Shown here: positions 1-64,000 of the stretch, piece after piece | How the letters are laid out: every line of letters begins with the position of its first letter | How positions within the stretch are numbered: the stretch's first letter is position 1 | Translations under genes and position numbers: made by a program | DNA from: Marinobacter sp. | GTDB lineage: Bacteria; Pseudomonadota; Gammaproteobacteria; Pseudomonadales; Oleiphilaceae | Length of the DNA: 64,000 nucleotides | Reading direction: 5' to 3' | Assembly: GCA_014359475.1 (NCBI GenBank) | Contig: JACIZI010000001.1 | Location: 336,936-400,935, forward strand | Notes under the pieces: generated by a model | Databases searched by the model: none | Told to the model about the DNA's origin: nothing | The model's input: the letters and a program-made list of their open reading frames with translations, nothing else

Positions 1-2092
1 ACTGGCCGTAACGCCGTGCGACAATCCGCCGGTCGAGAATGGTGACACGGCCGGTATCCGATTCGGTGCGCAACAAACGGCCGACCGCCTGGACCAGCCG
101 GATGGAGGCATCCGGCACGGTGATTTCCATAAACGGATTACCGCCGCGCCCGGTCACCCACTCCGCCAGACCGGCCTCGATCGGATCATCCGGCACCGAG
201 AACGGCAACCGCGTAATAATCACATGGTCCAGATAGCGGCCCGGCAGGTCGATGCCCTCGGCAAAACTGGCCACCCCGAACAGTACGCTCGGATGGCCTT
301 CATCCACCCGCTGGCAGTGTTTGCGCAGCACTTCCCCCTTGGACATATCATCCTGGGTGGTAATCAGGTCTGGGTAATCCCCGGCCAGGGCATCCCTTAC
401 CGAGTGCATCTGCCGGCGGGCGGTAAACAGCACCAGCACCGCTTTTTCCGAAGCCCAGAGTGCCGGCAGCTTTTTGATCAACGCCTCGGTAAAACCATCG
501 TCGGCAGGCATCACGTCCATGGCCGGCACTTCCACCGTGGCCATTTCCCCATACCGGAAAGAACTGGGCACCACCACAAAGCGGCTGGACGAAGGTAATC
601 CCGCCCGGCTCTGCAGCCGGTCGAAACGGCCCAGGGCGGTGAGCGTCGCGCTGGTCAGCACGGCCCCGTAGGCCCGGGACCAGAGGCGACTGTAGAGCAG
701 ACTGTCCGCCAGCACCGGACTGCTGTAGAGAGTAATGTCCTCCCCGTGTTCCCAGCGCTGCCTGACCGCCCAGCGGGCCGGTGGCGGGCCTTTTTCCGCA
801 GCCCCTTCGCACCAGGCCGCCCACAACCTTAACTGCTCTTCGGCACGGCTGTGGAAACTGCCGATCACCGGATACCAGGCCTCGGCGGTTTCCCGGTCGA
901 TGTCGGTGTCGCTGCGCTCGTCAAAGCCCTTCTGCAGATCATCGGCCAGACTGCCCAGATGGCGCACCAGCCCGGCCGTGGCGACCCGCGCTTCGGCCGC
1001 AAGCGCCGCCAGTTTGTCCGGCAGCTCCCCTTCCGGGTAACGCCACTGGGCGGAGCGACGTTCGTCCTGGAAATCCCAGTCGGTGTTACCCTCAACCTCG
1101 TCATACACCGCACCCAGCGCCACATCCACATCCCGGGCGGCGCTACTGATCCGGTCCACGGTTTTCGCCGGCTGGGTACCCGGTGTCAGAAACGGCGGCA
1201 GCTTCGCCAGCGCCTGGGAAAGCTGTTTCAGCCAGTGCCGGGTGCCATTGAGGGGCACCAGCGCGGCAAAGTGATTCAGCGCCTTCTCCGGCAGGTGGTG
1301 GGCCTCATCAAAAATAAACAGCGCGTTTTCCGGCTCCGGCAGTATCGCCCCCCCACCCAGGGCCAGGTCTGCCAGCACCAGGTCATGGTTGGCCACGACT
1401 ACATCCACCGAATCAAGATCCTTGCGGGCATCGAAGAAGGCACAGCTGTCAAAATAGCTGCAATGGCGGTTGGTACACTGCCGGTGATCCGTGGTGACCT
1501 GCCGCCAGATCTCATCGGGAATCTGCTCCGGCCAGTGATCCCGGTCACCATCCCACTTCCGGGAACCATAACGGGCCAGCATGTCTTCATAAAAAGCCCG
1601 GGTGCCCGGCTCGTCGGTGCCATTCTGGTCGTCCAGCAGGAACAGCGGCATGGTATCGCTGTCGCCGGCCCCGGCATCGTGGAGACGGCCTTCCAGCCGC
1701 GACAGGCACAGGTAGCGGCCGCGCCCCTTGGCCAGGGTCCAGCTGAAATCCAGCTTACTGTGCTTTTTAAGGTCCGGCAGATCCTTGTTGACGATCTGAT
1801 CCTGCAGCGCCACGGTGGCGGTGGAAATCACCAGGGTCTTGCCCAGGGCCTTTGCGATGGGCACCGCCGCAATCAGATACGCCAGGGTCTTGCCGGTACC
1901 GGTGCCGGCTTCCACCACACAGGTGCTGGCCTCGGAGGTGCGCTGACCATCGTCCTCGGTGATACCACCCAGATAACGGGCAATCTCGGCAATCATCAGG
2001 CGCTGACCGTAGCGGGCCCGGATCGCCTTGCCCGCCAGCACATCCCGGTAGCCCTGCTGAATCGCCTGTTTGACCTCCTCCGTCAAAGCCAT
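1..2092 (-). CDS. dinG: ATP-dependent DNA helicase DinG (C-terminus cut by window edge)
   Basis: Superfamily 2 iron-sulfur DNA helicase of the DinG/XPD type, which unwinds 5' tails, R-loops and related structures. Read on the minus strand from the ATG at 2092, about 697 residues are visible. Walker A EAGTGTGKT lies at about residues 61-69 and the DEAH box at 262-265. The four cluster cysteines of the family are at about C129, C206, C211 and C217, followed by a VVVANHDLV segment as in E. coli DinG. Helicase motif VI (QAVGRLLR) is close to the window edge, so only a short C-terminal piece is missing compared with the 716-residue E. coli protein. Its ATG overlaps the stop of the upstream gspB-like gene in a TGATG, suggesting translational coupling. 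Confidence 0.93.
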   Translation of the reverse strand, partial: MALTEEVKQAIQQGYRDVLAGKAIRARYGQRLMIAEIARYLGGITEDDGQRTSEASTCVVEAGTGTGKTLAYLIAAVPIAKALGKTLVISTATVALQDQIVNKDLPDLKKHSKLDFSWTLAKGRGRYLCLSRLEGRLHDAGAGDSDTMPLFLLDDQNGTDEPGTRAFYEDMLARYGSRKWDGDRDHWPEQIPDEIWRQVTTDHRQCTNRHCSYFDSCAFFDARKDLDSVDVVVANHDLVLADLALGGGAILPEPENALFIFDEAHHLPEKALNHFAALVPLNGTRHWLKQLSQALAKLPPFLTPGTQPAKTVDRISSAARDVDVALGAVYDEVEGNTDWDFQDERRSAQWRYPEGELPDKLAALAAEARVATAGLVRHLGSLADDLQKGFDERSDTDIDRETAEAWYPVIGSFHSRAEEQLRLWAAWCEGAAEKGPPPARWAVRQRWEHGEDITLYSSPVLADSLLYSRLWSRAYGAVLTSATLTALGRFDRLQSRAGLPSSSRFVVVPSSFRYGEMATVEVPAMDVMPADDGFTEALIKKLPALWASEKAVLVLFTARRQMHSVRDALAGDYPDLITTQDDMSKGEVLRKHCQRVDEGHPSVLFGVASFAEGIDLPGRYLDHVIITRLPFSVPDDPIEAGLAEWVTGRGGNPFMEITVPDASIRLVQAVGRLLRTESDTGRVTILDRRIVARRYGQ

Positions 2093-2892
2093 CAGCGGGG
2101 ACTCACCCAGTTACGGACCACACCCACCCGGAACACCCGGCCATCCTTGCTCAGCACCACACCATCCTCGGTGATCTTCTCGACACGGAGACCGGCAAAG
2201 CTCTGTCCGGTTTGCAGATAGTGGCCATTGATCATTACACGGCTCGACGATGGCTGACTGGAATAGACATGACTGTTGAAGGTCAGATTCGGTACGGATT
2301 TCTGGAAAGACAACGGCAACTCCACCAGATGGGGCACCCGGGCGGGCAGATCCGCCGGGCCTTTCGGATCACCGCCGGCGCTTACCGGTTCTGGTGACTT
2401 ACCAGGAACAATCAGGGTGGGTTCATTGACCACATAGGGTTCCGGCGCCTGACCGGGGCGGATGATCATCGGCAGCTCCTGCATCGGCACCGGCGGGCCG
2501 GAGGCTGCCACCGGGTCCGCCATGGGTACCGGATCAGGGGCCCTCTCACGGGCATCCCGCAGTTCCCCGGATTCGGGCGCGGCCACGACCGACTCCGGGT
2601 CCCTGCCCGCGACAGTGCCACTCTGCTCCATCTGTTCCATCTGCTCCACGTCAGAGATCTGCTCTGAGGGCGCCGTTGTGGTCGGCGGGGCCGCCCGACC
2701 CGACAGCCAGAACCACAATGCCACACCAATCACCGCCGCATTCAGCACCAGCCCGATGGCAATCCAGCGGGCCGCAGAGCCGCGCTTCCTGCCGGGCTTG
2801 TGGACAAACTGTACCTGATGGCCGAGGTCCGGCATCCGTCCCTGGCGGCGCTCTCTTTCGGATTTTCGAAGGGCATCCAGTATATAGGACAT
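2092..2892 (-). CDS. gspB: GspB-like type II secretion assembly protein
   Basis: A 266-residue bitopic membrane protein: short cytoplasmic N-terminus beginning MSYILDALRKSERERR, one transmembrane helix at about 43-63, a long Pro/Glu-rich periplasmic linker, and a C-terminal domain (about 195-266) of the GspB/PulB type with the typical INGHYLQTGQ and VGVVRNW-like strands. GspB works with the ATPase GspA to insert the type II secretin through peptidoglycan. The gene follows an ExeA-type ATPase with a TGATG overlap and is itself coupled to dinG. The pairing with the ATPase is the main support; no other type II secretion genes are in the window. Confidence 0.82.
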   Translation of the reverse strand: MSYILDALRKSERERRQGRMPDLGHQVQFVHKPGRKRGSAARWIAIGLVLNAAVIGVALWFWLSGRAAPPTTTAPSEQISDVEQMEQMEQSGTVAGRDPESVVAAPESGELRDARERAPDPVPMADPVAASGPPVPMQELPMIIRPGQAPEPYVVNEPTLIVPGKSPEPVSAGGDPKGPADLPARVPHLVELPLSFQKSVPNLTFNSHVYSSQPSSSRVMINGHYLQTGQSFAGLRVEKITEDGVVLSKDGRVFRVGVVRNWVSPR

Positions 2893-4622
2893 CAGTTGAT
2901 CACCCCCCGTTCCCTGAGCCTGGGGCCCGGGGTATCCAGATCATTATGGATTTGCACCACCGTCATGGGCCCCGGAATACCGTCCACTTCCAGCCCCCGG
3001 CGGCGCTGATACCAGCGCACCCGCTCCTCAAGGCTCAACTGGCGGATACGCTGTTCCTCCGCCGGATCTTTGGCCAGGGCACCGGCCAGGGCCATCATGC
3101 GACTTTCCAGCCAGATGTTTTCTTCCCGCTCCCTGGCAGCATCCCCCAAAGGCTTGCGGCGATGCTCCGGCAACCGGTACAGCGCCAGGTAGTCCCCGTA
3201 CCAGTAGCGCTCCAGACTGGCAAAGTCCACCGTCTTCTGCCTCCCCTGCTCCATCTGGATGGTGGCTTCAGAACCGTTGAGGCGGCGCAGCACCGTATGA
3301 GACTGCTCACCATTGCTGTCACGCAGGGTCAGGATCACCGGGCGATTGACCAGTTCCAGACTGCTTCGCGAACCCTGACGCCGCATACAATCCAGCCCTA
3401 CCCGGGTAGCAAAATCACAGGCTATCGGGTTTTCCGTGGGATTCCAGCCGAAACCCCAGGTGTCATGCAGAATCCGGAAGGCGGTAACCAACGGCAGTGT
3501 GTGCCGGTCAAAGCTGAATTTTCCGGCAGCCAGGTCGTCGCTCTCAGGCTCCTGTGCGGCGGCTGCTTCCGCCCGTTGCACTGTGCCGCTAACAGCAGCG
3601 GGTATTTCGACGGCCGGTTCAGGCGGCATTGCCTGAGCGGGACCGTCATCCTCTCCGGCAGCCTCAGGAACGGTGCCGGTCGCAGCAGGATCCCTGAGCA
3701 CCAGCAGAACAAGCACAAAAACCGTGGCCAGAACAGCAACCAGCAGAGTAATACGATAAAAACTGTCCGCTCTGGCCGCCGGTGTCCGGGGACGCTGCCC
3801 ACTGCCGGCGCCGGACGGCCTTACACCCACCTCCTTTGCCGCACTGCGGATATGCGCGGCCGTAATCTCGTGCTCGCCTTCCGCATAGGCCCCCAGCAGC
3901 GCCCTGTCGGTAACCAGATTGATCAGCCGGGGAATGCCCCGGGTGGCCTTGTAGAGTTGGCGCACCGCACCCTCGGTAAAGATATCGCCCCGCAGCCCCG
4001 CCACATTGATCCGGTAGCGCAGGTAAGCGCCGATCTCGTCACGATCCAGCGAGTCCAGGTGGTAGCGGGCGGTCACCCGCTGATTGAGTTGGCGCAGTTC
4101 CGGGCGCGAAAGGATTTCCTGCAGCTCTGGCTGGCCAAGCAGCACAATCTGCAACAGTTTTTTCTCGGCGGTTTCCAGATTGGTCAACAGCCGGAGCTGT
4201 TCGAGAACATCCGTGGAAAGGTTCTGGGCCTCGTCAATCATCAGCACCTTGTGGCGGCCCCGGGCATGGGCATCCAGCAGATCCCGGTTGATCAGGTCCA
4301 CCAGTTCCTTGATGGTGGCCCGGGCCGGGTGGCGGATACCCAGTTCGTCACAGACTGACGACAAAAGTTCCCGGGCAGACAGGCGGGGATTGAGGATCAG
4401 GGCAATATCGACGTAATCCGGCACATTACCGATAAAGCAGCGGCTGACAGTGGTTTTACCGGTGCCGACCTCCCCGGTAATCACTATAAAGCCGCCCTGC
4501 CCGCGCACACCGTACATCAGGTGGGCAAGCGCCTCCTTGTGCCGCTCGCTCAGATACAGGTAGCGAGGATCCGGCGCGATGGAGAATGGGGGTTCCCGAA
4601 AACCGAAAAAATCGTAGTACAT
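2892..4622 (-). CDS. gspA: ExeA/GspA-type AAA ATPase with peptidoglycan-binding domain
   Basis: I choose the ATG at 4622 (MYYDFFGFREPPF, 576 residues), because ExeA proteins begin with exactly this kind of segment; the frame stays open upstream to 4697. Walker A GEVGTGKT is at about 50-57 and Walker B VLMIDEA at 126-132. A transmembrane helix lies at about 291-309. The C-terminal 50 residues carry a peptidoglycan-binding-type 1 repeat (VRWYQRRRGLEVDGIPG). This is the cytoplasmic-ATPase, helix, periplasmic-peptidoglycan-binder layout of ExeA, which with GspB helps assemble the secretin. XrtA loci also contain a related but shorter ATPase; the peptidoglycan domain and the adjacent gspB favour the secretion role. 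Confidence 0.85.
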   Translation of the reverse strand: MYYDFFGFREPPFSIAPDPRYLYLSERHKEALAHLMYGVRGQGGFIVITGEVGTGKTTVSRCFIGNVPDYVDIALILNPRLSARELLSSVCDELGIRHPARATIKELVDLINRDLLDAHARGRHKVLMIDEAQNLSTDVLEQLRLLTNLETAEKKLLQIVLLGQPELQEILSRPELRQLNQRVTARYHLDSLDRDEIGAYLRYRINVAGLRGDIFTEGAVRQLYKATRGIPRLINLVTDRALLGAYAEGEHEITAAHIRSAAKEVGVRPSGAGSGQRPRTPAARADSFYRITLLVAVLATVFVLVLLVLRDPAATGTVPEAAGEDDGPAQAMPPEPAVEIPAAVSGTVQRAEAAAAQEPESDDLAAGKFSFDRHTLPLVTAFRILHDTWGFGWNPTENPIACDFATRVGLDCMRRQGSRSSLELVNRPVILTLRDSNGEQSHTVLRRLNGSEATIQMEQGRQKTVDFASLERYWYGDYLALYRLPEHRRKPLGDAAREREENIWLESRMMALAGALAKDPAEEQRIRQLSLEERVRWYQRRRGLEVDGIPGPMTVVQIHNDLDTPGPRLRERGVIN

Positions 4623-4724
4623 GCAGTTCCAGTCAGGTATTGGCCGATGGCCCCGGGTGAATGCCCTTGCTGGTATCCCCGGATCCGCCGGTATCATACC
4701 GCCCGGCTCTGCAGACTGTCACCT

Positions 4725-4756
4725 CATAGTATCACCGCATCATAGTATCACCGCAT
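4725..4756. repeat. Perfect 16-bp tandem duplication
   Basis: The 16-mer catagtatcaccgcat occurs twice head to tail at 4725-4740 and 4741-4756, with no mismatch. The second copy runs into the stop codon of the patatin gene (4756-4758). It lies in the 133-bp gap between the patatin gene and the ExeA start, so it is in the patatin 3' end and the ExeA upstream region. It is probably a replication-slippage product. Confidence 0.9.
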
Positions 4757-6240
4757 CAGGTGCGGGGTCCGCTGCTGCTGACCAGTCTCAGATCCGCGGA
4801 ATGGCGTCGTTGGTAGTCCTTGAGGCGTTTCACGCAGCGCTCCAGGGTTTTCGAGATGCGGGCATGGGAACGGATCATGGAGATTTTGGGCCAGGTGGCG
4901 CGCTCGCCTTCCAGCATCATTTCGCGGATAAAGTCCGGGTCCGGATCGGACAAAATGCGGCGGAAGTGGTTCAGGCGGTAGGACGGCGCAATGGTGACAT
5001 CTCCGGAATAGCGCTGAGCCATAATGGTATAGCCCTGACCCGCAAGCTGGCGCAGCAGTTCCGGACGCACCCGTTTGCGCAGATAGTCAAACAGGCCCTG
5101 GCCATGGAACCGCACCTCGGACTTGAGGATGTGGGCGGGCAGGCCCCGGAGCCCCACTTTCTCATCCTCGCCACGGCGGTTGAGGAACGGCACCACATGG
5201 GGGTTGGTCTGACTGACAATGGTGAAGTTGACATCGTACAGGTGCATCAGGCGCTCGATGGGCAGATCACTCACCACCGAGCCATCCACAAACTTCAGCC
5301 GTGGCATATAGGGCAAAGTATTACCGTGCAGATCCTTATTTATGAGGGTGACCGGCGGGAAAATACCCGGCACGGCCGCACTGGCCAGCACCGCGCTCCA
5401 GACCATCAGATAAGGTGAGGTATAACCACTCAACAAGCGCGCCTTCTGGTGGGCTTTTACCGGGGACACACTGACATTGATCGACCGACCGGTACGCTGG
5501 AACGCTTCCTCGAAGGTGTATTCACCGATATTGGCTCGCAGACAATCCCGCAGCTGTCCCTGATCAAACAGTCCGTTGCCCTGCAGGGCACTCATCACAC
5601 CCCGCCATTTCCAGGCGTTCAGATGGTGATTCTCCGGCACCAGCATCTCCGGCACTTCCGCATCGGTGTGCACACCGAGAATACCTGCAATAATGGCCCC
5701 GACGCTGGAACCGGCCACCACCTGGGGCAACAGTCCTCTTTCCCAGAGCGCCTTGATCACGCCGAAATGAAACATACCCAGCGAGGCCCCGCCACTGAGC
5801 AGCAGCGCCGGCCGCCCGAAGCTGGTCAGGGTGTCACGGAAGAACTGCAGCTTCTCCACCACCGGAAAGCCAGGCACCGGGTTATCACACAGGTAGTCGA
5901 GGGATTCACACACCTGGGAGATGTACTCCTCGATCAGATGCTTGGTACCCACCCGGGAGCGGGTATACAGCGCGGGGTTACCCATGTTGCCCAGATCATG
6001 GTGCAGGCCTTCGCGCAGCGCCCGCTTCAGGCGTTCAAAATCATTCTGCTCCCGGTACTGGCGCAAGTGGCTGAGCCGGTCATAAATAACCTCGTAATGG
6101 TACAGGTCAGAGACGAAGTCTTCTTTCCACTCCACATTACCCTCAAGAAAATCCAGTTCCAGCGCGGCGGCTTTCCACAACTCATAATTCGGGGCTTCAG
6201 CCAGCATCTTGCGGAATTTTCGAATTCTGGCATCCATCAT
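4756..6240 (-). CDS. Patatin-like phospholipase with DUF3336-type N-terminus
   Basis: A 494-residue serine lipase of the patatin family. The oxyanion loop SGGASLG is at about 149-155, the nucleophile elbow GSSVG at 177-181 (Ser179), and the dyad aspartate in DGS at about Asp319. About 130 residues before the catalytic core match the N-terminal extension (DUF3336) seen in bacterial and fungal patatin-domain lipases. A good GGGAGG ribosome site precedes the tandem ATGATG start. It lies 19 bp downstream of the mlaA-like gene, so the two are probably co-transcribed. That pairing suggests phospholipid turnover or envelope lipid homeostasis; the substrate cannot be read from sequence. Confidence 0.87.
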   Translation of the reverse strand: MMDARIRKFRKMLAEAPNYELWKAAALELDFLEGNVEWKEDFVSDLYHYEVIYDRLSHLRQYREQNDFERLKRALREGLHHDLGNMGNPALYTRSRVGTKHLIEEYISQVCESLDYLCDNPVPGFPVVEKLQFFRDTLTSFGRPALLLSGGASLGMFHFGVIKALWERGLLPQVVAGSSVGAIIAGILGVHTDAEVPEMLVPENHHLNAWKWRGVMSALQGNGLFDQGQLRDCLRANIGEYTFEEAFQRTGRSINVSVSPVKAHQKARLLSGYTSPYLMVWSAVLASAAVPGIFPPVTLINKDLHGNTLPYMPRLKFVDGSVVSDLPIERLMHLYDVNFTIVSQTNPHVVPFLNRRGEDEKVGLRGLPAHILKSEVRFHGQGLFDYLRKRVRPELLRQLAGQGYTIMAQRYSGDVTIAPSYRLNHFRRILSDPDPDFIREMMLEGERATWPKISMIRSHARISKTLERCVKRLKDYQRRHSADLRLVSSSGPRT

Positions 6241-6259
6241 AACCAGCCTCCCGGGCTGC

Positions 6260-7027
6260 TCAGAAATCCTCGAGCATCAGATCTTCATCGTCCGCTGCAA
6301 AGGGGTCTTTATGAACCTTGCCATCCTGCACCAGAAACTCACGGCGTTGCAGGTAGGCATTCCGGACAAAAGTATAACGATCTCCGGACATAAAGCTCTC
6401 CGCCGGGATCAGATCGGCCCGTTTATCCACCAGTTCCACAGCCCGCAGATAGTATTCCTCGGGACTTCCCACCTCATCCCAGGCCGAGGGCAGCACCCAG
6501 CCATCGGTTCCCAGGCCGGCCAGCCGGCGGGGCGTGGCCGGCCCCAGTAACGGCATCATAAGATAGGGACCGGTGCCCACTCCCCAGTAACCGAGGGTCT
6601 GGCCAAAGTCTTCGGATCGTTCCGGCAGACCGAAAGCGGTGCCCACATCAATCAGGCCACCCAGGCCGAAGACGGTGTTGTAGGTAAAACGCCCCGCCGC
6701 GACCACCGCTGACTCGGCTTTAAGCTGGAACACACTGTTGGCAAAATTGCGGATTTCGCCAAGGTTATTAAAGAAATTGGTCACCCCGTGATCGACAATA
6801 TCCGGGGTCACAAAACGGTAGGCCCTGGCCACCGGACGCAAAACCCAGTCATCCAGGTACTGGTTGAAAGCAAACACTTTGCGGTTCCAGTTTTCATAGG
6901 GGTCCTCGGGGTTCACTGCCGGGGCCCCTTCAGGGGGTGCATTCTCCACCGTCTGACCCACGACGGCAGAGGACGTAAAAGCCACCAGCAGAGCGAAGGC
7001 GATCCATTGAAATCCGAAACGGCTCAT
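6260..7027 (-). CDS. mlaA: MlaA/VacJ-family outer-membrane lipid-asymmetry protein, no lipobox seen
   Basis: A 255-residue MlaA/VacJ protein: the family block PYENWNRKVFAFNQYLDDWVLRPVA at about 43-67 is split here only for description, followed by NFFNNLGE, RNFANS, GLGGLIDVGT and DFGQTLGYWGVG. In E. coli MlaA is an outer-membrane lipoprotein that removes misplaced phospholipids from the outer leaflet. Here the N-terminal signal region (residues 1-25, ending SSAVVGQ) contains no cysteine, so a signal peptidase I-type protein is predicted instead of a lipoprotein. It is upstream of the patatin gene on the same strand, with a divergent thioesterase gene on the other side. Confidence 0.86.
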   Translation of the reverse strand: MSRFGFQWIAFALLVAFTSSAVVGQTVENAPPEGAPAVNPEDPYENWNRKVFAFNQYLDDWVLRPVARAYRFVTPDIVDHGVTNFFNNLGEIRNFANSVFQLKAESAVVAAGRFTYNTVFGLGGLIDVGTAFGLPERSEDFGQTLGYWGVGTGPYLMMPLLGPATPRRLAGLGTDGWVLPSAWDEVGSPEEYYLRAVELVDKRADLIPAESFMSGDRYTFVRNAYLQRREFLVQDGKVHKDPFAADDEDLMLEDF

Positions 7028-7130
7028 AATCAGTCCGAAGCTTGTTAATAGGGTTCAGTTTGAAAGACAATACCGCTCCCGAATGGGCTCGGCCCGCCTG
7101 ACCTGTATACGTATCCAACGGAGGAACCGG

Positions 7131-7541
7131 ATGTCAGTACCTGGCAATCTTGTGCACACCACAACCATTGATCTGCGCTGGGGCGATATGGATGCCAATG
7201 GTCATACCAACAACACACTGTTTTTTCGTTTCTTTGAAGAGGCGCGGATTCAGTGGCTCGGCTCCATCAACCTGAGCGACATGACGGCACCACAGGGGCC
7301 GGTCATTATCAAGACCAGCGCCACCTTCCTGCAGGAGCTCAACTACCCCGCAACGATCGAAGTGAGAACATACGCTGACAAAGCAGGAAATTCCAGTCTT
7401 GACACCTACCACCTGCTTGTGGACAAAGCCACCGGTGATACCGTGGCGGAGGGCTACGCAAAAATTGTCTGGTTTGACCGGGGAACACGCAAATCCTGCC
7501 CGTTACCCGATCAACTCAGGGCCCTGGCGAGTAACGCCTGA
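7131..7541 (+). CDS. Acyl-CoA thioesterase, hotdog fold (4HBT)
   Basis: I choose the ATG at 7131 because a GGAGG ribosome site lies just upstream at 7120-7124; the frame is open back to 7083. The 136-residue product has the 4HBT signature WGDMDANGHTNNTLFFRFFE at about 15-34, with the aspartate and the NGHTNN turn that form the active site in the 4-hydroxybenzoyl-CoA thioesterase/YbgC group. The length matches a single hotdog domain. It converges on the FabH-like gene, the stop codons being only about 10 bp apart. The acyl substrate is unknown. Confidence 0.87.
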   Translation: MSVPGNLVHTTTIDLRWGDMDANGHTNNTLFFRFFEEARIQWLGSINLSDMTAPQGPVIIKTSATFLQELNYPATIEVRTYADKAGNSSLDTYHLLVDKATGDTVAEGYAKIVWFDRGTRKSCPLPDQLRALASNA

Positions 7542-7550
7542 CCGGGGCCC

Positions 7551-8672
7551 TCAGCGGCGTCGCACCACCACGCTGCCAATGGAGTAACCCGCCCCGAAGG
7601 AGCAGATTACGCCCAGGTCGCCACTCTGCAGATCCTCATGGTACTGGTGAAACGCAATAATGGAGCCTGCGGAGCTGGTGTTGGCGTATTCGTCCAGAAT
7701 CACCGGTGCTTCGTGCTCCTGCGGATCACGCCCCAGCACCTTGCGGGCAATCAGCAGATTCATGTTCAGGTTGGCCTGATGCAACCACATACGGGAAAGG
7801 TCGGTGGCTTTCAGGTCCAGGCCCGAGAGCTGGTTCTGAATCGTTTCCGCCACCAGCGGAGACACTTCCTTGAAAACTTTGCGGCCCTGCTGGACAAACA
7901 GCTTGTCGGGCTTGCCGATGCCCGACTCATCCGCGCGGTTCAGGAATCCGAAATTATTACGGATATTGTTGGAGAACCGGGTTCTCAGACGGGTGCTCAC
8001 CACACTGAAGCCCTGCCCTTCGGCCACATCGGATTCCCGCTCCACCAGAATCGCGGTGCAGGCATCGCCGAAAATGAAATGGCTGTCCCGGTCCCGGAAG
8101 TTCAGATGGGCGGAACAGATCTCCGGACTGACCACCAGCACGGCGCGGGCCGTGCCATTCTCCACCGCATTCACCGCTGCCTGCAGGCCAAAGGTGGCGG
8201 AGCTGCAGGCCACGTTCATGTCATAGGCAAAACCCTCAACGCCCAACGCATCCTGCACCTCAATCGACACCGCCGGATAAGGGCGTTGCAGGTTGGAACA
8301 GGCGACAATTACCGCATCCACATCGGCGGCCGTCTTGCCGGCCCGTTCAAGGGCCTGGCGGCTGGCAGCCACAGACATGTCACATTGCACGGAGTATTCG
8401 TCGTTGCTGCGCTCCGGGATATAGGGCCGCATCCGGTCGGGGTCCAGAATCCCGTCCTTGTCGATCACGTGACGGCGCTTGATGCCCGAGGCTTTCTCGA
8501 TAAAATCCGACGTGGAAGTCTGCAGTGCCTGCATTTCGCCGGCCTCGATGGCTTCCTTGTGTTCGTTGTTGTAACGCTCCACCCAGGTGTTGAAGGATTC
8601 GACCAGCTCGTCGTTGTCGATGGTCGCTGGCGGTGTATACAGACCGGTTCCGCTGATGACGGCTTTAATCAC
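7551..8672 (-). CDS. 3-oxoacyl-ACP synthase III family protein (FabH-like)
   Basis: A 373-residue thiolase-fold condensing enzyme starting at a GTG (8672). The catalytic triad is visible: Cys156 in NVACSSATF, His298 in LHQAN and Asn331 in EYANTSS. It is longer than E. coli FabH (317 residues), with extra sequence near residues 30-95. That size and shape fit the second FabH-like protein of pseudomonads, which condenses medium-chain acyl-CoA from beta-oxidation, better than housekeeping FabH. The nearby thioesterase and fadD make a fatty-acid role plausible. Substrate assignment is inference. Confidence 0.84.
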   Translation of the reverse strand: MIKAVISGTGLYTPPATIDNDELVESFNTWVERYNNEHKEAIEAGEMQALQTSTSDFIEKASGIKRRHVIDKDGILDPDRMRPYIPERSNDEYSVQCDMSVAASRQALERAGKTAADVDAVIVACSNLQRPYPAVSIEVQDALGVEGFAYDMNVACSSATFGLQAAVNAVENGTARAVLVVSPEICSAHLNFRDRDSHFIFGDACTAILVERESDVAEGQGFSVVSTRLRTRFSNNIRNNFGFLNRADESGIGKPDKLFVQQGRKVFKEVSPLVAETIQNQLSGLDLKATDLSRMWLHQANLNMNLLIARKVLGRDPQEHEAPVILDEYANTSSAGSIIAFHQYHEDLQSGDLGVICSFGAGYSIGSVVVRRR

Positions 8673-8784
8673 GGGTACCCCACGATGCTGTTCTGGTTAT
8701 TTGGCTCGGATCACTGCAAGGATACTAACACAGTGGCCAGGATTTGCCCGCTCCTCCATTAGTAGCGGTACCCGTAAAAACCGC

Positions 8785-11700
8785 TCAGACTTTTACCCTC
8801 TCCCACTGGCGGTCCAGCCGTTTGACGGAAACCGACAGGGCGGTGCCCAGGTGCTGGGCAAAGAAGGATACCCGGTATTCCTCCAGCATCCACCGGTAGG
8901 TGACCAGTTCCGGATCCCGCACACCCTGACGGACCTGCTCCTCCCGCTTGCTGGCGTACCGTGACCACAGGGGACCTATCTGATGGAGGAACTCCCTCTC
9001 CCGCCCCATTTCCCGGGGCATCTTGTCCAGACGAATACCGGCAGCCTCGAAGTAACGCCCGAAGTGACCCAGCCACTCCCCGGGCGTTTCCACCAGAAAG
9101 CCAGGGAAAACAAGATGTTCCATCTGAAACTTCAAGTCCGCCATGCTATTGGCCATGGCCAGGCTGATCTTGCCCCTGAGGCGCTTCATCACGGCATGGT
9201 AACCGGTCAGAGCCGCATACAACTGTGCATCGGCCCGTTCCAGTGCGGGAATAAAATCGGCCCGCCCCGCCTCAAAGCACTGATCGAACAGTGCCCTGGT
9301 GCGTGGCAGCGCTCCCCCCAGAAAATGCTCCATCACAGCGGAGAGCAGCAGATCATCCAGTAACACTTTTGACTGCCCCACCGGGGCAAACAGCAGAGCC
9401 GAATCCCGGAACCGGGGCAGGCGTTTATCCACACCTTCCAGGGTCGAACCAAAGCGGTTAATGATCAGCCGGGCCAGGGCCTTGCGGGTGTTGTCTTCCG
9501 CCGCCAGCGGGTCCAGATAACGGCCCTGCTTCACGCCATGACCAAGGTCCTCCAGCCCCGGATACACGGTTACCTGCATACCCCCGCGGTCCGTGGTGGT
9601 GGATTCCGGCAGGGAACCAAAGTCCCAGTCGGTATATTCCTGTGTTTCCGCGCCGCGGGCCCGGCTGCTGCTCACCTCGGCGAGGGCCGCCTCTGCCTGT
9701 CGCTCGAGTTTTGCCTGTAACGCATCCGCTTCACGCCCCTGGGCGATCACCCGGCCCTGGTCGTCGACCACCTGCAGGTTCATGCGCAAATGCCTTGGCA
9801 GGCTGTCCGACGGCCAGTCCTGCGGGTCGATGCGAACCCCGGTCATGCGCCGCAGCTGATCCCCCAACTGCCGGGTGAGCGGTTCGTTGGTGACCGACAT
9901 ATTGTCCAGTGCCGCATCCACAAAATCCGGCACAGGCACGAAATTGCGCCGGATCGATTTCGGGAGGCCCTTTACCAGCGCAATGCACTTCTCCCGCAGC
10001 AGGCCGGGCACCAGCCATTCCAGGCGGCGGGATGGCAGCTGCTTCAGAGCCATCAACGGAACTTTCAGGGTGACCCCGTCATCCTCACCGGTCGGCTCAA
10101 ACTGATAGCTGAGAGGGTATTGCACGCCTTCCCAGTCCAGATAGTCGGGATAGAGGCTGGTTTCCTGTTCGTCCAGCGGGCGCTGGAGAATGTCCCTTTC
10201 GGTCAGTTCCAACGCCTTGAGCTCACCCGCCGCAAGCCCCTTCCACCATGTCTCGAAGTCCCGGCCCCCGGTGATGTGTTCCGGAATCCGATCGTTGTAG
10301 AACTGAACCAGGGTTTCATCGTCCACCAGCAGGTCCCGGCGGCGGGTCTTGCGCTCCAGATCCTCAACACTCTCCAGCAGCGCCCGGTTGCGTTCAATAA
10401 ACGGAGCCTTGCTGTGATAATCCCCTTCCACCAGCGCCCGGCGGATAAAGATCTCACGGCATTCGGCCGTATTGACGCGATTCCAGGGCACCCGCCGGCG
10501 GCTGACGATATCCAGCCCGTACAGCGTCACCTTCTCAAAGCCCATCACCTGGGCCCGTTTCTGTTCCCAGTGGGGCTCAGAGAAGTGGTGTTTGACCACA
10601 TGGGCGGCCAAAGGCTCTATCCACTCCGGCTGGATACGGGCGATCATGCGGGCAAACACCCGGCTGGTTTCCACAATCTCCGCAGCCACTACCCATTTGG
10701 GGGCGGTTTTCGACACTTTGGAACCGGGAAACAGCAACACCTTGCGATTGCGGGTCGCCAGATACTCCCGCTTCTCGAGCTTAAGCGCCACCTGGCCCAG
10801 CAGCCCCGCCAGAATCGCTTTGTGGATTGCCTCGTAACTGGCTGAATTACGGTTAAATTCCAGTTTCTGTTCACGACAGATCAGGGTAAGCTGGCGATGA
10901 ATATCCCGCCATTCCCGCATGCGCATCCAGGACAGGTACTGGCGCTTGCACCACTTCGACAATTGATTGCCGGACAGCGCCTGACGCTGCTCCTCGAACG
11001 CATTCCAGAGATTCAGCAGGGTAATAAAATCCGATTCCTTGTCGGTGAACGGCGCGTGGGCCTGGTCCGCCTGTTGCTGCTTTTCCTGGGGCCGCTCCCG
11101 GGGGTCCTGAATACTCAGGCCGGCAATCACCACCAGGGTTTCCTGCAGGCTGCCCTGCTCCGCGGCCATCACCAGCATGCGGGCCAGGCGCGGGTCCAGT
11201 GGCAGCCGCGCCATCGTGCGGCCAAGCTTTGTGACCCGGCGAGCATCGTCCACGGCACCCAGCTCTTCCAGCAATTTGTAGCCGTCGTTGATCTGCCGGG
11301 CCTCGGGCGACTCCAGGAACGGGAAGTGATGGATATCCCCCAGCCGCAGGGTATTCATCTGCAGAATCACCGAGGCAAGGTTGGTGCGCAGAATCTCGGG
11401 GTCCGTGTATTCCGGCCGGCCCAGGAAATCCTGCTCGTCATACAGCCGGAAACAGATACCCGGCGCCACCCGGCCACAACGGCCGGCCCGCTGGTTGGCG
11501 CTGGCCTGGGAGATCGCCTCCACCGGCAGCCGCTGAATCTTGGAGCGCACACTGTAGCGGCTGATGCGGGCGACACCGGTATCTATCACATAGCGGATAC
11601 CCGGCACCGTCAGGGAGGTTTCCGCGACATTGGTGGACAGCACAATCCTGCGGCCCCGGTGGCCCTGGAAAATCCGGTTCTGTTCCTGATTGCTGAGCCG

Positions 11701-12657
11701 GGAGTACAGGGGCAACACTTCGGTATGGCGCAGGTCCGAGTGCCGCAGTTCCTTGCTCATATTGCGGATTTCCCGCTCGCCGGGCAGGAAGACCAGGACA
11801 TCACCGGGGGGCTGGCTGTTGCCCCGCTCATGCTCTTCAATCTCCTCCAGAGCCTGCAGAACACCGTCGGTCCAGCCCTGATCCCGGTCATCCTCGTCAC
11901 CGACCAGGGGCCGGTAACGCACATCCACCGGGTAGGTCCGGCCGCTGACCTCGATAACCGGCGCTTCGTTGAAGAAATGACTGAACCGCTCCACCTCGAT
12001 GGTAGCGGACGTAATGATCACCTTGAGGTCCGGGCGTTTGGGCAGCAGCTGGCGCAGATAGCCCAGCAGAAAATCGATATTGAGGCTGCGCTCGTGGGCC
12101 TCATCGATAATCAGGGTGTCGTAACCATCCAGAAACCGGTCGTGCTGCACTTCGGACAGCAGGATACCGTCCGTCATCACCTTGATGCGGGAGGCCTCGG
12201 AAGTGGTATCGGTGAACCGCACCTGGTAACCCACCTGCCCGGCACACGCTTCCCCCAGCTCTTCGGAAATCCGGCTGGCCACGGTGCGGGCCGCGATACG
12301 GCGCGGCTGGGTATGACCGATCAGGCCGCGGATACCACGACCGGCTTCGAGACAAATCTTGGGAATCTGGGTGGTTTTACCGGAGCCGGTTTCCCCGGCC
12401 ACGATAATCACCTGATGCTGTTCCAGGGCGCGGCGGATATCCTCCACCCGCCCGGAAACCGGCAGGCCCTCAGGATAGGACACCGGCCGGTGTTCTGACT
12501 TGCGCTGGTCAACCCGGGCCCGGCCCTTCTCGAACCAGTCCTGAATTTTCTTCAGGTCTTTCGGGCCCGGTTTACCCCTGGTGCGGCCCAGCAACCGGAT
12601 GATGCGGGCCGCTTCCCGCTGGTTACACTCCCCCAGACGGGACTTGATGTCATCCAT
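8785..12657 (-). CDS. hrpA: ATP-dependent RNA helicase HrpA
   Basis: A 1290-residue DEAH-box RNA helicase, close to the roughly 1300 residues of E. coli HrpA. Walker A GETGSGKT is at about 88-95, DEAH at 185-188, SAT at about 218-220, and the motif VI segment QRAGRCGR is near residue 390. These are followed by the helicase-associated and OB-fold regions and the long HrpA-specific C-terminal half. HrpA acts on mRNA processing and stalled ribosomes in E. coli. It starts 14 bp after the fadD stop, so the two are probably co-transcribed. Its ribosome site is weak, which fits coupling to fadD. Confidence 0.95.
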   Translation of the reverse strand: MDDIKSRLGECNQREAARIIRLLGRTRGKPGPKDLKKIQDWFEKGRARVDQRKSEHRPVSYPEGLPVSGRVEDIRRALEQHQVIIVAGETGSGKTTQIPKICLEAGRGIRGLIGHTQPRRIAARTVASRISEELGEACAGQVGYQVRFTDTTSEASRIKVMTDGILLSEVQHDRFLDGYDTLIIDEAHERSLNIDFLLGYLRQLLPKRPDLKVIITSATIEVERFSHFFNEAPVIEVSGRTYPVDVRYRPLVGDEDDRDQGWTDGVLQALEEIEEHERGNSQPPGDVLVFLPGEREIRNMSKELRHSDLRHTEVLPLYSRLSNQEQNRIFQGHRGRRIVLSTNVAETSLTVPGIRYVIDTGVARISRYSVRSKIQRLPVEAISQASANQRAGRCGRVAPGICFRLYDEQDFLGRPEYTDPEILRTNLASVILQMNTLRLGDIHHFPFLESPEARQINDGYKLLEELGAVDDARRVTKLGRTMARLPLDPRLARMLVMAAEQGSLQETLVVIAGLSIQDPRERPQEKQQQADQAHAPFTDKESDFITLLNLWNAFEEQRQALSGNQLSKWCKRQYLSWMRMREWRDIHRQLTLICREQKLEFNRNSASYEAIHKAILAGLLGQVALKLEKREYLATRNRKVLLFPGSKVSKTAPKWVVAAEIVETSRVFARMIARIQPEWIEPLAAHVVKHHFSEPHWEQKRAQVMGFEKVTLYGLDIVSRRRVPWNRVNTAECREIFIRRALVEGDYHSKAPFIERNRALLESVEDLERKTRRRDLLVDDETLVQFYNDRIPEHITGGRDFETWWKGLAAGELKALELTERDILQRPLDEQETSLYPDYLDWEGVQYPLSYQFEPTGEDDGVTLKVPLMALKQLPSRRLEWLVPGLLREKCIALVKGLPKSIRRNFVPVPDFVDAALDNMSVTNEPLTRQLGDQLRRMTGVRIDPQDWPSDSLPRHLRMNLQVVDDQGRVIAQGREADALQAKLERQAEAALAEVSSSRARGAETQEYTDWDFGSLPESTTTDRGGMQVTVYPGLEDLGHGVKQGRYLDPLAAEDNTRKALARLIINRFGSTLEGVDKRLPRFRDSALLFAPVGQSKVLLDDLLLSAVMEHFLGGALPRTRALFDQCFEAGRADFIPALERADAQLYAALTGYHAVMKRLRGKISLAMANSMADLKFQMEHLVFPGFLVETPGEWLGHFGRYFEAAGIRLDKMPREMGREREFLHQIGPLWSRYASKREEQVRQGVRDPELVTYRWMLEEYRVSFFAQHLGTALSVSVKRLDRQWERVKV

Positions 12658-12671
12658 GGTATTACCGGAAA

Positions 12672-14345
12672 TCAGCTGTTGGCCTCGTCCCGGAGTTCAC
12701 GGCGCAGAATCTTGCCCACGTTGGTTTTCGGCAGTTCGTCCCGGAACACGAAGAACTTGGGCACCTTGTAGGCCGTCAGCCGCTCGCGACAGTATTCCTT
12801 CAGCTCGTTGGCTGACAGGTTTTCGTTCTTAGACACCAGGAAAACCTTCACGGCTTCGCCGCTCTTGTCATCCGGGATACCGACCGCCGCGCATTCAACC
12901 ACGTCCGGATGGCCGCTCACCACATCTTCCACCTCATTCGGGAAGACGTTAAAGCCGGACACAATAATCATGTCCTTCTTGCGGTCCACGATGCGGATGT
13001 AGCCGTCTTCCTGAATCACAGCCACGTCACCGGTGCGCAGGAAGCCGTCCTCGGTAAAGGACTTTTTGGTGTCCTCCGGACGCTGCCAGTAGCCGCGCAT
13101 GACCTGCGGGCCTTTCACACACAACTCGCCCGGCTCACCCAGCGGGGTTTCTTTACCGTCGTCATCGATGGTCTTGACCTGGGTAGAGGGAATCGGCAAA
13201 CCGATGGTACCGATCTGAATGGCACTGGGGGGATTCACCGACACCACCGGCGACGTTTCGGTCATACCGAAACCTTCCCCAATGTCGCAGCCGGTAACCC
13301 GCTTCCACATTTTTGCCGTATCGCTGGTCAGGGCCATGCCCCCGGAAGAGGTCATCTTCAGGCTGCTGAAATCCAGATCCTGGAATTCTTCCTTGTTACA
13401 CAGGCCAACGAACAGGGTGTTCAGGCCCATGAACGAGGTAAACTTGTGCTGCTTCAGCTCCTTGATGAAAGCGTCCAGGTCCCGCGGATTGGGGATCAGT
13501 ACGTTGTGCCCGCCGGCTTCCAGCATCACACCGCAATTCAGGGTGAAGGAATAGATGTGATACAACGGCAGCGGCGCGATGATGACCTCTTTGCCGTCCT
13601 CCAGTTTGTCCTCCATCATCGGACGGGTCTGCACCAGGTTAGCCACCAGGTTTCCGTGGGTCAGCATGGCACCCTTGGCCACACCGGTGGTACCGCCGGT
13701 GTACTGCAGGACCGCGATATCATCCTGCTTGCACGTCACCGGAGAAAACTTCTCACGGCCACCGGCAGACAATACCGCAGGCAGCTTGTGGGCCTGGGGC
13801 AGATTAAACGGTGGCACCATCTTCTTCACGTACCTGACCGCCGCGTTCATCAACTGACGCTTGGGAAAGCCATGCATGTCAGCCAGTTCAGTGACGATGA
13901 CATGCTCGATACTGGTATTGGGCAGTACTTTTTCAGCGTTGTGAGCCATGTTTGCCAGAACCACCAGCGCCCTGGCACCGGAGTCATTGAACTGGTGTTC
14001 CATTTCCCGGGTGGTGTACAGCGGGTTGGTGTTCACCACAATAAGGCCCGCGCGCATGGCACCGAAGACAACCACCGGATACTGGGTGACGTTGGGCAAC
14101 TGAATGGCAATGCGGTCACCGGGCTTGAGGTCGGTCCGGTTCTGCAGCCAGGCAGCAAAGTTGCGACTCTGGGTATCCAGGTCACGGTAGGTCAGGGTGA
14201 CCCCTACCGCAGAAAATGCCGGGCGGTCAGCGTACTTGCGTACCGACTGCTCAAACATGTCCACCATGCTCTGATATTTGTTCAGGTCTACCTCGCGGGG
14301 AATACCAGCGGGATATTTATCCTGATAAAACTGCTCAAAATCCAT
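12672..14345 (-). CDS. fadD: Long-chain fatty acid-CoA ligase FadD
   Basis: I choose the ATG at 14345 (MDFEQFYQDKYPAGIP, 557 residues) because AGGAGA lies 6-7 bp before it and E. coli FadD (561 residues) begins in the same way; the frame is open to 14387. The adenylate-forming P-loop YTGGTTGVAKG is at about 215-225, a GFGMTETSP motif follows, and the fatty-acyl-CoA signature (GDVAVIQEDGYIRIVDRKKDM region) is near residues 440-460. The enzyme activates imported fatty acids for beta-oxidation at the inner membrane. It precedes hrpA on the same strand. A 177-bp gap separates it from the VWA gene upstream. Confidence 0.94.
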   Translation of the reverse strand: MDFEQFYQDKYPAGIPREVDLNKYQSMVDMFEQSVRKYADRPAFSAVGVTLTYRDLDTQSRNFAAWLQNRTDLKPGDRIAIQLPNVTQYPVVVFGAMRAGLIVVNTNPLYTTREMEHQFNDSGARALVVLANMAHNAEKVLPNTSIEHVIVTELADMHGFPKRQLMNAAVRYVKKMVPPFNLPQAHKLPAVLSAGGREKFSPVTCKQDDIAVLQYTGGTTGVAKGAMLTHGNLVANLVQTRPMMEDKLEDGKEVIIAPLPLYHIYSFTLNCGVMLEAGGHNVLIPNPRDLDAFIKELKQHKFTSFMGLNTLFVGLCNKEEFQDLDFSSLKMTSSGGMALTSDTAKMWKRVTGCDIGEGFGMTETSPVVSVNPPSAIQIGTIGLPIPSTQVKTIDDDGKETPLGEPGELCVKGPQVMRGYWQRPEDTKKSFTEDGFLRTGDVAVIQEDGYIRIVDRKKDMIIVSGFNVFPNEVEDVVSGHPDVVECAAVGIPDDKSGEAVKVFLVSKNENLSANELKEYCRERLTAYKVPKFFVFRDELPKTNVGKILRRELRDEANS

Positions 14346-14522
14346 CACCTTCTCCTGTCCGGGCGCTTGTGATTGTAATTGCGTCAAGCTGCGGGCTGAT
14401 CAGAAATCAACCCGACAAAAGTATCAGCCTCAAAAAAGAGACGGAAGAATACCAGTTTTGAGAACGATGAGGTAGTTTCCAGACAAGCCAGCGTTAACCA
14501 TAAAGCTCCCTGATCAGGCCGG

Positions 14523-15701
14523 TTACTTGCTGAGATATTTCATGGCGGACTCCATCCCCTCGATGGTCAGCGGATACATGTGATCCCCCACCAGCTGGCG
14601 GGTCATGGCCAGGGAGCCGCCGTTACCCCAGTAGCTTTCCGGCAACGGATTCAGCCAGACCACCTTGCGGAAGTGTTCCTGCACCCGCTGAAACCAGGTA
14701 GCGCCGGCTTCTTCGTTCCAATGCTCGATGGAGCCGCCGGGATGGGAGATTTCATAAGGGGCCATGGTGGCATCCCCCACAAAGATCACCTTATAGTCCG
14801 GGGTGTACTTGTGCAGGATATCCCAGGTCGACGTCGTCTCACTCATGCGGCGGATATTGCTCTTCCACACGCTCTCATAAATGAAGTTATGGAAGTAGAA
14901 ATACTCCATGTGCTTGAATTCCATCCTGGCCGCGGAGAACAGTTCCTCGCAGACCCGGATGTGAGGATCCATGGAGCCGCCCACATCAAAGAAGATCAGC
15001 ACTTTGACCGCGTTATGCCGCTCCGGCACCATCTTCAGGTCCAGGTAGCCGGCGTTGCGGGCGGTGGAGCGGATGGTGTCATCCATATCCAGCTTGTCCG
15101 CGGCACCCTGGCGGGCAAATTTCCGGAGCCGGCGCAGGGCCACCTTGATATTGCGGATGCCCAGGGTAACGCTGTCGTCCAGGTCCTTGAACTGGCGCTT
15201 TTCCCAGACCTTGACCGCCCGGCCCTGACGACCCTCCTTCTGGCCGATACGGAAACCTTCCGGATTATAGCCATTGGCGCCGAACGGAGAGGTACCGCCG
15301 GTGCCGATCCACTTGTTGCCCCCGGCGTGGCGCTCGTTCTGTTCTTCCATGCGTTTCTTGAAGGTTTCGATGAGCTCTTCAAGTCCGCCCAGGGAATCGA
15401 TTTTCGCCTTGTCTTCTTCCGACAGGTGTTTCTCGAACTCGGCACGGAGCCAGTCCTCGGGAATCAGGGCTTCCAGCAGGTCATCGAGCTTCTCGATGCC
15501 CTCAAAATAGGCCTGGAAGGCCCGGTCGAACTTGTCGAAATGCCGCTCATCCTTGACCAGACAGACCCGGGCCAGGTGATAGAAGTCCTCCATATCCGCG
15601 AACGCCAGCCGCTTCTGCAGGGCCTCCATCAGATCCAGATATTCCCGCAGGCTGGCGGGCACCCGGGCGCGGCGGACTTCCAGAAAAAAATCAATCAGCA
15701 T
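14523..15701 (-). CDS. VWA domain protein of the CoxE-like family
   Basis: A 392-residue protein without signal peptide or membrane helix. The N-terminal half is helical, and a von Willebrand A domain occupies about 232-392 with MIDAS motif DVGGS at 239-243. CoxE/YehP-like VWA proteins act with a MoxR-type AAA ATPase as metal-dependent chaperone or activation machinery. The MoxR gene is directly upstream with a 6-bp gap, which supports that pairing. The client protein is unknown. A conserved glycine-rich segment (GTGGTSPFGANGYNPEG) precedes the VWA domain. Confidence 0.86.
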   Translation of the reverse strand: MLIDFFLEVRRARVPASLREYLDLMEALQKRLAFADMEDFYHLARVCLVKDERHFDKFDRAFQAYFEGIEKLDDLLEALIPEDWLRAEFEKHLSEEDKAKIDSLGGLEELIETFKKRMEEQNERHAGGNKWIGTGGTSPFGANGYNPEGFRIGQKEGRQGRAVKVWEKRQFKDLDDSVTLGIRNIKVALRRLRKFARQGAADKLDMDDTIRSTARNAGYLDLKMVPERHNAVKVLIFFDVGGSMDPHIRVCEELFSAARMEFKHMEYFYFHNFIYESVWKSNIRRMSETTSTWDILHKYTPDYKVIFVGDATMAPYEISHPGGSIEHWNEEAGATWFQRVQEHFRKVVWLNPLPESYWGNGGSLAMTRQLVGDHMYPLTIEGMESAMKYLSK

Positions 15702-15707
15702 AAAGCA

Positions 15708-16550
15708 TCAGCTCCGGCGACGGGCCATGAATGCCAGCTTCTGCAGCAGGTGCACGTCCTGTTCGTTCTTCACCAGTGCCCCGTACAGCGGCGGCAGCGC
15801 GGAACTGCTGTCCTTCTCCTGCAGCGCCTTGGCAGACAGCTCGTCGGCCATCAACAACTTGAGCCAGTCGATCAGCTCGGACGTGGACGGTTTTTTCTTG
15901 AGACCCGGCACCTTGCGCACATCAAAAAACACCTCCAGGGCATCCCGAACCAGATTCTGCTGCAGGTTCGGGAAGTGCACGTCCACGATATCCTGCATGG
16001 TGTCATGGTCCGGGAAGCTGATGTAGTGGAAGAAACAGCGCCGCAGGAACGCATCCGGCAGTTCCTTCTCGTTGTTACTGGTAATCACCACAATCGGCCG
16101 CTGCTTTGCCCTGATCGTCTGCTGGGTTTCGTAAACGAAAAACTCCATGCGGTCCAGTTCCAGCAGCAGGTCATTCGGGAACTCGATGTCCGCCTTGTCG
16201 ACCTCATCGATCAGCAGCACCGCCTGCTCCTCCGCCTCAAAGGCTTCCCAGAGCTTGCCCTTGACGATGTAGTTGCTGATGTCCTTGACCTTCTCGTCCC
16301 CCAGCTGGGAATCCCGCAGGCGGGACACCGCATCGTACTCGTACAGGCCCTGCTGGGCCTTGGTGGTGGACTTGATGTGCCAGGGGATCAGTCGCATGCC
16401 CAGCGCAGCGGCCATTTCCTCCGCCAGCAGGGTCTTGCCGGTGCCCGGTTCACCCTTGATGAGCAGTGGGCGCTGCAGGGTTATGGCGGCGTTAACCGCC
16501 ATCTGCAAGTCGTCAGTGGCTACATATTTATCGGTACCGGTAAACTTCAT
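15708..16550 (-). CDS. MoxR-family AAA+ ATPase
   Basis: A 280-residue AAA+ protein with Walker A GEPGTGKT at 33-40, Walker B VLLIDEVDKAD at 111-121, and sensor region VVITSNNEKELPDAFLRRC. MoxR ATPases hexamerise and, with VWA partners, remodel or insert cofactors into client complexes. The gene sits between two VWA genes on the same strand: the CoxE-like gene follows after 6 bp, and the membrane-anchored VWA gene ends 91 bp upstream. The ribosome site before the ATG at 16550 is weak. Confidence 0.9.
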   Translation of the reverse strand: MKFTGTDKYVATDDLQMAVNAAITLQRPLLIKGEPGTGKTLLAEEMAAALGMRLIPWHIKSTTKAQQGLYEYDAVSRLRDSQLGDEKVKDISNYIVKGKLWEAFEAEEQAVLLIDEVDKADIEFPNDLLLELDRMEFFVYETQQTIRAKQRPIVVITSNNEKELPDAFLRRCFFHYISFPDHDTMQDIVDVHFPNLQQNLVRDALEVFFDVRKVPGLKKKPSTSELIDWLKLLMADELSAKALQEKDSSSALPPLYGALVKNEQDVHLLQKLAFMARRRS

Positions 16551-16608
16551 GCTGTCATTATCCTGTTCTGTCGTCGTTGAATCCGGGTTATCAAGTATAA
16601 AGACTTAA

Positions 16609-16630
16609 CCGGGCGCTGAAAAACGCCCGG
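16609..16630 (-). terminator. GC-rich hairpin between the VWA gene and moxR
   Basis: CCGGGCG at 16609-16615 pairs perfectly with CGCCCGG at 16624-16630 around an 8-nt loop. It follows the stop of the membrane-anchored VWA gene on the minus strand. The downstream sequence is T-rich but interrupted, so it may act as a weak terminator or as an attenuator before moxR. Confidence 0.4.
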
Positions 16631-16641
16631 CTACGGTGAAC

Positions 16642-18513
16642 TCAGGGTTTGTCCTTACCCTCGTCCCCGCGCTTCTTCTCCCGGCTGTCGTCGTCGCTTT
16701 CTTCACGGCTGTCCTGCTCATCGCCGGGCTCCTCCCCCTCCCCGGGCAGGTCGTCAAATTCGGACAGGTCAAAATCTTCCAGCCCGAACTCCGCCAGCTC
16801 ATCGGTGTCGTCATCCTCCGGCTCCGGGGACGCTTCCTCCTTCGGCTTCGGAGGCTGCTCCGGTTCCGCTTCCGGCTCCGGCTCTGGTTCAGAGGCTTTC
16901 TCCACCACTGACACGTCCGCTTCCTCTGTCTCGTCGGGTGTCCGGGTATCCGCCAGCGGGGTGTCAGAGGCGGGCTCATCTTCGCCACCCTGTTTCCTGC
17001 GGCGCAGGAACCAGAACAGAGCGCCGCCGAGAATCGCCAGCAGGGCGGCACCGATACCGCCGGTCAGCAGCCAGGCGGTTTTCTGGCCGGCTTCTTCTGC
17101 TTCGGTAACGGGCGGCGGGGCTTCAGCTTCCGGCTCGGTTTTGCCTGACTCCGGCGCTGCATCCGCCGGTTCCGGCAGCGGCTCCGGCTCCTCCACTTCG
17201 CTCAGGTCAATGGGGCCCTGGTCACCCGGGGGTGAAACAGGCTCAGCTCCCCCGGCAGCAGAATTGACAAACCGCAGCGTGGCTGTGAATTTGCGGGAAA
17301 ACGTATGACCATCCGCCAGCACCGTCAGCTGGTAATCCCCGGCATCAGGCAGCGACCCGATCGTGTCGCGGTAAATCCCGTCCCCGGGAGGCAGCTCACC
17401 GGACAGCACCTTGGTGCCGCTGCGACCATCCGGCGCAGTCAGGGTCAGTGTCACCCTTAACAGGCCCAGAAATTCCGGGTCCAGCAATTGCTGCTCATCC
17501 TCGTAGAAGGCCACCCGGACCTGGACGGGGTCGTCTTCTCCGAAGGAAGACGGAACATCACTGACCACCATGCGCAAGTCACTGACAACCGTCACCCGAC
17601 TGTCCTCGCCCGGCTCGCCGTCAATGCGCCACTCCCCGGCTTGCGGTGATTTGACGGTAATCAGGTCATAAGCCTGCTCGCTCAGCCAGCGGGTATTGTC
17701 CGGATAATCCGCCGCACTGCGGCGATTACCGTCCGGATCCACCAGGCTCAGGGGCTCGTCAGACCCACCCGTTCCCCGGAAAATCAGCGCCGTGAACTCT
17801 TTGACACCCCGGTCCACCGTGAACCGGTTGCCTTCAATCGGCAGCTGCTCCTGGGGCACCGCGGCGTTCAGCGCCCGGAGAAACACCCGGTTCAACTCAT
17901 CAGCACTGGTGGCCAGGGAATAACTCCCGCCGGAGGCATCGGCAATGGCACGCAACATGTCCGTATCCGCGGCATCGGACAAGGCGATGGCGTGAAAGGT
18001 CGCCCCCCTGGCTGTAAGCCGGGGCACCAGCTTTTCCAGAATGCGCTTGCGTTCCTGGCGGTTCGCGGCATCGTCCGGGGCAATATCCACCTTGCCGTCG
18101 GTCAGCAGGATAAAGTGCGTGTTTTCCAGTGTTCCGTTGCTGTAATAGTCGTCGCTGGCCACTTCAATGGCCTTGCCCAGATTGGTGCGCAGTGCCACGG
18201 AATTGATCCCGGCGGAGCGCGCCCGGACTGTTTCCCGCCAGGCCTCGTCAACGGTACCGTGGGGAACCAGCATGTTGACGTACTGGCCAAAGGTCCAGAG
18301 ACCGGCGCTGGCATCACCCGGCAGCATGCCCGCCAGCAATCGCACCGCAGGCCGGCGCAGATTATCCGGATCGGTTTTTTTCATGGACCCGGAAATATCG
18401 ACGATCAGCCGCACATCGGCGTTATCAGGGAGACCGGGGGCGGACTGTGCACTCAATGCGGCAGGGAAAAGCAGAACCAGGAACAGGGCAAGTGTCGAAA
18501 GTGGCTTCAGCAT
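16642..18513 (-). CDS. Membrane-anchored VWA domain protein with acidic tail
   Basis: The ATG at 18513 is preferred over the TTG one codon earlier because GGAG lies 6 bp before it. The 623-residue product has a signal peptide (1-23, ending ALSAQS), a VWA domain from about 33 with intact MIDAS DISGS (39-43), then beta-rich periplasmic domains. A Pro/Glu-rich linker, one transmembrane helix at about 479-503 and an RRRK stop follow. The last 115 residues form a cytoplasmic tail dominated by Asp, Glu and Pro. It precedes moxR and the CoxE-like gene, so it may recognise or present the periplasmic side of the same machinery. Function beyond this is unknown. Confidence 0.8.
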   Translation of the reverse strand: MLKPLSTLALFLVLLFPAALSAQSAPGLPDNADVRLIVDISGSMKKTDPDNLRRPAVRLLAGMLPGDASAGLWTFGQYVNMLVPHGTVDEAWRETVRARSAGINSVALRTNLGKAIEVASDDYYSNGTLENTHFILLTDGKVDIAPDDAANRQERKRILEKLVPRLTARGATFHAIALSDAADTDMLRAIADASGGSYSLATSADELNRVFLRALNAAVPQEQLPIEGNRFTVDRGVKEFTALIFRGTGGSDEPLSLVDPDGNRRSAADYPDNTRWLSEQAYDLITVKSPQAGEWRIDGEPGEDSRVTVVSDLRMVVSDVPSSFGEDDPVQVRVAFYEDEQQLLDPEFLGLLRVTLTLTAPDGRSGTKVLSGELPPGDGIYRDTIGSLPDAGDYQLTVLADGHTFSRKFTATLRFVNSAAGGAEPVSPPGDQGPIDLSEVEEPEPLPEPADAAPESGKTEPEAEAPPPVTEAEEAGQKTAWLLTGGIGAALLAILGGALFWFLRRRKQGGEDEPASDTPLADTRTPDETEEADVSVVEKASEPEPEPEAEPEQPPKPKEEASPEPEDDDTDELAEFGLEDFDLSEFDDLPGEGEEPGDEQDSREESDDDSREKKRGDEGKDKP

Positions 18514-18540
18514 CAATACTCCAGCGGATAATTTTTATCA

Positions 18541-18570
18541 GCCCCGAAAAGACCGCACCGGGTCCGGGGC
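18541..18570 (-). terminator. Possible terminator hairpin after the small membrane protein gene
   Basis: GCCCC at 18541-18545 pairs with GGGGC at 18566-18570, with an inner GACC/GGTC stem. On the minus strand it follows the stop of the 114-residue membrane protein gene and is followed by tgataaaaatt, only a weak T tract. It may separate the dnaX-rnd-ycgN block from the VWA/MoxR block. Confidence 0.4.
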
Positions 18571-18571
18571 C

Positions 18572-18916
18572 TTATTTTTTATAGAAACGGTAGCGCACCA
18601 GATCCAGTATCCAGACCAGCAACATAACGGCGGCCGCCAGGCCCATATTGAAAAAGGCCCGGGCCGCCTCGGCGGTCTCCCCGAGGATGGATTCATATCC
18701 GCCATGCAACCAGGCCGGCACCCACCAACCGGCCACTTCGGCCGACTGCACCGGGGTGAGTAATACCACGATCAGAGCCGCCTGCAACAGGGTTCTCAGG
18801 CCATACAGGGGCAAGATGCGCAACAGGCGGGAAACCAGCAGGAAAAACACCACAAACGCCAGTGCGTAGGCGGTCCAGAAAATTGCGTATGCAAGCTGTG
18901 TATCTGCGTCCATCAT
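18572..18916 (-). CDS. Small membrane protein of unknown function
   Basis: A 114-residue protein starting [13 protein letters not shown], with the ATG at 18916 overlapping the ycgN stop in a TGATG. Hydrophobic stretches at about 12-29, 38-55 and 84-102 suggest three membrane helices, with a basic end (RYRFYKK). I do not recognise the family. Its coupling to ycgN shows that it belongs to the rnd-ycgL-ycgN transcription unit, not to the VWA genes downstream. Confidence 0.65.
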   Translation of the reverse strand: MMDADTQLAYAIFWTAYALAFVVFFLLVSRLLRILPLYGLRTLLQAALIVVLLTPVQSAEVAGWWVPAWLHGGYESILGETAEAARAFFNMGLAAAVMLLVWILDLVRYRFYKK

Positions 18917-19362
18917 CAGAGTATCCAGTGAATAATGTGTTCTTCCCAGTCTTCTTCCGGCACCCGGTCCTCGGAAACAAAGCGGTTGCGAACGGATACG
19001 CCCGCCAGATGCACCGTTTCCGGGTCGCCGGATCGCAGCGGATGCCAGTCCGCCAGGGGCCGGCCTTCCGCCAGGGTGCGGTAGGCGCAGGTATACGGCA
19101 GCCAGTGAAATTCCCCGATGTTCTCCGGGGTCAGCACCGTGCATTCCGGCACTTTCTGCTTGCGCTCGGCGTAAACCGTGCACCCGCAATGGTCCTCGTC
19201 CATATACCGGCAGGCAACCTCGGTGTAATACACCTCGCCGGTGTCTTCATCTTCCAGCTTGGCCAGGCAGCATTTGCCGCAGCCGTCACAGAGGGATTCC
19301 CATTCCCCGGCGGTCATCTCGTCCAGACGCTTGCGCTGCCAGAAGGGAATCTCCGCAATCAT
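18916..19362 (-). CDS. ycgN: YcgN/UPF0260 cysteine-cluster protein
   Basis: A 148-residue cytoplasmic protein of the UPF0260/YkgJ-like zinc- or iron-cluster family. The cysteine pattern CDGCGKCC is near residue 25, followed by CRY, CGC and CTVL, then the family segment WLPYTCAYR and WHPL. Its biochemical role is unknown. It overlaps ycgL by TAATG and the small membrane gene by TGATG. The order rnd-ycgL-ycgN is conserved in pseudomonads and relatives, which supports the assignment. Confidence 0.88.
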
Positions 19363-19652
19363 TAGCGATGCTGCTCAATCTTCTTGCGGAATTCCACCAC
19401 ATAGCCGCCCGACTCTGCGGGCATCTGCAGGTAAAAATCTTTGTCGTTGATGGCATCCAGCACCTCCCTGCCGGTAGTGCGGGCCAGCTTGCGTTCCGGA
19501 GTCATCACCAGATCCAGGGCATGCACCGGCTGGCCAAACAGCCCTCTCAGTGCCTCCGGCATCTGCTCCCAGTCAAAACCCCGGCGCACATACACGTAAG
19601 TGTCCGCTTTTTTGCTGCTGCGGAAAACCGAAACAAAAACCTTGTCGCTCAT
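19362..19652 (-). CDS. ycgL: YcgL domain protein
   Basis: A 96-residue protein with the YcgL signature: [14 protein letters not shown] near the start, then ALRGLFG and [12 protein letters not shown], ending [13 protein letters not shown]. The fold is known from the family but the function is not. It overlaps rnd by ATGA at 19649-19652 and ycgN by TAATG, so translation of the three genes is probably linked. Confidence 0.88.
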
Positions 19653-20812
19653 GGTGTCAGTATGCCCCTGATGTCATCCTGCAGAGGCTCCAGCAGCTCT
19701 CTGCGCCATTGCTCTTCAAACAGCCCGCCGCTGCACGGATCTTCACCCATGGCTGCCTGCTGAATCATCGCCTCCAGGCGCCGGCGCGGAGCCAGTAATT
19801 CGATGGGAATACCCCGCGCTTCCGCGACCGCTACCAGGCGCTTCCTGAGTTTCTTGTACAGCGCCTGCTGATCCCGGGTCAGCGGGCCCGGGATGACCGC
19901 CGGCAATGCCGGCAACCCCGACGGATCCGCCTCCAGCATATCCAGCAACAGCTCCCCGTAACGGCGGATGATACCCGGAGACAGGTCCGGAATACGGGAC
20001 AGACCTGGCAGCGAGTCCGGCCGGGATTCCGCCAGCGCAATAAGGGCGGCATCCGGCACAACCCGGCTGCGGGGGCGGTCTTTGCGCCGGGCGGCCTGCT
20101 CACGCCAGATCACCAGGGACCGTAAAAGTTTCTGACGCTCATCGCTCAGGGCCCAGCCACCGCGCAGGCGCAGGTAATGCATGTCCGGATCGTCCTGGGC
20201 GGCCAGCTCCCGGGCAAACCGGTCAGACTCTTCCCGCAGGGCATCCGCCAGGCCTTTTTCTTCCAATGTCTCACGAACCCAGCGATAAAGCGGCTCCAGA
20301 AAGCGCACATCATCCAGTGCGTAGCGTTGCTGGGCCTCACTGAGAGGCCGGCTCAGCCAGTCCGACCGGCTGGCGGACTTGTCCAGGGATTCCCCGAACA
20401 GCCCCTCCACCAGCCTCGCATAACCCATCGAGAAGCCCGCCCCCGCCATGGCCGCACCGATCTGCAGATCCACCACCCCGGCGGGCTGCACCCCCAGCCA
20501 GTGCCGGAACAACTCCAGATCCTCACTCATCGCGTACAACAGCTTGAGGCGTGACGGATCCTCAAGTACCTGACGAAACCGGTCCGAAGCCGCCGCCACC
20601 GAGGGATCGACCAGACAGTAATCAGCACCACAACCCAATTGCACCAGCCCCGGAATCGGATAGAAGGTACTGACCCGCTCAAACTCGGTGTCCAGCGCCA
20701 GAGGTCTTCCCTGATGATCCTCCAGCCAGGCATCCAGCGCCCCGGCATCCTCAATCCAGCGAATCTGCTCCGGTGCAGCCGGAACGCATCCAGCCAGATC
20801 AGGTAATTCCAT
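19649..20812 (-). CDS. rnd: Ribonuclease D
   Basis: A 387-residue 3'-5' exoribonuclease (E. coli Rnd is 375). Exo I motif ALDTEFERVSTFYP is near residues 38-51, Exo II is in YAMSEDLELFRHW, and Exo III is YALDDVRFLEPLY, giving the DEDD-y metal-binding set. HRDC-type helical domains occupy about 210-375. RNase D trims tRNA precursors and other stable RNAs. It lies downstream of recR after a 34-bp gap and is coupled to ycgL. Confidence 0.92.
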   Translation of the reverse strand: MELPDLAGCVPAAPEQIRWIEDAGALDAWLEDHQGRPLALDTEFERVSTFYPIPGLVQLGCGADYCLVDPSVAAASDRFRQVLEDPSRLKLLYAMSEDLELFRHWLGVQPAGVVDLQIGAAMAGAGFSMGYARLVEGLFGESLDKSASRSDWLSRPLSEAQQRYALDDVRFLEPLYRWVRETLEEKGLADALREESDRFARELAAQDDPDMHYLRLRGGWALSDERQKLLRSLVIWREQAARRKDRPRSRVVPDAALIALAESRPDSLPGLSRIPDLSPGIIRRYGELLLDMLEADPSGLPALPAVIPGPLTRDQQALYKKLRKRLVAVAEARGIPIELLAPRRRLEAMIQQAAMGEDPCSGGLFEEQWRRELLEPLQDDIRGILTP

Positions 20813-20846
20813 AAAAAATTCCGGTGCAACCTAAAGAGTTAAAGAG

Positions 20847-21449
20847 TTAATCCGTGAGGGGTTTTCTTCCGCGGAAGGCGTGCGTGAGGGTAAAGCCATT
20901 GACGTAACCAAGTTCACCGCCCACGGGTATCCCATGGGCCAGCCGGGTAATCAGAATTTCCCGGTCCGCCAGACGGTCCGCAATGTAATGGGCGGTGGCC
21001 TCACCTTCCACCGTCGGGTTGGTCGCCAGAATCAGCTCGGACACCCCCTCGCTTTTTACCCGGGACAGCAAGCGCTCGATGCCGATTTCCTCCGGGCCTA
21101 TGCCGTCAATCGGCGACAGGTGCCCCATCAGCACGAAATAGCCGCCCCGGTAGTCGCCGGCCTGCTCGATGGCCAGCAGGTCGGACGGGCTCTCCACCAC
21201 ACACAGCGTGCCATTGCGGCGTTCCGGTTTCACGCAGATACCGCAGATCTCGCTGTCCGCAAAATTCTGGCAGTTGTCGCAGCGACGCACCCCGTCCATG
21301 GCATTGGACAAAGCCTGTGACAGACGGGTACCACCGGAGCGACCGCGTTCCAGCAGATGAAACGCCATGCGCTGGGCGGTCTTCTGGCCTACCCCCGGCA
21401 GGCAACGCAGGGATTCAACAAGTTCATCCAGTAACGGACTGAAAGCCAT
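20847..21449 (-). CDS. recR: Recombination mediator protein RecR
   Basis: A 200-residue protein of standard length. It has the helix-hairpin-helix segment [20 protein letters not shown] at about 14-33, a four-cysteine zinc finger (CDNC...CGIC) at about 57-72, and a Toprim domain starting [14 protein letters not shown]. RecR with RecF and RecO loads RecA at gaps. It sits 9 bp after ybaB in the dnaX-ybaB-recR order that is conserved across bacteria. Confidence 0.96.
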
Positions 21450-21458
21450 GCAGAATCC

Positions 21459-21782
21459 TCAGAACGGCATCTTGAAACCGGGGGGCATCCCCATACCGGA
21501 CATCATGCCGGACATCTTCTCCTTCTGGTTTTCCTCCACCCGGCGCACCGCATCGTTGACCGCGGCAGCCATCAGGTCTTCCAGAATCTCCTTGTCTTCA
21601 CTCATCAGGGAAGCATCGATATCCACCTTGCGCACATCGTGGCGACCATTCATGGTGATCTTTACCAGACCGGCGCCGGCTTCACCGGTCACCTCGGCTT
21701 TGGCGGCCTCCTCCTGGGCCTTCTTCATCTCTTCCTGCATCTGTTGGGCTTTTTTCATGATATCGCCCATACCATTCATCAT
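21459..21782 (-). CDS. ybaB: YbaB/EbfC nucleoid-associated protein
   Basis: A 107-residue DNA-binding dimer protein of the YbaB/EbfC family. The helical start [17 protein letters not shown], the core [19 protein letters not shown] and the C-terminal helix with [14 protein letters not shown] are all family features, followed by a Met/Gly-rich tail. Two adjacent ATG codons (21782 and 21779) could serve as start. It lies between dnaX and recR, as in most bacteria. Confidence 0.94.
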
Positions 21783-21823
21783 CGGATCTGCCTCCAGAGA
21801 AAGCGGTTGTTCAGAGCCCTGAA

Positions 21824-23518
21824 TTAACAGGGGCGGATACTGTCTTCGACTACCCGGCCTTCGAATCGTTCAACAATGCTGGCCACCACCGGGTCGTTCT
21901 GAATGGCCCGCACCGCCGCTTCCTGGCGCTGCCGGCGCTGATTCTCTTCCCAGGCGGCCGGTGTGCGGTCACCCGGGTCACCCTGCACTATCTGCAGCGT
22001 GACCCCGTCACCAAACTGCCGTTGCAGACCGGCCAGTATTTTTTCCCGGTGGCGATCCGTCAGCAACCGGATATGTCCTTCTCCCAATGTGAGGGTTATT
22101 TCATCACCTTCAACCGTCATGGCAGCCTGGCTGGCCAGATTGCCGGGCATACCCACAATCCCCAGACTCCGGTAATCCCGCTGCCAGTCAAATTCATCCC
22201 CTGCTGCCGGCGGCGCAGCGGCCGGTTCAGGCACAGCGTCCACCGACGGCCGGGAGGGCGCTTCCGATTCGGACCGGGCCGGCAGCGCAGAGGGCGGCTC
22301 AGGCTCCGGCGCGGGCGCTTCCGGCTGAACCGGTGGCCTGGCCGGTGCTTGCGGAGCCGGGCCAGGCTCCGGTTCTTCACTGCCGGCGGCAGCGGGCGCA
22401 GAGCGGGCCGTGGCCGGCGGTGCCCTGCGGTCAGAACCCGGGCGGAAGGCCAGCATGCGCAACAGCGTCATTTCGAAGCCCATCCGGGCATCCGGAGTAA
22501 CCTCCAGATCCTTACGGCCGATCAGGGCGGTCTGGTAAAACAACTGGGCATCTTCGGCACTGAGCTGGCGCGCCAGGGTTTTCACCTGGGCCGCATCCCC
22601 CAGGGCATTATCCACACTGCCCGGCACCACCTGCTCCATGGTCACCCGATGGAACAGCGACAGCAGGTCCTCAAGAATCACACTGTAATCCGGCGCAAAC
22701 TCGGAAATCCGCTGAATCTCCCCCAGCAACCCCGGCCCGTCGTTCCCCACCAGACAGGCCACCAGCTGCTGGGTACTGCGCTGGTCGATGGTGCCCAGCA
22801 TGCTGCCTACATCCGCCCGGGACAGGGTCTGGTTACCAAAGGCAATGGCCTGATCGGTCAGGCTCAGGGCATCCCGCATACTGCCATCCGCCGCGCGGGC
22901 CAGCAGCCACAGCGCCGGCTCCTCGAAGGGCACCTGCTCCTCGGTGAGCACATAGCTGAGATGGTTAACAATATGTTCCGGGGTCATCCGCTTGAGGTTG
23001 AACTGCAAACAGCGGGACAACACAGTGACCGGCAGCTTCTGGGGATCGGTGGTCGCCAGCAGGAACTTGACGTGTTCCGGTGGTTCCTCAAGGGTTTTCA
23101 GGAAAGCATTGAAGGACTGATTGGAGAGCATGTGGACTTCGTCAATCAGGTACACCTTGAAGCGACCGCGGGTGGGCGCGTACTGCACATTGTCGGTCAG
23201 CTCCCGCATGTCGTCCACACCGGTGCGCGAGGCGGCATCAATCTCGATCAGATCGACAAAACGGCCTTCCTGAATCTCCCGGCAACTGTCGCACTCGCCA
23301 CAGGGCCTGGAGGTCACACCGGTTTCACAGTTAAGGCAGCGGGCCAGCAGGCGGCCGATGGTTGTTTTACCCACCCCGCGGGTACCGGTAAACAGGTAGG
23401 CATGGTGCAGACGGTCATTGTCCAGGGCGTGGATCAGTGCCTTCAGCACATGCTCCTGGCCGACCATGTCTTCAAATGTCCGGGGGCGCCATTTGCGGGC
23501 TAAAACCTGGTAGCTCAT
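21824..23518 (-). CDS. dnaX: DNA polymerase III subunit gamma/tau
   Basis: A 564-residue clamp-loader subunit. Walker [10 protein letters not shown] is at about 45-53, a CX8CXXCXXC zinc site covers the CLNCETG...CGECDSC segment, Walker B is [10 protein letters not shown], and the SRC arginine-finger region is in [11 protein letters not shown] Pro/Ala/Glu-rich linker (about 375-450) leads to the tau C-terminal domain. I saw no AAAAAAG-type slippery site at the position used in E. coli, so a separate gamma form is not evident. ffs lies just upstream on the same strand. Confidence 0.95.
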
Positions 23519-23597
23519 CGTCCTTCAACACTGGCTGGAAACGGGTCCGAGCATAGCACGGCGGGGCAATGATAAGAAGCAGAGCGGGGAAACTGGG

Positions 23598-23707
23598 GGT
23601 GGCCCCACCAGCGACACTCCGGCACACGAATCCACCACTGCGGCTGCTCCCTTCCGGGCCTGACCGGGTTCATGGTTTATCGTTGCGGAGGCACCAATGG
23701 AGCCACC
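23598..23707 (-). ncRNA. ffs: 4.5S signal recognition particle RNA
   Basis: The minus strand carries the bacterial SRP RNA core: GGTCAGGCCCGGAAGGGAGC followed by AGCC, with the GGAAG tetraloop of domain IV at about 23650-23665. The ends pair: 5' GGTGGCTCC (23707-23699) with 3' GGGGCCACC (23606-23598), giving a rod of about 110 nt, as in E. coli 4.5S RNA (114 nt). It is the RNA of the SRP that binds Ffh and targets membrane proteins. It lies upstream of dnaX on the same strand. Confidence 0.93.
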
Positions 23708-23746
23708 ATAACGGCAACGAAGGCTGTTTCCTCCGAAGCGGCGCGC

Positions 23747-23775
23747 ATAGTAGCAAAAGCCGGAAATGACTACAA
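23747..23775 (-). promoter_or_regulatory. Probable sigma-70 promoter of ffs
   Basis: On the minus strand a -35-like TTGTAG (23775-23770) and a -10-like TACTAT (23752-23747) are separated by exactly 17 bp. Transcription would start near 23740, about 33 nt before the mature 4.5S end, leaving a short 5' leader such as RNase P removes from E. coli 4.5S RNA. Confidence 0.55.
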
Positions 23776-23998
23776 CGGCGAAATTCGGGCAAAGGATGCG
23801 CCAGGCTGCAACAGCGCCGGCAGCAGGCGGATCAGCGGGTAAAAGGGCGTTTGCAGGCCTGGCATTTTCACCGGCCGGAAGAATCAGTGCATCCGGATTA
23901 TCGAACTTTGCAGCGAATTAATTTAATCTCTACCCATAGATCGAGGTTATCCTTACTCAACATCGTTACATCGTTACATCGTCCAACAGGGAGTCCCG

Positions 23999-24814
23999 AT
24001 GGGGATCGCATCTTTTCTCCGTTCCAGACTGATTTCAGAGCGCCTGGATAAACACGTCAATTCCATCGACAAACCCATCGGCTCACTGGGCTACGACCCC
24101 TGGGGCTACAACAACGAAACCATCAAATACGGCTTCACCCTCGCCCGCTGGATGTATGAAAAATACTTCCGGGTGCAGGCCAGCGGTGTCGAGAAAGTAC
24201 CGGACGAAGGGCCAGTGCTGATCATCGGCAACCACAGTGGCCAGGTGCCCATGGATGGCCTGCTGGTCGGCTACGCCGTGGCCAACCGCCCGAAAAAACC
24301 GCGCATTCCCCGGGCCATGATCGAACGCTTCTTCCCCACCGTTCCCTGGCTGGGCAATCTGCTCAACGAGATGGGGGCGGTACTCGGCGACCCGGTCAAC
24401 TGTGCCAAAATGCTCGAGAACAACGAAGCAGTCATCGTCTTTCCGGAGGGGGTTCGCGGCTCCGGCAAACTCTACCGGGACCGCTACAAGCTGCAGCGCT
24501 TCGGCAACGGCTTCATGCACCTGGCCATGAAATACAACGCCCCCATCGTCCCGGTAGGCATCGTGGGCTGCGAGGAAACCATGCCCGCCATCGCCAACAT
24601 AAGTCCCCTGGCCAAAGCCCTGGGTGTGCCCTATATTCCAGTCACCCTGCCAGTGATCCTGCCGGCGCGGGTACACCTGAACTTCGGTGACCCCATGTAT
24701 TTCGACGACCGGGAAATCCCCGAGGAGCAGATCACCGAACGGGTAGAGCAGGTAAAAGCACAAATCAACCTGCTGATCGATAAAGGACTGAGCGAAAGGA
24801 AAAAGCTGTTCTGA
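23999..24814 (+). CDS. Lysophospholipid acyltransferase-family protein (MGAT-like LPLAT)
   Basis: A 271-residue PlsC-fold acyltransferase. The histidine motif reads NHSGQVPMDG at about 77-86, with six residues between His and Asp instead of the four of classical PlsC. That spacing fits the monoacylglycerol/diacylglycerol acyltransferase-like branch. The FPEG motif (VFPEGVRGSGK) is near residue 148. A GGGAG ribosome site lies 5 bp before the ATG. Its TGA overlaps the start of the epimerase gene (TGATG), and prsK follows, so it may open the PEP-CTERM regulatory operon. Acceptor and donor are unknown. Confidence 0.83.
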   Translation: MGIASFLRSRLISERLDKHVNSIDKPIGSLGYDPWGYNNETIKYGFTLARWMYEKYFRVQASGVEKVPDEGPVLIIGNHSGQVPMDGLLVGYAVANRPKKPRIPRAMIERFFPTVPWLGNLLNEMGAVLGDPVNCAKMLENNEAVIVFPEGVRGSGKLYRDRYKLQRFGNGFMHLAMKYNAPIVPVGIVGCEETMPAIANISPLAKALGVPYIPVTLPVILPARVHLNFGDPMYFDDREIPEEQITERVEQVKAQINLLIDKGLSERKKLF

Positions 24815-25761
24815 TGGAAAATCAACAAAGACCCCACATCCTGATCACCGGTGCCGCCGGCTCCCTTGCCCAGCAAGTCATCAACCGCCTGCGGGAGAGC
24901 TGCGACCTGGTGGTGGTGGATTTCCGGGAACAGGTGGATCTGGGGGACGACATTCCCAGCTACTGCATCGACTTCAACAAGCGCAGCTTTGAAGACCTGT
25001 TCCGCCGTTACCAGTTTGACGGCGTAATTCACCTGGGCCGCATCATGTCCAGCCAGATGACCCGCATGCGACGCTACAACGCCAACGTGCTGGGCACCCA
25101 GAAGCTGCTGGACCTGAGCCACAAATACGGCATCAAGCGGGTAGTGGTACTCTCCACCTTCCACGTATACGGCGCGGTGGCCTACAACCCGGCCCTGATC
25201 GACGAAGAAGCCCCCCTGAAAAGTGCCGGTCTGAGCGCGGACCTGATCGATTCCGTAGAGCTGGAAAACCTCGCCAACATCTACCTGTGGCGCTACCCGG
25301 ACCTCAACATCACCATCCTGCGGCCCTGCAACATCGTTGGCCCCGGCGTACGCAACACCATGAGCACCCTGCTCTCCAGCGAGCACGCACCGGTCCTGGC
25401 AGGCTTTTCACCGATGATGCAGTTTATCCACATCGATGACATGGCGGATGCCCTGGTGCTGGCCTATAAAAAACCGGGGCGCGGCATCTACAACGTGGCA
25501 CCCCACGACTGGGTGGCCTACCAGCACGCCCTGCAATTGTGTGGCTGCAAGCGGGTTCCGATCCCGTCGATACCCCCGGTACTGCCCCGCACACTGTTAA
25601 GAGTGCTCAACCTGCGACGATTCCCATCGTATCTGATGGACTTTTTCAAGTATCCTGTGGTCATTGACGGCAGGGCCTTCGCAAAGGAATTCGGTTTCCG
25701 GCCCAAACGACCGCTCAAGGAAATATTCCGCTTTTACCGGGAAAGCAAGGAACCGCTCTAA
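24814..25761 (+). CDS. NAD-dependent epimerase/dehydratase family protein (extended SDR)
   Basis: A 315-residue Rossmann-fold protein beginning ILITGAAGSLAQQVINRL, the TGxxGxx dinucleotide-binding loop, with an acidic residue (D32 region, VVVDF) that favours NAD. The catalytic YxxxK is not in its standard form; the equivalent segment reads FHVYGAVAYNP, so activity is uncertain. It is translationally coupled to the acyltransferase gene and lies 46 bp before prsK. A nucleotide-sugar role is suggested by context only. Confidence 0.8.
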   Translation: MENQQRPHILITGAAGSLAQQVINRLRESCDLVVVDFREQVDLGDDIPSYCIDFNKRSFEDLFRRYQFDGVIHLGRIMSSQMTRMRRYNANVLGTQKLLDLSHKYGIKRVVVLSTFHVYGAVAYNPALIDEEAPLKSAGLSADLIDSVELENLANIYLWRYPDLNITILRPCNIVGPGVRNTMSTLLSSEHAPVLAGFSPMMQFIHIDDMADALVLAYKKPGRGIYNVAPHDWVAYQHALQLCGCKRVPIPSIPPVLPRTLLRVLNLRRFPSYLMDFFKYPVVIDGRAFAKEFGFRPKRPLKEIFRFYRESKEPL

Positions 25762-25807
25762 GCCCTGAGCGTTCAGGCAAGAGAGGCTTCCGGCTGGGAC
25801 CAGAAGG

Positions 25808-27940
25808 ATGCTCAAAGACTTCAGCCTTATCAGCTACGGACTGGCCACCGTTGCATTTGCCCTGCTGGCACTGCTGGCGGGCAGCCGTTACCTGCGCCGG
25901 AGTGTGGACCGCTACCTGCTGCTGGCCTCGATCATCTCCAGCGCCTGGGCGGCCTCAGTGGTCAGCCAGACCCTGTGGGGTACGCCGGGTTTCTTTGTGC
26001 GCTATGTGCTGGAAATAGGCCGGGATACCGCCTGGATCCTGCTGATGCTGTCCATTCTGAAGGCCTACGCCCGGGCCGGGGTCATCACCGGGCAAGTCCT
26101 CAAACGTCTCAACCTGGCCGCGCTGGGCGTGGTGCTGGCGCTCCTGGTACTCGCGTTTGGCGAACAGTTCTTCAGCTTTCCGGCACCGACCGGAAAACTC
26201 AAGGTACTGGGGCAAATTGCCCTCACCCTGCTCGGCATATCCCTGCTGGAGCAAATCTGGCGCAACGCCACCGCCTTCGGCCGCTCCGGCATCAAATACC
26301 TGTGCATCGGCATGGGTACGCTGCTGACCTTCGACTTCTTCATGTATGCCGACGCCCTGCTGTTCGGGGAAATCTCCGGCGCCTTCTGGAACGCCCGGGG
26401 CCTTGTGAATGCCATCATGGTGCCGTTGTTTGCGGTCAATGTCGTCAACACCCGCAAGCAACCCGTGGATTTCCAGCTCTCCCGGTCCGCCGTATTCCAT
26501 GCCGGCACCCTGCTGTTCGCCGGCGGCTACATGCTGATCCTCTCCCTGGCCGGCTACTACGTCCGGGCCATGGGGGGCGAATGGGGCGAAGCCCTGCAGG
26601 TACTGTTGCTTACCATTGCCATGGCCTTCCTGGTCGCGGTACTCGCCTCACGCCGCTTCCGGGCGCGCATGATGGTGTTCATCAGCCAGAACTTCTTCGA
26701 CTACAAATACGATTACCGGGAAGAATGGCTGAAGATGACCCGCCAGATGGCAGACCTGAGCAACGACCCCCCCCTCCCCGACCGGGTGGTCCGCATCCTC
26801 GCCGAACTGGTGGAAAGCAACGCCGGGGCGATCTGGATAAAGGATGAACAAGATAACTACGCACTGAAAACCACGGTAAACCTCGCGGCACCCAAATTCA
26901 CCACCATTGATGCGAACGCAGAAATCACCCGTTTCTTCCGGGAAAAGGAGTGGATCATCGACCTGCAGGAATACCGGGCCGATCCCATCAAACACAACCT
27001 GCTGGAGATCCCCGATGCCATCAGCAGCTTCCCGGAGGGCTGGCTGATTATCCCCCTGTACCTGGACAACGAACTCTATGGCATGGCCCTGATCGGCACC
27101 CCTTACGCCAAAGTGGAGCTTAACTGGGAAAACTTCGACCTGATCCGGGTGGTCGCCCGCCAGACCTGTAACCTGCTGGCCCAGGCGGATGCCCAGAACC
27201 GATTGTCCCGGGCCATGCAGTTTGAGGCAGTCAACAAAGCCTCCGCCTTCATGATGCACGACCTGAAAACCCTGATCGCCCAACTGTCCCTGCTGGTCAG
27301 GAACGCCCACCGGCACCGGGACAACCCCGCCTTCGTGGACGACATGATCACCACCACGGAACATGCGGTGCGCAAAATGTCCAACCTGATGGACCATATC
27401 CGCAAGCCGGCAGGCGAAGGCCAGAAAACCCGCAAGGTGGAACTCACCGGCATACTCCGGCAGCTGACAGAACAATACGCCAGGGGCAGCCCTGCCCCCC
27501 GAATCACCGGCACACAGGGCCCGGCAGTCATCAATGCGGACGAAGTGCAGCTGCGCTCGATCCTGGGCCACCTGATCCAGAATGCCCAGGATGCCACCCC
27601 GGCGGACGGCGAAATAACCCTCACCCTGAAAACCGCCAAACACAACGTGGCGCTGTTTATCCAGGACACCGGCAGCGGCATGACCGAAGACTTCATCCGC
27701 ACCCGGCTGTTCAAACCCTTTGAAAGCACCAAGGGCCTGACCGGCATGGGCATCGGCGCCTACCAGGCGCGGGAATACGTGCGCCAGATCGGCGGCACCA
27801 TGGATATCACCAGCGAGCCGGATCTGGGCTCCTGCTTTACCCTGCGCTTCCCGCTCGCCGAACCGGCAGAAGCAGCCGACAACGCCGACGAACCGGTACC
27901 GGTGCCAGGCCCTCCATTACCCGTAACCAATGCCAAATAA
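25808..27940 (+). CDS. prsK: PEP-CTERM system sensor histidine kinase PrsK
   Basis: A 710-residue kinase. The first 290 residues contain about eight membrane helices, the PrsK-type input domain. A GAF domain follows (about 315-470), then a dimerisation region with the phospho-accepting histidine at about 484 (MMHDLKTLIAQL). The HATPase domain has N-box LIQNAQDA, G1 DTGSGM and G2 GMGIGAYQAREYV. PrsK phosphorylates PrsR in XrtA-bearing bacteria. The prsR gene follows after 114 bp. The signal is unknown. A purine-rich AGAAGG abuts the ATG, an unusually close ribosome site. Confidence 0.93.
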   Translation: MLKDFSLISYGLATVAFALLALLAGSRYLRRSVDRYLLLASIISSAWAASVVSQTLWGTPGFFVRYVLEIGRDTAWILLMLSILKAYARAGVITGQVLKRLNLAALGVVLALLVLAFGEQFFSFPAPTGKLKVLGQIALTLLGISLLEQIWRNATAFGRSGIKYLCIGMGTLLTFDFFMYADALLFGEISGAFWNARGLVNAIMVPLFAVNVVNTRKQPVDFQLSRSAVFHAGTLLFAGGYMLILSLAGYYVRAMGGEWGEALQVLLLTIAMAFLVAVLASRRFRARMMVFISQNFFDYKYDYREEWLKMTRQMADLSNDPPLPDRVVRILAELVESNAGAIWIKDEQDNYALKTTVNLAAPKFTTIDANAEITRFFREKEWIIDLQEYRADPIKHNLLEIPDAISSFPEGWLIIPLYLDNELYGMALIGTPYAKVELNWENFDLIRVVARQTCNLLAQADAQNRLSRAMQFEAVNKASAFMMHDLKTLIAQLSLLVRNAHRHRDNPAFVDDMITTTEHAVRKMSNLMDHIRKPAGEGQKTRKVELTGILRQLTEQYARGSPAPRITGTQGPAVINADEVQLRSILGHLIQNAQDATPADGEITLTLKTAKHNVALFIQDTGSGMTEDFIRTRLFKPFESTKGLTGMGIGAYQAREYVRQIGGTMDITSEPDLGSCFTLRFPLAEPAEAADNADEPVPVPGPPLPVTNAK

Positions 27941-28054
27941 CGGGCCTGTATCAAAGAATTCTGTTACCAAACATTGCAAAGTGTAAAGGTTCAGTCAAGA
28001 ATCACGGGTCGGGAACCGCAACGCCCACCCTGCATATACCGTCGACAAGGATGA

Positions 28055-29437
28055 GTGATAGTTGTGATCAGACGCTTATTAATCGTAGAAGACGACCCCG
28101 GCCTGCAGAGTCAGATGCGCTGGTGCTTCAGCGATGACCTGGAAGTGGCCGTGGCCGGTGATTACGACACCGCCATGACCAGCCTGCGCCGGCTGGAACC
28201 GGAAGTGGTGACCCTGGATCTGGGCCTGCCCCCGGACCCTGGCGGCGCATCCGAGGGCTTTCGTCTGCTGGAAGACATACAGCGCCTGGCCCCGGGCACC
28301 AAAATCATCGTAGTGACCGGCCGGGAAGACAAAGAGAACGCCGTCAAAGCCATCGGCATGGGAGCCAGCGACTTCTACCAGAAACCCCTGGACCCGGACA
28401 TCCTCACCTTTGTGGTCAACCGCGCCTTCCGCCTGGCGGAGCTGGAGCAGGAGAACCAGGAACTGGCCACCCGGGGCAACGGCACCTCCATCAAGGGCAT
28501 TGTCGCCGCCAGCTCGCAAATGCTGGCCGTCTGCCGCACCCTGGAAAAAGTGGCCCCCACCGATGTCACCACCCTGATCAACGGCGAAACCGGCACCGGC
28601 AAGGAACTGCTGGCCCGGGCCCTGCACGATCTGAGCAGCCGCTCCTGCCAGCCGTTTGCCACCATCAACTGTGCGGCCATTCCGGAAAACCTGCTGGAAA
28701 GCGAATTATTCGGCTTTGAAAAAGGCTCCTTTACCGGCGCCACCCACACCAAGAAAGGCAAAATCGAAAGCGCCAACGGCGGCACCCTCTTCCTGGACGA
28801 AATCGGCGACATGCCCATGGCCCTGCAGGCCAAGTTGCTGCGTTTCCTTCAGGAACGGGTGGTAGACCGGGTAGGCTCCGTGAAACCCATACCCGTGGAT
28901 GTGCGGGTCGTCTGTGCCACCCACCGGGATCTGCACGAACGCATCCAGAGCGGTGACTTCCGCGAGGATCTTTATTACCGTGTCGCGGAAATCACCCTGG
29001 ACGTCCCCGCCCTGCGGGACCGGGACGGCGATGCACTGCTGATCGCCCAGTCGCTCCTGAAAGACCTGGGCAAACAGATGGACCGGCCCAACCTCAGCTT
29101 CAGCGAGGATGCCGTCAAGGCCATCAACAACTACGGCTGGCCGGGCAACGTGCGGGAAATGATCAACAAGGTAAAACGCGCCACCATCATGGCCGAGGGC
29201 CGGCGCATCACCGCCGACGACCTGCAAATGGCCAAATCCTGCGAAGGCGCGGACAATCAGCTGAATTTACGTCAGGTCCGGGAGAATGCCGAACGCCAGG
29301 CCATTACCACCGCCCTGCAGTCCTGCGGCTACAACATGGCCCAGGCCTCCCGGCTGCTGGGGATTACCCGCCCCACCCTGTACAACCTGACGGACAAATA
29401 CCGGATAGACACAACCCAGGAAGCTTCCCGGGCCTGA
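28055..29437 (+). CDS. prsR: PEP-CTERM-box response regulator PrsR (sigma-54 activator)
   Basis: An NtrC-type regulator of about 460 residues. The receiver domain has phospho-acceptor Asp55 (VTLDLGLPP). The AAA+ domain has Walker A GETGTGKE at 177-184 and the sigma-54 contact loop GSFTGA at 224-229, where most relatives have GAFTGA. The C-terminal Fis-type helix-turn-helix contains MAQASRLLGITRPTLYNL. The start is GTG at 28055 or, with better ribosome-site spacing, GTG at 28064. It follows prsK and precedes prsT. Its likely targets in this window are the -24/-12 promoters at 33509 and 37957. Confidence 0.94.
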   Translation: MIVVIRRLLIVEDDPGLQSQMRWCFSDDLEVAVAGDYDTAMTSLRRLEPEVVTLDLGLPPDPGGASEGFRLLEDIQRLAPGTKIIVVTGREDKENAVKAIGMGASDFYQKPLDPDILTFVVNRAFRLAELEQENQELATRGNGTSIKGIVAASSQMLAVCRTLEKVAPTDVTTLINGETGTGKELLARALHDLSSRSCQPFATINCAAIPENLLESELFGFEKGSFTGATHTKKGKIESANGGTLFLDEIGDMPMALQAKLLRFLQERVVDRVGSVKPIPVDVRVVCATHRDLHERIQSGDFREDLYYRVAEITLDVPALRDRDGDALLIAQSLLKDLGKQMDRPNLSFSEDAVKAINNYGWPGNVREMINKVKRATIMAEGRRITADDLQMAKSCEGADNQLNLRQVRENAERQAITTALQSCGYNMAQASRLLGITRPTLYNLTDKYRIDTTQEASRA

Positions 29438-29486
29438 CCCAGGCGCGGCAAGCAATACGGACCCGAAAAATCAAAGGACAAGGGCC

Positions 29487-32189
29487 ATGAAAGCAGTTTT
29501 CACCCTACGCGCAACGCTTCTCGCTGTCGCCATCGCCGCTGGCCTGGCGGGCTGCAGCGATAAGCAGGAAGAAATGAGCCAGGAAGAGATCCAGTATCTC
29601 AGTCACCTGGATCAGTCACGGTTTTTCAAAGGGCAAGGGGAATTAAAAGCAAGCACCCGTGAAGCCCGCAGCGCCATTGAACTCCAGCCCGAACGTCCGG
29701 ACCCGTACCTGGTCATTCTGGACAACCTGCTCACAGCGGGCGATGCGGTCAATGCTGAACGCCAACTGGATGTCCTGATCAGCAATATACCGGCAGAGTC
29801 GCTGACGCAGACCACAAAAAACCAGGCATCACTGATCCGTGCCCGGGCCAACCTGATGCAAGGGAAATCCGGGGCCGCGTTAGCCGCACTGGACTCTCTC
29901 CAGGCCCCGGACCGGGCCCAGCAGGAAACCGCTGCCATCATGCGTGGCAAGGCCCTCCTCGCCTCCGGCAAACCGGAAGCCGCCCGGGAAGCATACCAGG
30001 CTGCAAACAACATATCCCCCTCTGCCGAAGCGCATACCGGACTCTCAAAAGTAGCCTGGCAACTGGAACAACCAGAGCGTATGCAGGAACACATAGCCCA
30101 GGCGCAAGAAATTGATCCCAACTCCTCCGAACTGTGGCTCTGGAAAGCCAGACTTGCGGAAGAGTCCGGAAACTGGCCTGCCGCCGAAGAAGCCTATATC
30201 CAGGCACTGGAGGATATCGGGCGTTACGACATCATGACCTACCGGAAATATGAAACCATGTCGGCGCTGATCCGGGCATTACGGGAGCAGGGTAAATCCT
30301 CGGAAGCCTTCGTTTACGAAGAGATTCTCGCCAAATCCGCCCCGGGCACCATCAAGAGCAACCTCACCGCAGCACAGGTAGCCTACAAGAACGGCAACCT
30401 TGAAGATGCGGCACGCTATCTGGAAGAGATTCGCGCCCAGGCGCCCGGCAACGAACAGGCCGCACTCATGCTGGGACTGGTGAGATTCCGGCAGGGTCGG
30501 ATTGAGGAGGCCGAGCAACTACTGACACCGGTTGCCGAACTCGGCGAATCCGAACTGGCGAGCAAGCTGGTGGCCGCTTCGCGACTGCAGATGCGAGACC
30601 CGGAGGGTGCCCAACGCGCCCTGAAAAACATGGATATGGCCCAGACGGACCCGTCGGTGCTGGCAATGGTGGGGATTGCCTCCCTCTCCACCGGTGACAT
30701 CAAGACCGGGGAACAACTTCTGGAGAAGTCCCTAAGCCTGGCCCCGGATAACCAGCAGCTGCGCATCCGCTACGCGCGATACCTGATCGCCAGTGACCAG
30801 CCCGGCAAAGCCATGGAACAGATCGCAATACTGCGGGAGCAGGCCGGGGATTCGGACGTGGTAAACAGCCTGGCGATCCAGGCTCACCTGAGTAACGACA
30901 ACCGCGCCCAGGCCGTGGCCCTCGCTGACCAACGACTGAAAGACAAGCCCGAAGACCTGACCGCCCTGATGACACGGGGTGAACTGGCCGCACAAGCCAA
31001 CAACTATGACCGCGCCTCCGATTACTTCAGCCGGGCCGCCAGGGCCCATCCTGACAACGCCGCCCCCCTGGTAGCGCTTGGCCGGCTGGCACTGGCTCAG
31101 AACCAACAAAGCCAGGCACGAGCCCATTTCCGCAAGGCCGCCAATCTGAGCCCGAACAGCCTGCAGGCTTTGCAGGGCATGGCCCGGGCATACGGCGCGG
31201 AAGAGCTGAAACCGGAAATGGAAAAACTCGCGGAAGCTCACCCACAGGCCGCAGCGCCCAAGCTCATCCTGCTGGAAATCGCACTGACCAACGGCAACCA
31301 GAGCCGCGCAGACGAACTGACCGCAGCCCTCCTCCAGCGGGAAAGTGCCGACACACCACCGCCAGCGGCCTCCATCGTTGCCAACATATACAACGGCGTT
31401 GGTGCCGGCTTGCGCCGTAATGGGCAGGCAGAGCAGGCCGGGAAAGTGCTTAAACGGGGCCGCGTGTTGTTCCCCGAAAATGAGAACATAGCCCTGCAGG
31501 CCGCCTCCCTGGCCTTCAGCCAGAATCAGCAGGATGAGGCAAGGCGCATCCTGCAGGAAGTGAAGCGCAATCACAGCCAGTCCCCCGGCCCCTATCTTGT
31601 CGAAGCGGACTATTTCGCCAGTCAGCAACAACACCAGCAGGCCGCTGAGTTATACGAACTGGCTATCAGCAAGGGCGCCGGGGCGGACACGAAGCTCGCC
31701 GTTGTACGATCACTGGAACAGTCCGGCCGGCTGGAAGACGCCATCCAGTACGCCCAGAGCGCATTGGGTGAACACCCCCGCCACCAGGGACTTCTGATAA
31801 CCAGCGCAATGCTCCACCAACAAAACGACAATCGCGCCCGGGCGATCGAGGCCTACGAGCAGGTACTGGAAATCAACCCCCGCAATTCCCTTGCCCTGAA
31901 CAACCTGGCCTGGCTCTATCATCAAGAAGGCAACAAACGGGCCAGCGAACTGTCCCGTCAGGCATATGAGCTGAACCCTGAAAACGCTGCCATCGCGGAT
32001 ACGCATGGCTGGATTCTGTTCAAGTCAGGACAGACAGCGGCCAGTCTGCCGATACTCGAAAAGGCCCATGCTCTGGATCCGGAATCCAGAGAAATTGCCC
32101 TGCACCTGGCCGAGGCCTACCGCGCCGCCGGTCGCAGCGCCGATGCCAGAAGAATACTTGAGAAACAGGGCACCGACAGCAACGGGTAA
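29487..32189 (+). CDS. prsT: PEP-CTERM system TPR-repeat lipoprotein PrsT
   Basis: A 900-residue lipoprotein: signal peptide with lipobox LAGC (Cys23), followed by a nearly continuous array of TPR-like helical repeats (for example LALNNLAWLYHQEGNKRASE near the C-terminus). This is the size and architecture of PrsT, which occurs with PrsK and PrsR in exosortase A genomes. It is probably an outer-membrane-anchored periplasmic scaffold for polysaccharide or protein export, which is inference. It ends at a strong hairpin (32217-32245) facing the convergent SGNH hydrolase gene. Confidence 0.93.
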   Translation: MKAVFTLRATLLAVAIAAGLAGCSDKQEEMSQEEIQYLSHLDQSRFFKGQGELKASTREARSAIELQPERPDPYLVILDNLLTAGDAVNAERQLDVLISNIPAESLTQTTKNQASLIRARANLMQGKSGAALAALDSLQAPDRAQQETAAIMRGKALLASGKPEAAREAYQAANNISPSAEAHTGLSKVAWQLEQPERMQEHIAQAQEIDPNSSELWLWKARLAEESGNWPAAEEAYIQALEDIGRYDIMTYRKYETMSALIRALREQGKSSEAFVYEEILAKSAPGTIKSNLTAAQVAYKNGNLEDAARYLEEIRAQAPGNEQAALMLGLVRFRQGRIEEAEQLLTPVAELGESELASKLVAASRLQMRDPEGAQRALKNMDMAQTDPSVLAMVGIASLSTGDIKTGEQLLEKSLSLAPDNQQLRIRYARYLIASDQPGKAMEQIAILREQAGDSDVVNSLAIQAHLSNDNRAQAVALADQRLKDKPEDLTALMTRGELAAQANNYDRASDYFSRAARAHPDNAAPLVALGRLALAQNQQSQARAHFRKAANLSPNSLQALQGMARAYGAEELKPEMEKLAEAHPQAAAPKLILLEIALTNGNQSRADELTAALLQRESADTPPPAASIVANIYNGVGAGLRRNGQAEQAGKVLKRGRVLFPENENIALQAASLAFSQNQQDEARRILQEVKRNHSQSPGPYLVEADYFASQQQHQQAAELYELAISKGAGADTKLAVVRSLEQSGRLEDAIQYAQSALGEHPRHQGLLITSAMLHQQNDNRARAIEAYEQVLEINPRNSLALNNLAWLYHQEGNKRASELSRQAYELNPENAAIADTHGWILFKSGQTAASLPILEKAHALDPESREIALHLAEAYRAAGRSADARRILEKQGTDSNG

Positions 32190-32216
32190 CCGTTCGCCGG
32201 TGCCCGAAGATCAGAA

Positions 32217-32245
32217 AAGCCGGACAGGTTCATCCTGCCCGGCTT
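32217..32245. terminator. Bidirectional terminator hairpin between prsT and the SGNH gene
   Basis: AAGCCGGACAGG at 32217-32228 and CCTGCCCGGCTT at 32234-32245 form an 11-pair stem with one A-C mismatch and a 5-nt loop. It sits exactly between convergent stops (prsT at 32189, hydrolase at 32247). A-rich sequence precedes it, giving a T tract on the minus strand. Confidence 0.72.
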
Positions 32246-32246
32246 A

Positions 32247-33365
32247 TTACATTGATCGGAACATGCCCTGAAACATGGGCGCTTTCGCCAGCATTTCCGC
32301 CAGCCAGCGGTGCCCCTGCGGATTGAAGTGGCCTTCGTTGGGATGAAACAGAGCGGCCGCATTCTCTTGACCAGAAAGGTCATCTGTCAGATTCAGTACC
32401 GGCAGTCCCGCACCTTCAAGGCGCGCCTCAAGCATCTCCGACATCACGCCCTGATACACCGCCGGTATCGATTCCCCCCTTGTATACCCCTGACCGGGCA
32501 GCAGAACGACTTTAAGCGTACCGCCGGCCGACTCCACCAGGGATTGGCCGCGCTCGACCAACGCCATGAACAACTCCACCTTCGGACCACTGTGGGCCTG
32601 GATGTGCGCACGCAGGCCTTCCACATCAATACCGGCCCATTGATTGATAACGCGGCCAAGCGCAACCCCATCGATCCAGGTCTGCCAGCGCTGGTACGGA
32701 TCAAACTCACCAAGAATCTCCGACTGAACGCTTCTGGACCTGACGCTCTCGGGCTTGGGCCTCAGCGGCACAGGTACATTGTTCAGAGCCAGCTCCTGAC
32801 CCGCCGATAAGCTATAAAATGGCTTACCGTGCGCCGCCTGCAACGGAAAGGCTTCACCGTTATCCAGCAGGTCATTGCCCAGATACACCATCCAGACCAC
32901 TTCAGCCGGACGATAATCCGTCAATTTTTCAAGCAACATCAACTGCTGATCGTTCGCATACCCCGGCACGCCGGCATTCAGCACATTGCGACCCGTTTTT
33001 TCGCTCAGAAGCCGGGTGAATACCTCATCGTCATTTACCCCCAGGCCGAACGTAAAGCTGTCCCCGAGAAACATCACCGAACCCGGCCTGGCAAAATCCA
33101 GCGCCTCCCCGCGGAATCCCAGGGAATTCACTCCATAGCGCACACTGAAATCATGGTGCTCGTGCTGCCCTTCCCATCCGGGGGCCAGCTTCCAACCCAA
33201 TCGTTCGTCATACAGAATAAATCCCTCATCCATTCGGCCAGCAGGATCAATCCTCGGCTTCAGAGCTCCCAGGGCAAACTCAACGATCGCCAAAGCGATA
33301 AACACGCCCAGCAACGCGGCGACAACACCAAAAATGCCATTTCGCTTTCCTGACTCTTGCGACAT
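32247..33365 (-). CDS. Membrane-anchored SGNH/GDSL hydrolase
   Basis: The ATG at 33365 is chosen because AAAGGA lies 8 bp before it; the frame is open to 33419. The 372-residue product has one N-terminal helix at about 11-33 and then a periplasmic SGNH domain. Block I is FLGDSFTFGLGV (Ser103), GYANDQ and YLGND provide the Gly and Asn blocks, and HFNPQGHRWLAEML carries the catalytic histidine. Such enzymes often add or remove O-acetyl groups on polysaccharides. Its position between prsT and a PEP-CTERM gene suggests a role in exopolysaccharide modification. The substrate is unknown. Confidence 0.82.
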   Translation of the reverse strand: MSQESGKRNGIFGVVAALLGVFIALAIVEFALGALKPRIDPAGRMDEGFILYDERLGWKLAPGWEGQHEHHDFSVRYGVNSLGFRGEALDFARPGSVMFLGDSFTFGLGVNDDEVFTRLLSEKTGRNVLNAGVPGYANDQQLMLLEKLTDYRPAEVVWMVYLGNDLLDNGEAFPLQAAHGKPFYSLSAGQELALNNVPVPLRPKPESVRSRSVQSEILGEFDPYQRWQTWIDGVALGRVINQWAGIDVEGLRAHIQAHSGPKVELFMALVERGQSLVESAGGTLKVVLLPGQGYTRGESIPAVYQGVMSEMLEARLEGAGLPVLNLTDDLSGQENAAALFHPNEGHFNPQGHRWLAEMLAKAPMFQGMFRSM

Positions 33366-33426
33366 AAACCAATCCTTTATCCAGCCGACAGGCCGATAGT
33401 TGTCCACAGCCCGGTGCATTCATGAG

Positions 33427-33450
33427 TGTCCAGTTAATTTACAACAGTGC
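33427..33450 (+). promoter_or_regulatory. Candidate PrsR enhancer upstream of the first PEP-CTERM gene
   Basis: TGTC, 7 bp, then TTTACA (TGT at 33427-33429, ACA at 33441-33443), followed by GTGC. The TGT-N11-ACA dyad has the geometry of NtrC-type enhancers. The same TGTC-N7-TTTACA arrangement occurs upstream of the paralogous gene, and its distance to the -24 element matches within one base (65 against 64 bp). A separate 6-bp palindrome, TGCATG-N4-CATGCA, lies at 33448-33463. Confidence 0.6.
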
Positions 33451-33508
33451 ATGTGTTCATGCAGTAGCACCGCCCCTAAGTTCCTAAAACGAATAAATTA
33501 ACCAATAA

Positions 33509-33524
33509 CGGCACAGCACTTGCT
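33509..33524 (+). promoter_or_regulatory. Sigma-54 (-24/-12) promoter of the first PEP-CTERM gene
   Basis: The sequence CGGCAC, 5 bp, TTGCT fits the sigma-54 consensus TGGCAC-N5-TTGCA, with the invariant GG and GC in exact spacing. It lies about 90 bp before the ATG at 33612. PrsR, an NtrC-type activator encoded 5 kb upstream, is the likely partner. Confidence 0.82.
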
Positions 33525-33611
33525 GACTATAGATTGTTCACCAGTACGAACAAAATTACCACTGTCATCAACACGGCAGTATGTGTGGTAACAAAGGACA
33601 GGAGTATAGAG

Positions 33612-34418
33612 ATGTTGAAACAAGGAATCGCAGCCAGCCTGACAGGGCTTTCGTTGATCCTGGCATCCGCAGCAGTCTCTGCAGAGCCAATCTCGGTTAA
33701 CGATGCGTATATCGGTGCCGACGGCGGTGACCATGGTGATGTGGTGGGCTTTGAGTCCAAATTCGATATTTATTCCATGGATATCGAGCAAAATGGCAGC
33801 AAGTTCAACTTCACCGTGAACACTGCGTTTGCAGGTAAGGCGGGCGTATATCCAAGCCTGACCATCGGAAATACCGGCATTGGTTACGGTGACCTGTTCC
33901 TGGCAAATGATTGGGCACCTGCCGGATCCGCTGACGACGGCTACGCCAGCGATAATGCCTCTAACGGAACTGACTGGACCTGGGGCCTGATTCTCAGTGA
34001 CCGTTTCGACAACAATGGCGGAGATGTTTTTCTTGCCCAGCTTCCGGGAACTAACCTGCAAACTTCATTGCTCAGCAATAATTTTATGGATGTCCCCACA
34101 AGCCAGTATAGAAACGGCCAGGAAGTAGCCGTTAATACGGGCGATGGAGCTACGGAAGCCGGGCTGGTAGATCAATTTGGCAACGTCGGCACCTGGGGCC
34201 TTGGCACCAACCAGCTCAACATCAGCGTCGACCTCAGCCAGACCGACCTGCCGGGCGGCAACTCCCTTGCCTTTCACTGGGGTATGACCTGCGCCAACGA
34301 CGTGATCGAAGGCGAAGTGGAACTGACCAATAAAGTACCCGAGCCAGGCACCATCGGCCTGATCGCTCTGGCACTGGCTGGCATGCTGGTTATGCGCCGT
34401 CGTTCAAACAAGGCGTAA
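33612..34418 (+). CDS. PEP-CTERM sorting-domain surface protein
   Basis: A 268-residue exported protein: signal peptide (1-24, ending AAVSAEP), a beta-rich body, and a C-terminal PEP-CTERM tripartite signal VPEPGTIGLIALALAGMLVM followed by RRR. The conserved segment WGMTCANDVIEG lies immediately before the sorting signal and recurs in the paralogue at 37109-37897. XrtA would cleave at the PEP motif. An AGGAG ribosome site precedes the ATG at 33612, chosen over an in-frame start at 33534 because the signal peptide starts there. Regulated by the sigma-54 promoter at 33509 and ended by the terminator at 34445. Confidence 0.92.
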   Translation: MLKQGIAASLTGLSLILASAAVSAEPISVNDAYIGADGGDHGDVVGFESKFDIYSMDIEQNGSKFNFTVNTAFAGKAGVYPSLTIGNTGIGYGDLFLANDWAPAGSADDGYASDNASNGTDWTWGLILSDRFDNNGGDVFLAQLPGTNLQTSLLSNNFMDVPTSQYRNGQEVAVNTGDGATEAGLVDQFGNVGTWGLGTNQLNISVDLSQTDLPGGNSLAFHWGMTCANDVIEGEVELTNKVPEPGTIGLIALALAGMLVMRRRSNKA

Positions 34419-34444
34419 CACCTGCCAGGAAGTCCAAAAATCCG

Positions 34445-34474
34445 AGAGGGGCCAGTAACATGGCCCCTCTTTTA
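34445..34474. terminator. Strong rho-independent terminator
   Basis: AGAGGGGCCA (34445-34454) pairs perfectly with TGGCCCCTCT (34461-34470) around a 6-nt loop, followed by TTTTAT. It ends the PEP-CTERM gene on the plus strand. A-rich sequence on the other side (caaaaat) makes it usable for the convergent DUF5989/SxtJ/carbamoyltransferase operon. Confidence 0.9.
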
Positions 34475-34498
34475 TATCCAGTATCGAAACAAATCCAA

Positions 34499-34651
34499 TC
34501 AGAACAGGGTATAAATAAACGGCGCAAACGCCGAGCCCTGAGAAAACACCACCAGCGCCCCCAACATTACCAATGTGACAAACAGAGGCACCATCCAGAA
34601 CTTCTTGCGAGCCCGCACGAACATAAAGAAATCCTTGAACAACTCCAGCAT
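34499..34651 (-). CDS. DUF5989-like small membrane protein
   Basis: A 50-residue protein, MLELFKDFFMFVRARKKFW followed by one membrane helix and the end FAPFIYTLF. The pattern matches the small DUF5989 proteins that accompany carbamoyltransferase and SxtJ genes. Its ATG overlaps the SxtJ-like stop in a TGATG. Function is unknown; it may be a membrane partner for the carbamoyltransferase. Confidence 0.78.
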   Translation of the reverse strand: MLELFKDFFMFVRARKKFWMVPLFVTLVMLGALVVFSQGSAFAPFIYTLF

Positions 34652-35055
34652 CAGAACGGCACCTCCAGACTTGTCGGCTCGGAACTTTCCCGGCGATAGG
34701 TGGATGCCGAGGCATCAAATCGCTTGGGTGTCGGATCCTTGCCCAGCATCCTCATCACCAATCCCATGGGAACCACCATCAGAAAATAAACCAGACTCAA
34801 AAGCAGAACAGAGTTGATGCGCCCCAGCGGCACCGCTATCCACATCAACGCCCGATAGACCGGCCACAACCCCAAAGGAAACAGCAACGCCACCAGCAGC
34901 ACCCCGGCACCCGCCAGCAGTGGCCATGAAACCCGTGGCAGCCCAAACAACCAGGGCAGAATGCCATAAAACAACAGCGGCAAAATCACCGCCAGTCCGA
35001 TGCCAAATTTCCTGAGCTCCGTTCCCGATACCTTCTCCGATAACTTCATGGTCAT
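34651..35055 (-). CDS. SxtJ-like membrane protein
   Basis: The ATG at 35055 overlaps the stop of the carbamoyltransferase gene (TGATG), giving 134 residues. A short cytoplasmic start (MTMKLSEKVSGTELRKFG) is followed by three to four hydrophobic segments, including PVYRALMWIAVPLGRINSVLLLSLVYFLMVVP at about 65-96 (quoted only as landmark pieces: PVYRALMW and LSLVYFLMVVP). This matches the SxtJ family found beside carbamoyltransferases. The ending is polar. Function is unknown. Confidence 0.8.
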   Translation of the reverse strand: MTMKLSEKVSGTELRKFGIGLAVILPLLFYGILPWLFGLPRVSWPLLAGAGVLLVALLFPLGLWPVYRALMWIAVPLGRINSVLLLSLVYFLMVVPMGLVMRMLGKDPTPKRFDASASTYRRESSEPTSLEVPF

Positions 35056-36929
35056 CAATCCAGCTCAAATTTCTCTACATGGTCCCGGAATGCCTCATTC
35101 ACGGGTTGATCCGCCTTGGCCAGCACATGGTTGCCCATCACCAGATAATCCATGTCCGTCGCCATAAAGCAGCGATAGGCGTCCTCAGGCGTCGCCACAA
35201 TCGGCTCCCCCCGCACGTTGAACGAGGTATTGATCAGCACCGGGCACCCCGTCAGGTTATTAAATGCCTGCAACAACCGACGATAACGCGCAGAACCGCC
35301 CGCCTCTCCGACCGTCTGCAGCCGCGCACTGAAATCCACATGTGTCACCGCCGGGATCTCGGAACGCAGCATCTTCAACTGTTCAAGCCCTGACAAATCT
35401 CCAGCTTCATTATTACAACGCTTTTTCAGGGCCACCGGAGCGGTCGTCAGCATATAGGGACTATCATAATCACAGTCGAACCATTCTGACGCATTTTCCT
35501 CGAGTACCGACGGTGCAAACGGACGAAATGACTCCCGGAACTTGATCTTGAGATTCATGATCTCCTGCATGTCCCGCCGGCGCGGATCCCCAAGAATGGA
35601 CCGATGCCCCAATGCCCGCGGGCCAAACTCCATGCGCCCCTGAAACCAGCCAATCACCTTGCCCTCGGCAATCAGCCCGGCGACACGCTCGAACAGCCCA
35701 TCATCACCAAGACGCTCTGCAACGCCGGAATACTGCCCGACAACCGCCTCGATCGACTGATCCGAGTATTCCGGCCCCAGACAGGCACCGTTCATCCCGT
35801 CGGGACGCACCAGCTCACGCGCCTGCTTCAGATAAAGATACCACGCCGCCCACGCCGCTCCGGGGGCACCCCCCGCATCCCCGGCCGCCGGCTGAATCCA
35901 CACGCTGCTGAACCCGCTCTCCCGTATAACCTCCGCATTGGCGACGCAATTCAGGGCCACGCCGCCGGCCAGGCACAGATTTTCCATCCCGGTTTCCTTA
36001 TGCAAAGTGCGGGCAAGCAACAAAACGATATCGTTGGTGACCTGCTGGATGGACGCGGCGATATCCATGTGCTTCTGCGTTAACGCTGACGATTCAGACT
36101 GACGAACGGGCATGTCAAACAACGCCTCAAACGCCGGCGAAGTCATCCGCAGACCGGTGCAATACCCGAAATACGCCATATCCAACCGGAAAGAGCCATC
36201 CGGCTTCACATCAACCAGATGCTCCCGGATCAGATCCGCATACAAGGGCCGGCCATAAGGTGCCAGCCCCATCACCTTGTATTCGCCGGAATTCACCTTG
36301 AACCCCAGATAATAAGTAAAGGCCGAGTACAAAAGCCCCAGGGAGTGCGGAAAGTCAATCTCCCAGAGCGGCGACAGCGTATTACCGTCACCCACCCAGG
36401 CAGAGGTGGTTGCCCACTCCCCCACTCCATCCAGGCAGAGGACCGCAGCCTTCTCGTAAGGCGATGGAAAAAAAGCTGACGCAGCGTGGGACTGATGGTG
36501 GGCAGAGAACAAAAGCGGAGGCAAATCCCCGGCCTTCATACCGGAGACGGCGCAGAGCTGTGAACGCAGCTCTTTCTTGAGGTACAACTTTTCCTTCAGC
36601 CACACCGGCATGGCCTTGAGAAACGAACTCAACCCCTGCGGCGCAAAACTCAGATAGGTCTCCAGCAGGCGCTCAAACTTCAGCAGCGGCTTATCATAGA
36701 ACACCACATAATCAACCTGGCTCAGACCAATGCCAGCAAACTCCAGACAAAAGCTCACCGCGTAAGCGGGGAACCCGGGATCATGCTTCTTGCGGGTAAA
36801 CCGCTCTTCCTGGGCCGCCGCCACCAGCACCCCATCACAAATCAGCGCTGCCGCCGAGTCATGATAATAAGCAGAGATACCGAGGATATAACGTGGCGCA
36901 CGGGAGGGAGACTTCGTAGGGCCATCCAT
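35055..36929 (-). CDS. Carbamoyltransferase (NodU/CmcH family)
   Basis: A 624-residue O-carbamoyltransferase. The N-terminal Kae1-like domain starts ILGISAYYHDSAAALI and contains the metal-binding HHQSHAASAFFPSP motif at about 143-156, followed by LDGVGEW. The C-terminal domain carries GPRALGHRSILGDPR and the ending block NTSFNVRGEPIV. The family transfers carbamoyl groups from carbamoyl phosphate to sugar or other hydroxyls. It heads a three-gene operon with the SxtJ-like and DUF5989-like genes inside the PEP-CTERM locus, so a polysaccharide or glycolipid acceptor is likely but unproven. Confidence 0.92.
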   Translation of the reverse strand: MDGPTKSPSRAPRYILGISAYYHDSAAALICDGVLVAAAQEERFTRKKHDPGFPAYAVSFCLEFAGIGLSQVDYVVFYDKPLLKFERLLETYLSFAPQGLSSFLKAMPVWLKEKLYLKKELRSQLCAVSGMKAGDLPPLLFSAHHQSHAASAFFPSPYEKAAVLCLDGVGEWATTSAWVGDGNTLSPLWEIDFPHSLGLLYSAFTYYLGFKVNSGEYKVMGLAPYGRPLYADLIREHLVDVKPDGSFRLDMAYFGYCTGLRMTSPAFEALFDMPVRQSESSALTQKHMDIAASIQQVTNDIVLLLARTLHKETGMENLCLAGGVALNCVANAEVIRESGFSSVWIQPAAGDAGGAPGAAWAAWYLYLKQARELVRPDGMNGACLGPEYSDQSIEAVVGQYSGVAERLGDDGLFERVAGLIAEGKVIGWFQGRMEFGPRALGHRSILGDPRRRDMQEIMNLKIKFRESFRPFAPSVLEENASEWFDCDYDSPYMLTTAPVALKKRCNNEAGDLSGLEQLKMLRSEIPAVTHVDFSARLQTVGEAGGSARYRRLLQAFNNLTGCPVLINTSFNVRGEPIVATPEDAYRCFMATDMDYLVMGNHVLAKADQPVNEAFRDHVEKFELD

Positions 36930-37015
36930 AGATTACCGATTCCTGTTATTGCCTGTCCGGAAAAACGCAGTGTAAAAAATACCGACGCCTGCCAAGTATA
37001 GGATACCCGGCCCCC

Positions 37016-37055
37016 AAACAAAAAAACGGGATGCGGCGCAAACCGCATCCCGTTT
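37016..37055 (-). terminator. Rho-independent terminator after the second PEP-CTERM gene
   Basis: AAACGGGATGCGG (37024-37036) pairs perfectly over 13 bp with CCGCATCCCGTTT (37043-37055) around a 6-nt loop. On the minus strand the stem is followed by a T tract (37023 downward). It ends transcription of the PEP-CTERM gene before the carbamoyltransferase gene. Confidence 0.93.
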
Positions 37056-37108
37056 CTCAGATTATCTGCCCCATTCAGGCAAGGCAAATCAATCCGGGTT
37101 CAGAGCAA

Positions 37109-37897
37109 TCAGCTCTTCACACGCTTGCGCAGCCCAAGACCCAGCAGGCCCAGACCCAACAGAGCCAGAGTGCCCGGCTCGGGGACAGTGTAGGAACCTT
37201 CTACAACGTCGTTGGCGCAGGTCATGCTCCAGCGGAGGCCGATTTCGTGATTACGTGCACCGGCAAGGCCCAGGTCGCTCAGTGCGACCTGAAAGCTCAG
37301 AGCTGTCAAACCGGAGCCAGTGTCCGCGTTTACAGTCGCATTACCTTCCAGTGTTCCTCCGCTCTCATAACCTACTTCCTGATCCGTGCGAGTTGTCAGA
37401 CCCCCAAACGAACTGGCAACTTCATTCGAGTTGAGCAGATCTGCACCTGCCAGTCCCACCAGATCACCTACCCCGGCAGAACCACCGCCAGCATAGTCCG
37501 CATACCCGAAAGCTGAGACTCCGGTTACACGTTCATTGCTCGCAAGAACCGCGTAATCCCATACGCTTTGATTGCTGAAATCATCATCTTTGTAGAGAGG
37601 GCCGGTGCCATCCGGGTTCCACCCGTCCACATCGATAAACAGGTCTCCATACTGATACTGGAAAGTACCTGAATACGTTTCGTCAAACTGGGTGTACACC
37701 GTGACATAAAGATTGTCCAGGTCACTATCAACATCCATGCCATAGACATTGAAATCATGCCCACCCAGCGAATCTTTGTCCGCCCCGGCACCCCAGTATC
37801 CAACGGCAGGGTGGTCGCTGATCGTATATGCACCGGCGCCACTGACCATTCCAGTCGTCAACAGTGAGGCTGCGATAAATTTCCCAAAGGTTTTCAT
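37109..37897 (-). CDS. PEP-CTERM sorting-domain surface protein (paralogue)
   Basis: A 262-residue exported protein beginning MKTFGKFIAASLLTTGMVSG (ATG 37897, AAGGA ribosome site 8 bp before). Gly/Asp/Tyr-rich beta body, then LRWSMTCANDVVEG directly followed by VPEPGTLALLGLGLLGLGLR and KRVKS. The WxMTCANDV(I/V)EG block and the promoter architecture match the protein at 33612-34418, so the two are paralogues co-regulated by PrsR. XrtA is encoded divergently next door. A perfect terminator follows. Confidence 0.92.
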   Translation of the reverse strand: MKTFGKFIAASLLTTGMVSGAGAYTISDHPAVGYWGAGADKDSLGGHDFNVYGMDVDSDLDNLYVTVYTQFDETYSGTFQYQYGDLFIDVDGWNPDGTGPLYKDDDFSNQSVWDYAVLASNERVTGVSAFGYADYAGGGSAGVGDLVGLAGADLLNSNEVASSFGGLTTRTDQEVGYESGGTLEGNATVNADTGSGLTALSFQVALSDLGLAGARNHEIGLRWSMTCANDVVEGSYTVPEPGTLALLGLGLLGLGLRKRVKS

Positions 37898-37956
37898 AGC
37901 ATTCAGTCCTTTTTGCTTTACAGCATTGATATTCTGGTCATCACCGCAAAACAATA

Positions 37957-37972
37957 AGCAAAACGAGTGCCA
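37957..37972 (-). promoter_or_regulatory. Sigma-54 (-24/-12) promoter of the second PEP-CTERM gene
   Basis: On the minus strand TGGCAC, 5 bp, TTGCT matches the sigma-54 consensus in every conserved position. It lies about 60 bp before the ATG at 37897. Together with the equivalent promoter at 33509 it marks both PEP-CTERM paralogues as RpoN/PrsR targets. Confidence 0.88.
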
Positions 37973-38030
37973 CGTAACCTTTTTTGTTTTTTGTCAGTAT
38001 CTTGCGTTTGGGAAGGCCAGCCTGTCGAGG

Positions 38031-38053
38031 GCACAGTGTAAACAAATCTGACA
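38031..38053 (-). promoter_or_regulatory. Candidate PrsR enhancer upstream of the second PEP-CTERM gene
   Basis: On the minus strand TGTC, 7 bp, TTTACA, then CTGTGC (TGT at 38053-38051, ACA at 38039-38037). This repeats the TGT-N11-ACA arrangement found before the other PEP-CTERM gene, 64 bp before the -24 element. Confidence 0.6.
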
Positions 38054-38214
38054 TCGGCCATTTCCCGCACGGTAGCGTCTCCCCAGATTGCAACAAAACG
38101 GGAATCTAGGCATCATTCCCGGTCTTAGGTTATATTGCTGGCCAGTCAGCCGTATTGCATTTGGCACGCCAGGATGGACATAAGCGGGCAGCGACCATAC
38201 AGGGATAAACGGGA

Positions 38215-39729
38215 ATGCACCCTAACCGTATCACCAGAAACTACAAGATCCTGCTTCTCTCGCTTCCGCTTTTGGTACTGGCCCTCTTTCAGGAGTGGCT
38301 GGATTACTTCCAGCTCTGGACAAACTCTTACATCTATCGCCACGGGCTTCTGGTCTTCGCCGGAACTCTTTTCCTTTTGTTTCAAAGAAAGGAGGTGTTC
38401 AGCAACCTGCGACCATCATTCTCCTGGATTTTCCTGATCATTCTCATCTGCCTCATCGCTACCTTACTTGTTGCCCATGCGGGCAATATCAAGCTGGCAA
38501 GACTTCTCTTACTGCCGTTAATTCTCATTGCATGGGGGGCAACCCTCTGGGGGCGACCTTTCGTAACGTTGGCAGCCGGCCCGATATTGTTGCTGCTTTT
38601 TGGCGCACCCTTCTGGGATGAAATGTCACCCGCCCTCCAGTGGCTCACGGTAGCGGTCGATGAGCGCGCACTTTCCCTGCTTTCCATCCCCGCAACTATT
38701 GATGAATTCTACATCAGGATCCCAAGCGGGGTATTCCATGTAGCTCACGGCTGCAGCGGCATACGCTATCTGATGGTTGGGCTGTACCTTGGCGCATTCT
38801 ATGGAGTGCTTACCAACAGCGGGCCCAAAAGAACAGCCTTTCTACTGGCCGCAGCAGGACTTCTGTCACTCCTTGCCAACTGGATACGCGTGGCCTCGAT
38901 CATTGCCGCAGGGCACTATACCAATATGGAATCGTCATTGGTGGACGACCATGAAATGTTTGGCTGGGCTGTGTTTGTCGCGGTGACACTGATACCCTTT
39001 TTCATTCTTACTCACTATCTGGACAAGAGAGGCAACTCCCACCCTGCTACTCCAGCCCTCGAACGGGAACAACCAGCACCTGCCTGGAAGCCGGCTTTTA
39101 TCAGCGCCTCATTACCGCTTATCGCAGTCCCTGTCGCACTGCTGCTGCAGAGCCAGGTAGCCCAGAGTACTGCTGAGAAATGGAACCCCGAACTTCCTGA
39201 GCTAAACACCGAAAGATGGACTGGCCCGCTGAGATATGCCGAATTCTGGGAACCCAAATTCCGCTCACCTGACATCAAACTGTCCGGCGTTTACGTCTCC
39301 GACCAGCAGGAACAAGCGCAGCTCGACTTCCTGGGATACCATCAACAAACTCAGGGAAAAGAACTCATTTATTATCAAAATACCGTATTCAATCCGGATC
39401 AGTGGGATCCTCTGAATAAAACTACCCGCCCGATAGCTTTCCACAATCCATGGAACCTGAATCGAGTCAATCAAATGACATTCACAGATTCAACGTCCGA
39501 AAAGCTGGCCCTCGTATGGTATTGGTATGATGTTGGCGGCTCTCTCGAAATATCCCCGGCTGAAGTGCAAATCGCTAGCAGTATCAAAAATCTGATCGGC
39601 GACCAACGGGCTGGGATCTGGATTCTCACGACCATGTGCAAAGGGAACAATCCCGGGAAATGCGCAACAGAGGGCGGAAATCGCCTTCAATCATTAATTC
39701 AGCAGGCAACCCCTGATAAAGCTGACTAA
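38215..39729 (+). CDS. xrtA: Exosortase A fused to EpsI domain
   Basis: A 504-residue inner-membrane cysteine transpeptidase-like protein. About eight membrane helices span residues 10-270. The exosortase catalytic triad is intact: Cys180 in AHGCSGIRYL, Arg225 in ANWIRVAS and His246 in DDHEMFGW. Residues from about 290 to 504 form a soluble EpsI-type domain, as in XrtA. It recognises PEP-CTERM tails and presumably cleaves and transfers the proteins. A glycosyltransferase gene follows after 25 bp with no terminator, so they are probably co-transcribed. Confidence 0.95.
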   Translation: MHPNRITRNYKILLLSLPLLVLALFQEWLDYFQLWTNSYIYRHGLLVFAGTLFLLFQRKEVFSNLRPSFSWIFLIILICLIATLLVAHAGNIKLARLLLLPLILIAWGATLWGRPFVTLAAGPILLLLFGAPFWDEMSPALQWLTVAVDERALSLLSIPATIDEFYIRIPSGVFHVAHGCSGIRYLMVGLYLGAFYGVLTNSGPKRTAFLLAAAGLLSLLANWIRVASIIAAGHYTNMESSLVDDHEMFGWAVFVAVTLIPFFILTHYLDKRGNSHPATPALEREQPAPAWKPAFISASLPLIAVPVALLLQSQVAQSTAEKWNPELPELNTERWTGPLRYAEFWEPKFRSPDIKLSGVYVSDQQEQAQLDFLGYHQQTQGKELIYYQNTVFNPDQWDPLNKTTRPIAFHNPWNLNRVNQMTFTDSTSEKLALVWYWYDVGGSLEISPAEVQIASSIKNLIGDQRAGIWILTTMCKGNNPGKCATEGGNRLQSLIQQATPDKAD

Positions 39730-39754
39730 TCTATTAAAAGGAAGCTTTAAGACT

Positions 39755-40969
39755 ATGGATCGAAACCAAAAGAAGAAAGTCTTATTTATAGAAACCGGCA
39801 TGGGCTTCGGGGGATCGGCAATAAGCCTAAAAGAGATCGTTGAAAATATCGAAAACTACACACCATTCATCGTCTTTTACGCCAGAAAAAGTGCATATTT
39901 CACGGACATTTTTTCGTCGGTACCGGCCAGATACTTCGCAATGAAATTTACCTACCAGCAGAAAGGCACACTGACCGACTTTATTGTTAAATATACGAAA
40001 AGCACTTTTCTGACGCGCATGTTTGTAAAGATATTCTCAATATTTTCCTTTGCAGAAGATGTAATAACAACACGCCGCATCACAAAAATAATAAAAGAAC
40101 ATAACATCGATCTAATGCACATCAATAATCGGATTGACCCAATTGCCATTAAGGCTGCAATAAAATGCAACATTCCATGCATAGTGCACTCGCGAGGGCA
40201 TGAGCCAGATCCAGCCAAGAAAGAATATATTCACTACATGACAAGGCTTATCGCTCCCACCAAGAAGATCGCAGATCACGAAGAACTCAGCCTGGGTGTG
40301 CCGCGAGAAAAAATATCAGTTCTCTATGATACGATCGATGTCGACTCGTTTGCCGAAAATAAAAACCGTGAACGTATCAGGTCATCTTATGGCATAGCAA
40401 GTGAAGACATCGTTATTGCCATGTTCGCCAGAATTATTCCGATGAAGGGGCAACTGGTTTTAACGAAAGCAATAAAACAACTTAGAGCACAAGGGCATAA
40501 CGTAACCTGCATGTTTGTAGGCGACTCCTCAGACTACGGAAAAGCATACCTTCAGGATATTGAAAAATATATAACCATTAATAACCTGGAAAATGACTTC
40601 GTTTTCGCTGGTTATCAGAACGACACCGCCAGTTACTATGCTGCGGCAGACATCATCGTCCATCCATCAATCGATGAAGAAGCTTTCGGTAGAATTATCA
40701 TAGAAGCCTGGGCGGCAAAGAGGCCCATTATAGCGAGTAACATAGGTGCCTCAGTAGAACTGATCGACCACGAAAAAACCGGCTTGCTCGTTTCAAAAAA
40801 TGACTCTTCCGACCTCAGCAATGCAATCGAGCGACTGATTAAAGATGACTTTTTATATGAAACGTTGGCTCGCAACTCGAAAATAAAAGCTCAAGATTTT
40901 CGAAATGGCCACTTAATAAATGAGTTAGAAGCAATGTACGAAAATATAATTAATAAAATAGTAAAATAA
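39755..40969 (+). CDS. Glycosyltransferase family 4 protein
   Basis: A 404-residue GT-B transferase. The N-terminal donor-free domain starts KVLFIETGMGFGGSAISL, and the C-terminal domain has AMFARIIPMKGQLVL and the GT4 signature HPSIDEEAFGRIIIEAWAAKRPIIAS with the E-x7-E pair. Cytoplasmic, using a nucleotide-sugar donor that cannot be named. It is visibly richer in A and T than its neighbours, with many AAA and ATA codons, a sign of transfer. It follows xrtA by 25 bp. Confidence 0.88.
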   Translation: MDRNQKKKVLFIETGMGFGGSAISLKEIVENIENYTPFIVFYARKSAYFTDIFSSVPARYFAMKFTYQQKGTLTDFIVKYTKSTFLTRMFVKIFSIFSFAEDVITTRRITKIIKEHNIDLMHINNRIDPIAIKAAIKCNIPCIVHSRGHEPDPAKKEYIHYMTRLIAPTKKIADHEELSLGVPREKISVLYDTIDVDSFAENKNRERIRSSYGIASEDIVIAMFARIIPMKGQLVLTKAIKQLRAQGHNVTCMFVGDSSDYGKAYLQDIEKYITINNLENDFVFAGYQNDTASYYAAADIIVHPSIDEEAFGRIIIEAWAAKRPIIASNIGASVELIDHEKTGLLVSKNDSSDLSNAIERLIKDDFLYETLARNSKIKAQDFRNGHLINELEAMYENIINKIVK

Positions 40970-41036
40970 GGATGATCAATTCTGCCCCCCAAAAAACGTT
41001 ACCTTACAACGTCTTCAGCTTAATAGGATGTGTTAA

Positions 41037-42359
41037 GTGCGCATAGCCTACGTTTCACTGATCCCGGACCCCGGCCATGTGGTACCACTGGTTCGTATCG
41101 CATCAGCCCTCGAACCTCAATGTGAGTGCAAATTTTATGTGGCCGCAGAAGCAGAAAAAATACTAGCTTCGTCAGGACTAGAATTCGAACTCATGCCCGA
41201 GGTTCTTCCCGAGAGGGCGAATTTTCTATTGGGACGGATCTCAGTAACCCGACCTATTTACAGAAAGCTTTTTTACAACCGCTATTTCGAGTCGCACTAT
41301 TACCAACCGATCCAGCATAACGGCTTCAAATGCCTTCCACTTCTCTCCGATATGTTAGAGCATTACCGACCTGATATCATCGTGACAGATGAGCATCTTT
41401 TGGGATTGGCGGTGCACTTAACGGGTCATCGATTAGGCATCAACGTTCTGCAGCACAGGTCTTCCGGGTCGAACCAACAATGCCAGGATTTACAACCCTA
41501 TGCCCGCCCTACGCTACCAGTTCAGATACCCCTAACCCGAATTTTGTCGCGAGCGATTGGTAAGATATACAACATAACGTCCCGGATCTGCAACCCGCAT
41601 AAATTTGCCGAAACCCAGAAGATGAAAATCGAAGTGGAACAGCAGTGGGCCAGCATAATTAAGAAAAAAAATGAACTGAATATCCCCCCGAAGATCTTTA
41701 CAACCGGAATCGCTGTATTAGAAGCGAAACACCTCAGCCAGCAGATTAAAGTTTGCGAAGATATTGATATCTTCGGGCCTCTTCCTCCTCTATTCAATGA
41801 TTCGCCAGCCCCGGAAGACGCAGATTGGTTAAACTCCTCCTTGAATAGGCCGGTTATTCTGGTGAGCCTTGGATCGATGGTGTCCATTTCGCAGAAGCTC
41901 GCCAGATCGATCGTTGAAGCCGGCAAGCTCAACGGCTGCAGAATACTTTGGATTTCTAGGAGCAACCCGATCCCGCGAAATTATCAGGACGATACCGACA
42001 TACGGCATGTCGCCTGGGCCCCGCAACCAGCCCTTCTTGCGGACGACCGGATCAAAGGTTTTATATCTCACGCTGGCTCCGGTGCAGTTCAGGAAGCATT
42101 CTGGTTTGGGAAACCACTGCTGTGCATACCTCAACTCTGGGACCAGCCGTACAACGCTTGGGTAATTGAATCTCTGGGAGTGGGCATTACTATAGATAAA
42201 ACAGATTTCTCCACCCCCATCATCTCGGATGCTCTAGGCTCGATACTTCATGACGAAACTATTCGGGAGAGGATGAAAACTTTCTCCGCCGAGATTCGGT
42301 TTTCAGGAACCCCAGAGAAATTATTTAACTATATGGAGACGTACTTATCCAACAATTGA
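41037..42359 (+). CDS. Glycosyltransferase family 1 (UGT/MGT-like) protein
   Basis: A 440-residue transferase starting at GTG (41037) after an AGGA site. It resembles macrolide and flavonoid-type UDP-glycosyltransferases: start RIAYVSLIPDPGHVVPLVRIA, and a C-terminal donor signature WAPQPALLADDRIKGFISHAGSGAVQEAFWFGKPLLCIP (landmarks WAPQ, HAGSG and P-x-x-WDQPYNA). Unusual among the GT4 enzymes of the locus. It converges on a pyruvyltransferase-family gene with only 2 bp between stops. Confidence 0.86.
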   Translation: MRIAYVSLIPDPGHVVPLVRIASALEPQCECKFYVAAEAEKILASSGLEFELMPEVLPERANFLLGRISVTRPIYRKLFYNRYFESHYYQPIQHNGFKCLPLLSDMLEHYRPDIIVTDEHLLGLAVHLTGHRLGINVLQHRSSGSNQQCQDLQPYARPTLPVQIPLTRILSRAIGKIYNITSRICNPHKFAETQKMKIEVEQQWASIIKKKNELNIPPKIFTTGIAVLEAKHLSQQIKVCEDIDIFGPLPPLFNDSPAPEDADWLNSSLNRPVILVSLGSMVSISQKLARSIVEAGKLNGCRILWISRSNPIPRNYQDDTDIRHVAWAPQPALLADDRIKGFISHAGSGAVQEAFWFGKPLLCIPQLWDQPYNAWVIESLGVGITIDKTDFSTPIISDALGSILHDETIRERMKTFSAEIRFSGTPEKLFNYMETYLSNN

Positions 42360-42361
42360 AG

Positions 42362-43237
42362 TCAGCCATAATTATCATTGATATGTTCAGCCACTTTAAG
42401 CAGTGCAGCTTTCTTCTCTTCAAGTACACCGGTCGCACTGAGTAAAGGTGACTCATCCCTAACCAGATTCCTGATAGCACGCAAAAGAAAGTGCTCCTTC
42501 CCCTTTCGATAGATACTTCTTATAGGAGACGCGCCCTCCGACCTGAGCTTCGGGTCCCAACATTTCGGTGAAAGCTGGAAGACGTTGCCCTTATCTAGCC
42601 CCACTGACTCCATCCAGTCACGCCATTTGAAATCGAAATGCTCATGCAGCCCCACCGGTATCCAGGGCACTCTCATAGTATCCGCAAGTATTGCTCCATG
42701 CATCGCCTCAGTAACAACAAATGGCGCTCTGGCCACTTTACTGATGAACTCGCTCGCCTCAGCGCCCGGCGAGATGTAGTCCATATTCAATTTATCAGCA
42801 ATAGCGGCAAGAACGCTGCCGGTAGACAAGTGAGAATTAACGTGCGGAATAAATAAAGGACGCTTATTGATATCAGAGGGCTTTTCATACATCTGAGACA
42901 ACAAAATCGCACCGTCTGCAATTGCCCTGTCGGCTCCCAACCCGAGCTTTTTGGCTGACCGGGGTCCTCTGACACAAGCTATATCCCAGGAATCATCAAA
43001 CGTACTATCCAACGGCCCATAACCAACTCCTGAGGTAAATACAACCTTGCGGGGATAGTGCCGACTGCCTAGAATGTTCTTATCATTTAAAATCGTTCCC
43101 ACACCGAAAAGCGCAACATCCTCGGAAGTTAAAATGCTCCGACGGATAAACTTCCCCATCAAGGCTGGGTTGATGTCGTCACCGAAATTTCCTCCCCCGG
43201 TAACTTCTTTGAATTTATCGAAATACACCAGGGCCAA
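42362..43237 (-). CDS. Polysaccharide pyruvyl transferase-family protein
   Basis: A 291-residue protein with the family features FGDDINPAL near the N-terminus, GVGTIL, SGVGYG, VRGPRSAKKLGL, IADGAILL, IPHVNS and TEAMHGAILAD. It resembles ExoV/CsaB-like enzymes that put ketal pyruvate on exopolysaccharide sugars using phosphoenolpyruvate. Codon use is less GC-rich than in the core genes. It is isolated on the minus strand between a convergent GT1 gene and the lipoprotein gene. Confidence 0.85.
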   Translation of the reverse strand: MALVYFDKFKEVTGGGNFGDDINPALMGKFIRRSILTSEDVALFGVGTILNDKNILGSRHYPRKVVFTSGVGYGPLDSTFDDSWDIACVRGPRSAKKLGLGADRAIADGAILLSQMYEKPSDINKRPLFIPHVNSHLSTGSVLAAIADKLNMDYISPGAEASEFISKVARAPFVVTEAMHGAILADTMRVPWIPVGLHEHFDFKWRDWMESVGLDKGNVFQLSPKCWDPKLRSEGASPIRSIYRKGKEHFLLRAIRNLVRDESPLLSATGVLEEKKAALLKVAEHINDNYG

Positions 43238-43298
43238 ATGCTCTCTCCTTTAAATCTACCCCATGGTTCCTATTCGCAACCCGCTGGGCCAACAAGTC

Positions 43299-44834
43299 TC
43301 AATCGATCACTCTAACTCTCGGCTCGGAATAATCACTTGCCGCGCCGGAAGTATCGACCGCTCTTATCTCAAACTCCCATTCACCAGGTGCAAGTCCATC
43401 AACCACATAAGCCCGACTGCTGTCCGATTCAATTCTGATGGACTCATCCGAAGCAGATGCGGCCTGCAACTTTACTGCATCCGCAATGACATAACCATCA
43501 GCGTCATTTGATAATGTGACCGAGAGAGAACTCGATGACGGCACAACCCTTCCGAGCTCTTGCCATTGACCTCCGCCAGTAGTCTGATCAACCGTAAATT
43601 GCTCTTCAATGAGTTGACCACTTTCAATTTCGTACACCACCTCGTACCTGGCATTAGTGGCGCGGTTACGATAGGAAGTCCAATTTGCGGCTACCGTATA
43701 GGGAACATTGGGCGACACACTCTCGAAAGACCAGGTTACGCTATTTTCGCCTGACCCTGAGGGCATGACGACATAATCCTCACCTACAAACCCGCTGGTT
43801 TGAGAAGAGTTCCTAACGTCAGGGCCATAAGCAACAAATCGGGATGAGCTGTTATCTGCAACCAACTCCTCACCGGCAACGTTTGTTCTGGAATACTTCA
43901 ACTCATAATAGGCAACCTCTTCAGGTGCCAGCTCACTTCCATCTGTACGAGTAGTAGGCGCCTCCCACGAAAGCAGTACCGCGTTGCGCGGCAGAACGCT
44001 CTGAGCGTCAGTGGGATCCGTGCCCGCAAGGCGCTCCTGATAATTGGTATATCCATCACCATCGGCATCCTGGTCACTGTCTGACACGGTTGGATCAAAG
44101 CCGGCTGTTACCTCATAACCATCGGGCAACCTGTCACTATCGGTATCCGGATCCAGTGGATCCGTCAGGGCAACAGACTCCTGCAAGTTCGTGAGTCCAT
44201 CCTGATCGGGATCCAGGTCCGCATCCATCGAATTCGTCGGGTCCAGGCCATGCTCAAGCTCCCAGGCATCCAGCATACCGTCACTATCGGCATCTGCAGA
44301 TGCCGTTCCCTCTACCTCCTTGAACATTACCGCATCGGCAATCACATAACCGTCTGCGTTATCCGAGACAGTGACACGACCGGTCAACGTGGACATTCTA
44401 AAGGTTCCCAGCCTGAACCACTCGCCCCCCAATTCCCGTTGGTCGACCACCACCGTGGTGGTGGTCAGGAAGTCCTGCTCATCCAGATGGTGAACGACAT
44501 ACTTTACGTCAGAACCACGGTTTGAGTGGGAAGTCCATCTCGCAAAAACATCAAACCTTTTTACAATATTGAGGTTCCAGGTGGCCGTCTTATCCCCGGA
44601 TCCAGCTGCACCCGCCAGGTAATTGGTTCCCACATATCCGCGGGAAACGGAGGACTCCTTCCACTCTCCGTCAGTATAGAAACCCGCGTTAAGATTATCG
44701 ATCACATATTCAGCGTCCGCACCGGCCGCCGTTACGGGAAGCTTTTCAACGTCTACTTTCGGCTGAAGGCCACTACATCCGACCATCAGACTACCCGAGG
44801 CAACAGCAAACAACGCAGTTTTTGTCTTGTTCAT
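43299..44834 (-). CDS. Lipoprotein with two golvesin-type domains, calcium repeats and a split FN3 domain
   Basis: The ATG at 44834 has AAGGAGAG just upstream. The 511-residue product has lipobox LMVGC. A first golvesin/xanthan-lyase-type beta domain covers about 38-175 and ends DNADGYVIADAVMF. Aspartate-rich thrombospondin type-3-like repeats (DADSDGMLD, DPDQDGLTN, DQDADGDGYTN) follow at about 180-275. FN3-like sequence starts at about 283 (LLSWEAPTTRTDGSELA), is interrupted by a second golvesin-type domain ending NDADGYVIADAVKL, and resumes to the C-terminus (YVVDGLAPGEWEFEIRAVDTSG). Probably an outer-membrane-anchored, calcium-stabilised polysaccharide-binding protein. Function is inferred. 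Confidence 0.8.
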   Translation of the reverse strand: MNKTKTALFAVASGSLMVGCSGLQPKVDVEKLPVTAAGADAEYVIDNLNAGFYTDGEWKESSVSRGYVGTNYLAGAAGSGDKTATWNLNIVKRFDVFARWTSHSNRGSDVKYVVHHLDEQDFLTTTTVVVDQRELGGEWFRLGTFRMSTLTGRVTVSDNADGYVIADAVMFKEVEGTASADADSDGMLDAWELEHGLDPTNSMDADLDPDQDGLTNLQESVALTDPLDPDTDSDRLPDGYEVTAGFDPTVSDSDQDADGDGYTNYQERLAGTDPTDAQSVLPRNAVLLSWEAPTTRTDGSELAPEEVAYYELKYSRTNVAGEELVADNSSSRFVAYGPDVRNSSQTSGFVGEDYVVMPSGSGENSVTWSFESVSPNVPYTVAANWTSYRNRATNARYEVVYEIESGQLIEEQFTVDQTTGGGQWQELGRVVPSSSSLSVTLSNDADGYVIADAVKLQAASASDESIRIESDSSRAYVVDGLAPGEWEFEIRAVDTSGAASDYSEPRVRVID

Positions 44835-44949
44835 ATCCGCCTCTCCTTGCTGCATGGCAACTATCAGAAGGATGGCACATATTGTGAACCGCGTTGCTTT
44901 ATGGCTAGTTCAATTGAGCATATGCCGCCTGGCTTTATGGCCAAATTTA

Positions 44950-45591
44950 CTAACCTGCCCTTTTTGCCACTCCCCTGATTCCAAGGAACATCAGGCCAAG
45001 CACTACCAGTACGAACGAGCCAGGTGCCGGTACCTCCACAATCCGACTGATCTCACCATAAAGATCTTCCTCGGTGCCATAGTAATCACCATGCAATTGA
45101 TTAAAAAACCAAAAATGAAATCCGCCCGAACGAAACCGGTCAAGGTTAATTTCACCAGAATCCCGGACAAACCAGTCATCTTCCGGTATGTTCACGGTTC
45201 CGGTTTCATCCATACCATACAGGGTGAGGTAGATATCGTAAGGGTAGACCTGAGATCCGTTCCCGGCAGGCGGGTTTATCGGGGAGTAGCTACCACTCGT
45301 GTAGAACCGTTCAGGCGAGTCATCACCAAAGATATAAAAGGCTGACGTATGCTGCTGCTGGAACGCCCAATCACCAACGACCCCGTGAAAAGCCACCTTG
45401 TGATCCGGCGAGTTTCTTGCCCACACATTCAGGCGAATGACAAACTCATCGCCGATATCCACATCCGACAACGCTGCTGCTCCGTTCGGGTCGCCTGTCA
45501 CGGTGCCATGCAGGTCATAGGAATAAAAAGGTTTTGCCTGCGCCAAACACGCTGCGGCAACCAAGAGACTAAACAATAATAAGCGCTTCAT
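44950..45591 (-). CDS. Variant PEP-CTERM (VPAPGS) exported protein
   Basis: A 213-residue protein: signal peptide (1-19, ending CLAQAKP), a Tyr/Asp/Gly-rich beta body, and a C-terminal signal VPAPGSFVLVVLGLMFLGI followed by RGVAKRAG. The motif is PAP in place of PEP, but the hydrophobic helix and basic end fit the exosortase signal. No -24/-12 promoter was found upstream, unlike for the 33.6 and 37.1 kb genes. It lies downstream of a terminator hairpin and precedes the multidomain lipoprotein on the same strand. Confidence 0.78.
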   Translation of the reverse strand: MKRLLLFSLLVAAACLAQAKPFYSYDLHGTVTGDPNGAAALSDVDIGDEFVIRLNVWARNSPDHKVAFHGVVGDWAFQQQHTSAFYIFGDDSPERFYTSGSYSPINPPAGNGSQVYPYDIYLTLYGMDETGTVNIPEDDWFVRDSGEINLDRFRSGGFHFWFFNQLHGDYYGTEEDLYGEISRIVEVPAPGSFVLVVLGLMFLGIRGVAKRAG

Positions 45592-45631
45592 ACAGACTTC
45601 CCCTATCCTTAGGCAAAGTATCTGAAAGAAT

Positions 45632-45658
45632 AGCCCTCACCGATGACGGGTCAGGGCT
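45632..45658 (-). terminator. Terminator hairpin after the aminotransferase gene
   Basis: AGCCCT and AGGGCT with an inner ACC/GGT pair form a stem (45632-45658) followed on the minus strand by ATTCTTTC. It lies between the DegT gene (stop 45724) and the variant PEP-CTERM gene (start 45591), both on the minus strand. Confidence 0.6.
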
Positions 45659-45723
45659 CAGAGAACCTCTTCCTGAAGTCCATACTGCAAACTGAAAAGA
45701 CTACAACTGCGAGAAGGCGTGAA

Positions 45724-46899
45724 TCATTCTTCAGGCACCTGGGTAAGCTTGTCAAGAACAGAAGCCACCAGCGTAACGTCCCCGTAAGCTACATCCTCGT
45801 GACTTGGCAGGGTAACCAGCCGGTCAGCAAAGAAAACCGCATTCGGATAACTGCCGGAAATGGTCCCAAGCGCCTCCCCCACACCCGCAACATCCGGCAG
45901 CGCCTTTTCATAGAAAGCATTGGCACCGATTCCGCGACTGTTAAGCATGCTGGCAGCTGTGTCCCGGGTGCCTTGGTCAGGAGCCAGCAGCCCATACCGC
46001 AATGTTACCGGCACGATGGAGCCGTTCTGCTGCGCGTGAGAACGCATAAACAGGACCCAGCCCCTGGAGACAAGAAATGCCAGCGCCTGATCATACTGCT
46101 TCGCAACAGACGGCCTGAGCGATGCAGTGCGGATGCCTGCAGCCAGAAGCCCACCGGGGAGCTGAATCCTGCGTACAGAGTCAAGGGGCTTATATACCGT
46201 TGAGCCCAACCCCAGAAAAGGCACACGGCGCAACAATCCATAACCCAAACGGCTGAGCAAAAAGTTGAAAATATAGCGCTTCAATTTCCAGTGCCCATCC
46301 AGGGTCACCGTTACCTCGGGCAGATCCGCAAACACCCGGGTGGCGAAATCACCATGGTCTTTGCGCACCAACAGCGCCCCGCCCCCCATAAGATTAATCG
46401 GCTTACCCCGTCCAAAGCTCAGCACGGCACAATCCGCCATCGGCTCCCGGGCACAATCGGGCGGAAAACACTGGGCTGAATCTTCAATCAGCCAGATACC
46501 GTGAGATTTGCAGACGCCGGCAAGCGCCGATAATCGCTCGGGAACGCCCAGAAACCCAGCGGCGATTACCGCCACGGTCGCTTCTGACAGAGCTTCGGTA
46601 AGTCTATCGATATCCATAACCGGACGATCCGGCAACAGGTCAACGAGCACCGGTATCGCACCCTGCGCTACCACCGCTGCCACCAGGTCCGGACACCCGT
46701 AGGCGGGGAGGATCACCTCTGGGGTAACACCCTGTTGCCGGCCGGCACAGAGAGTAGCCAGGCTTACGGCCGCAGACAATGCCTCAGTGCCAGAGCCCAT
46801 GCACCAGGTCTGGTAATCGTCTTGCCAGGGTAAAGGCTGGTGCGGGTCGGCCTCGTCCGGACGAGGCACACGGCTACCGACGGGTCTTAGCATCGCCAT
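45724..46899 (-). CDS. DegT/DnrJ/EryC1-family aminotransferase-like protein
   Basis: A 391-residue fold-type I PLP protein. The landmarks are MGSGTEALSAA at about 34-44, LPAYGCPDLVAAVVAQGAIPV, EDSAQCF (aspartate that binds the pyridine nitrogen, about 140-146), and the PLP lysine in SFGRGKPINLMGGG (about Lys166). DegT enzymes make amino sugars or perosamine-type donors. Length is normal. It follows the GT2 gene by 24 bp on the same strand, so a role in making a donor or modifying a lipid carrier in this locus is likely. Confidence 0.86.
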   Translation of the reverse strand: MAMLRPVGSRVPRPDEADPHQPLPWQDDYQTWCMGSGTEALSAAVSLATLCAGRQQGVTPEVILPAYGCPDLVAAVVAQGAIPVLVDLLPDRPVMDIDRLTEALSEATVAVIAAGFLGVPERLSALAGVCKSHGIWLIEDSAQCFPPDCAREPMADCAVLSFGRGKPINLMGGGALLVRKDHGDFATRVFADLPEVTVTLDGHWKLKRYIFNFLLSRLGYGLLRRVPFLGLGSTVYKPLDSVRRIQLPGGLLAAGIRTASLRPSVAKQYDQALAFLVSRGWVLFMRSHAQQNGSIVPVTLRYGLLAPDQGTRDTAASMLNSRGIGANAFYEKALPDVAGVGEALGTISGSYPNAVFFADRLVTLPSHEDVAYGDVTLVASVLDKLTQVPEE

Positions 46900-46923
46900 T
46901 CATACCTTCTTTTGGCCGGAAGG

Positions 46924-48060
46924 TCATCGTTGGGATGGTGTCCATACCGTCATCCTGCGACCCCGCAGAAAATCCACCGTCGCCCGGGCAATGGCCAGAT
47001 TCACCTGCACGAAGAAATAGGGAATCTTCACAAACGTGTGTTCCCGAAGCTCTGGTTTGATATGGCCAGCCACCACAACCCCGTAGAACAGCAGCTGCCC
47101 CAGAAGGGCAAGCGCATAGATTCCACCCTTACCCGCAAGCATAAACGACGTCACAAGCAGCAGGACCTGAAACCACGGCACGGCCCAGCGCATCAGTTTG
47201 TGCCCGAATACCTGGAACGCAAACCAGCCAAAACGGAACGGATCAAGCACCTCCATGTGCCGGCTGAGCGCCGTCAGGCCCCGGATAATGGTACGGATCT
47301 TCCGCTGGTATTCCCTGGAAGCATCCGCCACATCCTGATAGAAACCAAGCACGTCCGGCGCAGTCACAGCGACCATTCCCTTCCGGGCACTGTTGAGGGC
47401 GGTATTGAAATCACTGGGGGACAAGATATCCCAGTCCTGGTCACACACGTCCCGACGGGCCGCAAAGAAGGAGCCACTCAGCCCTACCAGCCCGGCCCGA
47501 TCGCTCTCAACGCCCCGCAACCACATCTCATATCGCACATAGGCGCCCTCGCCCACCACCGAGCCATCCCGGCTGACAAAACGGTCTTCACTGGACACGG
47601 CCCCAACACTCGGATCATTGAAATAACGAACCATCTTGCCGATGGCATCCCCGGGAATTGAGGTGGCCACATCCGAGAACACCAGAATGTCACCGGTTGC
47701 CTTGCGGATAGCCTGCAACTGGGCATATTCCTTACCCTTGCGCTCTTCGGCACGGGCAAGCAGCACCCCTTGGTTTGCATACTCACCGACAACCCCATCC
47801 GTGCCATCTGTGGAGGCATCTGAAGCAATGATCAGCTCCAGATCGGAATAAGTAAGCTGAAGGCAATTCTCGATCTTCTCCCGGATGCGACCCTCTTCGT
47901 TATGGGCCGTCACAATCAGGGATACGCGGGGTGGCGAATCGGGTTCAGCGTGCGATTCCGTTGCACCGGAGCGACGGGGTGTGAGGCGTAAAAGCAGAGG
48001 ATAGAGGAAATAGCTGAATAAAACGCCGAAAACCGAAATCCAGAACAAGCCCTTCAGCAT
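46924..48060 (-). CDS. Glycosyltransferase family 2 membrane protein
   Basis: The ATG at 48060 (MLKGLFWISVFGVLFSYFL, 378 residues) is preferred. An N-terminal membrane helix (about 3-22) precedes a GT-A domain with VSLIVTAHNEEGRI, ASDASTDGT, FSDVATS and EDRFVSRDGS, then two or three C-terminal membrane helices (about 285-345). It resembles processive or membrane-bound GT2 enzymes of exopolysaccharide synthesis. The spacer upstream carries the first of two direct repeats that flank the 48.1-50.8 kb insertion. Confidence 0.87.
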   Translation of the reverse strand: MLKGLFWISVFGVLFSYFLYPLLLRLTPRRSGATESHAEPDSPPRVSLIVTAHNEEGRIREKIENCLQLTYSDLELIIASDASTDGTDGVVGEYANQGVLLARAEERKGKEYAQLQAIRKATGDILVFSDVATSIPGDAIGKMVRYFNDPSVGAVSSEDRFVSRDGSVVGEGAYVRYEMWLRGVESDRAGLVGLSGSFFAARRDVCDQDWDILSPSDFNTALNSARKGMVAVTAPDVLGFYQDVADASREYQRKIRTIIRGLTALSRHMEVLDPFRFGWFAFQVFGHKLMRWAVPWFQVLLLVTSFMLAGKGGIYALALLGQLLFYGVVVAGHIKPELREHTFVKIPYFFVQVNLAIARATVDFLRGRRMTVWTPSQR

Positions 48061-48104
48061 TGCAATCCGTCCCTGTGGCCCTGATGATGACTTTTGCACC
48101 CGTG

Positions 48105-48142
48105 ACTGGCAAAATCACGCTGCCGACAAACTATACATGGAC
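48105..48142 (+). repeat. Direct repeat, left copy (38-bp identical core)
   Basis: This 38-bp block is identical to 50763-50800. Weaker similarity extends from about 48062 to 48170. It lies just upstream of the GT2 start. The right copy lies upstream of the polysaccharide deacetylase. The two bracket 2.66 kb of mostly decayed genes, as if one intergenic region had been duplicated by an insertion. Confidence 0.9.
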
Positions 48143-48314
48143 AAACATCCCAAAACCATTGGCAGCTCTAACAGAGGTAGAGGAGCATATTAAACGAATC
48201 GAGACCTGTTCGTAATGGGACCATTTTTCGGGGTATTTGACTCAGTTAATCAGCACAATTCAGAATTTTCTAAGCAGGAAAGTTCACAGATGACACCGAA
48301 CACCTAAGCATTTA

Positions 48315-48537
48315 ATGGCCAACAGGAAAAATGCACCGCTCCATCGAAATGATATTCAGGGATTGCGCGCGATCGGGGCACTACTGGCTGCACAATCTAC
48401 CATACCTGGATTGGAAGAGTTTCAGGCGGCGTTGATGTATTCTTTATAATATCCCGCCTTCTTCTCATTGGATCGCTCAGCCGCGAATTAGAATCCACCC
48501 AGCTCATAGATCTCATTGCATTTTTCAGTAGACTAGC
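48315..48537 (+). pseudogene. Truncated, frameshifted acyltransferase-3 (OafA-like) gene fragment
   Basis: Starting at ATG 48315 the frame reads HRNDIQGLRAIGALLA, the N-terminus of acyltransferase-3 membrane proteins. A frameshift near 48391 moves the homology to another frame: YHTWIGRVSGGVDVFFIIS, then LLLIGSLSRELESTQLIDL. That is the conserved second helix region (GGVDVFFVISGF in intact members; here the Gly after IIS is Arg). It ends abruptly where the IS5 remnant begins at about 48537. These enzymes O-acetylate polysaccharides; this copy is dead. Confidence 0.82.
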
Positions 48538-48998
48538 CCGCGTCTCCGGATCCCGCTCCTTCGCTTTATTCTTGGTGGAGGGCGGTGCCGCAATAATCGT
48601 GGCATCCGGCCCGGGACCCGATTCCACGGCAAGGTCAATCCCGACAAAATTGCGGAGCGCCTGGCTGTTATAGATGGCGTCTTCCAGCTCTTCGCCCGCC
48701 AGAGCGTACCACTGCTGCACAAAGTACATCCGCAGCATGCGCTTCAAAGGTATTGGGGGGCGGCCTAGCTTTCCGCGAGAGTCAGGATAGTAGCACGCTG
48801 ATAAAGCTTTCAGCAGCCTCCGACCAAGGCACGGCCTGCTCCATTTCTGCCAAAAAACGCTCACGGCAGGTCGTTTTTTCTTGGCAGCAACTCTGCTTGG
48901 GCGAAACTCGTCTGCCTCATGACAGGCTATGGCCAAACTTGCGAAGGTGCTTTCGTTTTACTAACGCGGCACCATGAGGGGAATAAATCAGTGTTTCC
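48537..48998 (-). mobile_element. IS5-family insertion sequence remnant
   Basis: The terminus GGAAACACTG... (minus strand from 48998) is identical over 24 bp to the element at 63882. The transposase start (ATG at 48920, MRQTSFAQAE) is followed by a one-base deletion near 48890. The protein then reads LGRPPIPLKRMLRMYFVQQW, LEDAIYNSQALRNFVGIDLA. It jumps from the PDAT motif to IIAAPPSTKNKAKERDPE, showing an internal deletion. The C-terminal half and the other end are missing. The flanking tetranucleotide is CTAA, the IS5-type YTAR target. Confidence 0.86.
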
Positions 48999-49261
48999 CT
49001 AACCCGCTCATCCGCATAGCGACTTCAGCATTGTTCCGAAACTTGAACGGACTAAAATCTGTCGACAAGTTTTACAGGTTCAATACTATAGGTTATCTAA
49101 CATATTGATTTTACAAGCTTGGCGTATTATTTGCTATCGTATAGCCGAGTTGGTAATTTCACCATTTTCGGGCCCGTGGCGCTTAAGATGCTGATCAATT
49201 CATCGCCTCTAAAGTATCGCTACTAGAGAGCGTCAGGATTTGATACGTAAGGATACGAATT
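48999..49261. other. Spacer without recognisable gene
   Basis: A relatively A+T-rich spacer between the IS5 remnant and the decayed PEP-CTERM copy. I see no convincing coding frame, RNA gene or terminator. It begins with the CTAA next to the IS terminus. Confidence 0.5.
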
Positions 49262-49617
49262 GATGGGCATGACACATTAAAAGCTGGTTTTAGCCTTTGC
49301 TCGGTTAGGAATAGCGGCAGGCATTCTACATTCTATTGGGCGACACTGTCGCTTTTGATTCCGTCGATTACCGAAGCAACCATAATCATTATTGAGCCTG
49401 ATGATTTTTCTGAGGGAGCAGATCTATCAAACGTATCTCCATATGTGTAATTAGAGAGTTTGGGCGCTAACTACCGTGAACCAGAGCCCGGCACAAATGC
49501 GAAATGGCCGTCGGGACAAGCGATTATGTGTCTCTTAAAGTGTTCCCGGTTGGTCCTCCAGGACTTGATCTTTTTGTGTTGGGGGTTAGAGCGTTCAGGT
49601 CAAAGAAGAAGGAAACG
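49262..49617 (+). pseudogene. Decayed tandem copy of the downstream PEP-CTERM gene
   Basis: Positions 49340-49450 read LLIPSITEATIIIIEP followed by DDFSEGADLSNVSPYV and a stop. This matches residues 25-58 of the intact gene downstream (FIPSITEAAIITIDP, then EGANLSNVSPF). No start codon is in frame. Further on, 49540-49614 reads PVGPPGLDLFVLGVRAFRSKKK, which looks like a degenerate PEP-CTERM tail and stays in frame with the next gene's ATG. The middle of the protein is missing. The N-terminal match is clear; the tail is suggestive only. Confidence 0.68.
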
Positions 49618-49620
49618 GTT

Positions 49621-50307
49621 CTAATGAGTGCAACATATGAAAAGCTTAGAAGGGTCATCGTGGATGGTGTAGCAAGTATTGCATTGACCGTGTTTGCCCT
49701 ATTTATTCCATCTATCACCGAAGCAGCGATAATCACTATTGACCCTAGTGATTATGCAGAGGGCGCTAACTTGTCTAACGTCTCTCCATTTGTCACGTTG
49801 CAATATTTGGATGGCTCGTACGGTTCTTACCCAATTGAGACGAAGAGATCCTCCTTTAGTGGCGACCTCACTTTTGGGACTATGCACTCCCAATGGGTTC
49901 AGTGTGTCGGACGTTATGAGTGTGCTCAAGGTTTTGGGATGGCTTTCACGCAGTCCCCCCGATGGGTTTCTTTTTCGATGACTCTAACCAATTTTGTTCT
50001 CAGCGAGTTGAGCACCCTAGTTTGGCACGCATTCGATGGAGCTGGATATGAAATAGCCTGGCAGAGAACGATAACCTATGGCTATCAACCCGGCCAGTTT
50101 TATTCGTGGAATATCGCCGTCCCGAATGCAAAGTATCTCGTAGTAGGTGGTGGTGGCTATCCGAGCCCAGGAGAGTTTGATCGGCTATCCTTTGCCGTGG
50201 GGGTGGCCGAACCATCAGCACTGGCGCTCTTCTCTCTAGGCTTAATAGGCATATTCTTCCAGAGAAGGGCAAGTCATCGAAAAGGTGACTTGCCCGCCAG
50301 AAATTAA
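49621..50307 (+). CDS. PEP-CTERM-like exported protein (VAEPS variant)
   Basis: The ATG at 49621 follows a GAAGGAAA ribosome site; an in-frame open frame back to 49504 comes from the decayed copy upstream. The 228-residue protein has a signal peptide (about 1-38, ending SITEAA), a beta-rich body with one CVGRYEC cysteine pair, and the C-terminal signal VAEPSALALFSLGLIGIFF followed by QRR and a 12-residue polar extension. The base composition is less GC-rich than the core genome. No sigma-54 promoter was found. It lies inside the repeat-flanked insertion, so it is probably a later arrival. Confidence 0.8.
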   Translation, partial: LMSATYEKLRRVIVDGVASIALTVFALFIPSITEAAIITIDPSDYAEGANLSNVSPFVTLQYLDGSYGSYPIETKRSSFSGDLTFGTMHSQWVQCVGRYECAQGFGMAFTQSPRWVSFSMTLTNFVLSELSTLVWHAFDGAGYEIAWQRTITYGYQPGQFYSWNIAVPNAKYLVVGGGGYPSPGEFDRLSFAVGVAEPSALALFSLGLIGIFFQRRASHRKGDLPARN

Positions 50308-50426
50308 ATACAAGATCACAACGACGAACAAAAAGACACTGGCTGCCTCCAAACCATCATGAGAGGCAGAGGCGGGAATAAATCCCGACGGAGTTGAATA
50401 GACTTTAGCGCATGAAAGGGTCAGTG

Positions 50427-50576
50427 AGAAACCCAGCATGGTAGCATTGAATCGCTTAACTCCTTGGGAACCGATTTGATACATATATCAGATCGTGCGG
50501 TAAAATGATAAAGAACGACAGACAACGCTGCGAGGAATCTAAGAGCCTCAAGTGAATAAATTCGGCGGCCTTCCAT
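50427..50576 (-). pseudogene. Acyltransferase-3 N-terminal fragment
   Basis: From ATG 50576 the minus strand reads MEGRRIYSLEALRFLAALSV followed by VLYHFTARSD, the first helix and catalytic-histidine region of acyltransferase-3 proteins. The homology fades after VPKELSDS, and a stop follows at 50427. The remaining 300 residues are absent. It is a different subtype from the fragment at 48315. The gene is a remnant. Confidence 0.75.
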
Positions 50577-50762
50577 GGAATGCTCCAATCCAAATTGAAA
50601 CTTCACCGCAGCAACAAATGCGCCAAGTACTTTACCCTATAATATCAATCGATTATCCGACATCATTCTCGGAAGTGTAAAGGCGACTGACACACCGGTT
50701 CGCTGAATCAGATAAACCCGCACTGCAGCCCTGCCTACCTGATGGTGACTTTTAGCCGGTCA

Positions 50763-50800
50763 ACTGGCAAAATCACGCTGCCGACAAACTATACATGGAC
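50763..50800 (+). repeat. Direct repeat, right copy (38-bp identical core)
   Basis: Identical to 48105-48142. It lies 44-81 bp before the GTG start of the deacetylase gene, so it may contain promoter or leader sequence for that gene. Similarity outside the core is about 60-70 percent by eye. Confidence 0.9.
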
Positions 50801-50843
50801 GATTACGCCAAAACCACTGGCTTGGCCGACGGAGGCAACAGGC

Positions 50844-51875
50844 GTGGCAACCATCCGATCCTTTATCAAATTCTGGGCGCTCAGCGCATTCGCCCTCTAC
50901 GGGTGGCTGCGCCTGAAAATCACCCGTAGCCCCACCCTCGTCATACTGACCTACCACCGCGTGCTACCAGAGAATGCGCCGGAGCGTGAGTTTGAACAAC
51001 CGGGGATGATCATTTCACCGGAAAACCTCCAGCAACACATCCGGCTCATCCGGTCGATGGGTGCGGAGCCTGTACACCTGGACGAATGGCTACGCAAGAA
51101 AAAGGCCCGGGAGCCGCTTCCGCCCCTTTCCGTCGCGTTCACCTTTGACGATGGGTGGCGGGATAATTACCTCTATGCCTTCCCGTTACTCAGCCGGGAG
51201 CAAGTACCCGCAACCATATTCCTGGTCACAAAAATGGTCGATACCAATGACACTTTCTGGCCGGAACAGGTGATCCAGCTGCTCCGCACACCCGGAATCA
51301 ACCTGAACGAACCATCCCTAGAGTGGCTCAGGCCTTATCTTGGAGAATTTGCCGACAAATCCACGCCGTTATCGCTGCTTCAAGCGGATGAGGTCATCAG
51401 CCGCCTTAAGGATCTGGACGACGCTACCATCCTGAATCATCTGGCCTCCTGTACTCCTTCCCTGCCAAAGAATCAGACTCGGACACCAGAGCCAACGCCG
51501 CCGGTCCTTCAGAGCCGTGACCTGGCCGAAATGGCCCGGAACGATCTCGTCAAATACGGCGCCCACACGCAGAACCATTTTCGGCTGAACCGACTGAACA
51601 GCAAAGCGGCGCTGGAACAACAGATTGCAGGGTGCCTCTCCGACCTTGAGGCCATGAAGATCAACAGTACACCGATCTTCTGCTATCCCAATGGCGACAT
51701 CACCGGCAGTGGTGAGCAGCTTGTCGCCAACCACTACCTGGCAGCCTGCACCACCAAAACCGGCTGGAACAAGCTGACCCGAAGCGAATACGACCTGCAC
51801 CGTTTCAATCTCCATGACGGCAACAGCTCAAATCCGCGCGCCCTCCTGGCAACCATAGGCCGTAGTCTGGTATGA
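50844..51875 (+). CDS. Polysaccharide deacetylase (NodB-type)
   Basis: I prefer the GTG at 50844 because GGAGG lies 8 bp before it; the frame is open to 50742 through the repeat. The 343-residue protein has an N-terminal hydrophobic segment (about 8-23), TYHRVLPE, the metal-binding FTFDDGWRDN motif (FDDG at 101-104) and a histidine pair in GAHTQNH. It ends with the CYPNGD motif. It would remove N- or O-acetyl groups from a polysaccharide, or a lipid-linked sugar. The stop overlaps the next GT4 start (ATGA). Confidence 0.87.
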   Translation: MATIRSFIKFWALSAFALYGWLRLKITRSPTLVILTYHRVLPENAPEREFEQPGMIISPENLQQHIRLIRSMGAEPVHLDEWLRKKKAREPLPPLSVAFTFDDGWRDNYLYAFPLLSREQVPATIFLVTKMVDTNDTFWPEQVIQLLRTPGINLNEPSLEWLRPYLGEFADKSTPLSLLQADEVISRLKDLDDATILNHLASCTPSLPKNQTRTPEPTPPVLQSRDLAEMARNDLVKYGAHTQNHFRLNRLNSKAALEQQIAGCLSDLEAMKINSTPIFCYPNGDITGSGEQLVANHYLAACTTKTGWNKLTRSEYDLHRFNLHDGNSSNPRALLATIGRSLV

Positions 51876-52999
51876 CCGAACAATCCCCAAAACGCCCCAT
51901 CACCGTCACCCACATCATTTCCGGCGACCTTTGGGCGGGTGCCGAGGTGCAGGTATATAACTTGTGCAAAGCGCTCAATAACACCCAGGAAATAGCTGTA
52001 ACCGCAGTCGTCTTTAACCCGGGCATCCTGCATGACAAATTGGCTGAGCTCGACATACCCGTGACCCTGGCTGACGAGAGCTCAACGGGACCACTGGGTA
52101 TTGTCAAGAGCATCGCGGCCCATTGCAGGTCGCAAGGCACTGACATCGTTCATACCCATGGGTTTAAGGAAAATGTCTTAGGCATAGCAGGCAAGGAGCT
52201 TGCACGGGTCCGGCATTCGGTTCGAACAGTTCACGGGAACCCCGAGCATAAGCTCTCATGGAAGAAACCCCATAAATGGCTTATAAATCGTCTGGATATC
52301 TGGCTTGGACGGGCACGGCAACAGGCTGTAATCGCTGTTTCCTCCCAGCTCGAGGAAGCGTTAAAGCCCCTGTTCCCAGGCAAGGTTCACAAGATTTTCA
52401 ACTTTATTGATATACAAGAGCTCAGGGACACATGGTTGCCGAAACCTGAGCGGCACTCATCTCAGATCCGGTTAGGGATAGTTGGGCGATTAGTCCCGGT
52501 TAAACGAATTGACCTGTTTATACAGGCTCTCCGTCTTCTGTCTAAGGAAGGAGTAAATTGTAAAGGTATTATTATCGGAGACGGGCCGTTAAGGTCGGAA
52601 CTGGAAACACTTGCCTGTAATCTGGGCATACAAGACAGGGTTGAATTCCTGGGCTTCGTAGATCCTGCAGCTAAAGAGATGAGTGTTCTCGATATACTGT
52701 TAATGACATCAGACCATGAAGGCCTTCCCATGACGCTCTTGGAAGCGCTGGCTCTGGACGTGCCAGTGATTGCTCACAAAACCGGAGGCATTGCCGAGGT
52801 GTTGTCAGATTCTACTTCCTCCGTCCTTGTCATCAACCATACCCCGGAAGGCTATTTCACAGCGATCAGAGCATGGCTGAACCGTTCACCGGAAGAAAAA
52901 AAGCAAGCCGTACAATCTTCCCTGGCACATATCGAAAAGAACTTCAGCGCTATGAATAACACCAGGCGCTATATCCATACCTACAAATCGTTACTGTGA
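51872..52999 (+). CDS. Glycosyltransferase family 4 protein
   Basis: A 375-residue GT-B protein. It starts with ITVTHIISGDLWAGAEVQVYNL, has the acceptor-side HTHGFKENVLG and VRTVHGNPEH, then VGRLVPVKRIDLFIQAL, and the GT4 signature SDHEGLPMTLLEALALDVPVIA. The start ATG overlaps the deacetylase stop, so the two are translated together. The gene faces the flippase gene, with a 33-bp gap. Confidence 0.89.
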   Translation: MTEQSPKRPITVTHIISGDLWAGAEVQVYNLCKALNNTQEIAVTAVVFNPGILHDKLAELDIPVTLADESSTGPLGIVKSIAAHCRSQGTDIVHTHGFKENVLGIAGKELARVRHSVRTVHGNPEHKLSWKKPHKWLINRLDIWLGRARQQAVIAVSSQLEEALKPLFPGKVHKIFNFIDIQELRDTWLPKPERHSSQIRLGIVGRLVPVKRIDLFIQALRLLSKEGVNCKGIIIGDGPLRSELETLACNLGIQDRVEFLGFVDPAAKEMSVLDILLMTSDHEGLPMTLLEALALDVPVIAHKTGGIAEVLSDSTSSVLVINHTPEGYFTAIRAWLNRSPEEKKQAVQSSLAHIEKNFSAMNNTRRYIHTYKSLL

Positions 53000-53032
53000 T
53001 TTCCGAAACTGGGTTCTCAGAATTTCTTTGAT

Positions 53033-54442
53033 TTATAAAACTGAGTCGATCCTCAGCATAATTGCAAACAAAGCAAAAACAGCGACTCCAGAGATTACCT
53101 GCACCAGGAAACTTACCAGCGGGTGAACCTCGGCCAGGAAAGGCTGCATTGTTATAACACAGGCCGCCATCGCAATTGATGCAACAGCCGTCTTTAAAAA
53201 GCCCCGGATCAATTGCCATACGGTCAGATTGATCAGGCTACCCGCAACACGAAGCGTAATATAGCTGTTAACCAGGTTAGCCGCCGTCGCTCCGATTGCT
53301 ATCCCCTCAATCCCCCACGGAAGGCCAGCGACAACGCCGCCCAGGGCGATCGGTCTGGTCAGAAGATTCACTTTGAACTGTAGCTTCGCTTTCCCCTGCG
53401 ACAGATATACAGCACCGGTTACTGTGACGATAGAGCGCGCGATACCGGCAATACACAGTATGCGTAGTACCGGAACCAACCCTTCCCACTGAGGTCCCAG
53501 CACGCCCAGCACAAAAGCGTCGGCAACAGCGAACATGCCGGCCATCATCGGGAAGGTCAGCAACGCAATGGCCTGGGTACTTCTTAAATAAATACTTCTA
53601 ACCCGCTCTTTCTCTGTTTGCACCATACTCAATGCCGGAAACATCACACTTCCTACTGTATGGGAAATGTTCTGCAGCGGAAAAAGCATCATGGATTGCG
53701 CCTTATCCAGCAGACCAACCGCTTCCCCCCCGAGGAATCGACCAGCCAGAAGCTTGTCCGCCTGGTCCGTTACAAAGCGAATCACTCTCGTCGCAAAAAC
53801 GTAAAAACTGAAACCAAACAAGTCGCGCAAAGCGAGCATGCTAAACTCGAACTCCGGCACCCAGCGTGCGCTAAGCCATATATAGGCTGTTGCAACAAGC
53901 CGAAGAATAACCGGGTGCCAGGCCAGCGCCCAGTACCCAAATCCCTGATGGACCATGGTAATGGCCACAATGCCAGCGACGATCATGCCGACCAGATCTG
54001 CAACTGCGATGGTCTTGAACACCAACGTTTTTACAAGTCGTTGCCGGGGTACCAGTGCCAGAGCACCAAGTACAAACTGGACAGACATCACATAGCCAAC
54101 GCCGGTGAGCTCTGGTCGCTTATAGAAGTCAGCAATGTAAGGGGACAAGAGTAAGAGAGCCAGGCAAAGGCCAGCACCCATGCCAAGATTGGCCCAGAAA
54201 ACAGTGTTGTAGTGGCTTTCGGTAATATCCCTTCTCTGAACCAGAGCAGAGCCCAATCCAACATCTGTCAACAACCCCGCAAAGCCGGTAAACACCACCA
54301 TCATTGCAATAAGTCCGAAGTCATCCGGAGTCAGCATTCGGGCCAGTGCAATGCCAAACCCCATCGAGATGACCTGACTGAGCACCTTTCCTCCGGCTGT
54401 CCAGCTCAGTGCCCTCAAAACCTTCCCGCGGAATTCAGACAT
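53033..54442 (-). CDS. Oligosaccharide flippase (Wzx/MOP superfamily)
   Basis: The ATG at 54442 (MSEFRGKVLRALSWTAGGKV, 469 residues) overlaps the end of the upstream gene by 8 bp. There are about 12-14 hydrophobic helices across the full length. The WzxC-like start GGKVLSQVISMGFGIALARMLTPDDFG and TDQADKLLAGRFLGGEAVGLLDKAQ are typical of lipopolysaccharide/exopolysaccharide flippases. It moves undecaprenyl-linked repeat units across the inner membrane. It is the only export-type transporter in the window and lies in a four-gene minus-strand operon. Confidence 0.92.
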   Translation of the reverse strand: MSEFRGKVLRALSWTAGGKVLSQVISMGFGIALARMLTPDDFGLIAMMVVFTGFAGLLTDVGLGSALVQRRDITESHYNTVFWANLGMGAGLCLALLLLSPYIADFYKRPELTGVGYVMSVQFVLGALALVPRQRLVKTLVFKTIAVADLVGMIVAGIVAITMVHQGFGYWALAWHPVILRLVATAYIWLSARWVPEFEFSMLALRDLFGFSFYVFATRVIRFVTDQADKLLAGRFLGGEAVGLLDKAQSMMLFPLQNISHTVGSVMFPALSMVQTEKERVRSIYLRSTQAIALLTFPMMAGMFAVADAFVLGVLGPQWEGLVPVLRILCIAGIARSIVTVTGAVYLSQGKAKLQFKVNLLTRPIALGGVVAGLPWGIEGIAIGATAANLVNSYITLRVAGSLINLTVWQLIRGFLKTAVASIAMAACVITMQPFLAEVHPLVSFLVQVISGVAVFALFAIMLRIDSVL

Positions 54443-55712
54443 CAGGCAGCATGTCCTTGACCGATTCTGCCTCTGCCCTACACTCTGCCCGAAGGTGGAC
54501 AACCTTGTTGCGCCACCGCTCCAGGTCAGCGAGCATACTTTCGAGCGTTTTTATGGAATATTCAGGGGTCATTTCGCTGGTCGATAATCGTGCGTCATCC
54601 ATGCCGAGCTGGTGGAACAGTTCCTCCAACTTAAACTCGTAAGCAATTCCCAACACCGGAGTGCCTGCGACCAGACTGAGAATGGCAGCGTGCATGCGTG
54701 TTGCAATCACAAGCTGAAAGCCCTGATACGCTTCCACTATTTCGGTTGGCTGCCTGAATTGGCGATCGACCGTAACAGCTGGACCGACATCCTCCGGTAA
54801 ACCAGAAACAATTTCGTCCGCAAGTCGGGTGTCGTCGGTCCAGTACTCAGGAATGCCCTGACACGTAGACAGGAATACCACCTCGGCATCGTGATCACGC
54901 ACTGCGGCAATAACCATTGCGGCTACCGACGACTTGTACTGGTCAGCAAGGGAGCGGTCGCCCCGGTTAAAGAAGTGCATCGTTCTGACAGACACAGCAA
55001 TGCGTAATTTGCCAGGCAGCTCAGCAGGCTTACTGCCTGCATCCATTACAAAGGCGGCATCTTTTGCCAATCCGATCTTGGCAGCGGGAACGCCCAGATC
55101 CAGTACGTGATCTCTCGATCGTTCGTCACGAAGCAAAATAGCAAAGGATCTTTGAAAAATATCAGTAAACGCTTTTCGGTATTCTGGTCTCGTGAAAGGC
55201 CCTAATGTCTGGGTGAAGAACACCAATGGAGTACCAGTAACCAGAGTGAAACGATAGTCACGGATGTTCGTCCAAAGTCCATAATTCTCGGTCAGATAGG
55301 TACCACCAGTGCTGACCACAAGATCCGCATTCACATATTCCGAAACGGAGCGAAGATCTTCCCGGGATACAAACAGGCGACCCAGTGCACCAACCTTCCA
55401 GCGAATCATTCGCGAAGCGACGGAAAGCGCAAGGTAGCGAATCCGCTCAACCCAATGACCATAGCCCTTGGCCTGGAGTTTTTTTCCAATCCAGGATTCA
55501 GGCCGATTCCCGAACAGCGACTGCCGAAACGTTGCCCAGGGATAGTATTTGTTTGCCGCTTTGGAGGATTTATCGAAAACGGTGAACCGGGTATCGGCCC
55601 CGTACCGTTCCCGGAGGATTTGAAACATTCCCCAAAGGATTGCCGCATCCCCGGTATTCAGAGAGACAATGTTGGTAATCACGATATGCTTCGGGCGGGC
55701 GGACTTACTCAT
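54435..55712 (-). CDS. Polysaccharide pyruvyl transferase-family protein
   Basis: The ATG at 55712 (MSKSARPKHIVITNIVSLNTGDAAIL, 425 residues) overlaps the sulfotransferase stop by 8 bp. Features are NTGDAAILWGMFQIL, STGGTYLTE, FTQTLGPF, LLRDERSRDHVLDLG, and the family ending TRMHAAILSLVAGTPVLGIAYE. It resembles WcaK/AmsJ-like enzymes adding pyruvate to exopolysaccharides. It is the second member of the family in this window and shares little obvious sequence with the one at 42362. Confidence 0.88.
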   Translation of the reverse strand: MSKSARPKHIVITNIVSLNTGDAAILWGMFQILRERYGADTRFTVFDKSSKAANKYYPWATFRQSLFGNRPESWIGKKLQAKGYGHWVERIRYLALSVASRMIRWKVGALGRLFVSREDLRSVSEYVNADLVVSTGGTYLTENYGLWTNIRDYRFTLVTGTPLVFFTQTLGPFTRPEYRKAFTDIFQRSFAILLRDERSRDHVLDLGVPAAKIGLAKDAAFVMDAGSKPAELPGKLRIAVSVRTMHFFNRGDRSLADQYKSSVAAMVIAAVRDHDAEVVFLSTCQGIPEYWTDDTRLADEIVSGLPEDVGPAVTVDRQFRQPTEIVEAYQGFQLVIATRMHAAILSLVAGTPVLGIAYEFKLEELFHQLGMDDARLSTSEMTPEYSIKTLESMLADLERWRNKVVHLRAECRAEAESVKDMLPDV

Positions 55713-56496
55713 AGCCGAAATCCGCGAGCAATGGCCCGACGATGGCTTCAATACGCTCAAGGTTATCTTTGCCAAAGAAATCCTCCAGACTCGCCGGCTG
55801 GCTGCCTTTAGGCTGGAACTGCACATCGACCAGCGATGCAATATCGCTCAGATTGGTGAATCCCAGATTCTTCGCCAGGCGATTAATCTGATTCTGCTTG
55901 TCCCCTCGAAAATCCTCATAACGAATCAGATACACACCATCGTTATTCTGAAGGTATCGCTCTGCAGACACCCGCCAACGCCAGGCAAGTTTTTCCAGAT
56001 AATCGCTCCCGGGCATATCGGGTGAGGTACCATTAAGCACTCTCCCCCAGGTGCCTTGAACTTCACTGGCCAAATGGGAGCCTTCTGCTGGGTTCCCAGG
56101 GATCTTGAGCCGGCTGAGAATACTCCGGATATTGTCCCTTGGCTCCCGCACAATGAACACAAACTGCGCTTCCGGCAACAACTGCTTCAACTCGGATAGC
56201 AAAATAGGGAAATTGGGATCCTTTACGACCGTGCCCCGAAATACCTCACGATGCTGCCGCCACAGACTCTCTAGCGATAATTGCCCGGAAAATAGCTGGT
56301 CTCGGAATGCCACCTTCTTTTGCGTATCCAACTGGTAAAAAGGGTCACTGCAAACGTCAACGTTCGTGGCTTTAGCCAAGAGACTGGCAATTGCTGTGGT
56401 ACCGGACTTGGGCATACCGGCAACGATCACCTTCCCTTTACCTCTTCCCATGGGCAGTGCACCCAAAAGGTGACTTCGGATATTGGCCAACGCCAT
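55705..56496 (-). CDS. Sulfotransferase-family protein
   Basis: A 263-residue protein with the PAPS-binding 5' loop GMPKSGTTAIASLL at about 28-41 and the 3'-phosphate segment FIVREPRDNIRSILSRL. WRWRVSAERYLQ and RYEDFRGDKQNQINRLAKNLGF follow. It would sulfate a sugar hydroxyl on the repeat unit in the cytoplasm. An AAGGAG site precedes the start, and a GT4 gene lies 19 bp upstream, so the operon GT4, sulfotransferase, pyruvyltransferase, flippase looks like one assembly unit. Confidence 0.88.
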   Translation of the reverse strand: MALANIRSHLLGALPMGRGKGKVIVAGMPKSGTTAIASLLAKATNVDVCSDPFYQLDTQKKVAFRDQLFSGQLSLESLWRQHREVFRGTVVKDPNFPILLSELKQLLPEAQFVFIVREPRDNIRSILSRLKIPGNPAEGSHLASEVQGTWGRVLNGTSPDMPGSDYLEKLAWRWRVSAERYLQNNDGVYLIRYEDFRGDKQNQINRLAKNLGFTNLSDIASLVDVQFQPKGSQPASLEDFFGKDNLERIEAIVGPLLADFGYE

Positions 56497-56515
56497 TAAT
56501 CAAACGCTCCTTCGC

Positions 56516-57661
56516 TCACAGCTGTTGAGTAAAAACATTGAGAGTCCGGGCAACATTATCTTGCCAGCTTCTCCCATTCAGGATCATTTGCCTTCCGGCA
56601 ATTCCAAGTTGACGAGCTAGCGTCGGGTCATCCCGAAAAGCAACCAACTGCGCCAAAATGTCCTCTGGGGAATCGCTAGAAAGCAAACCGTTCTTACCAT
56701 GCTCAATCAATTCTGACATCTGCCCCCTGTTCGATGTCACAACAGCCGTACCACAAGCCATATACTCAAACAGCTTCATCGGCGAACCGTGAAACCGGTA
56801 AGGGGACCAGAAGTATTCAGGATGAAGAGCCACACACGCATCGGAAGCACAAATAGCATCCAGAATCTCTTCACGGTTTAAGCCCTGACGCACCTCCACA
56901 TTTGGCCCTTCAGGTACCGCCTCAGATAGCTGGTTAACCGCAAGCACAAACTTGATATCAGGCGCTCGCTCACGCGCCAGTTCAATTGCAGCCGAGAAGT
57001 AATCCAGCCCCTGCCACGGATAGACAGCACTTCCGCTGTAAAAAACCGTGAATTGCTCGGACGACCGCTTGGCCCGCCGCTGCCTGATTTCTTCTTCAGA
57101 AATAAGCGGGCCACCGTTCGGCAGAACGATGGCATTATCTATACCTAACGTCTTCTGCGCGTACCCCTGCAGCGCAGTGGAGACACAAATTGCGGCATCA
57201 ACACGCTCACCCAGGCGCTTCCGGAGTTTCTCCTCTTTCCATATGCCGGGCATCTGGCGCAGTGCATGAACGCGGCGCTTCAGTTTGCGGAAGAAAGACT
57301 CCTTGACGTTCAGCCGCCTGCCACCCAGCCATGAAAAGGCCAGCGACTCGTTGGCCGGCGCGTTGATTTCCCAGACAACCGGCCGGTCACCGGCCAATCG
57401 CATGCACGGCTCTATCGCCGGCCATTTCCCCAGATGGCGGGCATCCACCCTTATGTACAGAACATCCACACTGTTAACGAAAGCCTTGAGCTCTTCCTCC
57501 GTTGTGCCGGGGAAACTGATCGCACCCGGCACGGTGGGATCCTCCAGAAGATGCACCTCGTGCCCTTCCTTTAAAAAGCCCTGTACCAACTCAAGTGCGT
57601 GGACGTGGTTACCGCCTTTGGGGGGGGAGACATGCATTCTGTACATGTAACCAATTTTCAC
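56516..57661 (-). CDS. Glycosyltransferase family 4 protein
   Basis: A 381-residue GT-B protein starting at GTG 57661 (VKIGYMYRMHVSPPKGGNHVHA) after an AAGGAG site. It has a GGNHVHALELVQGF acceptor-side loop, VLPNGGPLISEEE, FYSGSAVYPWQGLDYFSAAIELA and MKLFEYMACGTAVVTSNRG with the conserved glutamate. It heads the minus-strand operon ending in the flippase. Another GT4 gene is transcribed divergently 120-155 bp away. Confidence 0.88.
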   Translation of the reverse strand: MKIGYMYRMHVSPPKGGNHVHALELVQGFLKEGHEVHLLEDPTVPGAISFPGTTEEELKAFVNSVDVLYIRVDARHLGKWPAIEPCMRLAGDRPVVWEINAPANESLAFSWLGGRRLNVKESFFRKLKRRVHALRQMPGIWKEEKLRKRLGERVDAAICVSTALQGYAQKTLGIDNAIVLPNGGPLISEEEIRQRRAKRSSEQFTVFYSGSAVYPWQGLDYFSAAIELARERAPDIKFVLAVNQLSEAVPEGPNVEVRQGLNREEILDAICASDACVALHPEYFWSPYRFHGSPMKLFEYMACGTAVVTSNRGQMSELIEHGKNGLLSSDSPEDILAQLVAFRDDPTLARQLGIAGRQMILNGRSWQDNVARTLNVFTQQL

Positions 57662-57814
57662 CCGGCAATCTCCTTATCACTGGTAGGGGGTACGACGCTG
57701 GTCGGGTGTACCGCTTTCTGGCATGATAACGCGCGATAATGACGGTTGGATGCTACCACCGAAGCGCCTGATTGTCTGCAACGGATGCCTCACAAAATCC
57801 AAACGGACCCCAGA

Positions 57815-58960
57815 ATGACACAGCAACCATCCGGAAATATTCTGCTTGTATCCAATTACCCATCGGATGTGGGCTACGCCTGGTGGCTGATGGAGCATTT
57901 CTGGGTGTTATTAGCTGAACATTTTGCTTCCAGGGGGAAACAAGCCTTCCTGGCCTACCCCAGCATCACCAAACTGCCATCAACCATCGAAAACAGTTCT
58001 ATCCACACGGTTGAACTGAGTGTTCCGGGCCGGACAGCATCTGAGCAACAGGCGCTCAAAGCTTTCATCCGGGACAATAACATTACCGACCTGTACCTGA
58101 CCGACCGCGCCTGGTTCAGCCTGAGCTACGCCAAACTGCGCGCCTGGGGCATAAAGAACATCGTGGTACACGACCACACCCCCGGAGACAGGCCTGCCGT
58201 CGGAGGCCTGAAAGGCTGGATAAAAGCGGTCCGTCACCGGCTGCCGCGGGTATGCGCGGACGCACAGCTGTGTGTTTCCGATCTGATGCGCCAGCGAAGC
58301 ATCCACAATGGCCGCATTCCACCGGAACGCTGTCACGTGGTACAGAATGGTATCCCGCCGGTGCGGCCCTCCGAACAAACCCGTGAAGACCTGCTCAGCA
58401 GCCTGGCCATACCTTCAGACAGCACCGTTTGCATTACGACCGGGCGCGCTCACCCCTACAAGCGCTTTGACTTCATTATCGATGTGGCGGCGGAACTGCA
58501 GCAGGAGTTACCGGGCAACAAGCTCGTGTTTCTTCTGATCGGTAACGGACCGGCATTGGAGGAACTCAGGGACAAGGTCGCCCAATCAGGGCTGCAGGCA
58601 AATGTAAGGCTGCCGGGCTTCCGCAGTGATGCAAAAGACTTTCTCAGCGCAGCGGATTTCGCCATGCACGCCGCGCTCGGGGAGGGTTTTTCGCTTTCGA
58701 TCGTGGAGTACATGAGCGCCGGACTCCCGGTGCTCGTCCCGGATATTCCCTCGGTAAAACAGGCCATTGACCACGACCTGAACGGTCTTGTCTACGGCAG
58801 AGACGATGTAAAACAAGCCGCTTCGTATGTTAAAGCTTTGTATACCGACGAGGCCTATCGAAAGCGACTGGGCGAACAGGCCAAAACAAAAGCGGATACC
58901 CGGTACACGCTGGAGAACTGCACCCGGGAATTCAAAGCGGCCTGTCAGCAGGTTTTCTGA
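57815..58960 (+). CDS. Glycosyltransferase family 4 protein
   Basis: Start choice is uncertain: ATG 57815 (MTQQPSGNILLVSNYPSD, 381 residues) or ATG 57785; neither has a strong ribosome site. The protein has a GT-B layout with VVHDHTPGDRP, VVQNGIPPVRPSE, TTGRAHPYKRFDFIIDVAAEL and the GT4 signature HAALGEGFSLSIVEYMSAGLPVLVPD. It runs into the next gene: its stop at 58958-58960 lies within the 3' end of the convergent GT4 gene, a 16-bp overlap. Confidence 0.86.
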   Translation: MTQQPSGNILLVSNYPSDVGYAWWLMEHFWVLLAEHFASRGKQAFLAYPSITKLPSTIENSSIHTVELSVPGRTASEQQALKAFIRDNNITDLYLTDRAWFSLSYAKLRAWGIKNIVVHDHTPGDRPAVGGLKGWIKAVRHRLPRVCADAQLCVSDLMRQRSIHNGRIPPERCHVVQNGIPPVRPSEQTREDLLSSLAIPSDSTVCITTGRAHPYKRFDFIIDVAAELQQELPGNKLVFLLIGNGPALEELRDKVAQSGLQANVRLPGFRSDAKDFLSAADFAMHAALGEGFSLSIVEYMSAGLPVLVPDIPSVKQAIDHDLNGLVYGRDDVKQAASYVKALYTDEAYRKRLGEQAKTKADTRYTLENCTREFKAACQQVF

Positions 58961-60084
58961 ATAATATCCCAGAGCCGCCCGACGCTTTTCTCAGTGGTCC
59001 AGTTTTCCAGAACAGACTGACGGGCCTTGCTACCCAGGTCGGCTGCATACTCCGGTTTGCCGGCCAGCGCCTTCATGGCAGCGCTCATGGCCTCTGCATC
59101 ATACTCGTCAACCAGCAGGCCGGTTTCCCCTTCGCTGATAATGTCCCGGATACCGCCATGCCGTGTTGAGACCACTGGCAGCCCCATGCCCATCGCCTCC
59201 AGAACACCCACCGGGGTGCCCTCCATATCACCATCCGGCGCGCGAACCGAGTGCTGGATGAAACAGCGGGCCTGGCTCAGTGTGGACATGACATAACTGT
59301 GCGGGCGGGCACCGGCAAACGTCACCCTGCCTTCAATACCCAGCGCCTTACTCAATTGCTGGCACGGTGCCATCAGCGGCCCGTCGCCCACCACTTCCAG
59401 CTCAGCTTCCGGAAATTCCGCCGCAACGCGCGCGAACGCTAACAGCGAAACAAACGGCGCTTTCTTCTCAACCAGACGACCGACCATCACGAAACGGGGT
59501 CCGGCTTCAGCCGGCGCGGCACTTGCCTGCCCGGATACTTCCGCACCACAGGCGTTGTGGAACAGCTTACCTTCAGGCGCGCCCATAGCACGAAGCTTTT
59601 CACACATGTGCGAGGATACGCCGACGATGGCAGCCGCGGACTCAAAAAGCTGACGGTACCCCTGGCCAAGTTCCTCTACAACGGACTCACGATAGGCATC
59701 ATAACCGTGAAACTGGGCGATCAGGGGAACACCGGCCTGCTTGCAGGCTTCCATCACCGTCACTGCGGTTGGACCATATTCAGCGAGCACAGCGTCTATG
59801 TTATTTGCTATCAGGAATTGCCTGAGGGCGCGAGTGTCCTGCTTTGCCACCGTCTGGCCCAGGAACTGTCGCATCCCCCAACGCCAGGCCAGGGGGACGA
59901 GCGCGCGGGATGCCATAAATTTCCCGGGACCCTCGGATCCTTCGCGAACCATCCTGAAGCCGGGATTGCCAATCAAAGAATACACATGGCAGGGCATCTG
60001 GTTTATATGGGCATGGAGAAAGGTTTCCGAGGCACCAAGTTCATTGCCGTCCTTGTTGACGATTACTGCCAGATTGAATGCCAT
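58945..60084 (-). CDS. Glycosyltransferase family 4 protein
   Basis: A 379-residue protein starting MAFNLAVIVNKDGNELGASETF with a GGGAAGGG site upstream. It has QFHGYDAYRES, VSSHMCEKLRAMGAPEGKLFHNACGA, FVMVGRLVEKKAPFVSLLAFARV and GTPVGVLEAMGMGLPVVSTRHGG. The ending EGETGLLVDEYDAEAMSAAMKAL is typical of GT4. It follows the GT4 gene at 60112 by 27 bp on the same strand. Confidence 0.88.
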   Translation of the reverse strand: MAFNLAVIVNKDGNELGASETFLHAHINQMPCHVYSLIGNPGFRMVREGSEGPGKFMASRALVPLAWRWGMRQFLGQTVAKQDTRALRQFLIANNIDAVLAEYGPTAVTVMEACKQAGVPLIAQFHGYDAYRESVVEELGQGYRQLFESAAAIVGVSSHMCEKLRAMGAPEGKLFHNACGAEVSGQASAAPAEAGPRFVMVGRLVEKKAPFVSLLAFARVAAEFPEAELEVVGDGPLMAPCQQLSKALGIEGRVTFAGARPHSYVMSTLSQARCFIQHSVRAPDGDMEGTPVGVLEAMGMGLPVVSTRHGGIRDIISEGETGLLVDEYDAEAMSAAMKALAGKPEYAADLGSKARQSVLENWTTEKSVGRLWDIIQKTC

Positions 60085-60111
60085 AACTGCCCTTCCCTGC
60101 CGCAGAGTAAA

Positions 60112-61299
60112 TCAAAGCGCCTTACGATATACGGATTCAAGCGTCTTGCCAAAGTTTTCAGGGTCATGATGATCCAGAATTCTCTGCAGGGCTCGTTCGC
60201 CTTTCTCTCTTATCTGGGCGGGATTATCAATAATATCCTTTAATACACGGATCAATCCCTGTTCAATTGCTTCAGACAAACTCTTCCGCTCATCCGCCGA
60301 TCGGAAAAATGCCTCTCCGCCCACCTCTCGTTTTGGCACAGGCAGAAGCCATCCGCACTGGTTTGAGTTGATCTCCGGGAATGCCCGTACATTGGTGGTA
60401 ATGACGGCGCGACCTCGGGACTGCAATTCAAGTACCGAGTATCCATAGGTTTCGGCGTAAGATGGGAGCAGCCCTACATCGCATTGCGCCATTTTTTCCA
60501 CTACCTGCGCGTGTGGCAATGATGGATAATGCTCTATCCAGTCAGCATTAGACTTGATGAATTGCCTGGTCCACTCAACATCCTGCTCATCGGCACGGGC
60601 TGCGTACTGGTCTGAGCGAAGAGCACTCACCAGGCAAAGCTTTAAGGGGGCGCCAGTAGCCTGGCGAACTGAATCGAAAGCACGCAATATCTCCATCCCC
60701 CCTTTTCGGAAAAAGTGATGCCCAACCAGCATAAATCGCAGCTCGTTATTCCGCTCGTATGGATATATCAGCTGTGATGAATCCCTGGTAGCCGGATCCT
60801 GTGGAGGATGCAGCACCTGAATTTTAGCGAGGATGACGTCCTTTACGTCCGGGAATAAATTCAGCAACTGCGACTGAAGCTCCAACGCACTCTCTGAAAG
60901 GGCGAACAACCCAAGGCAATAATCAGAAGCCAAACAATCCAACGCCTTGCGCGTTTTGGGTGAGGACTGCACAACCTCTGGACGGCCGCTGTGATTCCGC
61001 AACACCTCCACAAATCGCGGAATAAATGTCTCAAACGTAGCAACCCAAGGCCTCCTGGAATAACTCACACCGTTAAAAAAGTGCAGACAGTCGACTTGAT
61101 TGAGGCCAAAATCCCGGAACATAAACGGCCGATCAGCCACCCACTCTGGTGACCCGCTGATACGAGCAAGCCCCAATAGACGGGAAGCAAGCGAATAATA
61201 GTCCCTGCACAACTTGTATTCTGCACCAGGCACTTTACCAATGATGTTTCTTTGCTCGGGATACTGTTGAGCGGAATGCCCTATCCTGAGTGCGTCCAT
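60112..61299 (-). CDS. Glycosyltransferase family 4-like protein
   Basis: A 395-residue protein. The C-terminal half has LRFMLVGHHFFRKGGMEILRAFD, EHYPSLPHAQVVEKMAQCDVGLLPSYAETYGYSVLELQSRGRAVITTNV and LPVPKREVGG, the GT4 donor domain. The N-terminal domain is atypical (VDCLHFFNGVSYSRRPWVATFETFIP). AAGGA-like sequence precedes the ATG. It lies between a sulfotransferase gene upstream and another GT4 downstream on the same strand. Confidence 0.82.
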   Translation of the reverse strand: MDALRIGHSAQQYPEQRNIIGKVPGAEYKLCRDYYSLASRLLGLARISGSPEWVADRPFMFRDFGLNQVDCLHFFNGVSYSRRPWVATFETFIPRFVEVLRNHSGRPEVVQSSPKTRKALDCLASDYCLGLFALSESALELQSQLLNLFPDVKDVILAKIQVLHPPQDPATRDSSQLIYPYERNNELRFMLVGHHFFRKGGMEILRAFDSVRQATGAPLKLCLVSALRSDQYAARADEQDVEWTRQFIKSNADWIEHYPSLPHAQVVEKMAQCDVGLLPSYAETYGYSVLELQSRGRAVITTNVRAFPEINSNQCGWLLPVPKREVGGEAFFRSADERKSLSEAIEQGLIRVLKDIIDNPAQIREKGERALQRILDHHDPENFGKTLESVYRKAL

Positions 61300-61331
61300 T
61301 GCGGATGATCCTTGGTGAATTCAGAAAGTGG

Positions 61332-62162
61332 CTAAATGCTGTTGGAAAGATGCTCGCCCGTCAACCGTTCCCACTGAGCGAGGCAAGCGCTCTCAATCTC
61401 TGGCGTCAGAACGGGCCTTAGATCTTTGCCAAGAGAACCGGAATATACTTCATCGGTCATGGACGCTCGCCACTTCATGCCCAGAAAACGGCATACATGC
61501 TCCATGGTCTGGTTCGGATTTTGAACCACGTGTTCATAACGAACCAGCATCGCCCGACGCTCAGACTCGAGACTCAGGAAATGAAAAGCGCTGTTGTAGA
61601 GCAGCCAGTAGAGCCCGGAGGCATCTTCAAGGGACAGCTCCTCGTGGCAATGAGCCTTTATAAATTGCCTCAAGTCATCGGGCGCCTGTGGGTGCCGGGA
61701 GAAATCAGTGGCTACCCAGCCCTTAACGGCTTTTACGTGACCTTGCCCGAAAAACCGGACCATTGAATTGATGGCGTCGTAAGGATTGCGGATGACGAAA
61801 ATAACTGAACTGCCCGGGAAGTAATCAAGAAACTCTCTCGCCCGAAGCGTTTCAACAATAGGCTTGAACAGAATCAGCTTTGCCCCACTTTTCCTGACTG
61901 CACCGCTCACGCTGTCCAGCCCTTTCAGACGCCAGTTATCAAATGCTTTGGGGTTATCCTCATTAATCAGTTCGGCATCCCATGCCTTGCTCAGGCAGTA
62001 AGACACAATATCGGTACCCGACCGACCACTGCCAAGAATAAAGACCGGGCGTGAGTCTTCTGCCATCGAGAAACGCTGGTAAAACTTTTTCAGAATATAC
62101 CGGATACGCCGCTTCAGCTTGTAGGCATAAACGGATCGCTTGTTTCGGACGTTGAGCGTCAT
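61332..62162 (-). CDS. Sulfotransferase-family protein
   Basis: A 276-residue protein with the 5'-phosphosulfate loop ILGSGRSGTDIVSYCLSKA at about 42-60, the 3' segment FVIRNPYDAINSMVRFFGQ, and YEHVVQNPNQTMEHVCRFLGM near the C-terminus. It has a basic N-terminus (NKRSVYAYKLKRRIRYILKKF). It is the second sulfotransferase of the locus, the first gene of the minus-strand set with GT4 genes downstream. Acceptor sugar unknown. Confidence 0.86.
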   Translation of the reverse strand: MTLNVRNKRSVYAYKLKRRIRYILKKFYQRFSMAEDSRPVFILGSGRSGTDIVSYCLSKAWDAELINEDNPKAFDNWRLKGLDSVSGAVRKSGAKLILFKPIVETLRAREFLDYFPGSSVIFVIRNPYDAINSMVRFFGQGHVKAVKGWVATDFSRHPQAPDDLRQFIKAHCHEELSLEDASGLYWLLYNSAFHFLSLESERRAMLVRYEHVVQNPNQTMEHVCRFLGMKWRASMTDEVYSGSLGKDLRPVLTPEIESACLAQWERLTGEHLSNSI

Positions 62163-62451
62163 GGATAAGAATTCCCTTTCATTACAGTCATGGCATCAGT
62201 ATATAGTACCTCAAACCTCTACCTGAATCAGTGACTCTACCCCCAATATACCCACCCGGACAGGACTCAAGCCAATTTTCCCCGGAATCTGGCCAATGCC
62301 GGGTTGTTGAGGGCGGGAATGCACAGGACAGGTTCGGTCAGCCGCCCGGAATTGATCGTTTTGTGACCAGAATCTGCTGTTCAGACAATAGCCGATTGCC
62401 CCGGCATGATTTTCCGGGTGATCCTTGGGTGACAGCCACTATGGAACCAGC
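62163..62451. other. Spacer between the sulfotransferase gene and the IS1380-type remnant
   Basis: About 290 bp with no convincing coding frame or RNA. The 62380-62440 part contains ccggcatgattttccgggtg-like GC-rich sequence that may be the outer end of the IS1380-type element, since the transposase stop lies at 62452. I could not define the terminal repeat without its partner. Confidence 0.4.
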
Positions 62452-62744
62452 TCATCCGGAGGCGGTCAGGCCTTCATGAAGGTCACGATAAACGGCAAAG
62501 CCCGGACAGTGCCGGCCAAATCGCAACAGCCATTGCCGGCCACTGTGTACCAGGCGGCAGGCCATGTAGATGAGTTCCTGCATGACCGTCCTCAGGCGAC
62601 GACGTTTGGCCGGGTGGCGCACCGGCGCATCCGGGCCGGTGAGTCTCAGACCCATCCAGCGCAACAGGTTGTATCCCAGTGTGGCGAAGGCCATGACCAG
62701 GTTGTTGGTGTGGAACTTGCCCGAAGGCAGGCGCTCCTCGCCAC
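62452..62744 (-). mobile_element. IS1380-type transposase C-terminal remnant
   Basis: On the minus strand from about 62744 the frame reads ERLPSGKFHTNNLVMAFATL, then LGYNLLRWMGLRL, DAPVRHPAKRRRLRTVMQEL and WLLRFGRHCPGFAVYRDLH to the stop at 62452. These are the C-terminal landmarks of IS1380-family transposases. The frame is closed by a stop just upstream of the match (about 62755), so only the last roughly 95 codons are left. Confidence 0.8.
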
Positions 62745-63055
62745 TAGCTGACTACACATCGAGGAAGCGCGGCGTGATCGGTGGCGCCACTCTGACGGAT
62801 GCCATCCCTCGTCCTGGACCGGCTGCTGCTACACAACGCCTGCTAGATCAATTTGGGGGCAAACCCAGACGAAAACAGCAAGCAGAGTTGACGGACACGA
62901 CGGCTTCAGAGTAAGAAGGGAAACCCTGCGTCGCTGAGCCCCGGCGGGTGGCAGCCTTGCTCCGGTCCGAGTGGCAGGCTTCACGTGGAATGTGCGGCAA
63001 CCTTCAGTGGTTTATGCACACAGACGCTCTTTCAACCAAGCAAGGTAAAAGAAGA
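62745..63055. other. Spacer with unidentified decayed coding remnant
   Basis: The plus-strand frame to 62914 (ending PRRKQQAELTDTTASE) looks like the charged C-terminus of some protein, but it lacks a credible start and I do not recognise the family. It may be another mobile-gene tail. The last 140 bp lead into the acyltransferase start, with a weak AAGAAG ribosome site. Confidence 0.35.
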
Positions 63056-63892
63056 ATGAGGCTTGTCGCTTTAGACCTAATCCGGTTTTTCGCCGCAATA
63101 TTTGTAGTATTTTACCATTATACCTATAGACCCAACTCTACGGATTTTGGTTACCTTTCTTACATATCCCAGTACGGTTACTTGGGTGTTCCTCTGTTTT
63201 TTATGATTAGCGGGTTTGTTATTGCTCTATCAGCGCACAACCGGACACCAGTAAAGTTTGCTGTTTCCCGTTTTTTACGACTCTACCCTACGTTATGGGT
63301 ATGCGTTATTTTTACTGTCGTTGTAGCAAGCCTATTATCCAATGCAAACTTCTCCACAAAGCAGATTCTAGCCAACTTTACGCTGCTTAATGAGTATTTA
63401 GGCATTTCAGACGTAGACGGTGTGTACTGGACATTAAAACAAGAGCTAAAATTCTACTTTTGCGTTTTTTTACTTTTGATTTTTAATGTCTTTAATAAAT
63501 TCAGGATTTGGATCACCGGCTGGATCCTATTGACGGCAATTCATGCAATTTCCGGTCAACCCTTTTTTTTGGGATGGTTCATTTCACCAGGGTATTCGCC
63601 ATTCTTTATCGCTGGAATCGGTTTCTACCTCCTGCATAAGGAAGGGAAGAGCTCCTTCACTACTGTAGTAATTTTTTCTTCATTGGTCCTTGGCGTCATT
63701 AAAGCCTATGAGCAGGCTAGTGGATTCATACAGAGCCCTGTTTTCTTGGAAAGGCTTACTGCGCCCATCATAGTAATAGGTTTTTTTGTTACGATGTACG
63801 CATTCTCACTTGGAAAGCTACAACTGGAAGACAGAAGGTCATACGTGGTGCTAGGCTCTCTCACCTATCCTTTGTACCTAAGGAAACACTGA
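63056..63892 (+). pseudogene. Acyltransferase-3 gene interrupted by IS5-family insertion
   Basis: The frame from ATG 63056 begins MRLVALDLIRFFAAIFVVFY and YHYTYR, the catalytic-histidine helix, then GYLGVPLFFMISGFVIAL and SRFLRLYPTLWVCV. About eight to nine membrane helices follow. The coding sequence is intact until SLTYPLYL, then the IS5 terminus at 63882 adds RKH and a stop. Intact relatives continue with a His-rich helix and 40-80 more residues. The gene would O-acetylate a surface polysaccharide; loss of the last helices probably inactivates it. A and T are higher than in the core genes. Confidence 0.85.
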
Positions 63893-64000
63893 TTTATTCC
63901 CCTCACGGTGTCGGTTTAGTAAAATGAAAGTCCCTCCGCAAGAATGGCCAGAGACTGTCATGAAGCAAACGAGTTTCGCCCAGGCAGAGTTTGCTGCCAA
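63882..64000 (+). mobile_element. IS5-family insertion sequence, left end and transposase start (cut by window edge)
   Basis: The element begins GGAAACACTGATTTATTCCC, identical to the terminus at 48998, immediately after CTAA (63878-63881), an IS5-type YTAR target. A transposase start lies at 63960: MKQTSFAQAEFAAK, matching the N-terminus of a common IS5-family transposase group and running off the window. Unlike the 48.9-kb remnant, the first 13 codons here have no frameshift, so this copy may be active. Confidence 0.88.

Follow-up and report, generated by a model that had tools for sequence, protein, structure and literature searches.

The window, a 64,000-nucleotide stretch of Marinobacter DNA, carries four sites in which the box TGTC-N7-TTTACA is followed by a sigma-54 promoter. 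The element is very probably the PEP-CTERM region of Haft et al. (2006), with PrsR as the most likely reader and PrsK as its kinase. Those authors described a 17-nt motif that ends in TTTACA and lies upstream of PEP-CTERM operons, most of them consisting of one gene, with a mean spacer of 62.8 (s.d. 10.6) to a −24(GG)/−12(GC) motif; the profile was matched by PrsR, PrsK and PrsT, and PrsR was named as the candidate reader (PMC1569441). The 17-bp TTTACA motif, the promoter spacing, the PEP-CTERM gene and PrsR, PrsK and PrsT are all present here, and the window is a clean instance of the predicted regulon. Since this regulon was already predicted in 2006, the proposal of an enhancer regulon in the first-pass annotation is not new. 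What is new is that the gaps between box and promoter form discrete classes of about 44, 52, 64, 76 and 86 bp in Marinobacter and other Pseudomonadota, that an IHF-like site is enriched between the two, and that the same grammar precedes a small-RNA candidate; spacing classes, IHF site and small-RNA target go beyond section 7 of Haft et al. (2006). With its spacing classes and IHF-like site, what was a loose pair of motifs becomes a testable grammar, and the prediction of regulons in proteobacteria that have PrsR could become more precise.

We propose that PrsR would be phosphorylated by PrsK and would assemble at the box, that IHF would bend the DNA at a usually set place before the promoter, and that the PrsR ring would then contact the sigma-54 polymerase waiting at −24/−12 and drive promoter opening. 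Box and promoter would have to face each other, so that the box could shift only by approximately whole helical turns, giving discrete classes. In the literature searched, we recognised no data on binding of PrsR to the box of the regulon predicted in 2006. The PEP-CTERM gene pepA of Aquincola tertiaricarbonis is RpoN1-dependent and has a mapped −24/−12 promoter with a predicted enhancer upstream (PMC9850573), although this is a single gene and, unlike here, spacing and IHF analysis are absent from the passages that describe it.

Composite sites in the window, genus and phylum

A weight matrix trained without the sites of the window's own genome found four composites in the window and none on the reversed sequence (Table 1). 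The first-pass annotation had placed a box and a sigma-54 promoter before two PEP-CTERM genes (sites 1 and 2). This is correct to the base, but the list was incomplete (n = 4 in the window, n = 5 in the genome), sites 3 (49060–49134, plus strand) and 4 (50611–50692, minus strand) having been overlooked. It had also given distances of 65 and 64 bp from box to C/TGGC, which are reproduced, and correspond to gaps to GGC of 66 and 65 bp; the gaps at sites 3 and 4 are 44 and 51 bp, all four being inside the 32–92 bp allowed for the spacer. The notion of one fixed distance is not retained, this being one class among several. The tetranucleotide GTGC, which lies 3 and 2 bases past the box in sites 1 and 2 and had been taken as part of the element, begins no more than 8 bp past the box at 3 of 147 sites, where about 2.9 are expected by chance, and is rejected as a part of it.

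Table 1. Features of the window
Feature	Position	Strand	Sequence	Evidence
Empty RNA slot	14417–14523	.		Box, promoter and small-RNA candidate lie between the same flanks in a relative (G016, L200)
prsK, sensor kinase	25808–27940	+		TIGR02916, 674.8 bits (cut-off 300)
prsR, NtrC-type response regulator	28055–29437	+		TIGR02915, 662 bits (cut-off 502.6)
prsT, TPR lipoprotein	29487–32189	+		TIGR02917, 356 bits (cut-off 312.2)
Site 1 activator box	33427–33443	+	TGTCCAGTTAATTTACA	Exact match; one of four window composites
Site 1 −24/−12 promoter	33509–33523	+	CGGCACAGCACTTGC	First consensus base missed; weight-matrix composite
PEP-CTERM protein gene 1	33612–34418	+		PF07589, 28.3 bits (cut-off 20.7); TIGR02595, 25.5 bits (cut-off 16)
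PEP-CTERM protein gene 2	37109–37897	-		PF07589, 33.8 bits
Site 2 −24/−12 promoter	37958–37972	-	TGGCACTCGTTTTGC	Weight-matrix composite
Site 2 IHF-like site	37992–38004	-	CAAGATACTGACA	7/9 consensus positions; start 33 bp before GGC
Site 2 activator box	38037–38053	-	TGTCAGATTTGTTTACA	Exact match; weight-matrix composite
Exosortase A fused to EpsI domain	38215–39729	+		TIGR03109, 216.5 bits (cut-off 208); TIGR02914, 61.8 (cut-off 42.8)
Site 3 activator box	49060–49076	+	TGTCGACAAGTTTTACA	Exact match; weight-matrix composite
Site 3 IHF-like site	49098–49110	+	TAACATATTGATT	9/9; start 23 bp before GGC
Site 3 −24/−12 promoter	49120–49134	+	TGGCGTATTATTTGC	44 bp class
PEP-CTERM protein gene 3	49624–50307	+		PF07589, 21.5 bits (cut-off 20.7)
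Site 4 −24/−12 promoter	50611–50625	-	TGGCGCATTTGTTGC	Weight-matrix composite
Site 4 IHF-like site	50643–50655	-	TAATCGATTGATA	9/9; start 31 bp before GGC
Site 4 activator box	50676–50692	-	TGTCAGTCGCCTTTACA	Exact match; weight-matrix composite

The genes prsK, prsR, prsT and xrtA are all present, and a PEP-CTERM gene lies downstream at three of the four window sites and four of the five genome sites. Gene 3 starts about 490 bp past its promoter, behind a degenerate copy, and all that follows site 4 is an open frame of 61 codons, which gave no match in a Pfam search. The exact box occurs 11 times in the whole genome, against once in the reversed control, and five of the 11 have GGC-N7-TTGC 44–66 bp downstream. 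The suggestion that the box could serve as a search motif is borne out by the genome scan, in which each of the four PEP-CTERM genes that exceed the Pfam cut-off has the composite. Two relaxed matches in this genome lie at C1:224606 and C9:6644. A further window gene (44950–45591) ends in a VPAPG tail; it has no Pfam or NCBIfam match and no box by weight matrix, and a gene in G113 that resembles it by eye does have a box (L206).

Across the genus, a scan at gaps of 40–70 bp found the composite in 58 of 124 genomes (76 sites; none in the reversed control). Of these sites 75 were read, the one in G119 not being included, and 51 precede a PEP-CTERM-like gene by the tail rule, which wrongly includes L038. 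In seven of the remaining 24 the sequence breaks off inside a visible PEP-type tail or shortly ahead of it, and in four it breaks off before the tail; the rest precede a different gene or none, or are chance sites. In a sample of Pseudomonadota the composite was found in 27 of 398 genomes at gaps of 36–66 bp (control 1). The scan was then widened in 80 of the 83 hit genomes (omitting G042, G085 and G103): gaps of 8–38 bp gave two matches, which is control level (2), while gaps of 68–98 bp gave 27, at 69, 74–77, 82–88 and 97 bp (control 2). The scans outside the genus omit gaps of exactly 67 bp.

A small-RNA candidate and the reader of the box

Near-identical grammar, usually with TTTGACA, precedes a conserved small-RNA candidate of about 75–80 nt with two hairpins, a U run at its predicted end and the invariant stretch AUGCCGAGCUU. 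By covariance model it is present in 109 of the 124 genomes of the genus, and it lies some 17 kb away from prsR. The pattern-found loci were read in 90 of 93 cases (G120, G121 and G123 not included), and the alignment covers 71 of 83 distinct transcripts. The covariance-model search found no match in the window's own genome, where the anchors of the slot are 106 bp apart, compared to 590 bp in L200; this genome is without the RNA at its usual place. A peptide reading, suggested by a conserved start codon (ATGCCGAGC...), was rejected, because the alignment has length changes before the hairpin that shift the frame among genomes. Four RNA loci gave no Rfam match at the gathering threshold, including to the GlmY and GlmZ small RNAs. 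At low threshold, four further loci gave 25 matches, at one locus only and all below gathering scores, to eukaryotic families (miRNA, snoRNA and scaRNA models); most lie on a palindrome beside the RNA, and three reach into its end.

A comparable system is known in enterobacteria, where QseF/GlrR, sigma-54 and IHF control the small RNA GlmY (PMC6075780, PMC8745638). As described there, it has in common with the present case an NtrC-type regulator, a TGT...ACA inverted repeat, a sigma-54 promoter, IHF and a small-RNA output, of which IHF and RNA are predictions here. It differs in having three sites of the form TGT-N12-ACA (18 bp), whereas here one TGT-N11-ACA (17 bp) is evident, and the present RNA, of about 75–80 nt, has no Rfam match at the gathering threshold, while PEP-CTERM genes make up most of the other targets. 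We tentatively suggest that PEP-CTERM/exosortase control may have an RNA arm, in which the phased box, IHF and sigma-54 grammar would drive the small RNA, with either PrsR or a sister activator as its reader. The arm would, again tentatively, extend over Marinobacter and near relatives, with the RNA near the prs/exopolysaccharide cluster, and the window's genome would have kept the protein arm only. If so, surface-protein genes and a post-transcriptional regulator would be switched together; and if the small RNA is real, the targets of such activators are wider than surface proteins.

The first-pass annotation took TGT-N11-ACA to be the PrsR enhancer. The reading holds in so far as a sigma-54 activator uses the box as its enhancer and the box marks the PEP-CTERM regulon; that PrsR reads it we infer. 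PrsR was searched for by scoring 12 candidates per genome, and nine apparent absences were re-searched with all candidates scored, which recovered a copy in two frames in G051. Counting this broken copy, 55 of the 116 genus genomes with PrsR have the composite, compared to 3 of the 8 without, which is no clear difference. Moreover G074, complete to 100% on a single contig, has no detectable PrsR, yet has a composite before a PEP-CTERM-like gene. This genome and the RNA kept in PrsR-less genomes speak against pure PrsR reading.

It is possible, though less likely, that the box is read by PrsR and a second NtrC-type activator with a closely similar site, PrsR taking TTTACA boxes and the other palindromic TGTC-N9-GACA boxes, the type that mostly precedes the small-RNA candidate. 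The candidate is kept in 6 of the 8 genus genomes without detected PrsR and in 103 of the 116 with it; an apparent association with PrsR (Fisher p 0.023 on the strict pattern) was abandoned once the covariance model added divergent copies (p 0.25). Two PrsR-less genomes (G045 and G083, 99% complete) have an intact RNA box and promoter, at 87 and 86 bp, and box position 14 at the RNA loci is G in 67 of 90 cases (A in 12, T in 11); G074 retains a TTTACA box with no detectable PrsR. Against a second activator, both box types are identical but for one position and have equal spacing classes. In all 83 same-contig cases the RNA and prsR share a strand and are 13.6–20.4 kb apart, though this is shared inheritance. 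A PrsR-like recognition helix was found in none of ten other activators from PrsR-less genomes, a weak test, as these were best whole-protein matches only and the C-terminal end was unaligned in several. PrsR, encoded in the same cluster, is still the most likely reader.

Spacing classes and the IHF-like site

The 147 unique sites with gaps of at least 38 bp reduce to 111 sequence clusters, of which 107 fall within the five spacing classes, whose windows were set after the data had been seen. The periodicity of the gaps was matched by none of 5000 smeared nulls, and the 44 non-genus clusters, taken by themselves, likewise exceeded every null; the 72 PEP-CTERM clusters in this analysis include the wrongly called L038. 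The classes lie roughly one helical turn apart, which suggests that the box is kept at set helix positions by phasing. Against this, a period of 11.2 bp fits better than one of 10.5, and by eye the distance from one class centre to the next varies from about 8 to 12 bp. Four clusters are off-class. Those at 47 and 69 bp (L048 and L035) lie over long reverse frames, and that at 59 bp (L038) has an implausible tail match. The site at 97 bp (L208) precedes an NEP-type tail, and may be real and fit a further class.

Shared ancestry is an unlikely source of the classes: a single genus supplies 67 of the 111 clusters and orthologous promoters have spacers in common, but the classes return in the other 44, which represent ten families both within the taxonomic class and beyond it. 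That sites 1 and 2 are alike through plain duplication of the PEP-CTERM paralogues and their upstream DNA, without regulatory meaning, is already contradicted and most improbable. In its favour, the two genes are cluster neighbours and each codes for a PEP-CTERM protein, but their spacers are at most 40% identical (ungapped) while box and promoter are kept, and the composite precedes many other genes in other genera.

An IHF-like site is present in 84 of the 107 in-class clusters (those at 47, 59, 69 and 97 bp being left out), against 50.8 (s.d. 4.6) in shuffles, and two reversed-letter controls were at expectation. In the opposite orientation the consensus also shows mild enrichment (65 against 51.7, with 63 in the highest shuffle), so AT-rich composition may account for some of the signal. 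The site starts 32–34 bp before GGC in 38 of the 84, but in only 1 of 11 clusters in the 82–89 bp class and none of 4 in the 41–45 bp class. In the window, site 1 matches the IHF consensus at six of nine positions only, and the other three sites match at seven or more.

Box and promoter sites in the window and its genome

The first-pass annotation described two boxes (TGTC-N7-TTTACA), each upstream of a sigma-54 -24/-12 promoter. Both are present at 65 and 64 bp from C/TGGC and are genuine, although the pair is incomplete: scanning with a weight matrix trained on other genomes finds four composites (box plus promoter) in the window, and none in the reversed sequence. The GTGC behind the box, which had been taken as part of the element, is chance, as it is found at only 3/147 sites. 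The proposed genome scan gave 11 exact boxes, against one for the reversed control. Five of them have GGC-N7-TTGC at 44-66 bp, four of these being ahead of PEP-CTERM genes as anticipated; for the other six, no promoter of this form lies 40-70 bp away. Each of the four genes scoring above the Pfam cut-off for PEP-CTERM lies behind one of the five composites. The open frame behind the fifth has a start that looks acyltransferase-like by eye, and had no match in a Pfam search.

A scheme of this kind has been predicted before. A 17-nt motif with TTTACA at its end, followed by a -24/-12 motif (spacer mean 62.8, s.d. 10.6), was described at 99/167 proteobacterial PEP-CTERM genes by Haft et al. (2006; PMC1569441), who predicted PrsR as its reader. 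For one PEP-CTERM gene, PMC9850573 reports transcription that depends on RpoN1 and remarks on the predicted enhancer. Given these two studies, the window finding is a correct rediscovery. A study of Marinobacter biofilm transcripts (PMC8233155) names PEP-CTERM, with no promoter analysis in the part available. In the accessible literature, which largely excludes subscription journals, we recognised no PrsR binding data, spacing classes, IHF-like site or small RNA. The window composites are real and of a kind already predicted, with a wider, testable grammar around them.

Features in the window, and related sites and genes elsewhere
Feature	Position or locus	Strand	Remarks
Site 1	window 33427-33523	+	
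Site 2	window 37958-38053	-	
Site 3	window 49060-49134	+	
Site 4 (fifth genome composite)	window 50611-50692	-	ahead of 61-codon open frame only
NodU-like protein	window 35055-36929	-	between two PEP-CTERM genes; NCBIfam score far under cut-off
Protein with Golvesin C-terminal domains and TSP3 repeat	window 43299-44855	-	Pfam; same cluster
Secreted-looking protein, VPAPG tail	window 44950-45591	-	no family match, no box
DUF772 transposase fragment	window 48397-48936		
Degenerate copy of start of following PEP-CTERM gene	window 49257-49454		between promoter and intact gene
Two more exact boxes	same genome, contig C45: 42348-42364 and 50634-50650		lacking a sigma-54 promoter; at most some 9 kb from C45 PEP-CTERM gene, one directly past gene end
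Relaxed box-promoter pattern matches	same genome, contigs C1: 224606-224672 (L021) and C9: 6644-6714 (L024)		control 0
CHASE2 membrane proteins as targets	L028, L029; L051, L116		first two by Pfam, others similar by eye
Gamma-glutamyltranspeptidase as target	L032; L197, L201		first by Pfam, others similar by eye
Conserved small membrane protein, 77-91 residues	L140, L141, L142, L144		four genomes of family f45, outside the taxonomic class; gap 44-45 bp

Spacing classes and an IHF-like site

Composites with gaps (box to GGC) of 40-70 bp occur in 58 of the 124 genomes of the genus sample (reversed control 0), and with gaps of 36-66 bp in 27 of the 398 genomes of the phylum sample (control 1). 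Scans of 80 of the 83 composite-bearing genomes gave 27 sites at gaps of 68-98 bp (2 in the control) and 2 at gaps of 8-38 bp (2 in the control). We read 149 pooled unique sites, and in 147 the gap is at least 38 bp. The gaps of 143/147 fall at 41-45, 50-55, 60-67, 74-77 or 82-88 bp, the remaining four being 47, 59, 69 and 97 bp. Clustering by spacer similarity left 111 clusters, of which 107 lie in the classes. The class windows were set with the data already in view, and take up 32 of the 61 values possible. A periodicity test is independent of these windows: none of 5000 null sets, in which each gap was shifted randomly by up to 8 bp, reached the observed strength, either for all 111 clusters or separately for the 67 genus, 44 non-genus and 72 PEP-CTERM clusters. 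The best-fitting period is 11.2 bp overall (11.0 outside the genus, 11.6 within), and the mean step from lowest to highest class is about 10.4 bp by our own arithmetic. We read the classes as suggesting helical phasing between box and promoter.

By our tail rule, a PEP-CTERM-like gene follows 71 of the 107 in-class clusters, which is an undercount, because many genes extend past the DNA retrieved and the rule misses some variant tails. Other predicted targets are listed in the table; two tested copies of the small membrane protein had no Pfam match.

The spacers of these 107 clusters were compared with a 9-position IHF consensus, using 200 shuffles. In one orientation, 84 match at least 7 positions, against 50.8 in shuffles (sd 4.6, highest 61), and 31 reach 8 positions against 9.3 (highest 20). 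Both reversed-letter controls are at expectation (44 vs 46.5; 52 vs 49.8); matches in the opposite orientation show a mild excess (65 vs 51.7, highest shuffle 63). In 38/84 the IHF-like site starts 32-34 bp before GGC; each of the four classes at 50 bp and above contributes to these, the 82-89 bp class with a single case. Among the window composites, sites 3 and 4 match 9/9 positions (starting at 23 and 31 bp), site 2 matches 7/9 and is the only one within the preferred interval, at 33 bp, and site 1 matches only 6/9.

A candidate small RNA and the reader of the boxes

Behind four sites, at 76, 76, 85 and 86 bp, there is no gene; what follows instead is a short stretch that closes with a strong hairpin and T run. 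The pattern of this end occurs as a single copy in each of 93/124 genus genomes (control 0); in a collection of named genomes it occurs in 70 stretches, of which 68 carry the label Marinobacter. At 90 such loci the best-scoring upstream GG-N10-GC promoter and box were taken: 82 boxes agree with the consensus at 10/11 positions or more, 80 promoters do so at 8/9 or more, and 89 of the gaps are 75-89 bp. The layout is a variable 5' hairpin, an invariant AUGCCGAGCUU and a terminator hairpin with 6/7 pairs invariant, and we regard the stretch, on sequence grounds, as a small RNA candidate. Two-sided pair changes, in hairpins drawn by hand, number 32 cells against 9.9 in shuffles (reached in 0/500), a value that kinship among sequences can push upwards; pair types are not clearly raised (14 vs 12.1, 51/500), and RNAalifold gives a small covariation term (-0.29). 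Single sequences fold with z of -3.9 to -5.6 in 5/6 cases, and one from another genus with z -1.7. A covariance model finds the RNA in 109/124 genus genomes (weakly in G071 and G094). Beyond the genus, 15 further genomes from its family give hits, some of them weak. We read 20 model hits: 14 combine a promoter by the GG/GC rule with a box at a gap of 67-87 bp, and six do not. Among these six, G748 and G306 resemble chance hits, and a box can be seen by eye in G536 and G541.

PrsR, which the first-pass annotation inferred to act at the PEP-CTERM boxes, may read the RNA boxes too. The two kinds of box are near-identical and share the same gap classes, and in all 83 cases with both on one contig the RNA and prsR share a strand and are 13.6-20.4 kb apart (7 further cases are on separate contigs and 3 lack prsR). 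Against this, the RNA is kept in 6/8 genomes without detected PrsR, compared to 103/116 with it (p 0.25). Among these six, completeness is 99% in G045 and G083, where box and promoter are retained as well, and 62-94% in the other four. The complete genome G074, in which no PrsR is detected, keeps a TTTACA composite ahead of a PEP-CTERM-like gene. Since RNA and composite are kept without detected PrsR, a second activator recognising a sister site is a live alternative as reader.

The PEP-CTERM cluster of the window

The genes for PrsK, PrsR, PrsT and exosortase A are all in the window, each above its NCBIfam cut-off. The genome itself has no covariance-model match to the RNA candidate. Its usual place keeps both flanks, 106 bp apart compared to 590 in the RNA locus L200, so box, promoter and RNA are absent at window 14417-14523. 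The degenerate gene copy beyond site 3 reads by eye SITEATIIIIEPDDFSEGADLSNVSPYV, then stop. The secreted-looking VPAPG protein resembles by eye a gene in G113 that does have a box (L206). A second prsK-prsR-prsT fragment occurs on contig C52 of this genome (L137, 4460 bases), and may be a second system or contamination; its PrsR is identical to that of the window at 379/460 positions, and other PrsR-positive genomes of the genus have one PrsR each.
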